Of a DNA stretch of 64,000 nt, positions 1 to 64,000 are shown piece by piece. The DNA lies in NCBI GenBank assembly GCA_937907245.1, contig CALCUM010000003.1:124001-188000 (forward strand), given 5' to 3'. The notes under the pieces are model-generated. The model ran no database searches. It worked only from the letters and a program-made list of their open reading frames with translations, and was not told where the DNA came from. Origin of the DNA: an uncultured Rhodobiaceae bacterium. GTDB lineage: Bacteria; Pseudomonadota; Alphaproteobacteria; RS24. A program made the position numbers and the translations under genes. How positions within the stretch are numbered: position 1 is the first letter of the stretch; the number at the start of each line of letters is the position of its first letter.

Positions 1-1
1 G

Positions 2-685
2 GAAACCGCAGGCCGCAGCCCCGAGCAATATATGCCGCTCCTCAAAGACGCGGGCATTAAAGTCATTCACAAATGCACCAGCGTTCGTCACTCTTTGAAA
101 GCCGAAAGAATTGGCTGCGATGCGGTGAGTGTCGATGGTTTTGAATGTGGTGGTCACCCGGGTGAAGATGACATTCCAAACATGATTTTGCTGCCGCGCG
201 CGGCCGAAGAACTGACCATTCCTTTTGTCGCCTCGGGCGGCATTGGCAATGCCAAGCAATTGGTTGCCGCTTTGGCGCTGGGCGCGGATGGCGTAAACAT
301 GGGCACCCGCTTCATCGCTACCAAAGAAGCGCCGGTTCACCAAAACGTAAAAGACGCGCTAGTTGGGGCCAGCGAGCTGGACACGACTTTGATTATGCGT
401 CCGCTACGCAATACCGAGCGGGTTTTGAAAAATGATGCGGTGAACCGTATTCTCGAAAAAGAGAAAGAACTGGGCGCCGACATAAAAATCAATGACATTA
501 TGGATGAAGTGGCTGGCGTTTACCCGAAAATCATGTCCGATGGCGACATGGACTCGGGGGCGTGGAGCTGCGGCATGGTCGCGGGTCTTATCCACGACAT
601 CCCAAGTTGCCACGATCTTATCAGCGGCATGATGAAAGAAGCGGACGAGATAATTTCGACACGTCTGAAAGCTTTCGCCGCTTAA
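2..685 (+). CDS. nitronate monooxygenase, 5'-truncated by window edge
   Basis: C-terminal 227 residues of an FMN-dependent nitronate monooxygenase (2-nitropropane dioxygenase family), which oxidises alkyl nitronates such as propionate 3-nitronate to aldehydes or ketones plus nitrite. The frame is open from base 2, so the gene begins outside the window; the first internal ATG (32) is not the start. Visible are the glycine-rich phosphate loop region DGFECGGHPG followed by acidic residues, the FVASGGIGN strand-loop that binds FMN phosphate, and the GADGVNMGTRF strand near the end of the TIM barrel. Followed immediately by an intrinsic terminator, so it is the last gene of its unit. The family assignment is secure; the substrate is not. 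Confidence 0.88.
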   Translation, partial: ETAGRSPEQYMPLLKDAGIKVIHKCTSVRHSLKAERIGCDAVSVDGFECGGHPGEDDIPNMILLPRAAEELTIPFVASGGIGNAKQLVAALALGADGVNMGTRFIATKEAPVHQNVKDALVGASELDTTLIMRPLRNTERVLKNDAVNRILEKEKELGADIKINDIMDEVAGVYPKIMSDGDMDSGAWSCGMVAGLIHDIPSCHDLISGMMKEADEIISTRLKAFAA

Positions 686-704
686 GCCCCTTTTATAAAA
701 TAAG

Positions 705-740
705 AAAAGCCCCGCCCTCTTTTGAGAGCGGGGCTTTTTT
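705..740 (+). terminator. intrinsic terminator after nitronate monooxygenase
   Basis: AGCCCCGC and GCGGGGCT form an 8-bp GC-rich stem, extended inward by CCTC/GAGA with one mismatch around a TTTT loop, followed by a run of six T. A run of A on the 5' side lets it also act on the opposite strand, where the alkylsulfatase gene ends at 800. Confidence 0.9.
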
Positions 741-753
741 GTACCTGACCCCC

Positions 754-800
754 AGGCTCGTTTCCAGAGGCTCGTTTCCAGAGGCTCGCTTCCAGAGGCT
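754..800. repeat. 14-bp tandem repeat, 3.4 copies
   Basis: The unit AGGCTCGTTTCCAG occurs at 754-767 and 768-781, with a one-base variant at 782-795 and a partial copy at 796-800. It lies between the terminator and the alkylsulfatase stop codon and just touches that stop. The unit length is not a multiple of three, consistent with a non-coding location. Confidence 0.9.
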
Positions 801-2758
801 TAAGGTGTGACGATATTAAAGTCTGGGTTGAACTCGTCCAAATTGCCGAACACTTTCATCAGAGCCAATGGATTGCCACCGACTTTGACATTGCCTTTAA
901 CAATCTCTTTCGGGAAGCTGGTTTTACCCACCGCCACGGCATTGAAGATAGCGCGGGTAAGGGTCAGTGACGCATCCGGATTTTTAGCCTGTTTATTCGG
1001 GATATTGTTCAGCACGCTATTGTCGAGCGAGAGAACAAATTTCTCTTTCGTGTCGGTGAAATCCAAATTGATTTTCACTTCCACATCATCCAAACCTTCC
1101 GGATTAAAGCGGACGGCCATGAAGTCTAGGAACATACCGGTTGGCACAGAACTGACGACATCTTGGCTGGCGGTGCGAATGCTTCCGCCCTGAACAACGC
1201 CTTCACGCAATTCTTGCGCGCCCGTTAGGTAGAAATTGCGCCAAGGGCCGCTTTCTGCCTGATAGCCCAATTGCTCATAGGCATCGGCCAAGAGCGCGCG
1301 GGCTTGTTTGTGTTTTGGATGGGCGAACACATAATGGTTTAAAAGCTCCGACGCCCAGCGATAATCGCCCGCCTCGGAAGCTAATTTGGCTTGGCGCAGC
1401 AGCCCATCTGGGCCACCTGCCAAGGCCATCATTTTGCGGCCTCGAACTTCGGGTTCTTGTGGGTCTAAATTGGCTGGTACGCCATCGAAAAAGCCGAGAT
1501 AGAAATTATAAACGGCGCGCACATTGTGGCTCACGGTGCCGTAATAATCACGGTTGTAAAACTCTTGCGCCAAGGATGGCGGCAAATCCAACATGTTGGA
1601 AATCTCGGTCGACGTATAGCCTTGGTTCATCAGACGCACGGTTTGGTCATGCATGAAACGATACATATCGCGTTGCTTGGAAATATACTCCATGCCTGCC
1701 TCACGGCCCCAACGCGGCCAATGGTGCGAGCCGAAGACGACATCTGTGCGGTCGCCGAACAGCTCCACCATATCGGTTAAATGACGCGACCAGACCAGCG
1801 CATCGCGAATTTTCGCGCCACGCGGCGTGTAAAGATTATGCATCACGCCGTTAACTTCCTCGGCCACGCAGAGCGCTTTGAGATGCGGCAGATAAAAAAC
1901 AAATTCAGCCGGCGCTTCGGCGCCTGGCGTGAGTTGAAACTCGAACTCAATGCCATCGAGGATGAGTTTTTGTCCGGTCTTGGTAATCGTATCTGTTGGT
2001 GTAAGCAAAGTGATGGAACCAAAAGCGACACTTTTACCAAGGCCACTATCAATGGCGCCTTGCGGGGTGGCGGGCAGCAAATTGCCGAACATATAGCCCG
2101 CGCGACGGCCCATGGCATTGCCGGCAATCACGTTCTCGCTCGACACTTCTTTCACAAAATGCTCCGGCGCGACAAACCGAATGCGGCCCGAGGCAAGGTC
2201 TTTCTCATTGGCCAAAGCCCGTATGCCCGCGAAATGGTCGGCGTGGCTATGTGTGGCCAAAATCGCTTTCACCGGACGCTTGCCAAAATGGCTATCGACC
2301 AGCGCCATGGCAGCATCCATAGTTTCTGTGGCGGTTAGCGGGTCAACCACAATCCAGCCTGTTTTGCCTTCGATGAAGGTCACATTTGCCAAGTCATAAC
2401 CGCGCACTTGATAGATGCCTTTGCGGACTTCAAAAAGCCCATGAATGGCATTGAGTTTGGCTTGGCGCCATAGGCTTGGGTTCACTGTATCGGGGCGCGG
2501 GCCATCGAGATATTCCATGCCCGTCATATTCCAGACCACGCGCCCAGCTTTATCTTTCACCACTAAGGCGTCTGGCTTGGCCAGCAGGCCCCGCGTAGCT
2601 AGTTTAAAATCTTCCGTGTTTTCAAACGGCAGGCGCTCGATTACTTTTTCATGCGCTACCTTGGTTTTTGCACTGGCCGGTTTGCGCTCAAAGTCGGCGC
2701 TATGGACGCTGCCGAGTGTAAAAAAACTAGCGATTAAAAGTGATACTATATGTTTCAT
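800..2758 (-). CDS. SdsA1/BDS1-type alkyl sulfatase (metallo-beta-lactamase fold), secreted
   Basis: Predicted 652-residue linear primary alkylsulfatase that hydrolyses sulfate esters such as dodecyl sulfate to alcohol and sulfate. The N-terminus is a signal peptide (basic MKH, a hydrophobic segment, small residues before SADFE), so the enzyme is probably periplasmic or exported. The metallo-beta-lactamase zinc motif THSHADHFAG is present, followed by the helical dimerisation part and a C-terminal SCP2-like domain from about residue 525; this three-part layout and length match SdsA1. I place the start at ATG 2758, which has GGGGGAA just upstream, rather than the in-frame TTG at 2770. It is transcribed alone. 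Some members of this architecture act on other esters, so the physiological substrate is open. Confidence 0.85.
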   Translation of the reverse strand: MKHIVSLLIASFFTLGSVHSADFERKPASAKTKVAHEKVIERLPFENTEDFKLATRGLLAKPDALVVKDKAGRVVWNMTGMEYLDGPRPDTVNPSLWRQAKLNAIHGLFEVRKGIYQVRGYDLANVTFIEGKTGWIVVDPLTATETMDAAMALVDSHFGKRPVKAILATHSHADHFAGIRALANEKDLASGRIRFVAPEHFVKEVSSENVIAGNAMGRRAGYMFGNLLPATPQGAIDSGLGKSVAFGSITLLTPTDTITKTGQKLILDGIEFEFQLTPGAEAPAEFVFYLPHLKALCVAEEVNGVMHNLYTPRGAKIRDALVWSRHLTDMVELFGDRTDVVFGSHHWPRWGREAGMEYISKQRDMYRFMHDQTVRLMNQGYTSTEISNMLDLPPSLAQEFYNRDYYGTVSHNVRAVYNFYLGFFDGVPANLDPQEPEVRGRKMMALAGGPDGLLRQAKLASEAGDYRWASELLNHYVFAHPKHKQARALLADAYEQLGYQAESGPWRNFYLTGAQELREGVVQGGSIRTASQDVVSSVPTGMFLDFMAVRFNPEGLDDVEVKINLDFTDTKEKFVLSLDNSVLNNIPNKQAKNPDASLTLTRAIFNAVAVGKTSFPKEIVKGNVKVGGNPLALMKVFGNLDEFNPDFNIVTP

Positions 2759-2800
2759 GGTTTCCCCCAATACCCGCGCTTTCTTAACGCGCTATTTGTT

Positions 2801-3526
2801 CTAAATCTTTTTTGTCTTCGCTTCTATTATTTTTCGCCCCCGTGGGCTTGCACAGGCGGCGGAGTGGGCTTGCACAGGCGGCGGAAAGGCATGTTCTTGC
2901 TCGCCATCTAAATACAGCGAGTATTTTTGCATGACGCGTGAAAAATTCGGCCAGTCTAAAAACCGCAACACCCAATCGCGCACATTGGGCAATTCCAGAT
3001 GTTCGTCGAACCAATTTATATCGGCGATGCGGAACTGGCGCACGAAAGGCAGCAAGGCGACATCTGTATAAGAGGGTGTATCGGCGGGCGCGGCTCCGCC
3101 CAACCAATCGCCGGTCAAGCGCGCCTCTAAAGGAGCCAGCAACCGCACGCAATGGTCGCGTTGTTCGGTTACATCCACGGCTTCTTCGGGGAAGCGCGTG
3201 GCATATTTATAGCGGTCTAAATGATGTTTGAAGTCTGTGTCGAAAAGGTCGATGACCGCGTCGTCTTTATTTGGCAGCCAGTTTAGCGGATCATTTTGCG
3301 CTAGCGCCCAATCCATCACGGCGCGGCTTTCGTCTATCACCTCGCCCGATGGCAAACGCAACACGGGCACGGTGCCTTTGGGCGAAAGCGCGAGCATGGC
3401 TTCGGGTTTATCGCGCAATATAATTTCGCGCAAAACCACAGGCACTTCGGCCACGGCGACGGCCATGCGGGCGCGCATCGCATAGGGGCAGCGCCGAAAA
3501 CTATAGAGCTGGGGTAGCTCAGTCAT
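2801..3526 (-). CDS. glutathione S-transferase family protein
   Basis: 241-residue cytosolic GST-like protein. The N-terminal thioredoxin fold begins LYSFRRCPYAMRARMA, with the CPYA motif placing a cysteine at the active-site position, as in omega/GrxB-like GSTs. The second half is an all-alpha GST C-terminal domain (about residues 90-215). The ATG at 3526 overlaps the stop of the upstream trhO by 8 bp and has GAGAGA upstream. The last 20 residues are low-complexity (AACASPRGRK and on) and arise from a perfect 22-bp duplication at 2842-2885 that changes the reading frame; without it the protein would end about 16 residues earlier. Substrate unknown. Confidence 0.82.
   Translation of the reverse strand: MTELPQLYSFRRCPYAMRARMAVAVAEVPVVLREIILRDKPEAMLALSPKGTVPVLRLPSGEVIDESRAVMDWALAQNDPLNWLPNKDDAVIDLFDTDFKHHLDRYKYATRFPEEAVDVTEQRDHCVRLLAPLEARLTGDWLGGAAPADTPSYTDVALLPFVRQFRIADINWFDEHLELPNVRDWVLRFLDWPNFSRVMQKYSLYLDGEQEHAFPPPVQAHSAACASPRGRKIIEAKTKKI
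2842..2885. repeat. 22-bp perfect tandem duplication in the 3' end of the GST gene
   Basis: The unit beginning GTGGGCTTGCACAGGCGG occurs back to back at 2842-2863 and 2864-2885. Being 22 bp (not a multiple of 3), it shifts the reading frame of the GST C-terminus. With a single copy the frame would read HAFPPPVQAHGGEK then stop. Confidence 0.9.
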
Positions 3527-4553
3527 TGGCTCTCTCGGGTGCGCTCTCGGGCGCGCTCTCGGGTGCGCTCTCGGGCGCGCTCCCATCCCCCTGTTGGCCG
3601 ATGTGTTCTTCGCCGCGCGCGCGGGCTAATTTGATTTGCTTCTGGCGTTGGCGAAAGCGCAAGCGGTCGGCTTCCGAATGGGTATCGATGCAATGCTCGC
3701 ACGAGATGCCCGCCTCATAGGCCGGGTGCTGCTTTTGCGTTTGGGTCAGTGGCATTCGGCAGCCGTGGCACATGTCATAGTCGCCCTCTTTGAGCCCATG
3801 TTTGACGCTGACGCGCTGGTCGAAGACGAAGCAATCGCCGTCCCATTTGCTGTCGGTCTCGGCCACGGTTTCGAGGTATTTGAGGATGCCGCCTTCGAGG
3901 TGGAAGATGTTTTCAAAGCCTTGGCCTACCAGATAGGCGGTGGCTTTTTCGCAGCGAATGCCGCCGGTGCAAAACATGGCGATGTTTTTTGGCTTTTCGG
4001 CTTCGTCTAATTTGGCCAGATAGCCATCCACCCATTCGGGGAATTCTCGGAACGACTTGGTTTTCGGGTTCACCGCGCCTTCGAAAGTCCCGATGGCGAC
4101 TTCAAAGGCATTGCGCGTATCGATGACCAACGTGTCGGGGTCGGCGATGAGCTGGTTCCAATCTTTGGGGGCGACATAAGCGCCGACGTCTCCGACGGGG
4201 TCAATATCGGGCTGGCCCATGGAGACGATTTCTTTTTTGAGGCGCACTTTCATGCGGTGAAAACTGGCCTCGGAAGCGAAGCTGAATTTCGGGGAAATAT
4301 CGGCAAGGCGCGCATCGGCGGCGAAAGCCTGCATAAGGGCTTCGAGCGCGGTTTGCGAGCCGCAAACCGTACCGTTAATGCCTTCGGGCGCCAGCAGAAT
4401 AGTGCCCAGCAAACCCGCTCGGCGGCAATGGGTTTGCAAAATCGGGCGCACGGCTTCGAAGTCATCGAGGCGCACGAATTTATAAAACGCAGCCACAACA
4501 AAAGGCGTCTCGGCAGGCGCGGCAGGCACCGCTATGGGGGAGGTCATGCTCAT
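3519..4553 (-). CDS. trhO: tRNA uridine(34) hydroxylase (rhodanese-domain TrhO/YceA)
   Basis: About 344 residues. TrhO hydroxylates U34 of tRNAs at the start of cmo5U/mo5U wobble formation. It carries the N-terminal TrhO domain (FYKFVRLDDFEAVRPIL, LAPEGINGTVCG), a central rhodanese domain with active-site cysteine in MFCTGGIRCEKA, and a C-terminal Cys pair region (CHGCRMPL, CEHC) typical of the family. The C-terminus ends in four SAPE repeats encoded by a 12-bp tandem repeat at 3532-3582. The start is uncertain: ATG at 4553 or 4547 is preferred to the upstream TTG at 4568; none has a strong Shine-Dalgarno. It precedes the GST gene with an 8-bp overlap, so the two are probably co-transcribed. 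Confidence 0.9.
   Translation of the reverse strand: MSMTSPIAVPAAPAETPFVVAAFYKFVRLDDFEAVRPILQTHCRRAGLLGTILLAPEGINGTVCGSQTALEALMQAFAADARLADISPKFSFASEASFHRMKVRLKKEIVSMGQPDIDPVGDVGAYVAPKDWNQLIADPDTLVIDTRNAFEVAIGTFEGAVNPKTKSFREFPEWVDGYLAKLDEAEKPKNIAMFCTGGIRCEKATAYLVGQGFENIFHLEGGILKYLETVAETDSKWDGDCFVFDQRVSVKHGLKEGDYDMCHGCRMPLTQTQKQHPAYEAGISCEHCIDTHSEADRLRFRQRQKQIKLARARGEEHIGQQGDGSAPESAPESAPESAPERAND
3532..3582. repeat. 12-bp tandem repeat, 4.25 copies, in the 3' end of trhO
   Basis: The unit CTCTCGGGTGCG alternates with CTCTCGGGCGCG at 3532, 3544, 3556 and 3568, with a partial unit at 3580. The alternation makes a 24-bp higher-order unit. It encodes repeated APES on the minus strand and keeps the frame. 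Confidence 0.92.
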
Positions 4554-4656
4554 GGGGGGAATGTGCAAGAAATCGGCACGGATTTCAATTGTCTTTGCTA
4601 AGAGGCGTGACTAGGCTGGGCGGCAAGAAAAGAACATCCTGCAAAAGGAGCGGAAA

Positions 4657-4728
4657 ATGGCTGATTACTATAAAGCAGAATTAACGGCGGAAGAGCGCGC
4701 GGAGTTTGGCGCAAAATTAATGAGATGA
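4657..4728 (+). CDS. 23-codon ORF in front of the TPR gene (probable displaced N-terminus)
   Basis: ATG at 4657 has a good Shine-Dalgarno (AAAGGAGCGG) and reads MADYYKAELTAEERAEFGAK before ending in TGA at 4726-4728, overlapping the ATG (4725) of the TPR gene. Restoring one A in the AAAA tract at 4713-4716 would continue this frame as INEMTTRIEAD, directly into the TPR protein. I therefore read it as the original start of the TPR gene, separated by a one-base deletion, a programmed frameshift or a sequence error. A genuine coupled leader peptide is the alternative. Confidence 0.5.
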   Translation: MADYYKAELTAEERAEFGAKLMR

Positions 4729-6197
4729 CGACTCGCATCGAGGCTGATTCAAATGACGCTGAAGCTTATCGAATACGTGGCGTTTATCTCGATGAACTGA
4801 GACAATACGAAGCCGCAATGGCCGATTACAACAAGGCGATTGAGCTTGAGCCAGATTATGCCGATGCCTACAATAAACGTGGCATTGCTAACAATGTCCT
4901 CAAGCAATACGAAGCCGCAATAACCGATTGTGACAAGGCCATTGAGCTTAAGCCAGATTTTGCCGAGGCCTACAGAAATCGAGGCATTGCTCACCATCAC
5001 CTGAAACAATACGAAGCCGCATTCGACGATTATGACAAAGCCATTGAGCTTAAGCCAGATTATGCCGATGCCTACAATGGTCGCGGCATTACTCACAAAG
5101 CCCAGAAACAATACGAGGCCGCATTCGACGATTATGACAAGGCCATTGAGCTTAAGGCAAATAATGTCACGGCCTACATTAATCGCGGCATTACTCACAT
5201 AGCCCAGAAACAATACGAGGCCGCATTCGACGATTATGACAAGGCCATTGAGCTTAAGCCAGATTTTGCCAATGCCTATTGTTATCGTGGCAATGCTCGC
5301 GTTGGCCTGAAACAATACGAAGCCGCATTCGCCGATTATGACAAAGCCATTGAGCTTAAGCCAGGTTTTGCCGATGCCTTTTATAATCGCGGCATTGCTC
5401 ACAGTGGCCTGAAACAATACAAAGCTGCAATCGCCGATTTTGACAAGGCGATTGAGCTTGACCCAATCAATCCCAGCTACATACACAACCGTGCGGTAGC
5501 GATGGCTTTTCAAGAATCTGAAAAAGAACGCGAGGAAATGTCTGCGCGCCTAGAAGAAGGGTTTGATACAAAACTTAGTGAGGCACTCGAAGAGCAGTCA
5601 GATGAATTTGCCGCTCAGGCAGGCCAGCTACTCGGCAATTTAAAAGACAACATTGACACGCTTGGTAGAGAGAAGCGCAGGCATGGGCGTAACACTCTTG
5701 GGCTCAGTATCTTACAAGCTTTAATTTTCCTATTTTGGTTAGCTGGTCTTTATTGTTATTTTACAGAGAACGTACTTGATACAGTTGGCTTTCGTCATCC
5801 AATGGCAGTCCTGCCTTATATATCCATCGCCCTTGTAATTTCGACACCCGTGATTTGGGGGCTGAAGATATTGGGTCAAAATATTTTAGAGGCTAAAAGC
5901 CTTAAGCAAGATGCCCTGCGTCGTTTATTCATCGAAAACAATCTGAGGCGCATACCTACCAGCAACTCAGCAGAAAGAGAAATTCGTCAAAAAATGCTGG
6001 CCGGATATTTCACAAGCTGGCAAAACAATTCGCCTGTCGAGATATTGTTGCAGCTAAACTCGAGGCGCATTGGCCCAGAAACATTTTTAGACCGCATTCT
6101 ACCCATTGGCTCAAAACCGAATTATACCAAACTGGCGGATAAACAGGCTCTCGCCTCCCCTCCAATCAAGCCCCCAACGTCCGACGGCGTTAGCTGA
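4725..6197 (+). CDS. TPR-repeat membrane protein
   Basis: 490 residues from ATG 4725. Residues about 10-255 hold seven near-identical 34-residue tetratricopeptide repeats of the type YEAAFDDYDKAIELKPDY; adjacent units are almost identical even at DNA level (102-bp period from about 4746 to 5475). A charged, probably coiled-coil segment (about 265-320, KEREEMSARLEE) follows, then two hydrophobic segments (about 326-348 and 362-385) that look like membrane helices, then a cytoplasmic tail. TPRs mediate protein-protein contacts; partner and function are not recognisable. This start has no Shine-Dalgarno of its own; the better one belongs to the ORF at 4657. Flanked by unrelated genes and probably a single transcription unit. 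Confidence 0.75.
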   Translation: MTTRIEADSNDAEAYRIRGVYLDELRQYEAAMADYNKAIELEPDYADAYNKRGIANNVLKQYEAAITDCDKAIELKPDFAEAYRNRGIAHHHLKQYEAAFDDYDKAIELKPDYADAYNGRGITHKAQKQYEAAFDDYDKAIELKANNVTAYINRGITHIAQKQYEAAFDDYDKAIELKPDFANAYCYRGNARVGLKQYEAAFADYDKAIELKPGFADAFYNRGIAHSGLKQYKAAIADFDKAIELDPINPSYIHNRAVAMAFQESEKEREEMSARLEEGFDTKLSEALEEQSDEFAAQAGQLLGNLKDNIDTLGREKRRHGRNTLGLSILQALIFLFWLAGLYCYFTENVLDTVGFRHPMAVLPYISIALVISTPVIWGLKILGQNILEAKSLKQDALRRLFIENNLRRIPTSNSAEREIRQKMLAGYFTSWQNNSPVEILLQLNSRRIGPETFLDRILPIGSKPNYTKLADKQALASPPIKPPTSDGVS

Positions 6198-6207
6198 CGG
6201 CGACCCG

Positions 6208-6309
6208 TTTTGGTGGGCGGGGACAAGCGACGCCAACTTGTTGGCTTGGAGCGCGCTCTAGGTTAGGGCGCAGCCCTGACATGGAGCTTTAGCCAAGCTT
6301 CCACCAAAA
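6208..6309. repeat. 102-bp element bounded by inverted repeats
   Basis: TTTTGGTGG (6208-6216) is perfectly complementary to CCACCAAAA (6301-6309). Inside, GCTTGG (6244-6249) pairs with CCAAGC (6293-6298), and small hairpins can form at GCCAAC/GTTGGC (about 6232-6245) and AGGGC-GCA-GCCCT (6265-6277). It occupies nearly all of the space between two convergent genes. It could be a structured 3' RNA or a small palindromic repeat element; no transposase is nearby. Confidence 0.4.
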
Positions 6310-6350
6310 GAAAAAACAACCGAAGGACAAAAACAAACTCGGTTCGAATT

Positions 6351-8126
6351 TTAGTACCCCACAGCCCTATCGTCTTCCCCACGGCTCGCGTCCGCCGCGC
6401 CTTCCAGCGTGCCGTCTTCTTGCACCACAATCGCCTCCACGCGGCCCAGCGCGTATTTGAAATGTGGCCACGGATACAGCTTATGCTCGCGCGCCAGCAG
6501 CCCGCGCATGTTGCTTACGCTCATCGTGCCTTTTTCTAGCATCACGAAATCTGGCTGCCATTGGCTGTGGCTTTTTCGGGCATGCACCGCTTGTTGCGCC
6601 GACATATCAAAGTCGATGAGGTTTAAAAGCGTTTGAAATACCGAGGTGATAATCGTCGCGCCGCCCGGAGTGCCGACCACTATTTTTAACGCGCCGTCTT
6701 TTTCCACGATGGTCGGCGTCATCGATGACAACATGCGTTTGCCCGGCGCGATGGCATTTTTATCATCGCCCACGAGGCCGAATTGATTGGCGTGGCCCGG
6801 TTTGATGGAAAAGTCATCCATCTCATTATTGAGGAAAAAACCCCCGCCCTGCACCACCAGCTTGGCGCCGAAATTACCGTTTAACGTGGTGGTGATGGAA
6901 ACCGCATTGCCTTGCGGGTCGACGATGGAGAAATGCGTCGTCTCGACGCTTTCAATGACCCGCACAAGGCCCGGTTTTACTTGCTCGCTTGGGGTTTTAA
7001 CGCGCATCGAAATATCGCCATTGCGCGCCGCGATATAGGCTTTATCGGTCAGGGTTTTTATGTCTACTGACACGAAATCTGTGTCGCCCATATGGGTGGC
7101 GCGGTCGGCGTAGACGCGGCGTTCTAGCTCGGTCATCAGGTGAATATGCGCCGCAGAATTATGCCCCATGGCGCCAATGTCATAGCTTTCCGCGCCCTGT
7201 AAAAGCTGTGCCAAGGCCACGCCGCCAGACGAGGGCGGCGGCATGGAAATGACCGTATGGCCGCGATAAGAAAACTCTATCGGCTTGCGCCAGACGGCCT
7301 CATAGGCGGCTAAATCTTGTAGGCTAATCAGCCCGCCGCCAGCCATCATTTCCTCGGTGATTAAATTGGCGGTCTCGCCCTTATAAAAATCGTCGCGGCC
7401 TTGGGTGGCGATGCGGTCTAGGGTGCGGGCTAAATCTGGAAACGTAATTCGCTCGCCCGCCTCCCAAGCGCCCTCTGGCTTTACCACGGCGGGCGAGAAG
7501 CGGTTTACCTCGCGGAAATCTTGTTGATAACGGTTGAACATGCGCGCCGCTTTCGGCGTTAGCTCAAACCCGCTTTGCGCCAAATGAACACTGGGGCGCA
7601 CCAGCGCATCCCATGGTTTAGAGCCAAAGCGCTCGTGCAAGGCCACCATGCCCGCCACACTGCCCGGCACGCCCACCGCAAAATGACCCTTGAGGCTAAG
7701 CCCTTTAATCACCTCGCCCTGCGCGTCTAAATACATGTCTCGGCTGGCTTCCAAGGGGGCGCGTTCGCGAAAATCTAACGCGCCGCGCTCGCCATTGGCC
7801 AAGCGATAGACCATAAAACCGCCGCCGCCGATATTGCCCGCCTGCTGGTAAACCACGCTCAAAGCAAAGTTAACCGCCACCGCCGCATCAAACGCATTGC
7901 CGCCATCGCGCAGCACATCGCGGCCAATTTCGGACGCCAAAAAATGCGCCGAAACGACCATCGCCTCATCGCCCGTTACCCCCGCAGGCGCCAAACGCCA
8001 ATGATGCGCCACATGCACTGATTGCAAATGCAGAAATGGGCCCATAAACATAAGCGCCACCATGGCGGCAATTGCCCATGCGGGTTGCTTTGCAGAGACG
8101 GGGGTCTGAGAGCTAACTTTGGACAT
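6351..8126 (-). CDS. ggt: gamma-glutamyltransferase (glutathione hydrolase) proenzyme
   Basis: 591-residue Ntn-hydrolase precursor that cleaves glutathione and other gamma-glutamyl amides outside the cytoplasm. An N-terminal hydrophobic segment (about residues 16-36) serves as signal or anchor. The autoproteolytic site is visible as ESVE|TTHFSIVD, putting the nucleophile at Thr396; the small-subunit motifs LNGNFGAKLVV, LNNEMDDFS and MLSSMTPTIV follow. Large-subunit motifs GGNAFDAAVA and GNIGGGGFM are intact. The ATG at 8126 has AAGGAAA upstream. It is divergent from the dienoyl-CoA reductase gene, with the 150-bp spacer 8127-8276 holding both promoters. Confidence 0.93.
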   Translation of the reverse strand: MSKVSSQTPVSAKQPAWAIAAMVALMFMGPFLHLQSVHVAHHWRLAPAGVTGDEAMVVSAHFLASEIGRDVLRDGGNAFDAAVAVNFALSVVYQQAGNIGGGGFMVYRLANGERGALDFRERAPLEASRDMYLDAQGEVIKGLSLKGHFAVGVPGSVAGMVALHERFGSKPWDALVRPSVHLAQSGFELTPKAARMFNRYQQDFREVNRFSPAVVKPEGAWEAGERITFPDLARTLDRIATQGRDDFYKGETANLITEEMMAGGGLISLQDLAAYEAVWRKPIEFSYRGHTVISMPPPSSGGVALAQLLQGAESYDIGAMGHNSAAHIHLMTELERRVYADRATHMGDTDFVSVDIKTLTDKAYIAARNGDISMRVKTPSEQVKPGLVRVIESVETTHFSIVDPQGNAVSITTTLNGNFGAKLVVQGGGFFLNNEMDDFSIKPGHANQFGLVGDDKNAIAPGKRMLSSMTPTIVEKDGALKIVVGTPGGATIITSVFQTLLNLIDFDMSAQQAVHARKSHSQWQPDFVMLEKGTMSVSNMRGLLAREHKLYPWPHFKYALGRVEAIVVQEDGTLEGAADASRGEDDRAVGY

Positions 8127-8276
8127 ATGAATAACGGTTTCCTTGAGGGGTTATAAATAACTTTGGTTTCTATGAGCTTAGTCATAATCCTCGCCCTCGC
8201 CACCAGAAAAACCAAAACTGTGCCTTGTAAGACTAGAAATTGCGCTCTAGGATTTAGCGCTTATAGGGAGAGTATC

Positions 8277-10361
8277 ATGAGTGCTGCTGAAAAAATTCTA
8301 CCGGGTCATCAAAAATACGCGCGTTTATTTACGCCGCTGGAGCTGGGCCATACCGTGCTGAAAAACCGCGCGATTATGGGCTCTATGCACACAGGCCTCG
8401 AAGAGCAATCGGACGGCTTTGAGCGCATGGCGGCCTATTATGCCGAGCGCGCGGCTGGCGGCGTTGGCATGATTATTACCGGCGGCATTTCGCCAAATGA
8501 AGAAGGCGGCATGCTGTTGCAGGATAAAGACGGCGTCAAAATGTTCGCCGCTTCCAAATTATCCAATGAAGCCGAAGCCGAAGGCCATCGCATGGTGACC
8601 GATGCTGTGCATGCGGCGGCGCCCGATTGCAAAATGGTTATGCAAATTTTGCATATGGGCTCATTGGCAGTGAATGAGGCACCGGTGGCGCCCTCGCCCA
8701 TTAAGTCTCGCATCTCGCGCACCGCGCCAGTTGAGTTGGATGACATGGGGCTAGAAAAACAAATCGCTGACCACGCAGAATGCGCCCGCTTGGCCAAACA
8801 TGCGGGCTATGATGGGGTCGAGATTATTGGCTCGGCTGGCTATTTGCTGTCGACTTTTTTGGTTGAGAAAACCAACCAGCGCACCGACCAATATGGCGGC
8901 TCTTACGAAAATCGCATGCGCTTTCCCCTCGAGGTGGTGCGCCGTGTGCGCGAAGCCGTGGGCGAAGACTTTATCGTGGTGTTCCGCATTGCGGCCATGG
9001 ATATGCTGCAAGGCGGCATGAGCTGGGATGAGGTGGCGCAATTGTCGAAAGAGCTAGAGAAAGCCGGCACCAGCATTATCTCCACGCATTTTACTTGGCA
9101 CGAAAGCGCCGTGCCGACCATCGCCACTATGGTGCCACGCGCAGCCTTTACGTCTGTCACGGCGCGCGTGCGCAAAGAAGTGTCGATACCCGTCATCACC
9201 TCCAACCGCATTAACATGCCGCAGGTTGCCGAAGATGTTCTCGAGCGCGGCGATGCCGACCTTGTGTCAATGGCCCGCCCGATGCTGGCCGACAGCCAAT
9301 TTATGGCCAAAGCAGCCGAAGATCGCGCCGATGAAATTAACACCTGTATCGCCTGCAATCAGGCGTGCCTCGACCATACATTTGGCGGCAAAACCACCAG
9401 CTGTTTGGTTAATCCACGCGCTTGCCATGAAACAATATTGAAATATGAGCCCACGCAAAATGCCAAAACCATTGCGGTAATTGGCGCCGGCCCTGCGGGG
9501 TTGGCCTATGCCACCACGGCGGCCGAACGCGGCCATGAGGTAAGTTTGTTTGATGCGGGCTCAGAAATTGGCGGCCAGTTTAACCTCGCCAAATTAGTGC
9601 CGGGCAAAGAAGAGTTTTACGAGACGCTGCGCTATTACGGTAAAATGATTGAGAAACTGAATATTAAGCTCACGCTAAATACCCGCGTGGAACCCGATAT
9701 GTTAAGCGGGTTTGATCATATCGTTGTGGCAACAGGCATCAGCCCACGCGTGCCCGATATGGAAGGCATCACCCATGAAAAAGCCGTTAGCTATATTGAT
9801 GTGCTGAAAGGCAATAAACCGGTTGGTAAGCGCGTGGCTATTATGGGCGCTGGCGGCATTGGGTTTGATGTGGCCGATACGCTATCGCATGATGGCCCGT
9901 CGGGGGCTTTAGATATTGATGTTTTTGCCAAAGAATGGGGCGTCGACTTTAAAAACCATCCGCGTGGCGGCGTAACGGGCATTGAGCCAGAGGTGGCGAG
10001 CGCCGACAGAGAAATTTTCCTGATGCAGCGCAAAGATACCGCCGTCGGCAAAGGACTGGGCAAAACTACAGGCTGGACGCATCGGCTAACCTTGGCGCGG
10101 CGCGGCGTTAAAATGCTCAATGGCATTGAGTATCAAAAAATTGACGACCTCGGCCTGCATATCACGCGGGATGGGCAGCCAGATATTTTGGAAGTCGACA
10201 CAGTCGTCATCTGCGCCGGACAAGAACCTTTGCGCACCTTGTTTGATACGCTGGAAGCCAGTCATCCTTCCGTGGAGCTGGTTGGCGGGGCCTATGAGGC
10301 GGCCGAACTAGATGCCAAAGCCGCCATTAAACAGGCTTGCCAATTGGCCGCAGCTATTTAG
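8277..10361 (+). CDS. fadH: NADPH-dependent 2,4-dienoyl-CoA reductase
   Basis: 694-residue iron-sulfur flavoenzyme that reduces 2,4-dienoyl-CoA intermediates so that polyunsaturated fatty acids can enter beta-oxidation. N-terminal old-yellow-enzyme FMN barrel (LFTPLELGHTVLKNRAIMGS, about 1-350); 4Fe-4S ligands Cys357, Cys360, Cys364 and Cys376 with the family spacing of 3, 4 and 12; then the FAD (VIGAGPAGLA) and NADPH (IMGAGGIGFD) domains. I place the start at ATG 8277, which has AGGGAGAG upstream; the reading frame extends further 5' but without family-like sequence. Related TMADH-like enzymes share the architecture, but the GSMHTGLEE region is FadH-like. Confidence 0.9.
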   Translation: MSAAEKILPGHQKYARLFTPLELGHTVLKNRAIMGSMHTGLEEQSDGFERMAAYYAERAAGGVGMIITGGISPNEEGGMLLQDKDGVKMFAASKLSNEAEAEGHRMVTDAVHAAAPDCKMVMQILHMGSLAVNEAPVAPSPIKSRISRTAPVELDDMGLEKQIADHAECARLAKHAGYDGVEIIGSAGYLLSTFLVEKTNQRTDQYGGSYENRMRFPLEVVRRVREAVGEDFIVVFRIAAMDMLQGGMSWDEVAQLSKELEKAGTSIISTHFTWHESAVPTIATMVPRAAFTSVTARVRKEVSIPVITSNRINMPQVAEDVLERGDADLVSMARPMLADSQFMAKAAEDRADEINTCIACNQACLDHTFGGKTTSCLVNPRACHETILKYEPTQNAKTIAVIGAGPAGLAYATTAAERGHEVSLFDAGSEIGGQFNLAKLVPGKEEFYETLRYYGKMIEKLNIKLTLNTRVEPDMLSGFDHIVVATGISPRVPDMEGITHEKAVSYIDVLKGNKPVGKRVAIMGAGGIGFDVADTLSHDGPSGALDIDVFAKEWGVDFKNHPRGGVTGIEPEVASADREIFLMQRKDTAVGKGLGKTTGWTHRLTLARRGVKMLNGIEYQKIDDLGLHITRDGQPDILEVDTVVICAGQEPLRTLFDTLEASHPSVELVGGAYEAAELDAKAAIKQACQLAAAI

Positions 10362-10590
10362 CCCTTATCGGGCGGCAGTTCTGAGTATCCGGTCTTGAGA
10401 ATCGAGGCTTGATAGGTCGCTTTGCCGGCTGGCCTCAAAAAAGCCTTTAAATTATTCTTTGGTGCTCGCAATAGCTTAAAAAAAAGTATGACGTCTATGT
10501 TTATTCGGTGTAGAAAATCCGAAGAGCTCGTCGCTGCGTAGAAAGGGAAGAAAAACCCTTTAATTCGACAGAATATGTCAGCTCACGCGT
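10362..10590. other. intergenic stretch without recognisable gene
   Basis: Spacer between fadH and the efflux operon. I see only a weak GCCC/GGGC hairpin directly after the fadH stop, without a T run, and otherwise no ORF or RNA gene. The efflux promoter is presumably in its 3' part or in the adjoining 25-bp repeats. Confidence 0.5.
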
Positions 10591-10640
10591 TCTATTCGTA
10601 ATCCGTTATTATTAATCTATTCGTAATCCGTTATTATTAA
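10591..10640. repeat. 25-bp perfect tandem duplication upstream of the RND efflux operon
   Basis: A 25-base AT-rich unit beginning TCTATTCGTAATCCG and ending TTATTATTAA occurs at 10591-10615 and again at 10616-10640. The second copy ends 12 bp before the adaptor start codon, so it lies in the 5' leader or overlaps the promoter. It could double a regulator site; no local regulator gene is present. Confidence 0.9.
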
Positions 10641-10652
10641 AAAGAGACAATC

Positions 10653-11825
10653 ATGGCCTTTGATCCTGAAAACCACGACACGCAAGACATCGTCGAGCGC
10701 CCCGCGAAACGCAGATTTGGGGTAAGCCGCGCTATTTTAACCTCTTTTGTGGTTATCCTAGGCATTTTTGCTTGGTTGATGAGCGGTATTATGTCGGAAA
10801 AATCGGAACCCTTGGAAATGGCCAAGCCCCTGTTTGACGTCAACGCAAAAACTTCTCTTTTTAAAGTTGTGGTTCAAGATTTGAAAGCGGAGCCTTTCGT
10901 CAATAAAATCAAACTTCAAGCCCGCACAGAAGCCGATAAAATCGTGACCATATCCGCTGAAACTGGCGGAACTATTACTGGCTTACCTGTCGAAAAAGGT
11001 TCCTTCGTGCAAAAAGGCCAGACCGTGTGCCAAATCGATTTTGGCGCCCGCCAAGCCCAGCTAGACCAATCGCGGGCTTTGCGCGATGCGCGCAAAATTG
11101 ACTATGACGCGGCCGTGAAACTCAACAAACAAGGCCATACCTCAAAAAGCCAATTGGCCAGCGCGCGCGCCTCCTATGACGCCGCCGTGGCATCTGTAAA
11201 AGGCGCTTTGGTCGAGTATAATCGAACCAAAATCAAAGCCCCCTTTGGTGGCATCCTAGATACGCAGCCTGTGGAAATTGGCCATTTCATGAGTATTGGC
11301 CAGCCTTGCGGCACGATTATCGACAAAGACCCGCTGCTGATTGTCGCTCATATCGCTGAAAACCATGTGAAGCATGTCGACATTGGCGCCCGCGGTACGG
11401 CCAAATTGGCAACGGGCGAGACCGTCAGCGGCTTTGTTCGCTATATCGCCGAAACCCCGAATATGTCGACCCGCACGTTTCGGATGGAGCTGGAGGTTCC
11501 CAATAAAGATTTAAAATTGCGCGATGGCGTGAGTGCTGAATTGCAGCTGAACACAGGCAGTGTTTTGGCCACTCGTATTCCCCAAAGTGTTTTGACCTTG
11601 GGCGATAGCGGCCAATTGAGCGTCCGCGTTGTCGATGGCAACCGCGTGGCTATTCGTCCGGTGCAAGTGATTGCCGATGACCGCGGCGGAGCTGTGGTTG
11701 TGGGTCTGGCGGCTTCGGAAAAAGTGATTGTGCGCGGTGGCGAATATACGCGCGACGGCCGCGAAGTTGATTTTGAAATCGAACCTGTGACAGCGATGAG
11801 CCAAAATGGGGCACAAATCCGATGA
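10653..11825 (+). CDS. RND efflux periplasmic adaptor (membrane fusion) subunit
   Basis: 390 residues of the AcrA/MexA-type adaptor family, linking an inner-membrane RND pump to an outer-membrane channel. One N-terminal membrane anchor (about 23-46); lipoyl/barrel-sandwich halves (ISAETGGTITGLPVEKGSFVQKG and RTKIKAPFGGIL) flanking a short alpha-hairpin (about 130-185); then beta-barrel and membrane-proximal domains. No lipobox is seen. Its stop overlaps the pump start by 4 bp (ATGA), so translation is coupled. No outer-membrane factor gene is adjacent; an unlinked TolC-like protein would be needed. Confidence 0.9.
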   Translation: MAFDPENHDTQDIVERPAKRRFGVSRAILTSFVVILGIFAWLMSGIMSEKSEPLEMAKPLFDVNAKTSLFKVVVQDLKAEPFVNKIKLQARTEADKIVTISAETGGTITGLPVEKGSFVQKGQTVCQIDFGARQAQLDQSRALRDARKIDYDAAVKLNKQGHTSKSQLASARASYDAAVASVKGALVEYNRTKIKAPFGGILDTQPVEIGHFMSIGQPCGTIIDKDPLLIVAHIAENHVKHVDIGARGTAKLATGETVSGFVRYIAETPNMSTRTFRMELEVPNKDLKLRDGVSAELQLNTGSVLATRIPQSVLTLGDSGQLSVRVVDGNRVAIRPVQVIADDRGGAVVVGLAASEKVIVRGGEYTRDGREVDFEIEPVTAMSQNGAQIR

Positions 11826-14800
11826 TGTATAATTTTATTACGGCGGCCATTGGCCGTAGCCGAGCCGTTTTAACCATTCTTGCCGCTTTGTTGCTTGGCG
11901 GGCTTGGCTCTTATGTCACTCTGCCGCGCGAAGCCGATCCGGATATTCCCATTCCAATTATTTACGTTGGTGTGGTGCTTCCTGGCATTGCGCCTACCGA
12001 TGCCGAGCGCTTATTGGTGAAGCCCATGGAGCTGGAGCTTCGTACGCTAACTGGCCTCAAAGAAATGCGTTCCGTCTCGGCCCAAAATTATGGCGCAGTT
12101 ATCCTCGAGTTTGATGTGAGCTTTGACAAAGACCAAGCCCTGCTCGATGTGCGAGAGAAAATGGATCAAGCGCGCTCCGAAATGCCATCTGACGCCGAAG
12201 AACCCGATATCCGCGAGTTTAATGCCGGCCTGTTTCCGGTTATTATGGTTAATCTGACGAGCCCGGGGTCAGAGCGCGAGCTGTTTACCTATGCCAATAA
12301 ATTAAAAGAAGAAATCTCCGGCATGCCAAGCGTGCTGGAAGCCAAGCTCATTGGCCATCGCGAAGAAGTTTTGGAAGTGGTTATCAATCCGAGCGCCATG
12401 GAAAACTACAATATTACCGCCACCGAACTCTACAATACGCTGGCGCGCAACAACCAACTGGTGCCGGCTGGCAGCATTGATAATGGCAATGGCCGCTTTG
12501 CGCTGTCGGTACCGGGTCTCATCGAAAATGCCGCCGATGTGTATCAATTGCCGATAAAAACCCAAGGCGACGCCGTGGTGCGCCTCAGTGATATTGCCGA
12601 AATCCGTCGAAGCTTTAAAGACCAAGCCATTGTAGCCCGATATAACGGCCAGCCAACAATCTCTATCGAAGTCACAAAGCGCTTAGGTGCCAACATTGTG
12701 AACAGCACCCGCGATGTGCGCAAACTTTCTTTGGCTTTTACCGAAGATTGGCCCGAGAACATTGAGGTCGATTTTTCCTCGGATATCTCGAGCTTCATTT
12801 TTGAAATGCTCGGCTCGCTAGAGATATCTATTTCCAATGCTATTTTATTGGTGATGATTTTGGTTATCGCCGCACTTGGCTTGCGCTCGGCTTTGCTGGT
12901 GGGCTTATCTATTCCAACCTCGTTCCTTGTCGGCTTCCTTATTGTTGACCTTTTGGGCATGACTTTGAACATGATGATTATGTTCGGCTTTATTTTATCG
13001 GTTGGTATTTTGGTGGATGGCGCCATTGTGGTGGTTGAATATGCCGACCGAAAAATGGCCGAAGGTCTCGACCGCAAACAAGCCTATGCCATGGCTTCCT
13101 CGCGCATGTTCTGGCCGATTGTATCTTCCACTGGCACCACTCTGGCGGCCTTTGCTCCGATGCTTTTCTGGCCCGGCGTAAGTGGCAAATTCATGTCCTT
13201 TTTGCCCATTACCGTTATCATTTTGCTCTGCGCTTCGCTGGCCACAGCGATGGTTTTCTTGCCCGTCATTGGCGGTTTAGTCGGTAAATCTGAGCAAGAA
13301 GGAGACCCCCTTCTGACTAGCCTCGCCGGCGACAAAAAACTATATGTCAGCCAAACCCCCGGCTTCACGGGGCGCTATTTGCGCTTCCTGAAAACCTGCA
13401 TCAATTGGCCGATTGCCACGATTTCCATCTCGATCGCGATTTTGGTTTCGGTGGTTATGCTTTATGGCAAGCACGGGGCTGGAGTTGAGTTCTCGGCTGA
13501 TATTGAGCCTTATCAAGCCAATGTTCTGGTTAAGGGGCGTGGCAATTTATCTGTTGAAGAGGCCAATCAAGCGACCTTGCGCGTGGAAGAGATTATTCTG
13601 TCCACCCCTGGCATTCTAAATGCTTTCGCACAAGCTGGCCCGGCTCTGGGTAGCGGTGACGGCTCCCGCAACATGGGCGATGGCGAGTTACCCGCTGACC
13701 TGATTGGCATGGTGCGTATTGAGTTCACTCATTTCACCACCCGCCGTCCAGCCACAGAAATTATGAGGGACATTACCGAGCGATCTCGCAGGTTTGCTGG
13801 CATCGAAGTGGAAGTCAAAGAACGCGAACAAGGCCCCCCTACCGGCAAAGGCATTGAAGTTGAAGTCAGCGGTCAGGACTTAACCCAAATAACCCTCATG
13901 TCAGATCGGATTAAAGACTACTTTAACCGTCGCTCAGACCTCTACCAAGATGTTGAGGATACCTTGCCCCTACCAGGTATCGAGTGGAGCTTGGCGGTAG
14001 ATCGCGAAGCGGCAGGTCGTTTCCAAGCCGATATTTTGACCCTCGGCAATGTCGTGCAATTGGTCACCAATGGTATTTTGGTGGGCCATTATCGCCCAGA
14101 TGATAGCGATGATGAGATTGAAATTCGCGCACGCTACCCAAATGATGCTCGCTCTTTTGATCAACTCGACCAACTGCGGGTTCGCACGCCAGCAGGCAAT
14201 GTGCCGATTACCAATTTCGTAACGCGGGAAGCCTCAGAACGACGAGACAGTATCGCGCGCGTCGATGGCCGTCGGGTTTTCGAAGTCAAAGCCTCGATGA
14301 GCATCAACCCTGAGACAGGGGTCGAATATTTGGCAACCGATTTAGAAAATGACTTTATGAACTGGATAGAGACGCAAGAGCTACCCTCAGGCGTTGCCGT
14401 GCGATTGCGTGGCGCCAATGAAGAGGCGGCTGCCGCTACAGCCTTCCTGGGGCGCGCAATGCTAGCCTCGTTATTCTTGATGTTCATTATTCTGCTGATG
14501 CAGTTCAACAGCTTATATTGCACCCTGCTCACACTCTCGACCGTGGTTTTATCGACCATTGGCGTCTTGCTGGGCATGGTGGTAACGGGACAGACTTTCT
14601 CCGTTATTATGACCGGCACCGGCGTGGTTGCGCTAGCTGGCATCGTGGTGAATAACTCCATCGTGCTCATCGACACCTATCAACGCCTGCTCGAAACAGG
14701 CATGGAGCGTATCGATGTGATTTTGAAAACAGCAGGCCAGCGCTTACGCCCTATCTTGCTGACCACCATTACGACGATGATTGGTCTATTCCCTATGGCG

Positions 14801-15064
14801 GTTCAAGTTTCGGTTGATGTGGTTGACCGCTCGGTGCAGTTCAACGAACCGACCGCCGCTTGGTGGGTGCAACTGTCGACCGCAATTATCTTCGGATTGG
14901 GTTTCTCTACCCTGCTGACACTTATTTTGGTGCCTGTGATGTTGTCTTTACCGACAACCTTTGGCGAGCGCTTTGCCCGCCTTCGGGGCAAAACCAATCT
15001 TCGCCAGCGCATGGGCCAAAGAATGGGCCAGCTCGACGATGAACTTGAAAAGCTAGAACTTTAA
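11822..15064 (+). CDS. RND family multidrug efflux pump, inner-membrane subunit
   Basis: 1080-residue proton-driven pump of the AcrB/MexB superfamily. TM1 near the N-terminus, a large periplasmic porter domain, TM2-6 (about 335-480), a second porter domain and TM8-12 (about 885-1035). The proton-relay acidic residue in TM4 is present in GILVDGAIVVVEYADRK, and the internal repeat signature GIVVNNSIVLID is present. The hydrophilic C-terminus contains a 12-bp in-frame duplication (RMGQ twice, DNA near 15008-15031). Together with the adaptor it forms a two-gene operon. It is of the hydrophobe/amphiphile type rather than a heavy-metal pump; the actual substrates cannot be inferred. It ends 4 bp into the convergent pssA. 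Confidence 0.92.
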   Translation: MMYNFITAAIGRSRAVLTILAALLLGGLGSYVTLPREADPDIPIPIIYVGVVLPGIAPTDAERLLVKPMELELRTLTGLKEMRSVSAQNYGAVILEFDVSFDKDQALLDVREKMDQARSEMPSDAEEPDIREFNAGLFPVIMVNLTSPGSERELFTYANKLKEEISGMPSVLEAKLIGHREEVLEVVINPSAMENYNITATELYNTLARNNQLVPAGSIDNGNGRFALSVPGLIENAADVYQLPIKTQGDAVVRLSDIAEIRRSFKDQAIVARYNGQPTISIEVTKRLGANIVNSTRDVRKLSLAFTEDWPENIEVDFSSDISSFIFEMLGSLEISISNAILLVMILVIAALGLRSALLVGLSIPTSFLVGFLIVDLLGMTLNMMIMFGFILSVGILVDGAIVVVEYADRKMAEGLDRKQAYAMASSRMFWPIVSSTGTTLAAFAPMLFWPGVSGKFMSFLPITVIILLCASLATAMVFLPVIGGLVGKSEQEGDPLLTSLAGDKKLYVSQTPGFTGRYLRFLKTCINWPIATISISIAILVSVVMLYGKHGAGVEFSADIEPYQANVLVKGRGNLSVEEANQATLRVEEIILSTPGILNAFAQAGPALGSGDGSRNMGDGELPADLIGMVRIEFTHFTTRRPATEIMRDITERSRRFAGIEVEVKEREQGPPTGKGIEVEVSGQDLTQITLMSDRIKDYFNRRSDLYQDVEDTLPLPGIEWSLAVDREAAGRFQADILTLGNVVQLVTNGILVGHYRPDDSDDEIEIRARYPNDARSFDQLDQLRVRTPAGNVPITNFVTREASERRDSIARVDGRRVFEVKASMSINPETGVEYLATDLENDFMNWIETQELPSGVAVRLRGANEEAAAATAFLGRAMLASLFLMFIILLMQFNSLYCTLLTLSTVVLSTIGVLLGMVVTGQTFSVIMTGTGVVALAGIVVNNSIVLIDTYQRLLETGMERIDVILKTAGQRLRPILLTTITTMIGLFPMAVQVSVDVVDRSVQFNEPTAAWWVQLSTAIIFGLGFSTLLTLILVPVMLSLPTTFGERFARLRGKTNLRQRMGQRMGQLDDELEKLEL

Positions 15065-15876
15065 GCGGCAGCGTGGCGTCGATAGCTCAGCCAGCTAAGC
15101 GGCAGAGCTAAATAGTATAAGACGCACATGGCCGTGAGCGTGACCCATGGGAAGGTGAAGAGCATCACCGCCATGAAGCCGATGAATAGCATCAACGGCA
15201 GCACAAAATCACGCCGAATGGTGGAAAGACCTTTGCCCGAAAAAGTTGGGAAATTGACAACCATCAAGATGCCGACAAAAACCGTATTGGCCAAAATAAA
15301 CGGCGTGGCGGAAGACATATCTATCAGCCCACCGAGGTGTAGATACATTGGCAACATCACCAAACCGCCCGCAGACGGCGAAGGAACGCCCATGAAAAAT
15401 AGGCTTTTCCAAGCCGGGCGATCGGCTTCCTCCATATCGACATTGAAGCGCGCCAAGCGCAGAGCGCAACACACCGAAAAGATTAAAATAACCGCCCAGC
15501 CAACGCGACCCGTCGATTGCAAGGACCAAAGATAGACCAGCAAAACGGGGGCAATGCCGAAGTTTACAAAATCCGACAGCGAGTCTAATTGCGCGCCGAG
15601 CGGGCTTTCGGCTTTCAGCATACGTGCCAAACGACCATCGAAAGCATCGAGAAATCCAGCCAGAACAATACAGAATACACCTAGCTCAAAAGCGTTGTTT
15701 AACCCCAAACGAAATGACGTCAACCCCAGACATAAAGCCAATAAAGTGACCGCATTGGGCACGATACGACGCAAAGGAAAACGACGACTGCCAGGGTTTT
15801 CTAGCGAGGTTTTAGCTGTCGTGGCTCTCTTGCGCGTAGCTTTTATCTGATTATCGGGTTTCTGACTATCGGACAT
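15061..15876 (-). CDS. pssA: CDP-diacylglycerol--serine O-phosphatidyltransferase
   Basis: 271-residue membrane enzyme making phosphatidylserine from CDP-diacylglycerol and serine. The CDP-alcohol phosphotransferase motif is complete: DGRLARMLKAESPLGAQLDS followed by LSD. About seven hydrophobic segments are visible after a basic N-terminal stretch (KATRKRATTAK). ATG 15876 is preferred; a TTG directly before it abuts the psd stop. It follows psd with essentially no gap, so the two steps to phosphatidylethanolamine are co-expressed. Its stop overlaps the convergent RND pump gene by 4 bp. Confidence 0.93.
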   Translation of the reverse strand: MSDSQKPDNQIKATRKRATTAKTSLENPGSRRFPLRRIVPNAVTLLALCLGLTSFRLGLNNAFELGVFCIVLAGFLDAFDGRLARMLKAESPLGAQLDSLSDFVNFGIAPVLLVYLWSLQSTGRVGWAVILIFSVCCALRLARFNVDMEEADRPAWKSLFFMGVPSPSAGGLVMLPMYLHLGGLIDMSSATPFILANTVFVGILMVVNFPTFSGKGLSTIRRDFVLPLMLFIGFMAVMLFTFPWVTLTAMCVLYYLALPLSWLSYRRHAAA

Positions 15877-15879
15877 CAA

Positions 15880-16572
15880 TTAGCTCGTCACGGTTTCGCG
15901 AGGTTTTTCTTTAGACTTCAAATCGGCCAAGACCGTTTCGCCCGAAATAGCCGACTGGCCGATGCTGACCAATGGCGATGTGCCTTTTGGCAAATAGACA
16001 TCACAACGGCTGCCAAAACGGATAAGGCCAAAGCGCTCGCCAGCATGCATTTCTTGGTCTTCATGTGCGAAGCACAAAATACGGCGCGCCACCAAACCGG
16101 CAATTTGCACAACGACAATTTGCTTTTCGTCTTCGGTTTCAATCAATAAAGATTGGCGCTCGTTTTTGTCGCTCGCTTTATCTAAATCGGCGCTTAAAAA
16201 CTGGCCTGTACGATATAGAGATTTTACCACACGGCCGGTAACCGGCAGGCGGTTAACATGGCAATTAAACACATTCATAAACACAGACACGCGTGGGAGA
16301 GCTTCGTCGCCAAGGCCCAGCTCCGCGGGAGGCACGGCTTCGGTAATCATATTCACCACGCCATCGGCAGGCGAGATAACCAGACCTTTACGTTGGGGCG
16401 TAACCCGTGCCGGATCGCGGAAGAACCACGCGCACCAACAAGTCAAGATAACCCCTATCCAGCCAAGAACGTCAGAGACGAAAAACAGCAACAGAGTGAG
16501 AAAGGCAAAAATCGCGATGAAGCGAAAGCCCTCTGGGTGGATGGGGAATAGAACTGATTTAAGCGCACGCAT
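15880..16572 (-). CDS. psd: phosphatidylserine decarboxylase proenzyme (short form)
   Basis: 230-residue pyruvoyl enzyme that decarboxylates phosphatidylserine to phosphatidylethanolamine. The self-cleavage site is in [12 protein letters not shown], between Gly187 and Ser188, the serine becoming the pyruvoyl group. Two hydrophobic N-terminal segments (about 16-50) anchor it to the inner membrane; FRDPARVTP and SPADGVV are family motifs. The start is ATG 16572 with AAGGAAAGG upstream; longer in-frame extensions overlap cimA and look artefactual. The length is that of the short alphaproteobacterial/Gram-positive type rather than the E. coli long type. Confidence 0.93.
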
Positions 16573-16585
16573 AATATGCCTTTCC

Positions 16586-18208
16586 TTATTCCGCGTCAGT
16601 TTCGAGGCCATTTGCCTCGGGAACCGCCGAAATACCGTCATTGAATAATTTATATACGACAGCGTCTTTCAACGCCTCAAAAGAAGCCACCACAATATTG
16701 GCGTTCACCCCAATGGTTCGCCAACTGTGGCCAGCCGCATCGACACTCTCAATGGTAACGCGGGTTACCGCTTCCGTGCCGGTGTTCAAAATACGAACTT
16801 TAAAGTCCACCAAACGCATGCTGCCAATGGTTGCCGCATAGCGTTTTAAATCGCTGCGCAAAGCCATATCCAGAGCATTGATAGGGCCATTTCCCGTGCC
16901 GCGGCCTTCCACAGGCTCGCCATCAATAACCAAAGACACGCTGGCCTCTGACACGGTGTGAGTGCCGCCCTCATTCGAGATGTTGACGGTATAGCCCCCT
17001 ACCTCGAAGTAATCTGGCAGGCGTCCTAATTGTTTTAAAGCCAAAAGCTCAAACGAGGCGCCAACGCCATCATAGCTATAGCCATCCAGCTCTTTGTCTT
17101 TTACTTCGCGCAAAATTGCATCGACCGCCGGGTCTTTGGCATCGACGTCAATATTAGCGGTCTTCAAACGGTCTAGCACATTGCTTTTGCCCGCTTGGTC
17201 GGAAACCAAAACAACCCGCGAATTGCCCACGCTTTCCGGCGCCACATGCTCGTAAGTTGAGGGGTCTTTCATCACGGCCGAGACATGTATGCCGCCTTTA
17301 TGGGCAAAAGCCGCCGCGCCCACATAAGGCGCATGGCGATTGGGTGTGCGGTTTAAAATATCATCCAGCAGCAGCGATACGTTTTTCACTTGCGGTAATT
17401 TATCCAGCGCAATGCCCGTCTCAAACCTATCGGCATAGCCGGGCTTCAGCAGCAAGGTGGGAATAAGCGATACGAGGTTGGCATTGCCGCAACGCTCGCC
17501 CAATCCGTTGATTGTGCCTTGCACTTGGCGCGCGCCCGCGCGGATGGCGGCCAAAGAATTAGCCACGGCATTTTCTGTATCATTATGGGTATGAATGCCT
17601 AGTTTATCGCCGGGGATGTGTTGCACCACATCGCTGACAATCTCAAACACTTCTTCAGGCAAAGTGCCACCATTGGTATCGCATAGCACCACCCAGCGCG
17701 CGCCCGCATCGGCGGCGGCTTTGGCGCAAGCCAGGGCATATTCGCGATTGGCTTTATAGCCATCGAAAAAATGCTCGCAATCAATCATCGCTTCTTTGTC
17801 GCGCGCCAAAATGGCCGCTACGCTATCGCGGATGGTCTCGACATTCTCGTCATTGGTGATGCCCAAGGCCACATCGACATGATAGTCCCAGCTTTTGGCA
17901 ACGAGGCATACGGCTTGCGAAGGCGCGTTGAGGATTTGCATAAAGCCCGGATCATTCTCGGCGCTGCGCCCTGTCCGTTTGGTCATGCCGAAAGCGGTCA
18001 ATTTGGCGCCCTCTAGGCTGCCTAGGGTTTCAAAGAACTGCGTGTCGGTTGGGTTCGCCCCCGGATAGCCACCTTCTACGTAATCAAGACCCAAAGCATC
18101 TAAGCTTTGCGCTAGCTTTATTTTATCGGACACAGAAAAGTCTACGCCGGCCGTTTGCTGACCGTCGCGCAGAGTTGTGTCAAAAATATAAAGCCGCTCT
18201 CGCGCCAT
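16586..18208 (-). CDS. cimA: (R)-citramalate synthase
   Basis: 540-residue member of the alpha-isopropylmalate/homocitrate synthase family that condenses pyruvate with acetyl-CoA to citramalate, giving a threonine-independent route to 2-oxobutyrate and isoleucine. The N-terminal HMGL-like barrel carries [10 protein letters not shown]; metal-binding histidines are in [27 protein letters not shown] is the second signature; the C-terminal LeuA dimer domain (about 395-520) would bind the allosteric effector. The sequence pattern ([15 protein letters not shown]) fits the CimA subfamily better than LeuA. Located between gltX and psd in a minus-strand run, with an AAGGAAG ribosome-binding site. Confidence 0.87.
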
Positions 18209-18227
18209 GCTTAACTTCCTTTAGGTT

Positions 18228-19574
18228 CTAAGCTGCGCCATTGCCTTGCAGCCGAGCTGTAGCCCTATCATAGCCGATGAGTGGCAGCAAATGTTGCATT
18301 TCGGGGCCATGGGCTTGGCCCGTCAAGGCTTGGCGCAGAGGCATGAAAAGCCCTCGCCCTTTGCGCCCGCTCGAGGCTTTCAATTCGCCCGTCCATGCCG
18401 ACCAGCTTTGCTCGTCTAATGGCGCGGATGGCAAGCAAGCCAGTGCTTGGGCAATGTAATCTGCGTCTTCAGCTTCAATAATCGGCGTAATCGGCCCGTT
18501 GATGAGCTGCACCATGTCGGCGGCATCGCCCAATAACGTGAGATTGCCTTTGATGCTATCCCAAAACTCGGCCCCTTCGGGGGCGCCCATGGTTTGCAAG
18601 CGCTCGGCCACATCGGCGTAAGGCAAATCATGCAGGATACGCGCATTGAGGCGGGTGACGTCTTCCGCGTCAAAGCGCGCCGGCGCACGGCCCAAGCGAG
18701 ACATATCAAAACCCGCAATCAGCGTGGCCATATCGCGCACAGGTTCCACAGGGTCGGCCGTGCCAAGGCGAGCAATCAAGGAATTCAGGCTCATTGGCTC
18801 GAGGCCCTGCTCGCGTAAATCTTGCAGCGAGAGCGACCCAAGGCGTTTCGACAAAGCCCCGCCATCGGCAGCCAGCATCAGCGAAAAATGAGCAAAAACC
18901 GGAAGCTCTCCACCCATGGCCGCAATTAATTCTACTTGCGCGCCGGTATTGGTGACATGGTCTTCGCCGCGAATAACATGAGTGATTTTCATATCCAAAT
19001 CATCGACCACGCTCGGCAAAGTGTAGAGCCACGTGCCATCGCCGCGCCGAATAACCGGATCCGACAGGCTAGCAGTCTCAATTTTTTGCTCTCCACGCAC
19101 CATGTCAGGCCAAGACACAGGGTTGCCAGACAACTTAAAGCGCCAATGCGGCAAGCGGCCTTCCGCTTCATAGGCGGCAATTTCATCGGCGCTAAGCTCC
19201 AGCGCTGCGCGGTCATAGACGGGGGGAAGTCCGCGGGCCAATTGGCGTTTGCGTTTTCGGTCTAACTCGTCTGGCGTCTCATAGCACGCATAGGCCAAAC
19301 CCTGCTCTTTGAGCTGGGTAAACACCTCTTCATAGCGTGCAAAGCGCTCGGATTGTTTGGCTGTTTCGTCATGGGTCAGCCCCAGCCAAGCTAGGTCTGT
19401 GTGAATGCCTTGTGCGAACTCGGCTGTCGAGCGAGCTTGGTCGGTGTCATCCATCCGCAACACGAAATTGCCGCCTTGCGATTTGGCGAAGAGATAACAA
19501 AACAAAGCGGCGCGTGCGTTGCCAACGTGCAGGCGGCCAGTTGGGCTAGGAGCGAAACGAGTGCGAACAGTCAT
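18228..19574 (-). CDS. gltX: glutamyl-tRNA synthetase (possible GluRS2-type paralogue)
   Basis: 448-residue class I aminoacyl-tRNA synthetase of the bacterial GluRS type. FAPSPTGRLHVGNARAAL holds the HIGH-like motif; the KMSKS-like loop reads GGALSKRLGS; RGEDHVTNT and WPDMVRG are further family motifs. The acidic segment reads RMDDTDQARS where most GluRS have an E at the first position. Many alphaproteobacteria carry two GluRS genes, one of which charges a subset of tRNAs; the LSKR and DDTD variants make this a candidate for the second type, but that needs comparison. It lies 20 bp after nadE and 19 bp before cimA. Confidence 0.92.
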   Translation of the reverse strand: MTVRTRFAPSPTGRLHVGNARAALFCYLFAKSQGGNFVLRMDDTDQARSTAEFAQGIHTDLAWLGLTHDETAKQSERFARYEEVFTQLKEQGLAYACYETPDELDRKRKRQLARGLPPVYDRAALELSADEIAAYEAEGRLPHWRFKLSGNPVSWPDMVRGEQKIETASLSDPVIRRGDGTWLYTLPSVVDDLDMKITHVIRGEDHVTNTGAQVELIAAMGGELPVFAHFSLMLAADGGALSKRLGSLSLQDLREQGLEPMSLNSLIARLGTADPVEPVRDMATLIAGFDMSRLGRAPARFDAEDVTRLNARILHDLPYADVAERLQTMGAPEGAEFWDSIKGNLTLLGDAADMVQLINGPITPIIEAEDADYIAQALACLPSAPLDEQSWSAWTGELKASSGRKGRGLFMPLRQALTGQAHGPEMQHLLPLIGYDRATARLQGNGAA

Positions 19575-19595
19575 GTAAAATACTTTCGATAGAGG

Positions 19596-21260
19596 CTAGC
19601 GCGCATCGCGGAAACCATTGGTAATAGGATAACGGCGATCGCGGCCAAAGTTGCGATTGCCAATTTTTGCGCCAGGGGCCGCCTGACGGCGCTTATATTC
19701 CGAGATATATAAAAGATGCTCAATGCGTTTTACCGTCTCGGCGTCATGGCCGCGCGCGATAATTTCATCGAAGCTCAATTCATCTTCTACCAAGGCGAAC
19801 AGAATATCGTCCAGCTGCTCGTAAGGCGGCAGACTATCTTCGTCTTTCTGGTCGGGGCGCAATTCAGCACTGGGTGGCTTGTCGATAATTGTTGGCGGAA
19901 TAACCTCCCCCTCGGGGCCCAAACCGCCGACAGGTAGGTTTTCATTGCGCCAGCGACATAGCGCAAAAACTTCGGTTTTATAAATATCCTTAATCGGATT
20001 ATACCCGCCGTTCATATCGCCATAAAGCGTTGCATAGCCGACCGAGACTTCCGACTTATTGCCTGTGGTCACCACCATCGAGCCGAATTTATTCGACACG
20101 GCCATCAGCAATGTGCCGCGCAACCGCGATTGAATATTCTCTTCCGTAATATCTGCCTGCGTGCCCTTAAACAACTCAGACAAAGCGCCTTCCACGGCGT
20201 CAACAGGTTCGGCAATCGAAACATCATCAAGGCGAATACCGAGTTGCTTGGCGCAAGCTGCCGCATCCGTGAGGCTTTCATCGCTGGTATAGCGCGAGGG
20301 TAGCATGATGCAATGCACGCGCTCAGCCCCCAGCGCATCGACGGCCATGGCGGCGCAAATGGCACTATCAATGCCGCCCGAAAGCCCCAGTAAAACGCCG
20401 GGGAAACGGTTTTTCTCGACATAGTCTCGCAAGCCCAGAACGGCGGCCGCGTAAATATCGCCCAGCTCGTCTTGGGTTTCGGGGTTGCCCGTTGGCTCGC
20501 TTATTTGCCAGCCGCTCTCGCTCTCGTGCAAAGCCAAGATATGCGTGTCGGTATTCCAGGCTGGGCGTTGCTCGGCCAGTGTGCCGTCGGCGTTGACCGC
20601 AAAGCTGGCGCCATCAAATACCAACTCATCTTGGCCGCCATATTGGTTCACGTAAACCAGCGGCAATCCGGTTTGTTGGGCTCGCGCGCTGGCATGCGCC
20701 ACACGTTGGGCTTGCTTGCCGCGCTCGAAAGGCGAACCATTAGGCGAGAGTAGCAGTTCCGCCCCGTCAGCTTTTAAATGCGCGCAGACATCTTCAAACC
20801 AAATATCTTCACAAATCGGCAGCCCCACGCGCACGCCGCGTAACTCGACCGCTTTGGGTAATGGCCCTGCCGCGAACAGGCGTTTTTCGTCAAACACCGC
20901 ATAATTGGGCAAATGATGTTTGTGACGAACCGCCATTTGGCCGCCATCGGCCACCACAACGCTATTATAAAGCTGGCCGTTCTCGACCATGGGCGCGCCA
21001 AAAACTAGCGCCGGTCCGCCGTCCGCCGTATCTGCTACCAGCTTTTCAACCTCGGCGTGCACGCGGGCCAAAAAAGCCCGTTTGAGAACTAAATCTTCAG
21101 GTGGATAGCCGGTTAAAAACAGCTCGCTGGCCAGCACAATATCGGCTTTCTCGGCACCTGCCCGCGCCGCCCGCAACAAATCGGCATTGGCCGCAATCGC
21201 GCCCAAGGTCGGGTTCAATTGAGCCAAGGCAATTTTCAAAGTTTTTACGCCAGTTTCCAT
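19596..21260 (-). CDS. nadE: glutamine-dependent NAD+ synthetase
   Basis: 554 residues catalysing the last step of NAD synthesis, amidation of nicotinate adenine dinucleotide using glutamine. N-terminal nitrilase-type glutaminase (about 8-260): catalytic Glu in LASELFLTGYPPEDL, Lys in RHKHHLPNYAVFDEKR, Cys in LPICEDIWFE. C-terminal synthetase with the PP-loop LGLSGGIDSAI (about 294) and TTGNKSEVSVGYATLYGD. The two-domain form explains the length. It is the first gene of the nadE-gltX-cimA-psd-pssA run and is divergent from the enoyl-CoA hydratase gene. Confidence 0.95.
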   Translation of the reverse strand: METGVKTLKIALAQLNPTLGAIAANADLLRAARAGAEKADIVLASELFLTGYPPEDLVLKRAFLARVHAEVEKLVADTADGGPALVFGAPMVENGQLYNSVVVADGGQMAVRHKHHLPNYAVFDEKRLFAAGPLPKAVELRGVRVGLPICEDIWFEDVCAHLKADGAELLLSPNGSPFERGKQAQRVAHASARAQQTGLPLVYVNQYGGQDELVFDGASFAVNADGTLAEQRPAWNTDTHILALHESESGWQISEPTGNPETQDELGDIYAAAVLGLRDYVEKNRFPGVLLGLSGGIDSAICAAMAVDALGAERVHCIMLPSRYTSDESLTDAAACAKQLGIRLDDVSIAEPVDAVEGALSELFKGTQADITEENIQSRLRGTLLMAVSNKFGSMVVTTGNKSEVSVGYATLYGDMNGGYNPIKDIYKTEVFALCRWRNENLPVGGLGPEGEVIPPTIIDKPPSAELRPDQKDEDSLPPYEQLDDILFALVEDELSFDEIIARGHDAETVKRIEHLLYISEYKRRQAAPGAKIGNRNFGRDRRYPITNGFRDAR

Positions 21261-21396
21261 GTCGCTTATGTAGCGCGTGGCGGCGCTTTGGACAAGTAGC
21301 TGTCTCTATTCGCGGCGAGCGGGAAAACCGTTGCAAAATTTGGTTTTTACAGGTGATACTCAAACCAGAGCCAGACCCTAACCACAGGAAACCCTC

Positions 21397-22182
21397 ATGC
21401 TGACGCAAGACAAATATAAGCGGATGAAGATAGAGCGCCGCGCCAATGGCGTGGTTGTGGTGTCTTTGAACCGACCTGAAAAAATGAATGCTATCGACAA
21501 CCAGTTGCATCATGAAATGATGACTTTCAGCCGCGACTTTGCCGATGACCCCGATTTGCGCGCGCTGGTTTTGGCCGGCGAAGGCAAAGCCTTTTGTGTG
21601 GGCGGAGACTTTAGCGCCGATAGCGCCATCGACATGCCAAGCCTCACCGAAGCGCGGCGCATTATCGACCATATTCTAGAATGCGAAAAACCGATTATCT
21701 CTGCCGTGCAAGGCTATGCGCTAGGGCTGGGAGCCAATATTGCGCTTTTATGCGATGTCGTAGTAGCTGGGCCGGACGCGAAATTTGGCGATACCCATGT
21801 GAAAATGGGCATTGGCGCAGGCGACGGCGGGCAGCTTATCTGGCCTATGCTCATCGGTGTTAACCGAGCCAAATACTACCTGATGACCGGCGATATGATT
21901 AGCGGCAAAGACGCCGCCGACATGGGATTGGTGGGGTTTTATGTTGAGGAAACAAAAGACCTAATGCCCAAAGCCCTAGAGATTGCCGATAAATTAGCCG
22001 CCGGACCGCCTTTGGCCATTGCCGCCTCCAAGGCAGGCGTGAACGCCTATATGCGGGCGGTTTCGGCCAGTGTCATGCCCATCAGCTTGCAAGCCGAAGG
22101 CATGACCCTGCAATCGGATGACCATCAAGAAGCGGTGGCCGCCTTTCAAGAAAAACGACCTGCTAAATTCGAAGGAAAATAA
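21397..22182 (+). CDS. enoyl-CoA hydratase/isomerase family protein
   Basis: 261-residue crotonase-fold protein. LNRPEKMNAID, AGEGKAFCVGGDFS (first oxyanion-hole strand) and VQGYALGLGANIALLCDVVVAGPDAKFGDTHVK (second oxyanion loop and trimer contact) are typical. The catalytic acid region reads KMGIGAGDGG. It probably acts on acyl-CoA thioesters in fatty-acid or related catabolism, but the family is broad. ATG 21397 has an AGGAA ribosome-binding site. The next gene, a CurA-like reductase, starts 1 bp after its stop, so the two are co-translated. Confidence 0.87.
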   Translation: MLTQDKYKRMKIERRANGVVVVSLNRPEKMNAIDNQLHHEMMTFSRDFADDPDLRALVLAGEGKAFCVGGDFSADSAIDMPSLTEARRIIDHILECEKPIISAVQGYALGLGANIALLCDVVVAGPDAKFGDTHVKMGIGAGDGGQLIWPMLIGVNRAKYYLMTGDMISGKDAADMGLVGFYVEETKDLMPKALEIADKLAAGPPLAIAASKAGVNAYMRAVSASVMPISLQAEGMTLQSDDHQEAVAAFQEKRPAKFEGK

Positions 22183-22183
22183 T

Positions 22184-23206
22184 ATGAGCGATACTGTCCC
22201 AAAAAGCTTCCAGCAATGGCGCCTTGCCAAACATCCAGATGGTGTGCCGACACCCGATTGTTTCGAGCTGGTCGATACGCTTATGCCCGATTTGAGCGAA
22301 GGGCAAGTGATGATTGCGACGCATTATTTTTCGCTCGACCCTGGCATGCGCGGCCGTTTGAGCGGCGATAGCTATGCGGCAGGGTTAAAACTTGGCGACA
22401 TGATTGAAAGCGCCGGCATTGGCGAAATTATCGCCTCGCGCTCGGAGCGCTATGCCGTGGGCGACAAAGTTATGGGTGGGCTTGGCTGGTGTGAGGGCAA
22501 TGTGGTTCCCGACCGAGGCTTACAAAAACTCGACCCTTCTTTGTTCGATGATAAAGTTTCTATGACCGCCACCATTGGCGTTTTGGGCGTGCCGGGATTA
22601 ACCGCTTGGTTTGGGCTGCAAGATTTGGGTCAACCCAAAGCTGGCGAGACCTTGCTGATTTCCTCAGCCGCTGGCCCTGTGGGCGCCACCACGGGCCAGA
22701 TTGGTAAAGCCTTAGGGCTGCACGTGGTGGGCATCGCGGGCGGGGCTGAAAAATGCAAATACCTAACCGAGCTGGGTTTCGACGCAGTGATTGACTACAA
22801 ACAGGCAAGTGATTTGCCGGCCGCCATAAAAGCCGCCTGCCCTGATGGGGTGGATATTTATTTTGATAACGTAGGCGCCGAGATGCTGGATGCCGCCATT
22901 TTAAACATGAAGATAAACGGGCGCATCGTGGTGTCGGGGCAAGTGTCGGAATATAACCGCAAGCAGCCACATGGCATTCGCAATACCACCACCTTCATTA
23001 CCCATCGCCTGCGCATGCAAGGGCTGGTGGTTTATGATTACCATAAACAATTTGTGGAAGCGCAAGCCGCCATGGCACAAATGATCCGCGATGGAAATTT
23101 GCGCTATACCGAAGACATTAGCGAAGGCATTGCCGATGCGCCGAAAGCCTATGAGGCTTTATTTGCTGGCGCTAATTTTGGCCGTCGCCTCATAAAAACA
23201 ATCTAA
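22184..23206 (+). CDS. NADP-dependent MDR oxidoreductase (CurA/prostaglandin-reductase type)
   Basis: 340-residue zinc-free medium-chain reductase that reduces the C=C bond of alpha,beta-unsaturated ketones or aldehydes. Family marks: FSLDPGMRGRL near the N-terminus, the Rossmann motif SSAAGPVGATTGQIGKALG, DIYFDNVGAEMLDAAI and ISGQVSEYN-like text (VSGQVSEYN). No structural zinc cysteines. Start ATG 22184 with GAAGGAAA; a longer in-frame start inside the upstream gene is rejected. Near its stop the sequence AAAAACAATCTA is repeated in tandem (about 23194-23217), so a second copy sits just after the stop codon. Confidence 0.86.
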   Translation: MSDTVPKSFQQWRLAKHPDGVPTPDCFELVDTLMPDLSEGQVMIATHYFSLDPGMRGRLSGDSYAAGLKLGDMIESAGIGEIIASRSERYAVGDKVMGGLGWCEGNVVPDRGLQKLDPSLFDDKVSMTATIGVLGVPGLTAWFGLQDLGQPKAGETLLISSAAGPVGATTGQIGKALGLHVVGIAGGAEKCKYLTELGFDAVIDYKQASDLPAAIKAACPDGVDIYFDNVGAEMLDAAILNMKINGRIVVSGQVSEYNRKQPHGIRNTTTFITHRLRMQGLVVYDYHKQFVEAQAAMAQMIRDGNLRYTEDISEGIADAPKAYEALFAGANFGRRLIKTI

Positions 23207-23299
23207 AAAACAATCTAAGTGCTTTATTTTTATCTCTAAAATCCGTATATCAGGCACTCGAACTTTCACGACCTTAAAGGCGTAACAAAGGATATTTTC

Positions 23300-24634
23300 A
23301 TGGCTTGGACACCGCAAAGCTGGCGCGACTTCCCGATTAAGCAAGTACCTGCCTATCAAGATGGCAAGGCTTTGGCCGATGTAGAGGCGCGCCTAGCGAG
23401 CTATCCACCTTTGGTTTTTGCAGGCGAAGCACGTAATTTGAAAGCCCAACTCGCCGAAGTTTGCGAAGGCCGCGCCTTCTTGCTGCAAGGCGGCGATTGT
23501 GCCGAGAGCTTTGCCGAACACCACGCCGACAACATCCGCGATATGTTCCGCGTGTTGCTGCAAATGTCGGTTGTTCTGACCTATGGCGGCAAATTGCCGG
23601 TGATTAAAGTGGGCCGCATTGCCGGTCAATTCGCCAAGCCACGTTCCGCCGATACAGAAACCATCGATGGGGTAGAACTGCCAAGCTATCGCGGCGACAT
23701 TATCAACGGTATGGAGTTTGACGAAGCCTCGCGTGTGCCAGACCCAGAGCGCCAAATTGCAGCCTATCGCCAAGCCGCCTCGACGCTCAACTTGCTGCGC
23801 GCCTTCGCCAAAGGCGGCTATGCCGACCTCAACGAAGTGCATCGCTGGAACCAAGACTTCGTTGCCGACAGCCCGCAAGGCGCGCGCTACGAAGAAATGG
23901 CGCAGAAAATCGACGAAGCCATGGCCTTCATGTCCGCATGTGGCGTGTCCAGTTCCACCACGCCGCAAATGGGCATGGTCGACTTTTTCACCAGCCATGA
24001 AGCTTTATTGCTCGGCTACGAACAAGCGCTCACGCGCCTCGATAGCACCAGTGGCGACCATTACGATACCTCCGCGCATATGCTGTGGATTGGCGATCGC
24101 ACGCGCCAGCCCGATGGTGCGCATGTTGAGTTTTTATCTGGCGTGCAAAATCCGCTGGGCCTGAAATGTGGGCCTTCGCTGGAGCCAGATGAGCTGATTA
24201 CCTTGCTCGATAAGCTGAACCCAGAAAACGAAGCCGGACGCATTACGCTCATCGCCCGCTTTGGCCATGAGAATGTGGAGAAACATTTGCCCGCGCTCAT
24301 TCGCAAAGTCGAAGCGGAAGGCCGCAAAGTGGTTTGGTCTTGCGACCCGATGCACGGCAATACCATCAAGGCGTCAAACGGCTATAAAACCCGTCCGGTT
24401 GACCTCATCCTCAGCGAAGTGCAGCAATTTATGGCCGTCCATAAAGCTGAAGGCACGCATGCGGGCGGCGTTCATTTTGAAATGACGGGCCAGAATGTGA
24501 CGGAATGCTTGGGTGGCGCGCAAGCCATCTCGGAAGAAGATTTGTCGAGCCGCTATCACACGCATTGCGACCCGCGCCTTAACGCTAGCCAAGCGCTGGA
24601 GCTGGCGTTCTTGATTTCTGAGGGTAATAATTAA
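23300..24634 (+). CDS. class II 3-deoxy-7-phosphoheptulonate synthase
   Basis: 444-residue type II (plant-like) DAHP synthase, condensing phosphoenolpyruvate and erythrose 4-phosphate in the first step of the shikimate pathway. [56 protein letters not shown] and CDPMHGNT are all conserved, including the metal-ligand cysteine of the GGDCAE motif. ATG 23300 follows AAAGGA. The gene has its own upstream spacer of 93 bp and is convergent with the acyltransferase gene, with only 4 bp between stop codons. Confidence 0.94.
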
Positions 24635-24642
24635 GCGCTTAA
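24631..24642. other. 12-bp palindrome carrying both convergent stop codons
   Basis: TTAAGCGCTTAA is a perfect palindrome. The DAHP synthase TAA (24632-24634) and the acyltransferase TAA (24641-24639 on the minus strand) are its two arms. No T run follows, so it is unlikely to be an efficient terminator alone. Confidence 0.6.
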
Positions 24643-25559
24643 GACTTCTTACCGAGTAGGCCTTCTGCGTCTGCTTGTGATTTCTTGAGCGCCTTCGTCA
24701 CCAGCTCACACGCTGCCATCATCGCTGGGCTTTCTTCATTGTCGTCGGTACCAGAGGCTTTTTTGGCCACGTCGCGCGCGATGTAAATTGGGTCTCCGAA
24801 AACCAGCGAGCGCTGGCCGAACGGCAACGGCAAACGCGATTTATCCCATGTGCCTGGAACCGGCAGTTCGGGTGAGTAACTAATGCCCACAGGCACAATC
24901 GCCGCCCCCGACATGGCCGCCAATTTAACCATACCTGGGCCCGTTTCAAACACAGGGCCCGGCGGCACATCGGCGGTGGCTAATACCATTTCGCCATTTT
25001 TCAAATGTTTCAACATCCCGCGAAACGCTTGTGCGCCGCGTTTTCTAGGGTTGGTTTTCTTGCCAGCCGCCTTGCCCGTGCCCGAGCCTTGTATCGACTG
25101 AAACCCGAATGGACGAATGATATTGGCAATCACCGCACCATCGCGCGAGCGCGATGTGAGCGCCGTGATAGGACTATGAAACAGTCGTGCCATCGGGATG
25201 CCCTGAAAATTACGTCCATGCCAAACCAAAACAATAATCGGCTGACGCGCCAATTGCAGTTGCACGAAAGGCCCATCGCCTGCCACCAGTAAGCTCGTCG
25301 TCGCCTCGCAAAGCCGAATGTAACGGTTCACCAGCCAGCCTACCAAACGCAGCGGCCAAGCGACATCCTCGGCATGGAAATTGTGACCAATGGCTGGGGC
25401 TGCATCTTTACTGACCAGACGACCCCGCTCCCAATCTATTTTGGGCAACTCGACCTTGCGCGGATCGATGCGACGAAAATCAACTTCGCCCATTTTATCC
25501 GCCACAGAACGCGCCGCCTTATTGGCAGCTTGGCGAGCCCGTTGGGTTTGTTTGCGCAC
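24639..25559 (-). CDS. lysophospholipid acyltransferase family protein (DUF374-like)
   Basis: About 306 residues. After a basic N-terminus (RKQTQRARQAANKAARS) a membrane-associated segment leads to VLVWHGRNFQGIPMA, LTSRSRDGAVIANIIRPFG (the SRSRDGE-like block of this family), then LATADVPPGP and VKLAAMSGAAIVPVGI. These match the short lysophospholipid acyltransferase/DUF374 proteins found beside lipid A genes in other Proteobacteria. The acyl acceptor is unknown. The start is GTG 25559 or TTG 25562, directly after the gor stop, with CGAGGCG upstream. It is the last gene of the seven-gene minus-strand run. Confidence 0.72.
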   Translation of the reverse strand: MRKQTQRARQAANKAARSVADKMGEVDFRRIDPRKVELPKIDWERGRLVSKDAAPAIGHNFHAEDVAWPLRLVGWLVNRYIRLCEATTSLLVAGDGPFVQLQLARQPIIVLVWHGRNFQGIPMARLFHSPITALTSRSRDGAVIANIIRPFGFQSIQGSGTGKAAGKKTNPRKRGAQAFRGMLKHLKNGEMVLATADVPPGPVFETGPGMVKLAAMSGAAIVPVGISYSPELPVPGTWDKSRLPLPFGQRSLVFGDPIYIARDVAKKASGTDDNEESPAMMAACELVTKALKKSQADAEGLLGKKS

Positions 25560-25562
25560 CAA

Positions 25563-26915
25563 TTATTCGCCTCGCGGTTGCTTGAATGTGACCATCTCTT
25601 CGGCCGCCGTTGGGTGAACCGCCACGGTAGCATCAAATTGCGCTTTCGTGGCCCCCATAGTGACGGCAATACCAAAGGCCTGAATCATCTCGCCACTATC
25701 TGGCCCTACAATATGCAGACCCAATACTTTGTTGCTCGCCTTATCGACAATGAGCTTCATCAGCGTTTTTTCATCACTGCCCGAGAGCGTGTGTTTCATC
25801 GGCCGAAAGCTGGACGCATAGACATCGAAATCATGGCCTGCAGCACGCGCCTCTTCTTCGCCCATGCCGACAGTGCCAATGGGCGGCTGTGAAAACACGG
25901 CCGTCGGGATGATGGAATGGTCGACCTCTTGCGGGTTATTATTGAACACGGTTTCAGCAAAAGCCGCGCCTTCGCGAATAGCGACAGGCGTCAATTGCGC
26001 CCGTTCCGTAACATCGCCAACCGCATAAATGCTATCGACATTGGTTTTGGAACGCGCATCGACCAGAATTTCTTGCTTCTTGCCGGTAGCAACACCGGCA
26101 GCTTCCAGCCCCAAATCTTGCGTCAAAGGCACTCGCCCTGTGGCATACATCACCAGGCCTGTGGTCTGTTGGCTGCCGTCTTGGAAGGTCACTTCATATC
26201 CCTCGCCCTTGGGAACAATTGATGTGATGTCGCTATTGGTTTTAATCGTCACGCCTTTTTTGGTCATTTCCTCGGCGAGGTGATGGCGGACTTCGTCATC
26301 AAAGCCGCGCAGGATCGTTTCGCCGCGATAGACCAAGCTGGTTTTGGCGCCCAAGCCGTTGAAAATACCTGCAAATTCCACTGCAATATAGCCACCGCCG
26401 ACAACGATAATATCGTCTGGCAGGGTTTCGATATGGAACGCTTCATTAGAGCTAATAGCGTGCTCAATGCCCTCAATTTGAGGCATGAAAGGCGTGGCGC
26501 CTACGGCGATGAGGATGTATTTGGCGGTAATTTCTTTGCCGTTCAACATCACGGTATGCGCGTCTTTTAAGGTCGCGCGACCAGTAAGAATTTCCACACC
26601 GCTGGCCTCAAGGTTGCGAATATAAATCGCGTTCAGGCGGTCAATCTCGGTATCTTTGTTTTGTATCAATTTCTGCCAATCGAAATGACTTTCGCCGACG
26701 GTCCAACCAAAGCCGGCAGCTTCTTCGAAATCTTCCGCATAATGGCTGGCATAGACAAACAGCTTTTTGGGCACGCAGCCCCGAATGACGCACGTGCCGC
26801 CAACGCGATATTCTTCTGCTACAGCCACTTTAGCGCCATAGCTGGCGCTCATGCGCGCGGCGCGAACCCCGCCGCTGCCGGCTCCAATAACAAAGAGGTC
26901 GTAATCATATGTCAT
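25563..26915 (-). CDS. gor: glutathione-disulfide reductase
   Basis: 450-residue FAD/NADPH disulfide reductase that regenerates GSH. FAD motif [11 protein letters not shown]; redox pair Cys42/Cys47 in [18 protein letters not shown] domain [18 protein letters not shown]-terminal dimer domain with His434 and Glu439 in VHPTAAEEM. The VIRGCVPKK form distinguishes it from lipoamide dehydrogenase. It overlaps the rpiA stop by 4 bp (ATGA) and abuts the acyltransferase gene, so all three are co-translated. Confidence 0.95.
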
Positions 26916-27643
26916 AGCTGTCCCATTTCTTGTAATCCAACTGTGCCGGCCAATACGGCTGCTGTGGCATAGCCCAGAAACAGACCATGTTCAACAACAC
27001 CCGGCACATTTAACAAAGCCTGCGCCAGAGCTTCTACATCGTTTATCGTTCCCAAGGCGCAGTCATAAATATAGTGCCCGCCATCGGTAATAAAAGGGCT
27101 GTCGCTGCTGCTAAGTCGCAAGACCATATCGCCGGCATTTCCGGTGGCAGCCAAAGCCACGCCAATCGCGGCGGCTGTGGCCCCATGCGAGAAAATATTG
27201 ACCTCTACTGGCAAATCAAAAGCGCCCAGCCTATCCACCAGCTTTGTGTCATCCGCAATCACAATCATTTTATCAGACGCGGCCGCAACAATTTTCTCGC
27301 GCAATAAAGCGCCGCCCCCGCCCTTAACCAAGCGAAGCTGCGCATCTAATTCATCAGCCCCATCGACGGTTAAATCAAGGCGCTGCAACTCATCTAAAGA
27401 CGCCAGCGCAATGCCCAAACCTTCAGCTTGCGCCCGCGTGGCTTCCGAGGTGGGTACGCAGACCACGTTTAAACCTTCCGCCACTTGAGCGCCCAGCCCG
27501 TCGACGAAATAACGCGCCGTCGAGCCAGTGCCAAGCCCAAGCTTCATGCCGTCGCGCACTTCTTCTAGCGCCCGCAAAGCTGCTTTTTGTTTCATTTGCT
27601 CAACCGCGGTATCGGGTTGCAAAATTCTGCTCTTCCAACTCAT
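26912..27643 (-). CDS. rpiA: ribose-5-phosphate isomerase A
   Basis: 243 residues, interconverting ribose 5-phosphate and ribulose 5-phosphate in the pentose phosphate pathway. [11 protein letters not shown] (phosphate loop), [12 protein letters not shown] and [11 protein letters not shown] (catalytic acid and lysine region) are intact. ATG 27643 overlaps the previous stop by 4 bp; a second possible start, MKQKAAL, lies 16 codons downstream and would give a more usual length. Downstream gor overlaps by 4 bp; NADPH-linked metabolism may explain the pairing, but that is inference. Confidence 0.94.
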
Positions 27644-28338
27644 AAATCACGTTCCTTTTGTATCACGGCCCAAGCCTCATTTATCGCCGCCATTCGCGCG
27701 GTCGCAATATGCATCATTTCCAGCGGCATGCCACGCGCTTGCAATTGGTCGGGATGATTATCTCGCACCGCTGCCAACCAAGCTTTGCGCACCGCCTCGT
27801 CTTTTGCATGGCGGTCTAGACCCAGTACCGTATAGGGGTCGACTATCGAGCCATCGTGATGCGCTTGCAAGCGTTTGAAATCGCTCGTTTCAATTTTGAA
27901 AATATCCGCCACAATTTCGAGAAATTGCTGCTCGGCCGGATGTAAAACCCCATCGGCATAAGCAATGTAAAACAGCACATCCAAAACATCTTCTAGCACT
28001 TGTGGGCTGTCGGCATAAATTTGCGCCACTTGTTTGGCATAACTATCAAAGCCAGCCACGTCTTCTTGCGCTAGTAAAAACACCCGCTCCATATTGCGTT
28101 GCTCGCTCTCGGGCACCCGCATCATGTCTTGCACCGCTTGCACTTCAATGGGCGAGACATCGCCATCTGCACGGGTCATTTTGGCAGCCAGAGAAATCAT
28201 CGCGATGGTAAATACAACTTGGCGATCGCCCAAGCGATCAAGCGCAAAATGGCCCGCCAACGCGCCAACCAGCGCGCCGGGCACACCGCCTAGAGCATAG
28301 CCTGTCGCTATGCCCGCAATTTTTCCCCATACCGACAT
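27640..28338 (-). CDS. DjlA-like TerB/J-domain protein
   Basis: 232 residues. A glycine-rich hydrophobic N-terminus ([19 protein letters not shown], about 13-31) resembles the membrane dimerisation segment of DjlA; a TerB-like helical domain follows (about 43-150, with [12 protein letters not shown] and [11 protein letters not shown] acidic motifs); the C-terminal J-domain has the HPD motif in VRDNHPDQL. It would act as an envelope-associated co-chaperone stimulating DnaK. It lies 23 bp after metH and overlaps rpiA by 4 bp. Confidence 0.85.
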
Positions 28339-28361
28339 GAAGACACTCTAGGGAAGATTCA

Positions 28362-31300
28362 TTATGGCGTGTAGGACAAAATCGGCGATAACCATTTTTC
28401 GCAAAGCTCTAAATCCATGCCCTTGCGCTTGGCGTAATCCACCACTTGGTCTTTGTCGATTTTACCGACGCCAAAATACTGGCTTTCTGGATGGGCAAAA
28501 TACATGCCCGATACCGCCGCACCCGGCCACATGGCATAGCTCTCGGTTAACGAGATACCCGCATGTTTTTCCGCGTCTAGCAGCTCAAATAGCGTGCCTT
28601 TTTCCGTATGGTCGGGCTGGGCTGGATAGCCAGGCGCCGGGCGAATGCCCTTATATTGCTCCTCGATGAGACCCACATTGTCCAGCGCTTCGTCGCTGGC
28701 ATAGCCCCAAAACTCTGTCCGCACGCGTTGGTGCAAGCGTTCGGCAAAAGCTTCGGCCAATCTATCGGCCAAGGCTTTTGACATAATCGAGCTATAGTCA
28801 TCTCCAGCCGCCTCGAAGCGTTTGGCCACTTCGTCTTCGCCGTGCCCTGTGGTGACGGCAAAGCCACCAATGTAATCGGCACCCTCGGCGATGAAGTCGG
28901 CTAGCGCGAAATTGGCGCGCTTCTTGTCACCCTCGCCTTTGCGCAGCATTTGCTGGCGCAGCGTATGCAAACGGGCACGCTCGCTCGTGCGGCTCTCGTC
29001 TTCGAACACCACAATGTCATCGCCATCGCGCGCAGCCGGCCAAAAGCCGATGACCGCTTTGGCGGTAATCCATTTTTCAGCAATCATTTGATCGAGCATC
29101 TCTTGCGCATCTTGGAACAAAGAGGTAGCTGCTTCGCCAACCACATTATCCGTCAGAATGGCGGGATAGCGCCCATGTAGATCCCAACTTTGGAAGAAAG
29201 GCGTCCAATCAATATAGTCGCGCAACTCGGCCAAATCGTAATTCTCAAACACTTTCGTGCCGGTAAATTGCGGCTTCACAGGCTGATACCCTTGCTTTGG
29301 CGTAAAGGCATTGGCGCGGGCATCAGCAATTGGGCGACGTTTGGTTTCCGTGCGCGAGCGCGCATGCGCCTCGGCCATAGCCTCATAATCGGCACGCACT
29401 TCGGCTTGGTAGTCGGCCTTTTTATCTTCCGATAAAAGATTACTGGCGACGCCAACCGCGCGGCTGGCATCGGTAACATAGACCGTCTGACCCTTGACAT
29501 AATTTGGGTTTATTTTAACCGCCGTATGTACTTTTGAGGTCGTTGCCCCCCCGATGAGGAGCGGAATATTGAGCCCTTGGCGTTCCATTTCGGCGGCCAC
29601 ATGGCACATCTCATCCAAGCTTGGCGTAATCAGTCCGCTCAAGCCGATGATATCGACGTTCTCTTCCACCGCTTTGGCGAGAATGTCATTGGCCGGCACC
29701 ATGACGCCCATATCAATGACTTCAAAATTATTGCACTGCAGCACCACGCCAACGATGTTCTTGCCAATGTCATGCACATCGCCTTTTACCGTGGCCATCA
29801 GCACTTTGCCTTTAGAGCTGGAAGTGGCACCGGAAGCAATTTTCTCGGCTTCCATAAACGGCTCAAGATGAGCCACCGCACGTTTCATCACGCGAGCCGA
29901 TTTCACCACTTGCGGCAAGAACATTTTACCAGCGCCAAATAAATCGCCGACTTTATTCATCCCGTCCATTAGCGGGCCCTCGATAACGTGCAGAGGGCGC
30001 TCAACTTGCAGGCGAGCTTCTTCTGTATCTTCTTCGATGAAATCTGCTAGGCCATTGACCAAAGCATGCATCAAACGATCGCGCACGGGGCCCTCACGCC
30101 ATTTCAAATCAACAACGCGTTGCTCGCCCTTTTTGCCGCGATAGGTCTCAGCCACTTCCAGTAATTTATCGGTGCCATCGTCGCGCCGATTGAGCAGCAC
30201 ATCTTCCACCGCCAATTTTAGTTTTGGCTCAATGTCTTCGTAAATTGCCAGCTGCCCCGCGTTGACGATGCCCATATCCATGCCCTTGCCGATGGCATGA
30301 TAGAGAAATGCGGAATGCATCGCCTCGCGCACCGGCTCATTGCCACGGAAGGAGAAAGAAATGTTCGAAATACCGCCAGACACGTGGGCGTGCGGCAGTT
30401 CTTTGCGGATGCGACCTGTGGCTTCAATGAAATCTAAGGCGTAATTATTATGCTCCTCAATGCCCGTGGCCACGGCAAATACATTGGGGTCGAAGATAAT
30501 ATCTTCGGGCGCAAAGCCGATTTTATCGACCAGTAAATCATAGGAGCGTTTGCAAATTTCGAATTTGCGTTCGGCTGTGTCGGCTTGGCCGTCTTCGTCG
30601 AAAGCCATGACGATAACCGCCGCGCCATAGCGTTGGCACAGGCGGGCTTGCTCGAAAAACGGTTCCTCGCCCTCTTTCAAGGATATGGAATTAACCACGG
30701 CTTTGCCTTGCACGCACTTCAGGCCTGCTTCGATAATCGACCATTTGGAGCTATCAATCATCACCGGCACTTTGGCGATATCAGGTTCAGTCGCGGCTAG
30801 GTTGAGGAAACGCACCATGGCGCCCTCGCTGTCCAACATGCCCTCGTCCATATTTACATCGATAATTTGCGCGCCGTTCTCAACTTGCTGACGAGCAATC
30901 TCAAGCGCCGTATCGTAATCGCCCTCGGTGATGAGGCGACGGAATTTGGCCGAACCCGTCACATTGGTGCGCTCGCCGATATTCACGAAAGGAATTTCAT
31001 CGGTCAACGTAAATGGCTCCAGACCCGACAGACGCATCCGCCTTGGCACTTCTGGGATAACCCGCGGCACATTATTTTTTGCCGCCGCGGCAATTGCAGC
31101 GATGTGGTCTGGCGTGGTGCCGCAACACCCACCTAGAATATTGACCAGACCAGAGCTGGCAAATTCGCCAACAATCGAAGCCATTTCTTCGGCCAATTGG
31201 TCGTATTCGCCAAATTCATTTGGCAGGCCAGCATTGGGATAAATACAGACATTGGTATCGGCAATGCGGGCAATCTCGGCTACATAGGGGCGCATTTCAT

Positions 31301-32066
31301 CGGCGCCGAGCGCACAGTTCAGCCCTACCGCGAACGGTTTTATGTGGCGCAAGCTATTCCAAAACGCTTCCGTGGTTTGTCCCGACAAAGTACGACCCGA
31401 GCGGTCGGTGATCGTGCCCGAAATCATAATCGGCAAACTTGTGCCCAATTGCTCGAACATATCTTGCACGCCATGCACCGCCGCTTTGGCGTTGAGCGTA
31501 TCAAAAATCGTCTCGACCAAAATAATATCGGCGCCGCCTTCGATCAACGCTTTGGTGGCATCGGCATAGGCTTCGCGCAATTCATCATAGGTCACATTGC
31601 GATAGCCGGGGTCATTGACCTCTGGCGAGATAGACGCCGTGCGATTGGTTGGGCCCAAGGCGCCCGCCACATAGCGCGGCCGCGATGGGTCTTGCGCTTC
31701 CATGGCGTCACACGCTTGGCGCGCCAGCTTGGCGCCCTCGACGTTCAACTCATAGGCCAGGTTTTCCATATCATAATCGGCTTGGGCAATGGTCGTGGAG
31801 GAGAAAGTATTGGTCTCCACAATATCGCTACCCGCCTCGAGATAGGCGGTATGAATATCGCGAATAATATCCGGCTGGCTGAGCGACAATAGGTCATTAT
31901 TGCCAATCACATCGGTATGATAATCGGCAAAACGTGCGCCTCTATAGGCCGCCTCGTCTAGCTTATGACGCTGAATCATCGTGCCCATGGCGCCATCCAA
32001 CATAAGGATGCGCGCTTGGGTTAGCTTGTTCAGGGCTTCAATTCGGCTCTCGCGGGTCCAACTCAT
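28362..32066 (-). CDS. metH: cobalamin-dependent methionine synthase
   Basis: 1234 residues, full four-module enzyme transferring methyl from 5-methyl-THF to homocysteine. Homocysteine domain (about 10-330) with zinc cysteines Cys251, Cys314 and Cys315 ([11 protein letters not shown]); pterin-binding domain (about 355-615; [11 protein letters not shown]); cobalamin cap and Rossmann domain (about 650-880) with the lower-ligand His765 in [10 protein letters not shown]; activation domain (about 895-1225) with the SAM-binding [15 protein letters not shown]. The single-polypeptide form, with activation domain, means it needs no separate reactivase subunit. It starts 3 bp after metF. Confidence 0.97.
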
Positions 32067-32069
32067 GGC

Positions 32070-32924
32070 TTAACTTTCTTGTTTTAGAGGAGCGCCCAAT
32101 TGCAAAATCCGACAGACGGCAAACGTCAGATCCGCTTGGTTGAGCGTGTAAAAGTGTAAGTATTCGAAGCCTTCTTCCAGCAGTTTACGGCATTGGTCAA
32201 CTGCGACAGAGGCGCCGATATGTTTGCGCGTATCTAGGTCTTCGTCTAGCCCCGCATAAAGCGCAATCAGCTCGTCTGGCATATGCGCGCCGCAAGCCTC
32301 AGCCATCCGCTTGGCGCCCACGAAATTCGTTGTTGGCATGATACCAGGTATCACCGGAATGGTGACATGGGCCGCCGCCAAGGCATCGCGAAACCGCAAA
32401 TGCGCATCTGTATCAAATACAAATTGCGTAATCGCACGCGTCGCACCGGCATCAATTTTGGCTTTCAACAAATCGATATCATCGCTCAAAGAGCCCGATT
32501 CTGGATGTTTTTCAGGATAGGCACTCACGGTAATATCAAAGCCGCCGCGTTTGGCTAGCGCTTCAATCAGCTCTACCGATCCGCTATAGCCATCGCTATG
32601 GGGCGAAAACGCGCCCATATCCGGCATGTCGCCACGCAGCGCCACAATATGCTTCACCCCTGCGGCGGCATAATCATCCACCACGCTGTCTACTTCGGCC
32701 TTGCTGGCTGCCACGCAGGTTAAATGCGCGGCCGGTTTAAGACGGGTCTCATCAATGATGCGCTTGACGCACGAATGCGTGCGGTCGCGCGTGGAGCCAC
32801 CTGCCCCATAGGTGACCGAAACAAAATCGGGGCCCAGCGGCGCCAGACGCGAGATATTATGCCAAAGCTTATCGGCCGCCGCCTCTGATTTGGGCGGAAA
32901 AAATTCAAAACTAATCGCGGTCAT
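32070..32924 (-). CDS. metF: 5,10-methylenetetrahydrofolate reductase
   Basis: 284-residue FAD-containing TIM barrel making 5-methyl-THF, the methyl donor used by the adjacent metH product. FEFFPPKS with the catalytic glutamate at the N-terminus, VTYGAGGSTRDRT, HIVALRGDMPD and TQFVFD are conserved. ATG 32924 overlaps the arsR/methyltransferase stop by 4 bp (ATGA), tying its translation to the putative regulator. Confidence 0.95.
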   Translation of the reverse strand: MTAISFEFFPPKSEAAADKLWHNISRLAPLGPDFVSVTYGAGGSTRDRTHSCVKRIIDETRLKPAAHLTCVAASKAEVDSVVDDYAAAGVKHIVALRGDMPDMGAFSPHSDGYSGSVELIEALAKRGGFDITVSAYPEKHPESGSLSDDIDLLKAKIDAGATRAITQFVFDTDAHLRFRDALAAAHVTIPVIPGIMPTTNFVGAKRMAEACGAHMPDELIALYAGLDEDLDTRKHIGASVAVDQCRKLLEEGFEYLHFYTLNQADLTFAVCRILQLGAPLKQES

Positions 32925-33919
32925 CTTGCATTCCTATTTTCTTTTTGCGGCAGCTCGAGCTTTTCGGCTTGCCACATAGCGACGGTTAAATCTTGCTCTC
33001 CAGACGAAGATTCCGGCGAGAGGGTCTGTGTTTCACGAACCTGTAAACCGCTCTGGGTAAGCATGGCGCGCATCTCGGCATCGCCAAAACCAAGCCGACG
33101 ATGGGCGTGGTCTTCGCGCAAGGCTTCCATTTCATGCGGGCCAAAATCCGCGATTAACACGCGCCCACCAGGTGCCAGAATGCGTGCCGCCTCATTTAGG
33201 GCCCGCTGCGGATCGTCTAGAAAATGCAGCACTTGGTGCAGAATAACGACACTGGCAACATTGTCTTCTAGGGGCACATTGGCGCAATCGCCTTGGCGCA
33301 CTTGGCAGTTTTTCGCGCCCACTTCGTCTAGCTTGCTGCGGGCCAGCGTTAACATATCTGCGCTGACATCAAAGCCGATGGCGCGTTGCGCCAAATGACC
33401 GAAAATTTCGAGCATACGCCCCGTGCCGGTGCCTAAATCAATCAATAACGCCATGTCGCCAGAATGCGCCTCTAGCTGATCTGCCATTTTTTCTTCCACC
33501 GCTGTTTCAGGAATATGGCGCGCGCGCAATTCATCCCAGCTCGCGGCATTGGCAGCAAAATAATTTTGCGCCCGTTCGGCTCGTAGCTGGCGAACCTCAC
33601 CAAAGCGCTCACGGTCGCGCAAGATATCGTGGTCATCTTCGGGAATATGACGAATGATTTGCGCCAAAACACCCGACACATGGGTGCCCTCATGCAGGCG
33701 ATAAAACACCCAACTGCCTTCCGGATACCGCTGCACCAAACCGGCATCTGCCAGTAACTTAAGGTGTCGCGAAATGCGGGGCTGGCTTTGGGAGAGCACC
33801 TGCGTTAGCTCAGACACCGTCAACTCCCCAAGCGCCAAAATGGCGAGGATGCGAAGCCGTGTCGGTTCTCCCGCGGCGCGAAGGGCGGATAAAAGCTGTT
33901 CCATATCAGGTTTATACAT
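32921..33919 (-). CDS. ArsR-type HTH fused to SAM-dependent methyltransferase domain; probable methionine-cycle regulator
   Basis: About 332 residues. N-terminal winged helix (about 1-90; ELTVSELTQVLSQSQPRISR, HLKLLADAGLV) without the ArsR metal-binding cysteines, so metal sensing is unlikely. C-terminal class I methyltransferase (about 130-325) with motif I LIDLGTGTGRML, motif IV-like VVILHQVLHFLDD and LAPGGRVLIADFGPH. Comparable fusions sit next to metF/metH in other alphaproteobacteria and resemble SahR-type regulators that sense S-adenosylhomocysteine; here that role is inferred from position and domains. Start choice: ATG 33919 has AAGGA at suitable spacing; ATG 33925 and 33904 are alternatives. 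A 16-bp palindrome lies at its 5' end. Confidence 0.85.
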   Translation of the reverse strand: MYKPDMEQLLSALRAAGEPTRLRILAILALGELTVSELTQVLSQSQPRISRHLKLLADAGLVQRYPEGSWVFYRLHEGTHVSGVLAQIIRHIPEDDHDILRDRERFGEVRQLRAERAQNYFAANAASWDELRARHIPETAVEEKMADQLEAHSGDMALLIDLGTGTGRMLEIFGHLAQRAIGFDVSADMLTLARSKLDEVGAKNCQVRQGDCANVPLEDNVASVVILHQVLHFLDDPQRALNEAARILAPGGRVLIADFGPHEMEALREDHAHRRLGFGDAEMRAMLTQSGLQVRETQTLSPESSSGEQDLTVAMWQAEKLELPQKENRNAR

Positions 33920-33921
33920 AA

Positions 33922-33937
33922 ACATATCCTTATATGT
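33922..33937. promoter_or_regulatory. palindromic candidate operator before the arsR-metF-metH run
   Basis: ACATAT-AAGG-ATATGT is a perfect 6-4-6 inverted repeat overlapping the ribosome-binding site and a TTGACA hexamer (33940-33935) of the arsR/methyltransferase gene. Its position and symmetry fit an autoregulatory operator for the winged-helix protein it precedes. The assignment is inferred. Confidence 0.5.
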
Positions 33938-34067
33938 CAAGGAATAAGCCAATAAATCATCGAATATATCGGTAGCTTTACACCAGAGTGGGGAAAAAAT
34001 GCCGTCCCCTCTTTTCCAAAGGGGCAAATAAGCCTAGCTTATGGCCACCCATACGGAGCCAAAGACG

Positions 34068-34826
34068 ATGATGAAATCTATTCAAAACCTACTTCTCGCT
34101 AGCTTGATAGCCACCAGCCTCGCGGCCTGCGCGGGCTCGGGCGCTTTAGAGGCGGCGCCTAATTCGGACCGCGATCCGTATGAGAACTTCAATCGCAAAA
34201 TGTTTGCCGTCGAGCAGACGCTGGATGCCTATGTTTTAAAACCAGTGGCCAAGGGCTATCTTTATGTGCCGCAACCCGTGCGCCGCTCGTTTCGCAATTT
34301 TTTAAACAATCTCATTTCCCCCGTCACGCTTGCCAATGATTTATTTCAAGGCGAGATGCAGCGCGCCAGCACCACCGCCTTACGCCTTGGTATTAACACC
34401 GTCATCGGCATCGGTGGCCTTTTTGACCCGGCCACGCGGCTTGGGCTGGAACGCCATGAAGAAGACTTTGGACAAACGCTAGCCACTTACGGGGTTGCGC
34501 CGGGGCCCTATTTATACATTCCCATGCTCGGCCCATCGCCGCCGCGCGATTTATTCGGCTGGGGAGTGGATTGGTTGTTTGATCCCGTTACCTACGTAGG
34601 CGACGAAAGCCTAACCGGACCTATATTGCGCTATACGCTTGACGGCGTCGACGCGCGCGCCACCAATATGGGTATCATCGACGAAATAGAACGCAGTTCC
34701 ATCGATTTTTACGCTACAGTACGAAGCCTGTACCGGCAAAACCGCGAAAGCGAAATTAACAATGGGGTCACGAATATAGATGACCTGCCAGACATCGATG
34801 ACCTTGACGATTTAGACGATTTTTAG
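34068..34826 (+). CDS. mlaA: MlaA/VacJ family outer-membrane lipoprotein
   Basis: About 252 residues. Lipoprotein signal peptide with lipobox SLAAC (Cys21) and mature domain DPYENFNRKMFAVEQTLD, VRRSFRNFLNNLISPVTLANDLFQG, RLGLERHEEDFGQTLATYGV, PYLYIPMLGPSPPRD: all MlaA signatures. It removes mislocalised phospholipids from the outer leaflet of the outer membrane. The C-terminus ends in a run of acidic residues (about 15, DDLPDIDDLDD). The start is ATG 34068 or the adjacent ATG 34071. mlaC follows after 9 bp. Divergent from the arsR/methyltransferase gene. Confidence 0.92.
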   Translation: MMKSIQNLLLASLIATSLAACAGSGALEAAPNSDRDPYENFNRKMFAVEQTLDAYVLKPVAKGYLYVPQPVRRSFRNFLNNLISPVTLANDLFQGEMQRASTTALRLGINTVIGIGGLFDPATRLGLERHEEDFGQTLATYGVAPGPYLYIPMLGPSPPRDLFGWGVDWLFDPVTYVGDESLTGPILRYTLDGVDARATNMGIIDEIERSSIDFYATVRSLYRQNRESEINNGVTNIDDLPDIDDLDDLDDF

Positions 34827-34835
34827 GAGCCCACA

Positions 34836-35459
34836 ATGCGCACAATATTGATTAGCTTTGCTGTTTTCACCCTTATGTGGATGCCCATGCCAGCCAGCGC
34901 GCAGGCCAATGAGCCAGACTTAGCCAAAGCCCAGAGCTTTGTTGTCGCCCTAGCCGATGAGGCAATTATTATTCTATCCAGCGAAACCACACGCGCAGGT
35001 CGCGAAGCGAGTTTCTCTAAACTGCTCAATGAAAAAGCCAATATGCGCCGGATTGCGCGCTTTACGCTGGGTCAATTTGGACGCAAAATTTCGAAACCCG
35101 ATTTTGAAACCTATCAAGCCCTGCTCAACACTTTCATTGTCAAAGTCTATGCCAATCGCCTCGGCGAATATTCCGACGAGAAAGTCATCGTTGGCAAAGC
35201 GCAAGCCAAGAAAAAGAATGTCATTGTTGAAAGCCGTATTGAATTTGTTAATGGACGCGACCCTATCGATATCGATTGGTGGTTGCGGCTCGAAAAAGAT
35301 GGCAGCTTCACCCTATTCGACGTGCGGGTTCTCGGCGTGTGGATGGCACAGGAACAGCGCGATAGTTTCGCCTCCGTGCTGAAAAACAACCGAGGCGACA
35401 TCAACGCTTTGCTAAACCACTTGCGCAGCAAAATATCTTCCGACGCAGAAAACGGTTAA
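34836..35459 (+). CDS. mlaC: MlaC/Ttg2D family periplasmic phospholipid-binding protein
   Basis: 207 residues with a cleavable signal peptide (MRTILISFAVFTLMWMPMPASAQA). The mature part shows the MlaC fold pattern: FSKLLNEKANMRRIARFTLG, LLNTFIVKVYANRLGEYSDE, IDIDWWLRLEKDGSFTLFDVRVLGVWM. It shuttles phospholipid between MlaA and the inner-membrane MlaFEDB transporter. Those ABC components are not in this window. TAGGAG ribosome-binding site. Ends in a shared convergent spacer with ettA. Confidence 0.9.
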   Translation: MRTILISFAVFTLMWMPMPASAQANEPDLAKAQSFVVALADEAIIILSSETTRAGREASFSKLLNEKANMRRIARFTLGQFGRKISKPDFETYQALLNTFIVKVYANRLGEYSDEKVIVGKAQAKKKNVIVESRIEFVNGRDPIDIDWWLRLEKDGSFTLFDVRVLGVWMAQEQRDSFASVLKNNRGDINALLNHLRSKISSDAENG

Positions 35460-35496
35460 CCCGACACCTACGCCACGCGGCGGCCTTCGGCTTATG

Positions 35497-35535
35497 AAAA
35501 AACCCCATGCAAGGCAGCTTGCCTCGGAGTTTTTA
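35497..35535 (+). terminator. bidirectional terminator between mlaC and ettA
   Basis: AAAAAACCCC on the left pairs with CGGAGTTTTT on the right (one mismatch), with an inner GCAAG/CTTGC stem. The A run on one side and T run on the other suit both strands. It reaches into the ettA stop codon (35533-35535). Confidence 0.6.
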
Positions 35536-37188
35536 TCTGGCGAATTGCTTGTATTTAATGCGTTTTGGCACTTCGGCATCCGTGCCGAGGCGGCGTTTTC
35601 TGTCTTCTTCGTATTCCGCGTAATTGCCCTCAAACCATTCCACATGGCTATCGCCTTCAAAGGCCATAATATGCGTGGCAATGCGATCTAGGAACCAACG
35701 GTCATGGCTGATGATAACCGCGCAGCCGGCAAAATTATCCAGCCCTTCTTCAAGCGCACGAAGCGTTTCTACGTCTAGATCATTGGTTGGCTCATCGAGC
35801 AGCAGCAGGTTCGAGCCAGATTTTAGCATTTTTGCCAAATGAACGCGGTTGCGCTCGCCGCCCGACAAGAGCCCAACTTTCTTTTGTTGGTCGCCACCAC
35901 GGAAATTAAATGCGCCCACGTAAGCGCGAGAGTTCATCTCACGATTACCCAGTTCCAGAATATCATTGCCGCCCGAAATTTCTTCCCAGACCGTTTTATC
36001 ATCGGCCAGCGTATCGCGGCTTTGGTCGACATAGCCCATGACGGCCGTATCGCCCACCCGAAGCGCGCCGCTATCTGGCGTCTCCCCACCGGTCAGCATT
36101 TTGAACAGCGTTGTTTTACCCGCGCCATTGGGGCCAATAACCCCAACGATACCGCCCGGCGGCAGCGTGAACGACAAATCATCAATCAGCAATTTATCGC
36201 CAAAGCCTTTCGTCAAGTTCTCGCCTTCCAACACAATGCCACCAAGGCGGGGGCCAGATGGAATGGTGATTTGCGTGCGGCCCACGTCTTCGCGGCCTTG
36301 GCTTTCCAGTAATTCTTCATAGGCGTTAATCCGCGCCTTACTTTTGGCTTGGCGCGCTTTCGGGGACTGGCGAATCCAATCCAGCTCATTGGCCAATGTG
36401 CGTTGCTTGCTGTCGTCCTCGCGCGATTCTTGCTCGAGGCGTTTTTGTTTCTGCTCCAGCCAATTGGAATAATTGCCCTCGTAAGGCAGGCCTTGGCCAC
36501 GGTCCAGCTCTAAAATCCAGCCTGTGATTTGGTCTAGGAAATAGCGATCATGCGTTACCAAAACAACGGTGCCCGCAAAGGCCTCTAGGTGATGTTGCAG
36601 CCAAGCCACGGTTTCCGCATCGAGATGGTTGGTTGGCTCATCGAGGAGCAAGAGGTCTGGCTCCTCCAAAAGTAATTTGCAAAGTGCGACGCGCCGCTTT
36701 TCACCGCCCGACAAGTTTTCGACCGATGCCTCGCCCGGAGGACAGCGCAAAGCATCCATGGCTTGCTCTACTTGCGCGTCCAAATCCCATAGGTTTTGCG
36801 CGTCAATTTGATCTTGCAAGGCAGCCATTTCTTCGGCCGTCTCGTCAGAATAATTCATCGCCAATTCATTATAACGCTCCAGAAGTGCCTGCTTTTCAGC
36901 CACGCCTTCCATCACATTGCCGACAACGTCTTTTTCTGGGTTAAGCTGCGGCTCTTGCTCGAGATAGCCGATTTTGGCACCTTCGGCGGCCCAAGCCTCG
37001 CCCTGATACTCGGTATCTACGCCAGCCATAATTTTCAGCAAAGTCGACTTACCCGAGCCATTGACCCCGACAATGCCGATTTTCGCACCGGGGAAAAACG
37101 AAAGGCGCACTTCCTTTAAAACCTGTTTGCCACCGGCATAGGTTTTGGACAATTTATCCATCACATAAACATATTGATACGCAGCCAT
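35533..37188 (-). CDS. ettA: energy-dependent translational throttle protein EttA (ABC-F)
   Basis: 551 residues, soluble ABC-F ATPase that binds the ribosomal E site and gates the first elongation step according to ATP/ADP. Two ABC cassettes: Walker [10 protein letters not shown] (about 42) and GPNGAGKTT (about 350), signatures [11 protein letters not shown] and [11 protein letters not shown], Walker [13 protein letters not shown] and [12 protein letters not shown]. The interdomain P-site tRNA-interaction linker (about 240-310) and the EttA-specific C-terminus [12 protein letters not shown] are present. Transcribed alone; its 5' leader contains a perfect inverted repeat at 37216-37241. Confidence 0.95.
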
Positions 37189-37215
37189 TGTTTTCCCCTT
37201 TTAAGATGATGACTT

Positions 37216-37241
37216 TTGCCAGTTTTAATCGGCACTGGCAA
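37216..37241. promoter_or_regulatory. 8-bp perfect inverted repeat in the ettA leader
   Basis: TTGCCAGT (37216-37223) and ACTGGCAA (37234-37241) are separated by 10 bp, 28 bp before the ettA start codon on the minus strand. It may be an operator or an mRNA hairpin near the ribosome-binding site. No T run follows, so it is not a terminator. Confidence 0.45.
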
Positions 37242-37278
37242 GGCGCCTCTCTCTTCACCATAAATTCAGCGAAAAAAC

Positions 37279-37316
37279 AAAGGGCCCTACCCCCGAAGCG
37301 GCAGAGCCCTTTTTAC
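37279..37316 (-). terminator. intrinsic terminator after the MAPEG genes
   Basis: Read on the minus strand, AAGGGC and GCCCTT form the stem around a GC-rich TTCG-containing loop, followed by TTGTTTTTT. It lies 20 bp after the stop codon of the downstream MAPEG gene. Confidence 0.75.
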
Positions 37317-37335
37317 ATTGGTGTTCAACGATAGC

Positions 37336-37755
37336 CTAAAAAATAACCAGAGCTTCGCGCACGGTAAGAATAAGCAGCGCTACCCATGACAGCAAGAAAA
37401 TGCCAAAACGCAGCAGCACGATGTTAACCGTGGCCTGCACCAGCGAATGCACCACGCGGAGAATAACAAACGCCCAAGCGCAATTCACCGCCATTGCATC
37501 CACATGCCCGGCCACCGCAATCGTGAGTGCCATCGCATAAAACAAAGTTGGTTGCTCGAACAGGTGATTGTAATTATCCGCGATGCGGCGCACTTCCGAT
37601 GGCAGGTAACTCATGCCGACGGGGTGGCCCATTTCAGCCTCGGGAATCTTGGTATTGCCAATGGCTGGAATACGCGTGGCGTACATCCAAATCATCATCA
37701 CACCACTCCAAAGGCCCAGTGCCACAACAGGTTGTAAAATTGCAGAAGCTTCCAT
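37336..37755 (-). CDS. MAPEG family membrane protein (downstream copy)
   Basis: 139 residues with four hydrophobic segments. NYNHLFEQPTLFYA and LRVVHSLVQATVNIVLLRF are hallmarks of the MAPEG superfamily (membrane-associated proteins in eicosanoid and glutathione metabolism), whose bacterial members often have glutathione transferase or peroxidase-like activity. It is a close paralogue of the gene at 37830, strongest over the C-terminal 80 residues, and follows it after 74 bp. The specific activity is unknown. Confidence 0.83.
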   Translation of the reverse strand: MEASAILQPVVALGLWSGVMMIWMYATRIPAIGNTKIPEAEMGHPVGMSYLPSEVRRIADNYNHLFEQPTLFYAMALTIAVAGHVDAMAVNCAWAFVILRVVHSLVQATVNIVLLRFGIFLLSWVALLILTVREALVIF

Positions 37756-37829
37756 TTTATCCTCCTATAAATGAAACTATCAATCGACTTAGTGTGCGCC
37801 GCTTTGCTTCAAGATAGCAAGCCACGCCA

Positions 37830-38249
37830 TTAAAATATCGCCAGAGCCTCGCGCATAAGGAGCCCAAGCAAGACCGCCCAAGAGAGCATGAATAAGGCAA
37901 AGCGCAGCAGCACAATATTGACCGTAGCCTGCACAAGAGAATGCATCACGCGAAGCGCAACAAAGCCCCAAGCCAAAGCCACCGACACCGCATCGACATG
38001 CCCCGTCACCGCCAGCAGCAAAGCCACCGCATAAAATAAAGTCGGTTGCTCGAACAGATGATTGTAATTATCCCCGACCCGTCGGGCCTCGGTGGGAAAC
38101 GCCGTCATGGCCGACGGATGCGCCGCCTCGCCTTTCGGGAAACGGGTTTGACGGGCGGTTTGAAGCCTCATTTTGGCCAACCAAAGCATCATCACGCCGC
38201 TCCAAAGACCTAAAACAACGACGGGTTGCAGAATTGCCGAAACTTCCAT
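37830..38249 (-). CDS. MAPEG family membrane protein (upstream copy)
   Basis: 139 residues, same length and topology as its neighbour at 37336. The N-terminus (MEVSAILQPVVVLGLWSG) and the NYNHLFEQPTLFYA and MHSLVQATVNIVLLRF blocks are nearly identical; the 30-60 loop region differs (TARQTRFPKGEAAHP). The pair is a tandem gene duplication, probably one transcript ending at the terminator at 37279. Divergent from the amidohydrolase gene, with a shared 95-bp promoter region. Confidence 0.83.
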   Translation of the reverse strand: MEVSAILQPVVVLGLWSGVMMLWLAKMRLQTARQTRFPKGEAAHPSAMTAFPTEARRVGDNYNHLFEQPTLFYAVALLLAVTGHVDAVSVALAWGFVALRVMHSLVQATVNIVLLRFALFMLSWAVLLGLLMREALAIF

Positions 38250-38344
38250 TGTGTTGTCCCCCAGAAAACATATTATTAAGGCACAATTTTGCGCTGCTTT
38301 GCGCCACTATAGCAAGCCGTTCGTCACTTTCTTGGAGAGGTTTC

Positions 38345-40003
38345 ATGTCTGAAATTACCATTTTTACCGCCCGCATCATTCACACTATGGAGCCAAGTCT
38401 ACCGCAAGCCACCGCCATTGCCGTGCGCCAAACGAGTGAGGGTGAGGCGCAGATTTTAGAAGTCGGCACTTTGGAGAGCTTGCAACCCTGGATGAGCCGC
38501 CACCCGCACACAATAGACGAGCGCTTTGCTGATAAAGTGATTATGCCTGGTTTCATCGACCCGCATTTGCACCCAAGCATGGCGGCGGTTATTTTACCGA
38601 TGCAATTTATTACCGCCCTACCATGGGACTTGCCATGGGAGAGCGTGCCGGCGACAAAATCGCATGAGGCTTATCTCGAACGCCTGACCGATTTGACGCA
38701 AGGCGACGCCACAGAGCCGTTTTTCACTTGGGGCTACCACCGCAATTGGCATGGCGATATCACCCGCAAACAATTAGATGAAGCCGCCCCAAATCGGCCG
38801 GTAGTGGTTTGGCATCGCTCGTTCCATGAAGTGATTTTAAACACGGCCGCGCTGGAGCATTTTGGCCTCAACAATAATGAAGTGGGCGCGCATCCGCAGA
38901 TTAAGCTGGAAGACGGATTGTTTTACGAAAACGGTCTGCGCCTCGCCATTAACGCATTTAATCCGCTGATTATGTCGCCCGAAAAATTTGGCCTTGGCAT
39001 GCAGCGCCTCAAGCAAGTGGCCCATTTTGGTGGCCATACGATGCTGGGCGATATGGGCATTGGCATTTTTAATTTTGAGATGGAATGGCAAGCGGCCCTT
39101 GGGTTTTTCAACACAGACGACACGCCATTTCGGGTTCACTACACCCCTAATCTGCTGGCGCTGGCACATGATGGCGATTACGCCCGTGTCGAGACTGAAA
39201 TGTCAGCCTATCCTGACCTCAACACCGATAAATTATTCTTCACCGATCATGCGAAATTATTTACCGATGGCGCCTTCTTCTCGCAATTAATGATGGTCGG
39301 CCAGCCTGGTTATCTGGATGGCCATGAAGGCGAATGGATGATGGTTCCTGAGCGCTTCGAGGAAGCGGCGCGGCTTTTGTGGCACAAGGGCTATAAAATT
39401 CACGTCCACTGCACGGGCGACCTGGGGCTAGAGTTGGCGCTGGATACGCTGGAGAAACTGCAAGACGAGAAGCCGCGTTTCAACCATCGCTTCACGATTG
39501 AGCATTTTGGGCTTTCAACGCCCGAGCAAGTGCGGCGCATGGCGAGCCTTGGTGCCATTGCCTCGGTGAATGTTTATTATCTTCACGAGCTGAGCGAGAT
39601 TTATGCCCGCGATGCCATTGGCGAAGAGCGCGCCTATTCGATGGCGCGGCTTTGCACGCTGAAGCGCAATAATGTGCCGTTTGCGCTGCATTCCGATTAC
39701 ACGATGGCGCCTGCTTTGCCGCTGAACTCGGCTTGGGTGGCGGCGACGCGCAAAAATGAGGCCGGCAAAATTGTGGGTGAAGGTGAATGCGTGCCCGTAT
39801 ATGACGCGCTAAAAGCCATCACCCTCGATGCCGCATATGTGCTGGGCCTAGAAAATGAAGTCGGCAGCTTGCGGGCTGGCAAACGCGCTGACTTCACGGT
39901 GCTGGAGCAAGACCCATTTGAGGTGGGCGCACACGGGCTGCGCGATATTCCCATTTGGGGCACGGTGTTTAACGGCGTGCCGCACCCGATTGAAAAACCC
40001 TAA
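38345..40003 (+). CDS. amidohydrolase family protein (YtcJ-like)
   Basis: 552 residues of the amidohydrolase superfamily, YtcJ/COG1574 branch. N-terminal small beta domain (ITIFTARIIHTMEPS), then the metal motif IMPGFIDPHLHPSM, later histidines in KIHVHCTGDLGLELALD and FTIEHFGLS, the catalytic aspartate in LHSDYTMAPALPL, and the C-terminal LRAGKRADFTVLEQDPFEV. Substrate unknown; members hydrolyse amides or formamides. The start at ATG 38345 has GGAGAGG upstream; the frame extends further 5' without family similarity. Its stop shares one base with the start of the COG0523 GTPase. Confidence 0.85.
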   Translation: MSEITIFTARIIHTMEPSLPQATAIAVRQTSEGEAQILEVGTLESLQPWMSRHPHTIDERFADKVIMPGFIDPHLHPSMAAVILPMQFITALPWDLPWESVPATKSHEAYLERLTDLTQGDATEPFFTWGYHRNWHGDITRKQLDEAAPNRPVVVWHRSFHEVILNTAALEHFGLNNNEVGAHPQIKLEDGLFYENGLRLAINAFNPLIMSPEKFGLGMQRLKQVAHFGGHTMLGDMGIGIFNFEMEWQAALGFFNTDDTPFRVHYTPNLLALAHDGDYARVETEMSAYPDLNTDKLFFTDHAKLFTDGAFFSQLMMVGQPGYLDGHEGEWMMVPERFEEAARLLWHKGYKIHVHCTGDLGLELALDTLEKLQDEKPRFNHRFTIEHFGLSTPEQVRRMASLGAIASVNVYYLHELSEIYARDAIGEERAYSMARLCTLKRNNVPFALHSDYTMAPALPLNSAWVAATRKNEAGKIVGEGECVPVYDALKAITLDAAYVLGLENEVGSLRAGKRADFTVLEQDPFEVGAHGLRDIPIWGTVFNGVPHPIEKP

Positions 40004-40905
40004 TGCTACCGCTGACCATATTGGGCGGCTATTTGGGGGCGGGAAAGACCACGCTGATCAATCGGCTATTGGCCAACCCACCAGCCGCCTTTAAGGGCAA
40101 ACGCCTGACCATTTTGGTCAATGATTTTGGCGCCATTAACATTGATGCCGAGCTGATTGAGGCGCATGACGGCGAGACGATTTCGCTAGCCAATGGCTGC
40201 GCCTGCTGCCAATTGCAAGATGATGCGTTGCAGCAATTACAGCAATTAGCGCAAAGCGACACGCCCCCCGACCATGTGTTGATTGAGGCCAGTGGCGCAG
40301 GCGAGCCTGCCCGCCTCGCTTATCTCGGCTATGGCATTCAGGGGCTGCAACTGGCGGGTATTTATGTGGCGATAGACGCCACAACATTGGCGGCCAAACG
40401 GCGCGATAAGTTCGTCGGCGGTCTGGTTAATCGACAAATCGCGCAAGCTGATTATTGCCTGCTGACCAAGGCAGATTTAACCGATGACGAAGGCGCCAGC
40501 GCGCAGAGCCTATTGGCCAGCCTCACCCAAGCCCCCATCGCGCGCGCCAGCGACGAGGTGCTGGCTGACATGCTAACGCTGTCAGCTTCCAGCGCCTTAT
40601 CTGATATGGCCGAAACGGCACCGCTTTTTGCCGATGCGCTATTCGATACGATAAGCTTCTCGGCACAGACGCCCCTGGATATAGAAAAATTAGCCGCCTT
40701 ACTGCAGGAAGTGGCGCCCAAACTGGCGCGCGCGAAAGGCCACACAGGCACGCATCGATTGCAATTGGTAGGCGAGCGCTACACGCTCCTCGAAGCGGAA
40801 CGGCGTGCGCCTGAGCTGGTGTTTATTGCCGAAAAAGGAAAGCTGGATTTGGCGGCTTTGGAAGTAAAATTGCTTGCCGTGAAGCTTCAAACATTTGCAA
40901 CCTAG
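40003..40905 (+). CDS. CobW/COG0523 family GTP-binding metallochaperone
   Basis: 300-residue G3E GTPase. Walker A GGYLGAGKTT (8-17), metal-binding CxCC motif NGCACC (Cys66, Cys68, Cys69), guanine-specificity segment LLTKAD, and a C-terminal CobW_C domain with HRLQLVGERY. Family members deliver zinc or other metals to client enzymes. It is translationally coupled (TAATG) to a metal-dependent amidohydrolase, which makes that enzyme a possible client; this is inference from overlap only. It has no histidine-rich stretch. Confidence 0.9.
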   Translation: MLPLTILGGYLGAGKTTLINRLLANPPAAFKGKRLTILVNDFGAINIDAELIEAHDGETISLANGCACCQLQDDALQQLQQLAQSDTPPDHVLIEASGAGEPARLAYLGYGIQGLQLAGIYVAIDATTLAAKRRDKFVGGLVNRQIAQADYCLLTKADLTDDEGASAQSLLASLTQAPIARASDEVLADMLTLSASSALSDMAETAPLFADALFDTISFSAQTPLDIEKLAALLQEVAPKLARAKGHTGTHRLQLVGERYTLLEAERRAPELVFIAEKGKLDLAALEVKLLAVKLQTFAT

Positions 40906-40920
40906 GCAAAAGCAAAATAT

Positions 40921-40997
40921 TGGTGGGCCCGGCAGGACTCGAACCTGCGACCAATCCGTTATGAGCGGACCGCTCTAACCACCTGAGCTACAGGCCC
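40921..40997 (-). tRNA. tRNA-Ile2 (anticodon CAT, lysidine type)
   Basis: 77-nt cloverleaf on the minus strand: acceptor GGGCCTG pairing CGGGCCC (one G-U), D arm with AGCTCAGGTGG, anticodon loop CTCATAA, variable and T arm GGTCGCAGGTTCGAGTCCTG, encoded CCA. The anticodon is CAT; the G1-C72 pair excludes initiator tRNA-Met. The CTCATAA loop and GGTCGC variable region match isoleucine tRNAs whose C34 is converted to lysidine by TilS. Elongator tRNA-Met is the alternative. Confidence 0.88.
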
Positions 40998-41017
40998 CAA
41001 CACCAATACAATAATGA

Positions 41018-41356
41018 TTATGCGTCTAATTCGGGAAAATATAAACCCGGTTCATAAGACGCGGCTTCTTCTTCACTCATCTGCGCATAGGCGATGATGA
41101 TAACCAAATCTTGCTTTTGTGCCAAACGAGCGGCCGCGCCATTGATGCCAATGGTCTTGGAGCCGCGTGGCGCTGGAATGGCGTAAGTTGTAAAGCGCCC
41201 GCCCGTGTTGATGTTTAAGACATCGACTTGCTCATTGGGCAAAATGCCCGCTTTGTCGAGCCAATCTTGGTCCACCGAAATCGAACCCTGATACTGCATG
41301 TCGCATTGGGTTACTGTGGCGCGGTGAATTTTCGCCTTCATCATCGTTAACATCAT
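41018..41356 (-). CDS. panD: aspartate 1-decarboxylase proenzyme
   Basis: 112-residue pyruvoyl enzyme forming beta-alanine for pantothenate and CoA. The autocleavage site is Gly24-Ser25 in [11 protein letters not shown], exactly the canonical numbering, which supports the start at ATG 41356. [31 protein letters not shown] and the C-terminal [10 protein letters not shown] are family blocks. It lies between the tRNA and rpoD; other pan genes are not nearby. Confidence 0.94.
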
Positions 41357-41385
41357 TGGGAGAGCCTGATTTATTCGTACTAAGT

Positions 41386-43353
41386 CTAATTATCCAAGAA
41401 ACTACGGAGCTTGCGAGACCGGCTTGGGTGTTTCAGCTTGCGCAAGGCTTTCGCTTCAATTTGGCGAATGCGTTCGCGTGTCACAGAGAACTGCTGACCC
41501 ACTTCTTCCAGCGTATGGTCGGTGTTCATACCAATGCCAAAGCGCATGCGCAAGACACGTTCTTCGCGCGGCGTTAACGAAGCCAAAACCCGCGTGGTGG
41601 TATCGCGCAAATTGGACTGAATGGCAGCATCGATTGGCAAAATCGCGTTCTTATCTTCGATGAAATCACCCAGCTGGCTATCTTCTTCGTCGCCGATGGG
41701 CGTTTCCAAGCTAATCGGCTCTTTGGCGATTTTCAAAACCTTGCGCACTTTATCAAGCGGCATCGACAGTTTTTCCGACAGCTCTTCTGGCGTCGGCTCG
41801 CGGCCAAACTCGTGCAACATTTGGCGCGAAGTGCGCACCAATTTGTTAATCGTCTCAATCATATGCACCGGGATACGGATGGTGCGCGCTTGGTCGGCAA
41901 TCGAGCGAGTGATCGCTTGGCGAATCCACCAGGTCGCATAGGTTGAGAATTTATACCCACGGCGATACTCAAATTTATCAACCGCTTTCATAAGGCCGAT
42001 ATTGCCCTCTTGAATAAGGTCGAGGAATTGCAGGCCGCGATTTGTGTATTTTTTGGCAATGGAAATCACCAGCCGCAAATTGGCTTCGACCATTTCCTTC
42101 TTGGCAATGCGCGCTTCGCGCTCGCCTTTTTGCACAGTGCGCACAATGCGGCGATATTCGGTGATGTTCAGACCTGTCTCATTGGCCAGCTCTTGAATTT
42201 CGCTACGAATGGTTTTTACGTCATCGCGGTTTTTCTGAATGAAATCTTTCCAGCCCTTGCCCGTCAGTCGACCGACACGGCGAGACCAATTGGCCTCATA
42301 TTCATTGCCTTGATATTGCTTCAAAAACTCGTCGCGGGTGACGCCGGTTTTTTGGGCCAAACGCCACAGTTGTGCCTCCAGCCCAACCAAGCGCTTGTTA
42401 ATCGCATAAAGCTGCTCGACCAATGCCTCGATACGATTATTGTTCAACGCCAAACCTTTGACTTCTTCAATAATCTCACCGCTCAATTTATCCGAGCGGG
42501 TTTGTTGCGCTTTGGTCAGCTCTTTGCCATCGCTTTGCAGCTCCACGCTTTGGTCTTGCAAGCGGCGTAGCTTTTTATAGGTCGAGGCAATAATGTCGAA
42601 ACTGCCCAATACTTTTGGCTTCAGTTCCATTTCCATGGCTGAAAGCGACATATTGGCTTCCGCTTCATCATCGTCTTCATCTGGCTCGCCTTCGGCTTCG
42701 CCCGATGGCGCACCCGATGGAGGGGGCGCAGCACCGGCCGCCGAGCGGTCAATTTTCTTGGCTTCGGGGCCTGCGAAAGTAGCGTCCAAATCGATAATAT
42801 CACGCAGCAAAACCTTGCCTTCATTCAGCTCATCGCGCCAAATGATAATCGCCTGAAACGTCAACGGGCTTTCGCATAGGCCTGCAATCATAGTCTCGCG
42901 ACCGGCCTCTATGCGTTTGGCAATGGCAATTTCGCCTTCGCGGGACAGTAGCTCAACCGAGCCCATTTCGCGCAAATACATCCGCACCGGATCATCGGTA
43001 CGATCGCCTGCCGCGCCCGTTTTAGCGGTTTTAGCAACGGCCGAGGTGCTGGTCGCCGTCGCTACAGCGGTCTCGTCGCTTGATTTGGCGTCGCCATCTT
43101 CTTCGGTGTCGTCTGCATCATCCGTCTCAACAACCGTGATGCCCATCTCAGACAGCATAGACATAATGTCTTCGATTTTTTCGGACGTAAATTCTTCGGG
43201 TGGCAAAACCGCGTTGAGCGCATCAATGGTCACAAAGCCGCTTGATTTGGCAGCCTTGATCATGCGCTTCACATCGCGATTGTCCATGTCGATAAGTGGG
43301 CTGTCGCCTGTTTCGACTTCTTGTTCTTTTGCCTTGGCTTTTTTGCCTGCCAT
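41386..43353 (-). CDS. rpoD: RNA polymerase primary sigma factor (sigma-70)
   Basis: 655 residues. Region 1.1 near the N-terminus (about 25-90), an acidic alanine-rich linker (about 100-130), region 1.2 ([21 protein letters not shown]), a non-conserved region rich in acidic residues (about 215-260), then regions 2.1-2.4 ([46 protein letters not shown]), 3 and 4.2 ([20 protein letters not shown]). Start ATG 43353 with GGAG upstream; the longer frame runs into dnaG. It follows dnaG after 43 bp, the classic macromolecular-synthesis order, here without rpsU. Confidence 0.96.
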
Positions 43354-43396
43354 ATAAGTCTCCGTGTAAGTCTTGCGTGACCCCTCACGATTATCA

Positions 43397-45274
43397 TTAA
43401 GCTGCGCTGTCGTCTCCGCGTTCCAGCGCCGCAATTTCATTCTTTATCGCCAATAGGCGTTCCAGCGCGTTTTGTGTTCCATCCCGCGCTAGCTCAATTT
43501 CAAGTTCTGCTTCAACCGATTTTTGTTCGGCCGTAAGAGTCTGTAATTTATGATGATTTCGGGCAACTTCAAGCCACCCCGCCAAAACGTCTTCCAGATC
43601 ACTTTCCTTGCGCGCAAAACTCATACGCCGAGCTTCTGGCATTTTTACCAAACGCTCACAAATTTCCTGCTTTCCCTTGCCTATCAAATGCCTTGTGAGA
43701 GCGCTATTGTCAAGTCCTGCGTCCGTTTCGGCGGGGCCCTCCAGCTCGTCAAAATAGTCAATCATCGCAAAGCGCAAGGCGTCCAATGCTGGCGTTTGTA
43801 TTTCAATGGTCTCGAACATATCTCGCTCGCGCACAAGAACGGCTGGGTGCTGCAGCACACAAAGGACAATCAAGGCCTCTCGGTTTGACCAATCGGTCGC
43901 TCCGGTTGAGATGGCGGAACGACGCGCTTCTGAGCTTGGTGGCGACCGAAAGCGCGGGTTTTTTCTTGGTCTAGCGCCACCTCGGTTTTGATAGGGGACA
44001 CCCTGCTCGCCCAATAATTTGTCCAGCCGGGCTTTAATGTCTTGGCCATAAAGGGCGCGCACATCTTTATCGCCGACCCGAGCTGCCGCCTCTCGCAACC
44101 GCTTTTTCAAGGCGGCCGCGCGCTCGGGGGTGTCCCAAGGGGCGGCCTCTATCTCGCGCTCCCACATTAAATCGATAAGGCTCATGGCTTTGCCCAACAG
44201 CGCCTGCATAGCTTCGGCGCCGCCTTCGCGCACCACATCATCGGGGTCTTTGCCCGGCGGCAAAATAGCAAAGCGCAAAGAATAACCAGGTTTTAGCAAA
44301 GGCAAAGCCCGGTCAATCGCGCGATAAGCGGCGCGCAGGCCAGCCGCATCGCCATCGAGACATAAAATCGGCTCCGGCGCCATGCGCCATGCGAGACCGA
44401 TTTGCTCTTCGGTAATCGCTGTGCCCAAACCTGCCACCGCATTATCAATGCCCGCGCGCGCCATGCCCACGACATCCATATAGCCTTCCGAGATGAGCAC
44501 GTTATTGGTGTCATAGGCGGCTTGGCGCGCACCCGAAAAATTATACAAAACGCGGCTTTTATGAAACAGCGGAGTCTCGGGTGAATTGAGATATTTGGCT
44601 TTCGCATCGGCGCTCATCGCGCGCCCGCCAAAAGCAATCACGCGACCGCGCGCATCGTTAATGGGAAAAATAATCCGATCGCGGAAACGGTCATAGGGCG
44701 CTTTATTATCGTCTGGTTTTATCGCCATGCCTGCTTCGACAATTTTATCGAGCCCCATGTCGCGCGCGCTCAAATGCTCCACCAGCGCGGTGCGCGAGCT
44801 GGGCCCAAAGCCAATGCGGAAGCGGGTTATCATCTCTTGGCTAACGCCGCGCTTCTCGAGATAGGCGCGCGCATCGGCAGCGGCGGGGGTTTTGAGTTGC
44901 GCTTCAAACCATTTGGCTGAAGCCTCGGTAACGTCTAGCAGGCTGGCCTGATTAACCGCGCGCACGGCATCTTGTGGGTCGCGGTCGGGCATTTGCATGC
45001 CCGCCTCAGAGGCCAGACGCTCAACCGCTTCTGGAAAACTTAACCCTTCAGTCTCCATGACAAAGTCAAACACCGACCCATGATTGCCGGTCGAGAAACA
45101 ATGATAAAATTGCTTGTCATCATTAACGGTGAAAGAAGGCGTTTTTTCAGGCTTGAACGGGCTAAGGCCCACAAATTCGCGGCCACGGCGCTGCAACTTC
45201 ACCTTGCGGCCGACCACATCCGATACGGAAATTCGGTTTCTAATTTCTTCGAGAAAGGTTTGGGGAAACGCCAT
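43397..45274 (-). CDS. dnaG: DNA primase
   Basis: 625 residues synthesising replication primers. N-terminal zinc-binding-like domain, Toprim catalytic core ([14 protein letters not shown], about 268; [13 protein letters not shown], about 310), C-terminal helicase-binding region (about 460-625). The zinc domain keeps its fold motif EKTPSFTV but has lost most ligands: the usual Cys/His/Cys/Cys positions read Ser38, Lys41, Cys59 and Thr62. Zinc binding in the usual way therefore looks impossible. ATG 45274 is well placed. Upstream yqeY completes the conserved yqeY-dnaG-rpoD order. Confidence 0.95.
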
Positions 45275-45373
45275 GTTAGTATTTTACGCGCTTATCGGCT
45301 GTGCCGCCATGCAGATAATGCGTGGGAGCTATGGAAAGGCCATATTTCTTGTGAATGAAAATGTAAACGGCGT

Positions 45374-45826
45374 TTAACTGAGGCGTTGTTTAACCAGACC
45401 GCCGGCTTTGCCAAAGTCCATTTGTCCGGCATATTTGCCTTTCAAGACACCCATGACTTTACCCATGTCTTTCAAAGATTGCGCCTCCACTTGCGTGCAA
45501 GCCGCTTCAACCGCAGCGGCTACCTCTTCGTCACTGAGTTGAGCTGGTAAGAAATCTTCAATGACAATAATCTCAGCCCGCTCTTGCTCGGCCAATTCCA
45601 ACCGACCCGCTTCTTCATAGGTGGTGGCTGCCTCTTGGCGTTGCTTTACCATTTTGGCAAGAATTTCTAGAATTTGATCGTCGCTAACGCCATCGCCATT
45701 GTCGGCACTGCGCGCGGCAATGTCTCGGTCTTTGATGGCTGCCATAATGAGGCGTAATGTAGAGACACGAATTTTATCTTTGGCCTTAACCGCTGTCTTC
45801 AGCGCTTCTGTGAACCGCTCTTGCAT
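45374..45826 (-). CDS. GatB/YqeY domain protein
   Basis: 150-residue YqeY-like protein, related to the C-terminal tRNA-recognition part of GatB; it may take part in tRNA-dependent amidotransfer, but free-standing members have no proven role. RFTEALKTAVKAKDKIRVSTLRL, IEDFLPAQLSDEE and MGKVMGVLKGKYAGQMDFGK are typical. Start at ATG 45826 with AAGGAG; the longer frame upstream is not conserved in type. First gene of the yqeY-dnaG-rpoD run. Confidence 0.88.
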   Translation of the reverse strand: MQERFTEALKTAVKAKDKIRVSTLRLIMAAIKDRDIAARSADNGDGVSDDQILEILAKMVKQRQEAATTYEEAGRLELAEQERAEIIVIEDFLPAQLSDEEVAAAVEAACTQVEAQSLKDMGKVMGVLKGKYAGQMDFGKAGGLVKQRLS

Positions 45827-46167
45827 GGTCAAACTCCTTGAAACCAATCTTTCCTCTATTGGCGACCCGAAACTGAGAGAGCTGCCAAGGAAGCCAGTGG
45901 TATATGCCAAAGCATGGGCTTTGGCAATGCTTCAAAAGTGATGCTTCAAAGGCACGGCTCTAAATCAGTGCTCAAAATCAGTGCTCAAAATCAGTGCTCA
46001 AAATCAAAGCGAAACTTTCCACTCAGAATCAAAGTTTACCTCTATGCTTCCCCGACCGAGGCAAATGACAAAACTCTCTACCCTCCGCCTTTTGCTCTCG
46101 GTTAAAAACTTCGCAAGACACTGTTTTTGTTGGTGTTTTTTTCACACAAGAATCGCAATAAGATCGC
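45827..46167. other. long intergenic region between yqeY and carA
   Basis: No convincing gene. It contains a perfect 9-bp hairpin (TGCCAAAGC-ATGG-GCTTTGGCA, 45905-45926), a repeated ATGCTTCAAA (45927 and 45941), a 13-bp tandem repeat (45962-46006) and T-rich segments towards the carA promoter. The yqeY promoter must lie in its left part. Confidence 0.6.
45962..46006. repeat. 13-bp tandem repeat, 3.5 copies
   Basis: AAATCAGTGCTCA occurs perfectly at 45962, 45975 and 45988, with AAATCA at 46001. It is non-coding. Possibly slippage-generated; a tandem regulator site cannot be excluded. Confidence 0.92.
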
Positions 46168-46194
46168 TTGACGAGAAGCCACCCTTTATATAGT
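46168..46194 (+). promoter_or_regulatory. candidate carA promoter
   Basis: TTGACG (46168-46173) and TATAGT (46189-46194) are separated by 15 bp (16 bp if CTTGAC is taken as -35). Transcription from here would give a leader of about 190 nt before carA. Confidence 0.5.
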
Positions 46195-46232
46195 TTCCCG
46201 TCAATTTGGCTCACGCAGAAAATAGGGTTTTT

Positions 46233-46397
46233 ATGAGGGTTCTCAGCATCGTTCACGCCTCGGTCGCAACAGCGGCAGGGGCCTTTTTTTTGCGTTTTTC
46301 CAAGTTTTGTTTTTCCATGTTTTCAAGTCACATTTCATCGCCCCTTCGTGGGCAGGCCGATAGTTTACTAAGCAACCGATGGGGAGCCCTCACATGA
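46233..46397 (+). CDS. 54-codon leader ORF overlapping the carA start
   Basis: ATG 46233 is preceded by AGGG. The ORF (MRVLSIVHASVATAAGAFFL and on) reads straight through the terminator hairpin at 46257-46291 and the following U-rich tracts (codons FFLRFSKFCF), and ends in TGA at 46395-46397, overlapping the carA ATG at 46394. This arrangement resembles the E. coli pyrBI leader, where translation of a leader ORF spanning the attenuator prevents termination when UTP is low. Whether it is translated is not shown by sequence alone. Confidence 0.5.
   Translation: MRVLSIVHASVATAAGAFFLRFSKFCFSMFSSHISSPLRGQADSLLSNRWGALT
46257..46291 (+). terminator. intrinsic terminator/attenuator in the carAB leader
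   Basis: GCCTCGGTCGC and GCGGCAGGGGC form an 11-position stem (two G-U pairs, one G-A mismatch) closed by an AACA loop and followed by C and eight T. It lies about 100 bp before carA and inside the leader ORF, so unimpeded it would block carAB transcription. Confidence 0.82.
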
Positions 46398-47590
46398 GTG
46401 CCGATAAATCAATTTGGCAACCAGCCAAAAAAACCGCCCTTCTGCTAACCGCAAATGGAGAAGCTTTTTACGGCTATGGCTTAGGCGCGTCCGGCCACAC
46501 CGTCGGCGAGGTTTGCTTCAACACGGCCATGACGGGCTATCAGGAAATCCTCACCGACCCTTCCTATAAAGAGCAAATCGTCACTTTCACCTTTCCGCAT
46601 ATCGGCAATGTCGGCACCAATGATGACGATGGGGAAACCTCCAACACCCAAGTGTCGCGCGCGGCCAACGGTTTGATTATCCGCGAAGCCATCACAAATC
46701 CGTCTAATTATCGCAACACGATGCACTTGAACGATTGGCTGATCAGCAAAGGTCTCATCGGCATTAGCGGCTTGGATACGCGCACTATCACCGCGCATAT
46801 TCGCGACAATGGCATGTTTAATGCCATCTTGGCGCATGCCCCTGACGGAGAGTTTGATATCCCCGCTTTACAAGCCGAGCTGGATAATTTTGCCGGCCTC
46901 GAAGGCGCCGACTTAGCCGCTGAAGTGACCAGCCAAACCGCTTATGAGTGGAACCAAACCCGCTGGGAATGGAACCAAGGGTTCTCGGAAAACGACCCCA
47001 AGACCCAAGATATGCCTCATGTTGTGGCGCTAGATTATGGCGTGAAGAAAAACATCCTGCGCTGCTTGGCACAAGCCGGCTGCCGCGTCTCGGTGGTCAG
47101 CGCCTCGGCTTCAGCAGACGAAATTTTGGCCCAAAACCCAGACGGTATCTTTTTATCCAACGGCCCCGGCGACCCGGCAGCGACTGGCGAGTATGCGGTC
47201 GCGGAAATCGAAAAACTAGTGGCCAGTGGCAAGCCCGTCTTTGGTATCTGCTTAGGCCACCAAATGCTGGCTCGCGCGCTGGGTGCCAAAACCGTGAAAA
47301 TGAAACAAGGCCATCATGGTGCCAATCATCCGGTGAAAGATTTGACCACGGGCAAGGTTGAAATTACCTCCATGAACCATGGCTTCACCGTCGATCGCGA
47401 TAGCCTTCCCGCGAACGTGGAAGAAACCCACGTTAGCCTGTTTGACCAAACCAATTGTGGCATTGCCCTTAAGGGCGCGCCCGTCTTCTCGGTACAATAT
47501 CACCCAGAAGCCTCACCCGGGCCCCAAGACAGCCATTACCTTTTTGACCGCTTTGTTGCCTCCATGGGTAGCAGCCGAGGAGACGCCTAA
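46394..47590 (+). CDS. carA: carbamoyl-phosphate synthase small (glutaminase) subunit
   Basis: 398 residues supplying ammonia from glutamine to CarB. N-terminal CarA domain ([32 protein letters not shown]) and class I glutamine amidotransferase domain with Cys286 in [10 protein letters not shown] and the His/Glu pair in [11 protein letters not shown]. The start at ATG 46394 has GGGGAG upstream and overlaps the stop of the leader ORF. The stop shares a base with the carB start (TAATG). An attenuator precedes it. Confidence 0.96.
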
Positions 47591-50500
47591 TGCCGAAACG
47601 TACAGATATCAAGAGCATCCTAATTATTGGCGCTGGCCCAATTGTTATCGGCCAAGCGTGTGAGTTTGACTATTCAGGCACACAAGCGTGCAAGGCGCTT
47701 CGCGAAGAAGGCTACCGCGTTATTCTGGTAAACTCGAACCCGGCCACAATTATGACCGACCCCGAGCTGGCCGATGCCACTTACATCGAGCCAATTACGC
47801 CTGAGCTGGTAGCCAAGATTATTGAGAAAGAGCGCCCTGACGCCGTCTTGCCTACGATGGGCGGACAGACTGCGCTGAATACCGCCATCGCTTTATCGGA
47901 AGATGGCACGCTAGAAAAATATGGCGCACAACTCATTGGCGCGGATTTGGAAGCCATCAACAAAGCCGAAGACCGCCAATTATTCCGCCAAGCGATGGAT
48001 AAAATTGGCCTCGAAAGCCCGCGCTCCGATGTAGCGCATACGGTGGAAGAGGCGCTGGTCGCGCTGGAAAAAGTTGGCCTACCAACCATCATTCGCCCCA
48101 GCTTTACCATGGGCGGCACCGGCGGCGGCATTGCTTATAATAAAGAAGAATTTCTGCAAATCGTCGAAGGCGGCTTAGATGCCTCGCCAGTTACTGAAGT
48201 GCTTATCGAAGAAAGCGTTTTGGGCTGGAAAGAATATGAAATGGAAGTGGTACGCGACACCGCCGACAATTGCATCATCATCTGCTCGATTGAAAACATT
48301 GACCCGATGGGCGTGCACACTGGCGACAGCATTACCGTTGCGCCTGCCCTGACCCTGACCGATAGGGAATATCAGATTATGCGCAATGCCTCGATAGCGG
48401 TGCTGCGTGAAGTTGGTGTTGAGACCGGTGGCTCAAACGTGCAATTTGCGGTGAACCCGGCCGATGGTCGTTTGGTGGTTATTGAAATGAACCCGCGCGT
48501 TTCGCGCTCCTCTGCTTTGGCTTCGAAAGCCACGGGTTTCCCGATTGCTAAAATCGCCGCGAAATTGGCAGTTGGCTATACGCTTGACGAATTGATGAAT
48601 GACATCACGGGCGTGACCCCCGCGAGCTTTGAGCCGAGCATTGACTATGTGGTGACGAAAATCCCACGCTTTGCTTTTGAAAAATTCCCAGGCGCCGAGC
48701 CTTACCTGACCACCGCTATGAAATCGGTTGGGGAAGCCATGGCCATTGGCCGAAACTTTAAAGAGAGCTTGCAAAAAGCCCTGCGCTCCTTGGAAACCGG
48801 CCTAACCGGATTAAACGCGCCCGAAGGCGCGCCCGATATGTCGACCGAGCAAGGCGTTGCCGATATGCGCGCCGCCTTGACCACGCCGACACCCGACCGC
48901 CTGCTTATCGCCGCTCATGCGTTGCGCCAAGGCATGTCGCAAGCCGAGGTTTGCAGCCTTGCCCATTTCGACCCTTGGGTGATGGAGCAATTGGGCGAGA
49001 TTATCGACATGGAAGCCAAAGTCAGCGAACACGGGCTGCCAGATAACGAAGAAGCCATGCGTATGGTTAAAGGCATGGGCTTTTCCGATGCGCGTTTGGC
49101 TGAGCTGACGGGCAGCAACGAAGATAGCGTGAGCGCGACACGGCGCGATATGGGTGTGCGTCCCTATTACCGCCAAATCGATACATGCGCGGCTGAGTTT
49201 AAAGCCAGCACCCCCTATCTTTACTCGAGCTATGACCCAGCTTGCGAGCTAGATGGACAAAACGAAGCCTTGCCAAGTGGCCGCAAGAAAGCGGTTATTC
49301 TAGGCGGTGGCCCGAACCGCATTGGCCAAGGCATTGAGTTTGATTATTGCTGCTGCCATGCCGCTTTCGCGCTGGAAGATGCCGATATTGAAAGCATTAT
49401 GGTCAATTGCAATCCGGAAACCGTATCGACCGATTATGATACTTCCGACCGATTATACTTTGAGCCGCTAACCCAAGAAGATGTGCTGGAATTGCTGCAT
49501 TGCGAGATGCAGGCCGGAACTCTGGCAGGCGTGATTGTGCAATTTGGCGGGCAGACACCGCTTAAATTATCGCAAGCGCTAGAGAAAGCAGGCATCCCGA
49601 TTTTGGGCACCGACCCAGACGCCATTGACTTGGCCGAAGACCGCGATCGCTTTAAAGATTTACTAGACCGTTTGAACCTGCGCCAACCGCCAAATGGCAT
49701 TGCCCGCTCGGCCGAACAGGCTCGCGCCATTGCCGCTGAAATTGGCTTTCCGGTGGTCATTCGTCCGTCTTATGTATTGGGCGGTCGGGCTATGGAAATC
49801 GTCAGCACGGACGCCCAGCTAGAGCGCTATATGCGCGAGGCCGTGGTGGTGTCTGGTGATAGTCCGGTTCTCATCGATGGCTATTTGCGCGATGCGACCG
49901 AGTTGGATGTTGATGTTTTGAGCGATGGTACAGATGTATTTGTCTCTGGCATTCTCGAGCATATCGAAGAAGCGGGCGTCCATTCTGGCGATAGCGCTTG
50001 CTCGATGCCGCCGCATAGTTTGTCCAAACACATCATTGCGGAACTGGAACGCCAAGCCACAGAAATGGCGCTTGCCCTGAATGTTGTGGGCTTGATGAAT
50101 GTACAATTTGCCGTGCAAGGCGAAGATATTTTCGTCATTGAAGTGAACCCACGCGCCAGCCGCACGGTGCCGTTTGTAGCCAAAGTATTAGGGCAACCGA
50201 TTGCCAATATCGCCGTTCGCCTGATGGCTGGATCCAAGCTTTCTGATTTCAATTTGACCACGCTTGAGTATGACCATATTGCGGTGAAAGAGAGCGTGTT
50301 TCCTTTCGCCCGTTTCCCGGGTGTCGATACGGTTTTGGGGCCAGAGATGCGCTCCACCGGCGAAGTTATGGGGCTCGATATGGATTTTGCTACCGCTTTT
50401 GCAAAAAGCCAATTGGGCAGCAGCATCCATTTGCCAGATAGCGGAACGGTGTTTCTCTCGGTTCGTGAAAACGATAAACAACGGGCCGTCGCACCGGCCA

Positions 50501-50853
50501 AACGCCTCGCAGAGCTGGGCTTTAATTTGGTTGCCACGCGCGGCACCGCCAGTTTCTTGAGCGACAATGGCGTGAGCGTCGAGCCCATCAATAAAGTGAT
50601 GGAAGGGCGCCCTCATATTGTCGACGCGATGAAAAACGACGCCGTACAATTGGTGGTGAACACCACTGAGGGCGAACAGTCTTTGGCCGATAGTAAATCC
50701 ATTCGACGCACGGCCCTGGAGATGAAAATTCCGTATTACACCACTTTGGCTGGCGCCGAAGCCGCGGTGGCGGCGATTGCAGCCCTTCGGAACAATTCGT
50801 TGAGCGTCACCAGCCTGCAAGACTATGGCATTCGGCGCGCCAAGAAAAATTAG
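47590..50853 (+). CDS. carB: carbamoyl-phosphate synthase large subunit
   Basis: 1087 residues with two homologous ATP-grasp halves: carboxyphosphate domain (about 1-400; [17 protein letters not shown]), oligomerisation domain (about 400-555), carbamoyl-phosphate domain (about 560-940; [17 protein letters not shown]) and the C-terminal allosteric MGS domain (about 945-1075; [14 protein letters not shown]). Makes carbamoyl phosphate for pyrimidine and arginine synthesis. Both manganese/ATP motifs ([18 protein letters not shown] and [15 protein letters not shown]) are intact. Co-translated with carA. Confidence 0.97.
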
Positions 50854-50960
50854 CCCTCAAAAAACTTGGCATTTGCTGAGGTTTTGTGAAACAATTTGAG
50901 ATGTTAAAGTAAAAGGATAGATTTGCCACTCGCAACCCGCGTTTGGCGAAAGAGGATATT

Positions 50961-51434
50961 ATGGATAAAGTGCCAATGACCGCCGGTGGCTACGAAGCGT
51001 TAGACCTAGAGTTGAAACGCCTTAAAGGCCCAGAACGCCATCGCATCATCAAAGCGATTGCGGAAGCTCGCGCGCATGGCGACTTGTCTGAAAATGCTGA
51101 ATATCACGCAGCCAAAGAACAGCAGAGCCATAACGAAGGCCGCTTGATGGAACTCGAAGAGATGATCAATCTTGCCGATGTCATCGACGTTGCCGCTATG
51201 AGCGGCAATACCGTAAAATTCGGGGGCACTGTTCACCTTGTCGACGAGGACACCGAAGAAGAAAAAACCTATCAAATTGTAGGGGATTTTGAAGCCAGCG
51301 TCGAAGATGGAAAAATATCCATATCCTCGCCTATCGCGCGCGCCCTCATCGGCAAAGAAGTCGGCGATAGCGTGGAAGTAAATACGCCGGGCGGCGGCAA
51401 ATCTTACGAGATTTTAGGCGTTAAATTTATCTAA
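50961..51434 (+). CDS. greA: transcription elongation factor GreA
   Basis: 157 residues. N-terminal coiled-coil ([39 protein letters not shown]) whose tip acidic pair in DLSENAEY region enters the RNA polymerase secondary channel to trigger transcript cleavage, and C-terminal FKBP-like domain ([28 protein letters not shown]). The ATG 50961 with AGAGGAT is preferred to the upstream in-frame ATG 50943. It lies 107 bp after carB; carB-greA proximity is common. Confidence 0.95.
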
Positions 51435-51439
51435 CGAGC

Positions 51440-51919
51440 TTACTTAATATGGCCAAGCGGCAGGCTGACATCGCCCTTCGAGCGGCGGATGGTCAGCGAG
51501 GTGCGCACATTGGCCACATTGGGCGCAGGTGTCAGCTTTTGGGTTAAAAATTCTTGAAAGCTCTCCAAATCTGTGGACACGCATTTCAAGATGAAATCAA
51601 TTTCCCCGTTCAGCATATGGCATTCCAAAACCTCCGGCCATTGGCTAACGCGCGCTTCGAAACCTTGTAAATCGACCTCCGCCTGACTTTCCAGTCCGAC
51701 CATGGCAAACACCGTGACGCCCAAGCCCAACATATTGGCATCCACGCGCGCGCGGTACCCCTTGATGAACCCAGCTTCTTCCAAAGCCCGAACGCGGCGC
51801 AAGCAAGGCGGGGCTGAAATTTCAACTTGTTTGGCCAGCTCGACATTGGTAATGCGTCCATTAGCTTGCAAAATCTCTAGGATTTTCAAGTCGATTTGGT
51901 CTAATCTTGGTTTCTTCAT
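51440..51919 (-). CDS. Lrp/AsnC family transcriptional regulator
   Basis: 159 residues: N-terminal helix-turn-helix (DQIDLKILEILQANGRITNVELA, PCLRRVRALEEAGFI) and C-terminal RAM/AsnC ligand domain (VFAMVGLES, LECHMLNGEIDFILKCVSTDLESFQEF). Likely a feast/famine-type regulator responding to an amino acid; ligand unknown. Start ATG 51919; the longer frame overlaps the divergent ELM1-like gene. Its 78-bp divergent spacer (51920-51997) with trinucleotide-rich AT sequence is the probable site of autoregulation. Confidence 0.9.
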   Translation of the reverse strand: MKKPRLDQIDLKILEILQANGRITNVELAKQVEISAPPCLRRVRALEEAGFIKGYRARVDANMLGLGVTVFAMVGLESQAEVDLQGFEARVSQWPEVLECHMLNGEIDFILKCVSTDLESFQEFLTQKLTPAPNVANVRTSLTIRRSKGDVSLPLGHIK

Positions 51920-51997
51920 AACAGTTTTTCGTTTCCTGAAACGCTTTCGCAGAGTAATAATAATACCGAATTTTGTAATAAATGAACAGTCACTGAA

Positions 51998-52969
51998 ATG
52001 AGTAAGATGAATATTTGGGGCATAACAGGTGGAAGGCGCGGAAATGACGTGCTGGTTGAAGGCGTGGCGCAAGCGCTCGGCGGCACCTATCGCAGCGTGC
52101 ATACGAATTTGCGCGCGCCCTGGAAGTGGCTGGCACCCTATCGCTTGGCCGAGATTGCCGCCAAGGCCGACCCCCATATTGCTCCGCCGTTTCCCGATAT
52201 TGTGATTGCCAGCGCGCGCCAAGCCGTGCCCCATGCGCGCTATATCAAACGCGCCTCTAGGGGGCGCGTATTTACTGCCTTTTTACAAAACCCGCTGATA
52301 AACCCCGCCCATTTCGATTTTGTTTGGGCCCCTGCCCATGACAAGCTAAGCGGTGCCAATGTGATGCAAACGCTATTATCGCCCCATGCCATGCGCCAGC
52401 CAGACTTGGAAAAAGCGGCCACTGAGTTTCGCAACCAATTGGTGCCAAAAACATATGACGGAAAATTGGTCAGTGTGCTGATTGGTGGGCCCAATGCGGT
52501 TTATCCTTTCGGGCCGGACGAGATGGCCGCTTTGGCCGATGGGCTTAGCGGGCTTGCCAAGCAAGGCCATCGCTTGCTCATCACATTGTCGCGTCGCTCG
52601 CCAGATAGCTACGAAGCGCTTTTGCGCCAGAAGCTCCCTGAGGGCAGCTATTACTTATGGGACAATGAGGGCGCCAATCCGTATCGCGCGCTCTTGGGGC
52701 TGGCCGAGCAAATTATCGTGACGGCCGATAGCGTCAATATGGTGGGCGAAGCCTGCCTGCCAGGCGTGCCGGTGCAAGTGTTTGCCCTAAAAGGCGGCTC
52801 GGCTAAATTCCGCCGCTTTCATAGCGCCGTAGAAGCCGCCAACTTGGTGCGCCCCTTTACCCACGCGCTAGAGGCTTGGCCCGTGCAAAGCCAAAATGCC
52901 ACGGCAGAGATTGCCGAGGCCATCGCAAAAGCCTACGCGCGTCATCTGACGAAAGAAACCTCTGAATAA
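51998..52969 (+). CDS. ELM1/GtrOC1-like family protein
   Basis: 323 residues. WGITGGRRGNDVLVEGVAQALGG at the N-terminus, FVWAPAHDKLSGANVMQTL and VSVLIGGPNAVYPFG, then ITLSRRSPDSYEALLRQKL and ADSVNMVGEACLPGVPV. This pattern matches the mitochondrial-fission ELM1 family (COG3660), widespread in alphaproteobacteria. The fold looks glycosyltransferase-like (GT-B), so a role in envelope glycan or lipid modification is possible but unproven. Divergent from the Lrp gene; trxB follows after 77 bp. Confidence 0.78.
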   Translation: MSKMNIWGITGGRRGNDVLVEGVAQALGGTYRSVHTNLRAPWKWLAPYRLAEIAAKADPHIAPPFPDIVIASARQAVPHARYIKRASRGRVFTAFLQNPLINPAHFDFVWAPAHDKLSGANVMQTLLSPHAMRQPDLEKAATEFRNQLVPKTYDGKLVSVLIGGPNAVYPFGPDEMAALADGLSGLAKQGHRLLITLSRRSPDSYEALLRQKLPEGSYYLWDNEGANPYRALLGLAEQIIVTADSVNMVGEACLPGVPVQVFALKGGSAKFRRFHSAVEAANLVRPFTHALEAWPVQSQNATAEIAEAIAKAYARHLTKETSE

Positions 52970-52974
52970 CCTGA

Positions 52975-54027
<1,053 letters not shown>

Positions 54028-54028
54028 A

Positions 54029-57000
54029 TTAAGGCGCGCCCTTCCAAGCCATCTCTCTGGGCGTGCGCCTGCCCGTTTGGCTTTTAGAGCGCAAAGGCTT
54101 GGGTAAATCTTGTGCGCTTTGCAGCCCTTTTTCCTGCAGCAAATGGACTAAATCGCCCGACATATCGCTGACCTGTTCGGCCACCAAATGCACCACAATG
54201 CCATTGCGCTGCACCCGCCCATCTATACGGATAAGCCGCGCGCCGATAACCACACGGCGAAACCGCTCGAACCTATCAGGCCAAACCACCATATTGCCAT
54301 TGCCGGTTTCATCTTCCAGCGTGAGGAAAACAACGCCCTTGGCACTGCCCGGGCGCTGGCGGCAAATCACCAGACCCGCCACCGATACGCGCCGCCCCGA
54401 AGGCGCGCTTTGCAAAAACGATAGCGGCTGCACATGCGCTTTGGTTAGCTGCGCCCGCAAGAAAGCCAACGGATGTTTTTTTAGCGATAGGCGCAAGCTG
54501 GCATAATCTTCCAACACTTCCATGCCTGGTGCCAAGGCTGGCAAAACGGCGCCGCGTTCTTCTTCGCTCACGCCCTCGCGTAGTGCCTGCGCATCGCCTG
54601 TCTGGTTTTCAAACAACGGCAAGGCAGGGGCTTTGCTTTCGGGGGCCAAGGCACGCACGGCCCATAAGGCTTGGCGCCGGCTCAACCCCAGAGCGGCAAA
54701 GGCATCGGCCCGCGCCAAGCGTTCTAACGTCGACACACCAATGCCCGTACGCGCCGCGCAATCCGCCACACTATCAAAATCCCCGCCCAAGGCGCGCGCG
54801 GCCACAAGCGCCTCGGCATCGGCTTGCAGCAGACCCATAATTTGGTTGAAACCCAAACGCAAAGCCATCTCGCCATCTTGGGGTTCCAAATCTGCTTCTT
54901 CATCCGAGGCATTGAGGCAAACGGGCAAAACGCTTACCCCTTGGCGTTGGGCTTCCGTTACCAATTGCGCAGGCGCATAAAAGCCCATCGGCTGGCTGTT
55001 CAAAAGGGCGGCACAAAACGCGGCTGGGTAATGATGTTTCAACCAAGCCGACACATAGACCAGTAAAGCAAAACTGGCGGCATGGCTTTCGGGGAAACCA
55101 TACTCGCCAAAGCCTTCAATCTGCTTAAAGCAGCGCTCGGCAAAAGCGCGTTCATAGCCGCGCGCCTCCATGCCATCCATCAACCGCACGCCAAATTCGT
55201 GAATCACGCCGCTTTTACGAAAGGTTGCCATGGCGCGGCGCAAACGGTCGGCTTCGCTGGGCGTAAAGCCTGCCGCCACCACGGCGATGCGCATGGCTTG
55301 CTCTTGAAACAAGGGCACGCCGAGGGTTTTTCCCAACACATCCTCCAGCTCTTGTGAGGGAAACTCGACCACCTCTTCGCCATTTCTCCGGCGTAAATAA
55401 GGATGCACCATATCGCCTTGAATCGGGCCGGGCCGAACAATCGCCACTTGCACCACAAGGTCGTAAAAATCGCGCGGCTTTAAGCGCGGCAACATATTCA
55501 TCTGGGCGCGGCTCTCTACCTGAAACACCCCTACGGATTCGGCGCGGCACAGCATGTCATAAACACAGCTATCTTCGGTCGGCACATCGGCCAGCTCATA
55601 GGCTTGCCCGTGATGTGCCGCAATTAAATCAAAACTACGCCGGATGGCACTCAACATACCCAGCGCCAGAACATCAATTTTCAACAGACCCAAAGCATCC
55701 AAATCATCTTTGTCCCATTCGATAAAAGTACGCTCAGCCATCGCTGCATTGCCAATGGGAACCAGCTTATCCAGCCTATCTTGGGTGATAACGAAGCCGC
55801 CTACATGCTGCGATAAATGCCGTGGAAACCCGATGATTTGGCCTGCCAAAGCCAGCGTCGCCGCAATTCCTGGCGCGTCAGGGTCTAGGCCCGCTTCAAG
55901 AATATGCTCGCGCGGTGGTGGCCGTGCCCCCCCACCCCAATTTAGCGCCAAAAGCGCGCTCGCCACATCGCCCGAAAGCCCCATGACTTTGGCTACTTCG
56001 CGCACCGCCGAACGGGCTCGATACGTGATGACGGTGGCGGCGATACTGGCGCGCTCGCGGCCATATTTTTGATAGATATATTGAATGACCTCTTCGCGCC
56101 GCTCATGCTCGAAATCAATATCAATGTCGGGCGGCTCATTACGCTCTGGCGATAAAAAGCGTTCGAACAATAAATCTAATTGGCTGGGGTCGACCGCCGT
56201 GATGCCGATGTAATAACAGACCGCCGAATTGGCCGCACTGCCACGCCCTTGGCAAAGGATTCTTTTCGAGCGCGCAAAACGCACCAAATCATGCACGGTT
56301 AAAAAATACGGCGCATAGTCCAAGCCCTCGATAAGCCGCAGCTCATGGATAAGCAGCTTGCTGATTTTCTTCGGTATGCCTTTGGGGTAGCGCGCCGCCG
56401 CGCCGTCCCAAGCCAGTTTGGCCAGCAGCTCTTGCGGGCTTCGGTTTGTGTCGAAAACATCTTCTGGATATTGATAAGAAAGCTGGTCGAGCGAAAACGT
56501 GCAGGCCTCTAACACGGCGGTAATATTATCTAGCGCCTCAGGCCACTCGGCAAACAAGCGGGTGGCTTCGTGGGTAGATTTTAAATGGCGCTCTGCGTTG
56601 ACGTTCAACCGATACCCTGCCTCGGGCAGGCTGACATGTTGGCGAATACAAGCCACCACGTCTTGCACGGGGCGCCGTTCGGCCACGTGGTAGAGCGGGT
56701 CAAAACTGGCCAATAATTTAGCTTTGGCCCAGCTTGCCATGGCGGCAATTTTGCGAAACCGCGCCGCCTCATCCGCCCCATATAGCGGCACAAGCAAGGC
56801 ATAAACATTTTGGCTCACAGCTGCTAAAGCGCTCAGGTTGTTGCCAAAATCGCCCGTCTCTTTTTCTACAGGCGGCACCGCCAGCCAGCATAGGCTTGCG
56901 GTTTGGGCTAGGGCCAGCACATCGTCTAAATGCAAAACACATTGCCCTTTGCCCCCCCGCCGATTGCCCCGCGTAAGACATTGCGACAAGGCCGCATAGG

Positions 57001-57271
57001 CTGCCTGATGGCACGGATAGGCCACTACCTCAAAACCGCATTGGGTGACCAGCCGTGCGCCGGGCAAATAACGCAGGCCCGCATCGCGCGCTGCCACATG
57101 ACCGCGCACAATGCCGGCCAGCGTATTCCTATCCGCCAGACCAATGGCGCGATACCCCAAAGCCGCAGCCGTCTCGACCATCTCTTGGGGATGCGCGGCG
57201 CCACGGAGAAAACTGAAATTAGATATCGCTGCCAGCTCGGCGAAGGGCACTTCTTTTTGGCTGCTCCTCAT
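54029..57271 (-). CDS. dnaE2: error-prone DNA polymerase DnaE2 (ImuC)
   Basis: 1080-residue C-family polymerase of the mutasome, extending past DNA lesions with ImuB. PHP domain (FSFLRGAAHPQEMV, IGLADRNTLAG), polymerase palm with the acidic triad region PPDIDIDFEHERREEV, fingers, tandem HhH and OB-fold (SVAGLVICRQRPGSAKGVVFLTLEDETGN). Shorter than DnaE1 and without the tau-binding tail. The ATG at 57271 overlaps the imuB stop by 4 bp; an in-frame TTG lies upstream. Last gene of the SOS cassette. Confidence 0.95.
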   Translation of the reverse strand: MRSSQKEVPFAELAAISNFSFLRGAAHPQEMVETAAALGYRAIGLADRNTLAGIVRGHVAARDAGLRYLPGARLVTQCGFEVVAYPCHQAAYAALSQCLTRGNRRGGKGQCVLHLDDVLALAQTASLCWLAVPPVEKETGDFGNNLSALAAVSQNVYALLVPLYGADEAARFRKIAAMASWAKAKLLASFDPLYHVAERRPVQDVVACIRQHVSLPEAGYRLNVNAERHLKSTHEATRLFAEWPEALDNITAVLEACTFSLDQLSYQYPEDVFDTNRSPQELLAKLAWDGAAARYPKGIPKKISKLLIHELRLIEGLDYAPYFLTVHDLVRFARSKRILCQGRGSAANSAVCYYIGITAVDPSQLDLLFERFLSPERNEPPDIDIDFEHERREEVIQYIYQKYGRERASIAATVITYRARSAVREVAKVMGLSGDVASALLALNWGGGARPPPREHILEAGLDPDAPGIAATLALAGQIIGFPRHLSQHVGGFVITQDRLDKLVPIGNAAMAERTFIEWDKDDLDALGLLKIDVLALGMLSAIRRSFDLIAAHHGQAYELADVPTEDSCVYDMLCRAESVGVFQVESRAQMNMLPRLKPRDFYDLVVQVAIVRPGPIQGDMVHPYLRRRNGEEVVEFPSQELEDVLGKTLGVPLFQEQAMRIAVVAAGFTPSEADRLRRAMATFRKSGVIHEFGVRLMDGMEARGYERAFAERCFKQIEGFGEYGFPESHAASFALLVYVSAWLKHHYPAAFCAALLNSQPMGFYAPAQLVTEAQRQGVSVLPVCLNASDEEADLEPQDGEMALRLGFNQIMGLLQADAEALVAARALGGDFDSVADCAARTGIGVSTLERLARADAFAALGLSRRQALWAVRALAPESKAPALPLFENQTGDAQALREGVSEEERGAVLPALAPGMEVLEDYASLRLSLKKHPLAFLRAQLTKAHVQPLSFLQSAPSGRRVSVAGLVICRQRPGSAKGVVFLTLEDETGNGNMVVWPDRFERFRRVVIGARLIRIDGRVQRNGIVVHLVAEQVSDMSGDLVHLLQEKGLQSAQDLPKPLRSKSQTGRRTPREMAWKGAP

Positions 57272-58983
57272 GGAAATACGCCGTGCATAAACCAACGCGG
57301 CTGCGTGGTTTCGCGGTCATATAAGCCATCGCGATAGACCCAGAACCGATGCCCTTGTGTGTCTTCTAGGCGGTAATAATCGCGCGTTTGCCGATTGTGA
57401 TGGGCCGGCGTTTCTCCCGTCAGCCCCGCCCACCATTCGGGGCTAATGCGCTCAGGCCCATAGGCGGCGGTAATCTCGTGCAGCACACGCCGCCACCGAA
57501 AGCGATACGGCGCGCCTTCGGGAATTTCGGCAATCACCTCAATCGGCTCAGGCGCGCATAGCATAAACAAAGGGCGAGTGGCGGGGTCTGGCAGGCCACC
57601 ATATGGGCTTTCCTCTGGCTTATTGGGGGCCTGTTTATTGGGGGCTTGTTTATCGGGCGTTAAAACAGGCACGAGCCTTACCGCCCGCTCGGGAATATAT
57701 GAGGCATGCGGCACGGGGCGCACCACCACTTGCGCCCCCAGCCGCGACACCAGCCTATCGTAAAGACTGCCCAAAGCTGCAATCGGCGCAGCGCGTCGTT
57801 TATCGCGTGTCTGGCCACCCCCAAACGCGCTCATGGTTTCTTGCGGCTGCGATATCGGCGCCGTACGACTGGCTGCCAGCGTGAGTTGCTCAATGCCATA
57901 GCCCGCATGGACACCGCGCGAGAGACGTGACAAGCGTTCCTCGAAAAGCCGCGTCATATGCCCGCCATCGGCACAAGGGTGCGCCAAGGGCAAAGATAAA
58001 GCCAAAACCGCATTGTCCGATCGCGTCAGCGCCAAATCCAATCGCTGCGCGCCCTGGCTCGCCCGGTCTAATTGCGCCACCAGTCGTGTGCATAAATCAC
58101 CGATGAGCTGCGCCAAGGCTTCCATTTGCGTTACCCCATGCGCCAAATTATGGCGCACTAAAAATCGCGGAGGGGGCAAGCACGGATTAAGGCTTTCGCC
58201 CGCCTGCCCCAAGGCTTGCTCTAGGCGCAATACGGGCGACGGGCCAAAGCGACGGGTTAACTCGCGCCGCGCAAAGCCTGCCAAATCACCAACCGTGGCC
58301 AGCCCCAAGCGCTGGCACAAATCAATATGCACACCAGATAAGCGCAAGGCCGCTGGTGGCAAAGGCAAGACCGCTTCGGCTTCGTGGCCCTCTGGCACAA
58401 TTATTTGACGCCTTGCTTGCGGGGTGGTTTTCGCTGTTGACCCAAAGCGCACCAACCCCCAAGCCGCCCCCACCGTGCCCGCCATGGCGGCATGAGCGGT
58501 GATGCCGCGGTTTAAAAATCGCGCTTGCATATCGGCCAAAAGCGCCCGCTCGCCACCAAATAAATGCGCGCATCCGCTGACGTCTAACAAAAGCCCATAG
58601 TCGGTATTCTCAGCATGGGGGCTCTCATTGGGCGGGTCATGGCCCACCCATGGCGTATAGCGTTGCAGCCAATAGGCGCATTTTTGCAATCGTGCGGCGG
58701 CTTCCATCGGCTCGGCCATGGCCGTTTGCAAATCGGGCAAAAGCGCGCGCGCATCGGCCAAAGATAACCCCAAACTCAAGCCTTGCTGCGCCGCTAACGG
58801 CGTTAGCCCCACCAAACGTTGTGCGTTTTTAGAGCGCTCGATGAGCGCAAAACTTTTCGTTTTATCATATGCAATTTGTGTCGTTTCCCCCGCCCAATAA
58901 GGAAACCACAAAGCGACAATGCGCCGACCCGTCGCGAGAGGCGCTGTATAGCTGACACCAGACATATTCGGCATATTCGACAT
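57268..58983 (-). CDS. imuB: ImuB, Y-family polymerase-like mutasome protein
   Basis: 571 residues. Y-family palm/finger fold (RRIVALWFPYWAGETTQ, LDVSGCAHLFGGERALLADMQARF) but lacking the catalytic acidic residues of active Pol IV; it acts as a hub linking beta clamp, ImuA and DnaE2. The C-terminal region ends ETPAHHNRQTRDYYRLEDTQ, typical of ImuB. A proline-rich insertion near residues 440-455 comes from a 15-bp tandem repeat (57620-57659), and the N-terminal MSNMPNMSG from a 9-bp repeat. The start is one of three close ATGs. Confidence 0.92.
   Translation of the reverse strand: MSNMPNMSGVSYTAPLATGRRIVALWFPYWAGETTQIAYDKTKSFALIERSKNAQRLVGLTPLAAQQGLSLGLSLADARALLPDLQTAMAEPMEAAARLQKCAYWLQRYTPWVGHDPPNESPHAENTDYGLLLDVSGCAHLFGGERALLADMQARFLNRGITAHAAMAGTVGAAWGLVRFGSTAKTTPQARRQIIVPEGHEAEAVLPLPPAALRLSGVHIDLCQRLGLATVGDLAGFARRELTRRFGPSPVLRLEQALGQAGESLNPCLPPPRFLVRHNLAHGVTQMEALAQLIGDLCTRLVAQLDRASQGAQRLDLALTRSDNAVLALSLPLAHPCADGGHMTRLFEERLSRLSRGVHAGYGIEQLTLAASRTAPISQPQETMSAFGGGQTRDKRRAAPIAALGSLYDRLVSRLGAQVVVRPVPHASYIPERAVRLVPVLTPDKQAPNKQAPNKPEESPYGGLPDPATRPLFMLCAPEPIEVIAEIPEGAPYRFRWRRVLHEITAAYGPERISPEWWAGLTGETPAHHNRQTRDYYRLEDTQGHRFWVYRDGLYDRETTQPRWFMHGVFP
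57620..57659. repeat. 15-bp tandem repeat within imuB, 2.7 copies
   Basis: TTATTGGGGGCCTGT (57620-57634), one-base variant at 57635-57649 and partial at 57650-57659. It encodes repeated KQAPN on the minus strand, in frame. Confidence 0.88.
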
Positions 58984-58990
58984 AAGCGCC

Positions 58991-59776
58991 CTACCCCGAA
59001 CGAACTTGCGCCACGCCAGATACCTCAGCAGCGCTATCCATAAGCGGCAAATGTTGCGACATGGTTTTCGGGTAAAGCGTCCAGCCCTCCGTCGGGGGCA
59101 TGGTGTTATAGCTCATGCGCAATTTGGTAAGGCGCACTTGCCAGCCTTGTTTCGGCAAGGCCTCGACTTGCCAGCGTGTGGTGGCCGCCGAGGCGCTGGT
59201 TCCCGCTTGTGCGCCCAAGGCCATTACCAAAGGTCGCTCGGCAGCGCGCGCGGCCAAGCTCAACCGACGGCTGGCCGTGAAGCTAGGCGCCTCGTCCCAG
59301 CTAGATAAAACAATGCAGCCGATGGCCGAGCAAAGTAGTGCCTCCTCGCCCGCCCATAATAAATCGGGCAAGCGGGCGCCATCGATATAGACCAAGCGAT
59401 CGGCCGATAAACCATGCGCCGCCAAAGCCGGGCCATAGGGCTGACCCGCCTCACGACATGCCATATGGGTTTGGCCATAGAGCAACATATCTTGGGTGTG
59501 CGGGCGATCTAAAAACCGGGCGGCCAAACGATGCGCAAAGCCAAGCGCGGCAGCCATATCGCCCGTGCGCGCGGCTACCACTTCATGCAATCCGCCACAG
59601 GCTAACCCCGCATTGGCGACCTCATCTGCGAGATAGGCATCAATGTCGGCAAAGCCCGTTTGAATGTGCGGGCCTTGCGCAACCACGGGCTCAAAACGCG
59701 CGACCAAACGGCGTAATCCGGCCAGTTTCTGGCTTTTTGTTGTGGCTTTTATATGCGCGGCCGGCTTGATTTCCAT
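58991..59776 (-). CDS. imuA: ImuA, RecA-like mutasome protein
   Basis: 261 residues of the ImuA family (SulA/RecA-related), first gene of imuA-imuB-dnaE2. ALACGGLHEVVAARTGDMAAALGFAHRLA and LYIDGARLPDLLWAGEEAL-like text (LVYIDGARLPDLLWAGEEAL) match the family; a clear Walker A is not conserved. It interacts with ImuB and RecA in damage-induced mutagenesis. The imuB start follows after 7 bp. A LexA-type box and promoter lie at 59805-59844, about 30 bp before its ATG. Confidence 0.88.
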   Translation of the reverse strand: MEIKPAAHIKATTKSQKLAGLRRLVARFEPVVAQGPHIQTGFADIDAYLADEVANAGLACGGLHEVVAARTGDMAAALGFAHRLAARFLDRPHTQDMLLYGQTHMACREAGQPYGPALAAHGLSADRLVYIDGARLPDLLWAGEEALLCSAIGCIVLSSWDEAPSFTASRRLSLAARAAERPLVMALGAQAGTSASAATTRWQVEALPKQGWQVRLTKLRMSYNTMPPTEGWTLYPKTMSQHLPLMDSAAEVSGVAQVRSG

Positions 59777-59804
59777 ATTTTTTCTTCTGTTGGACGGTTT
59801 ATTT

Positions 59805-59819
59805 GTTCTCTTTTTGTTC
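59805..59819 (-). promoter_or_regulatory. LexA (SOS) box in the imuA promoter
   Basis: On the plus strand GTTC-TCTTTTT-GTTC, the alphaproteobacterial GTTC-N7-GTTC LexA site (GAAC-N7-GAAC towards imuA). It overlaps the -10 hexamer of the promoter below. GTTCT (59816) and AGAAC (59827-59831) also form an inverted repeat. Confidence 0.85.
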
Positions 59820-59844
59820 TAAAATGAGAACAAATAAGAGTCAA
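59816..59844 (-). promoter_or_regulatory. imuA promoter
   Basis: Read on the minus strand, TTGACT (59844-59839) and TAGAAC (59821-59816) are separated by exactly 17 bp. The -10 overlaps one half of the LexA box, which would explain repression by LexA. Confidence 0.65.
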
Positions 59845-59882
59845 GCCGAACCACAGAAAAAGCCGCTTTACGTTTTGAAACT

Positions 59883-60503
59883 CTATTTAATTTCCGCCGA
59901 ACCCCAATAGGTATAGCCGACCACGCGCGGCGTCGACGGCACATACATTTGATCCATGTTGGTAATTTTAAATCCGCCCGCCTCTATCAGCGTCGGGATA
60001 TCGCGATTGATATGGCACCCACCGGCAATTTTACCCCAAACACCGTTCAGGCGGTTTTGCCATTTCTCCACCGCCGCATCGGGCGCGCGACCATGTTCGG
60101 AGAATAAAAGCTTGCCGCCTGGCTTCAGCACGCGACGCATATTTTCCATCGCCTTTAGAGTGTCTGGAATGGTGCAAAGCGTATAGGTCAGCAAAACCGT
60201 ATCAACGCTATTGTCATCGAGCGGAATTTCTTCTCCGGGCAAGTCGATAAACTCGACTGGAAAATCGACTTTCTCAGCCAAAGGTTTGGCGCGCTTCACC
60301 ATGTCGGGGGCAGGCTCTAGACCAAATACCATGTCGACTTTTTTCGGATCGTAAAACTCGAGATTATGTCCCGTGCCCATGCCAATTTCCAGCACACGGC
60401 CTTCGCAATGCGGCACGACTTTCTGGCGTTGTTGCATAACTGGCTTGGTGCCACAGGCGGTGCCTATAAAACGCGGCAGAATAAATTTATCGTAAAAACC
60501 CAT
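59883..60503 (-). CDS. class I SAM-dependent methyltransferase
   Basis: 206 residues. Motif I VLEIGMGTGHNLEFY, motif II acidic residue in VFGLEPAPDMV, motif IV-like VLLTYTLCTIPD and VLKPGGKLLFSEHG. The layout resembles METTL7/phospholipid N-methyltransferase-like proteins, but the substrate cannot be told. The start is ATG 60503 with GGAGAGAG upstream; an in-frame TTG lies five codons earlier. It lies between the SOS cassette and ilvE on the same strand, with 71 bp to ilvE. Confidence 0.82.
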   Translation of the reverse strand: MGFYDKFILPRFIGTACGTKPVMQQRQKVVPHCEGRVLEIGMGTGHNLEFYDPKKVDMVFGLEPAPDMVKRAKPLAEKVDFPVEFIDLPGEEIPLDDNSVDTVLLTYTLCTIPDTLKAMENMRRVLKPGGKLLFSEHGRAPDAAVEKWQNRLNGVWGKIAGGCHINRDIPTLIEAGGFKITNMDQMYVPSTPRVVGYTYWGSAEIK

Positions 60504-60574
60504 GCTCTCTCTCCTCAAATATCTAGACAGAGCTTGGCACTGCTTTCGACAAAAATCAAAGCTAGATTTGCGTT

Positions 60575-61444
60575 TTAAGCGCCAACCAGTTTGGCGTAAT
60601 CAGACATTAGGTTTTTCGAGATGTCGCTTGGCGCAAATCGATAGGGGCCAATTTCGGAGACCGGCGTTACTTCCGCTGCCGTGCCCGTGATAAAGCACTC
60701 GCTAAAGCCTTCCAGCTCATCTGGCATAATGGCGCGTTCGATAATTTCAATGCCGCGCTGGCGCGCCAAATCCATCACTGTGCGGCGGGTAATGCCGTCG
60801 AGAAAACAATCGGGCGTTGGGGTATGGATAACGCCATCTTTAACAAAGAACATATTCGCGCCGGTCGCTTCAGCTACCTGCCCGCGATAATCAAGCATCA
60901 TGGCGTCGGCATAGCCTTTGCCCTCGGCTTCGTGTTTCGACAAAGTGCAAATCATGTAAAGACCTGCCGCTTTGGCATGGCACGGGGCGGTTTCAGGGGA
61001 CGGGCGACGATATTTCGCCATGTCCAACCGAATGCCCTTCAGGCGTTCTTCAGGATCGAAATAAGACGGCCATTCCCAGGCGGCGACGGCGACATTAATG
61101 CTATTTTTCTGCGCCGAGACGCCCATCATTTCGCTGCCACGCCACGCCACAGGGCGCAGATAGCCATCGATTAAATTATTGGCCTTCAACGTCGCTTCGC
61201 ACGCCGCATCAATTTCTTCGACCGAATAAGGAAGCGTGAAACCAAGCTCTTTGGCGGAATAAAACAAACGTTCCGTATGCTCGCGTAATTTGAAAATAGC
61301 GCCGCCATAAGCGCGCTCGCCCTCAAAAACACTCGAGGCATAATGCAAGCCATGCGTCAGTACATGCACTTTGGCATCCGCCCAAGGCACCATCTCGCCG
61401 TTCATCCAGATAAACCCGTCGCGTTGATCAAAAGCGATACTCAT
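60575..61444 (-). CDS. ilvE: branched-chain amino acid aminotransferase
   Basis: 289-residue fold-type IV PLP aminotransferase, last step of Ile/Leu/Val synthesis. WMNGEMVPW, LTHGLHYASSVFEGERAY, catalytic Lys158 in APCHAKAAGLY, EATGANMFFVKDGV and DCFLDGITRRTV are conserved. Start ATG 61444 with AGAGGAAAA; the in-frame ATG at 61468 is created by a repeated GAAAACCAAGA motif and has weaker support. Divergent from the marR gene across a 204-bp spacer. Confidence 0.95.
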   Translation of the reverse strand: MSIAFDQRDGFIWMNGEMVPWADAKVHVLTHGLHYASSVFEGERAYGGAIFKLREHTERLFYSAKELGFTLPYSVEEIDAACEATLKANNLIDGYLRPVAWRGSEMMGVSAQKNSINVAVAAWEWPSYFDPEERLKGIRLDMAKYRRPSPETAPCHAKAAGLYMICTLSKHEAEGKGYADAMMLDYRGQVAEATGANMFFVKDGVIHTPTPDCFLDGITRRTVMDLARQRGIEIIERAIMPDELEGFSECFITGTAAEVTPVSEIGPYRFAPSDISKNLMSDYAKLVGA

Positions 61445-61486
61445 CTTGGTTTTCCTCTTGGTTTTCATACGCCCGCTTAAGGCTGT

Positions 61487-61512
61487 TTTATTTTGCAGGT
61501 TTATTTTGCAGG
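61487..61512. repeat. 13-bp tandem duplication upstream of ilvE
   Basis: TTTATTTTGCAGG occurs perfectly at 61487-61499 and 61500-61512, about 45 bp upstream of the ilvE start in the ilvE-marR divergent spacer. Confidence 0.9.
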
Positions 61513-61648
61513 AAAAGAAACCTAACCATGATAGACTTAACAGCGCCCTAATTTTATGTCAATAAGACTGACCCATTTGTCTTTATCTGGCAAATCCGAA
61601 ACCAAATGTGAGTGGCTGACAAACCCATGGATATAAAAGATATACACC

Positions 61649-62155
61649 ATGTCTAAGAAGTCTAAAAACGCCTCCAGCGATGATTTCAAGGATGCCATTG
61701 AGCTGATGTTTTTCGCGTATCGCGATTTCATCGCCGATCCGGACGCAATTTTGGCAGCCCATGATTTTGGCCGCGCGCATCACCGTGTCTTGCACTTTGT
61801 GGCGGGCAGCCCGGGCATTTCCATCGCTGACCTTTTAGAGATTTTACGCGTGACCAAACAAAGTTTAGCGCGGGTTTTGCGCGAGCTTATCGATGCCAAT
61901 TATATCGAGCAGCGCATTGGCACCAACGACCGACGCAAGCGGTTGTTATTTTTAACGTCGAAAGGGTCGGCCCTACATGAGAAATTATTGGCGCCCCAAG
62001 AAGCCCGCTTTGAGGCCGTGCTGGAGGGCATTGGCCCAGACGCCTTTGCCCAATGGAAAAAAACCATGCGGCTGATGATAAATCGCCAAGATCGCGAAAA
62101 TGTTGATAATCTGATTACCAGTTCACGCGCCGCGCGCGACACCCATAAGGAGTAA
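61649..62155 (+). CDS. MarR family transcriptional regulator (PetP-like)
   Basis: 168 residues. Winged helix with VAGSPGISIADLLEILRVTKQ, LARVLRELIDANYIEQRIGTNDRRKRLLFLT (recognition helix and wing, DRR motif) and dimerisation helices at both ends. The order MarR-OmpR-type regulator-kinase next to ilvE matches the alphaproteobacterial petP-petR arrangement; the regulated genes are not evident here. The next gene starts 10 bp downstream. Confidence 0.87.
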   Translation: MSKKSKNASSDDFKDAIELMFFAYRDFIADPDAILAAHDFGRAHHRVLHFVAGSPGISIADLLEILRVTKQSLARVLRELIDANYIEQRIGTNDRRKRLLFLTSKGSALHEKLLAPQEARFEAVLEGIGPDAFAQWKKTMRLMINRQDRENVDNLITSSRAARDTHKE

Positions 62156-62165
62156 GCCAGCCCCC

Positions 62166-62864
62166 ATGAGCCAACCGGACGAAACCACACCGCATATTCT
62201 CATCGTCGATGACGACACACGAATCCGCGAATTGCTGCAGAAATATTTGGCAGACAACGGCTATCGCACATCTAGCGCTAGCGATGCCAAAGAGGCGCAA
62301 ACCAAAATGGATGCGCTGACCTATGACCTGTTGGTTTTGGACATCATGATGCCTGGCATTACCGGACTGGAGTTCACCAAGGTTTTACGCGAGGCCGAAA
62401 ACGCCATCCCGATTTTACTGCTTACCGCCTTGGCCGAAACCGAACAACGCATCGAGGGGCTGACCTCGGGCGCCGATGATTATTTGCCCAAACCTTTTGA
62501 CCCGAAAGAACTTTTGCTTCGTGTACAGAATATTTTGCGCCGCAGCGGAGCCGAGGAAAACACCATCGCGCCGCCGGAAGAAGTGCGTTTTGGCGAGTAT
62601 CTTTTCCGCTATGAACGCGGCGAGCTAACCCGCGATGGCACGCGAATTACCCTAACAACCCGCGAAATAGAAGTCTTGCGCTGCCTCACCCAATCGCCCG
62701 GCAGCATTGTAACCCGCATTGAATTGGCCGATGGAGAAGACATCTCCGAGCGCGCCATTGATGTGCAGATCAACCGCTTGCGCCGAAAAATTGAAACCGA
62801 TCCCCGCGACCCGCTATATCTGCAAACCGTTCGTGGCTCTGGCTATGTTTTGAGAACGGATTAG
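62166..62864 (+). CDS. OmpR-type response regulator (PetR-like)
   Basis: 232 residues. Receiver domain (about 10-125): acidic pocket VDDDTR, phospho-acceptor Asp59 in LVLDIMMPG, LLTALAE and LPKPFD. DNA-binding winged helix (about 140-230): TLTTREIEVLRCLTQSPGSIV, ERAIDVQINRLRRKIE, QTVRGSGYVL. Pairs with the kinase starting 4 bp after its stop. Confidence 0.93.
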   Translation: MSQPDETTPHILIVDDDTRIRELLQKYLADNGYRTSSASDAKEAQTKMDALTYDLLVLDIMMPGITGLEFTKVLREAENAIPILLLTALAETEQRIEGLTSGADDYLPKPFDPKELLLRVQNILRRSGAEENTIAPPEEVRFGEYLFRYERGELTRDGTRITLTTREIEVLRCLTQSPGSIVTRIELADGEDISERAIDVQINRLRRKIETDPRDPLYLQTVRGSGYVLRTD

Positions 62865-62868
62865 GCGG

Positions 62869-64000
62869 ATGCGGTTTTTATTCTCTTTTTCTCTTAGTGC
62901 GTTTTTAAAAACCTATATGCCGACCGGGCTTTTCCCGCGGTCGCTTTTAATTATCGTGATGCCCGTTGTGGTAACCCAAATTGTGGTGGCTTTTGTGTTT
63001 ATGGAGCGCCATTGGTCTACCGTGACACAGCGCCTATCGCGCGCCGTTGTATCCGATATCACCATGCTGACAGATTTGCGGATGCGAGAGCTGGGCGGAG
63101 ATGGCGAATTATTAAGCCAGCTCGCCGGCGATGCTTTTGCCATGTCCGTCGCCTTTTTGCCTGGCGAGTCTTTACCCCAAGACAAAGAAGTGCCCATTGT
63201 GGCCCTGCTGCACCAGTCTTTGTCGCGCGAGTTGAGCCAACAAGTCGGCCGACCGTTTTGGGTGGACACAGAGACTTATGAAAACTACGTGGACATTCGC
63301 GTTCTGCTGCCCGGCGAAGTGATGCGCGTGCTGGCGCAACGAAAACGTGTTTACGCCACCAACTCGCATATTTTTATGATTTGGATGATTGGCACCTCGG
63401 TGATTTTGCTCGTGGTCTCGGGCGTATTTTTACGCAATCAAATTCGCCCCATTCAGCGCCTCGCCGAAGCCGCACAGGAATTTGGGAAAGGTCGTGATAC
63501 GCCGAACTTTCGCCCGGCTGGGGCCGCAGAGGTGCGCAGTGCCGCCGCTAGCTTCATTGAAATGCGTGACCGCATTCAGCGCCAAATCGAGCAGCGCACG
63601 ACTATGCTAGCCGGCGTGAGCCATGATTTGCGCACGCCGCTGACGCGGCTGAAATTGCAATTGGCTATGCTGCCTCAAGGCAATGAGATTGAAGAACTGA
63701 ACACCGATATTTCTGAAATGGAAGATATGCTGGATGACTATCTAGCGTTTGCGCGCGGCTATCAGGGCGAGCGGGCGTCGATGGCTAATCTTGCGCCTTT
63801 CATGACGCAAATTCACCATGACGCGGAGCGCCGCTGGCCCGATGTGCAAGTGCGCCTCACCGATACGCTGGAGATGGAGGTGGCGATGAAGCAAAATGCC
63901 TTGCGCCGCTGTGTCACCAATTTGGTCAATAATGCCTGCAATCATGCCGCCCTTGTGCATGTTTCGGCACAGCTGAATAGCAATCATAAAATGGTGCATA
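62869..64000 (+). CDS. sensor histidine kinase (EnvZ-like), 3'-truncated by window edge
   Basis: 377 residues are visible and the frame is still open at the right edge. Two membrane segments (about 24-46 and 165-187) bracket a periplasmic domain of about 120 residues; a HAMP domain follows (RNQIRPIQRLAEAAQEFGKG), then the dimerisation helix with phospho-acceptor His252 in MLAGVSHDLRTPLTRLK, and the N-box NLVNNACNHA near the end. G-boxes are beyond the window. ATG 62869 follows AGGCGG and overlaps no other gene. Cognate regulator immediately upstream. Confidence 0.92.
   Translation, partial: MRFLFSFSLSAFLKTYMPTGLFPRSLLIIVMPVVVTQIVVAFVFMERHWSTVTQRLSRAVVSDITMLTDLRMRELGGDGELLSQLAGDAFAMSVAFLPGESLPQDKEVPIVALLHQSLSRELSQQVGRPFWVDTETYENYVDIRVLLPGEVMRVLAQRKRVYATNSHIFMIWMIGTSVILLVVSGVFLRNQIRPIQRLAEAAQEFGKGRDTPNFRPAGAAEVRSAAASFIEMRDRIQRQIEQRTTMLAGVSHDLRTPLTRLKLQLAMLPQGNEIEELNTDISEMEDMLDDYLAFARGYQGERASMANLAPFMTQIHHDAERRWPDVQVRLTDTLEMEVAMKQNALRRCVTNLVNNACNHAALVHVSAQLNSNHKMVH

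Follow-up and report, generated by a model that had tools for sequence, protein, structure and literature searches.

The TPR gene at positions 4657-6197 of a 64,000-nucleotide window (the whole stretch of DNA analysed here, from an uncultured Rhodobiaceae bacterium) was found to be split near its 5′ end, where it is one base shorter than two syntenic copies of the same genus, both of which have a continuous N-terminus. A split caused by a one-base shortening had been proposed in the preliminary description of this DNA, and it is borne out by these relatives. The configuration is probably explained by a recent and tolerated loss of one base in a dispensable gene, which is possibly still translated through termination-reinitiation to give a protein without its first 23 residues. 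The window lies within a small genome of 1.80 Mb in three contigs.

Organization of the Split Reading Frame

The break separates two overlapping ORFs, and the elements involved are the following:

4657-4728, + strand: 23-codon ORF, the truncated N-terminus of the TPR gene (ATG at 4657-4659, stop codon TGA at 4726-4728)
4725-6197, + strand: TPR ORF of 490 aa, beginning at ATG 4725 and open throughout after the break
4725-4728, + strand: ATGA overlap of the stop and restart codons, in-frame Met-Thr codons (ATG AC) in the relatives
4643-4659, + strand: ancestral start codon with its ribosome-binding site (AAAAGGAGCGGAAAATG), unchanged in G004 and G005

The product of the 23-codon ORF is MADYYKAELTAEERAEFGAKLMR. 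It was correctly recognized at the outset that the well-positioned ribosome-binding site belongs to this short ORF, since the SD sequence AGGAG (4646-4650) is separated from ATG 4657 by a gap of 6 nt; in G004 and G005, the continuous TPR frame begins at the same site. No SD-like string was usefully placed before ATG 4725, the nearest one being a GGAG at 4701-4704, 20 nt off. The ATGA overlap between the two ORFs is also real, and it presents the overlapping stop and start codons (ATGA or TGATG) that characterize a termination-reinitiation pair.

Comparison with Relatives of the Same Genus

Relatives were sought among 12 genomes of the genus, the window genome included, several of which are fragmented, so that some copies may have been missed; in three of the 12, not even trhO was found. 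The flanking genes used as anchors were:

3519-4568, − strand: trhO (tRNA uridine hydroxylase), divergent neighbour and synteny anchor
6351-8126, − strand: gamma-glutamyltransferase gene, downstream anchor, also present after the G005 stub and after the replaced site of G001

When the N-terminal protein of G004 was used as query, three of the 12 genomes presented a match (the window genome, G004 and G005), which in both relatives adjoins the divergent trhO as it does in the window. The string TGCAAAAGGAGCGGAAAATG, searched with up to two mismatches, occurred once and with zero mismatches in each of these three genomes and in 0 of the remaining nine, while the reversed pattern, taken as a control, had 0 occurrences in all 12; the sharing of this site exceeds chance. 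It was also observed that the leader at 4623-4659 is far better conserved than the protein behind it, with 36 of 37 columns identical in the three genomes against a protein identity of 54% to G004.

Both relatives run unbroken in a single frame from the upstream ATG across the position of the break, with the N-termini MIDDYEEELTAEERAEQERIVEEMTARIEAD in G004 and MADDENAKSTEDERTYLKLEVDRMTERIDKD in G005, which is the continuity looked for in same-locus relatives of a gene disrupted by a frameshift and the one that the preliminary description had advised looking for. The window reads MADYYKAELTAEERAE, changes frame and then continues as NEMTTRIEAD. Between the upstream ATG and the conserved Met-Thr codons, G004 and G005 have 69 nt and the window has 68 nt. 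Codons 1-16 of the 23-codon ORF are identical to G004 at 42 of 48 nt, after which the frame diverges and stops, and past the break the match to the G004 protein resumes at its residue 19, now in the other frame. Homologues beginning at MTTRIEAD with a ribosome-binding site of their own, which had been named as the observation that would speak against a split gene, were not represented by G004 or G005. The term intact refers here to the N-terminus only, a full-length intact orthologue not having been seen: the G004 copy leaves its contig after 132 codons, and the G005 copy is truncated. With regard to relaxed selection on the frame after the break, the differences to G004 by codon position were 61/55/72, in an ungapped comparison confounded by shifted TPR repeats. 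In a tblastn search of 66 collection-wide relatives, no recognizable copy of the N-terminal 23-30 residues was found, the one match being at chance level (E 0.97), and therefore these relatives have no bearing on the break.

The comparison also allowed the missing base to be placed:

4704-4719, + strand: stretch containing the one-base deficit of the window relative to G004 and G005, with the best fit at 4704-4711

In a one-gap scan against the two relatives (144 comparisons), the maximum of 99 matches was reached at 4709/4710, with 97-99 matches throughout 4704-4711, whereas the A tract (4713-4717) scored 93-94 and the ungapped alignment 84; MAFFT placed the gap at 4708/4709. The earlier suggestion that one more base joins the short ORF in frame to the TPR protein thus held, in agreement with the lengths seen in the relatives, but its location in the four A residues at 4713-4716 fitted less well. 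Since the A-tract placement falls short of the best by just 5-6 matches, the alignment favours 4704-4711 modestly.

The TPR Gene, Its Product and Its Locus

4797-5459, + strand: 6.5 tandem units of 102 bp encoding TPRs, with 83% matches

The 490-aa protein consists of the TPR array (PF00515, 201.1 bits against a Pfam gathering cut-off of 27.8), followed by two probable membrane helices, read by eye, and a C-terminal part. As in other TPR-containing proteins (Pfam TPR_1 and TPR_11 arrays), 34-residue repeats extend across the N-terminal half, and the difference from these proteins lies in the C-terminal 235 residues, for which Pfam gave no match at E values up to 1. In single comparisons, the C-terminal part weakly resembled a 350-aa protein of G001 (25% identity over 107 aa, E 1e-7) and a 402-aa TPR protein of G015 (27% over 100 aa, E 6e-10). 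These weak relatives share a Y..SW..N.P motif with the region 5490-6194, which is possibly an undescribed membrane domain. No second lesion of the kind expected in a pseudogene was found after the break, all 490 codons being open.

The only other match in the window genome was an FRG-domain and TPR protein (G000:C2:168511-170109; PF08867, 65.2 bits), encoded near serC-like and cytosine-methyltransferase-like ORFs named by eye; G023 harbors a similar-looking protein that also adjoins a serC-like ORF.

The gene is accessory, as indicated by the matches in only three of the 12 genomes, by the G005 copy, which ends after 84 codons (G005:C17), and by the corresponding site of G001, which is occupied by an unrelated gene, an aminotransferase-like ORF named by eye. 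The TPR locus turns over among the relatives. It was noted that the end of the G005 copy falls in an 11-bp hairpin (stretch z -2.56), as if it had been trimmed to a terminator. Neither plasmids nor viral contigs matched, the former having been searched with the C-terminal part and the locus, and hence there was no sign of a mobile element at the locus. A PADLOC search for a defence context returned solely TPR-repeat models for two proteins and none for the third, and a scan of 4500-6400 for promoters and terminators gave sites no more numerous than in shuffled sequences. Between trhO and the TPR gene, an inverted repeat (GAAATC-N6-GATTTC, 4569-4586) was found that is identical in G004 and G005 and has one change in G001; it is a possible operator.

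Genuine Mutation or Assembly Error

Another explanation, raised from the beginning, is that the break is a sequencing or assembly error and that the true genome has a continuous gene. One-base indels are a frequent error type, and the remainder of the TPR ORF is intact, an open stretch of 490 codons that would equally fit a healthy gene. An error of this kind is unlikely, being disfavoured by the rarity of other one-base breaks nearby, which was established by frame audits.

A first audit, with shadow ORFs included, gave 13 candidates in six comparisons, read collectively as shadows and upstream extensions. The next covered 48 stop-to-stop ORFs chosen by length, at least two of which (2787-3206 and 59305-59766) were shadows displacing real genes. 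Because of these shadows, the audit was repeated with start-to-stop ORFs. The 61 such ORFs of at least 150 aa in the window were compared with G001, G004 and G005, and for 50 of them at least one of these relatives aligned end to end in a single frame. The 11 exceptions comprised five shadow or overlapping readings (1781-2335, 4752-5513, 21100-21672, 35839-36309 and 49884-50591), four that differed only in the choice of start (8163-10358, 32924-34027, 38234-40000 and 45377-45910), the TPR gene and the tail of 2801-3586. Among the start-choice and shadow cases, 38234-40000 was inspected and showed an upstream extension only, and the other labels were judged from coordinates.

Further along the contig, a comparison of the following 100 kb with G005 gave matches for 79 of 88 ORFs, covering 78,858 nt, and none of these was split. 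In the reverse direction, over the same 100 kb, 71 of 86 matched, and 13 ORFs of G005 raised a flag on G000. Nine of these 13 were re-tested, the other four being short (110-130 aa): six aligned in one G000 frame, while the remaining three have extensions that run into an adjacent gene and are artefacts of the stop-to-stop definition. Eight further flags, outside this set, lay on G005 itself. No further one-base frame break was thus found in the audited window ORFs or in the ~79 kb of neighbouring coding sequence, which makes frequent assembly error unlikely; frame errors of the one-base kind are therefore rare in the assembly. Furthermore, the sole one-base break found is located in a genus-variable gene. 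The TPR ORF makes up about 2.5% of the ORF length (1,521 of 61,629 nt), so that a random error would fall there in about 1 case of 40, while a dispensable gene is where a real frameshift would be expected to persist, which is an argument from odds and no proof.

The audit also revealed a perfect 22-bp tandem duplication (2842-2885) in the glutathione-transferase-like gene at 2801-3586 (− strand), which shifts its last codons and results in a longer tail that differs from G001, G004 and G005. As this gene is a conserved neighbour, dispensable genes are not the only ones to undergo small frame changes, although here only a variable tail is touched.

Recoding, Phase Variation and a Leader Peptide

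Three further mechanisms were considered and rejected on the evidence of the relatives, the tract length, and the heptamer and fold. Programmed -1 recoding, by which both frames would be fused during translation, is very improbable. The shift would be in the needed direction, pairing at AAA can be restored one base back on A AAA, and a GGAG lies 8 nt upstream, but A AAA TTA does not have the X XXY YYZ form of a slippery heptamer and the downstream RNA folds no better than shuffled sequences (z -0.31), so that the site shows neither the heptamer nor the stimulatory structure of a programmed -1 frameshift, and the relatives require no shift.

Reversible phase variation by slippage in the A tract, one of the initial suggestions, would suit a probable membrane protein whose gene is broken close to its 5′ end, but it is scarcely credible for this site. 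No long homopolymer or simple-repeat tract is found at the break, where there is only A4, a run far below the lengths counted as phase-variable, and A runs of at least four occur 394 times on the + strand of the window; tract cut-offs given for Neisseria in PMC5953494 include G9 and T11. Moreover, the relatives do not favour a loss in the A tract and show no A run of at least four there.

The view that the short ORF is a small gene in its own right or encodes a functional leader peptide is equally hard to sustain, for in spite of its completeness and good SD sequence, the same start opens the TPR frame itself in both relatives and residues 1-16 align with the N-terminus of the TPR protein.

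Possible Translation of the Split Gene

Under the preferred reading, one base would have been lost in the window lineage, most likely at 4704-4711, some 50 nt after the start of an accessory TPR gene. The loss appears to be natural and recent, and it was presumably tolerated because the gene is dispensable. Ribosomes starting at the conserved 4657 would go out of frame and stop at 4726, and some of them should re-initiate at ATG 4725, in the TPR frame, yielding a product that would lack only the first 23 residues, which precede the first TPR. This re-initiation, and with it the expression of the split gene, is predicted from the arrangement of the codons.

The stop codon overlaps an ATG in the right frame because codons 24-25 of the gene are Met-Thr (ATG AC). 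As these codons are in frame in both relatives, the overlap is a by-product and did not evolve as a coupling device. In overlapping genes of H. volcanii, as described in PMC6728339, re-initiation did not need an SD sequence, and downstream translation was strictly dependent on upstream translation in nine of nine pairs; removal of the SD sequence decreased re-initiation by ~20-80% in six of seven pairs and increased it in one.

Met-Thr codons occupy positions 24-25 in all three copies seen. It may be speculated that they act as a safety net, in which a -1 indel anywhere in codons 1-23, where the shifted frame is open, stops the ribosome on the rescuing ATG, a proposal that we regard as doubtful. 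Just as doubtful is its corollary that N-terminal frameshifts would be partly self-rescuing and that the split form would persist as a working two-ORF gene.

Relation to Known Systems and Significance

The TPR gene is comparable to other frameshifted accessory genes, that is, recent pseudogenes or N-terminally altered genes, in its one-base indel, its continuous relatives and its patchy distribution, and it differs from them in that a stop-start overlap arises fortuitously at the break and could rescue expression. With the pairs coupled by termination-reinitiation at ATGA overlaps, as they are presented in PMC6728339, it shares the stop/start geometry and a downstream start without a well-placed SD sequence. 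In contrast to those pairs, the overlap arose here by mutation inside one gene and not between two genes, the upstream ORF has just 23 codons, and the coupling is putative.

Altogether, this is an ordinary event, mainly useful for annotation: a gene caller will probably begin the gene at 4725, missing the ancestral start at 4657 and the leader. Should the split form be expressed, it would illustrate, as a minor case from nature, how an overlap of stop and start codons can soften an indel.
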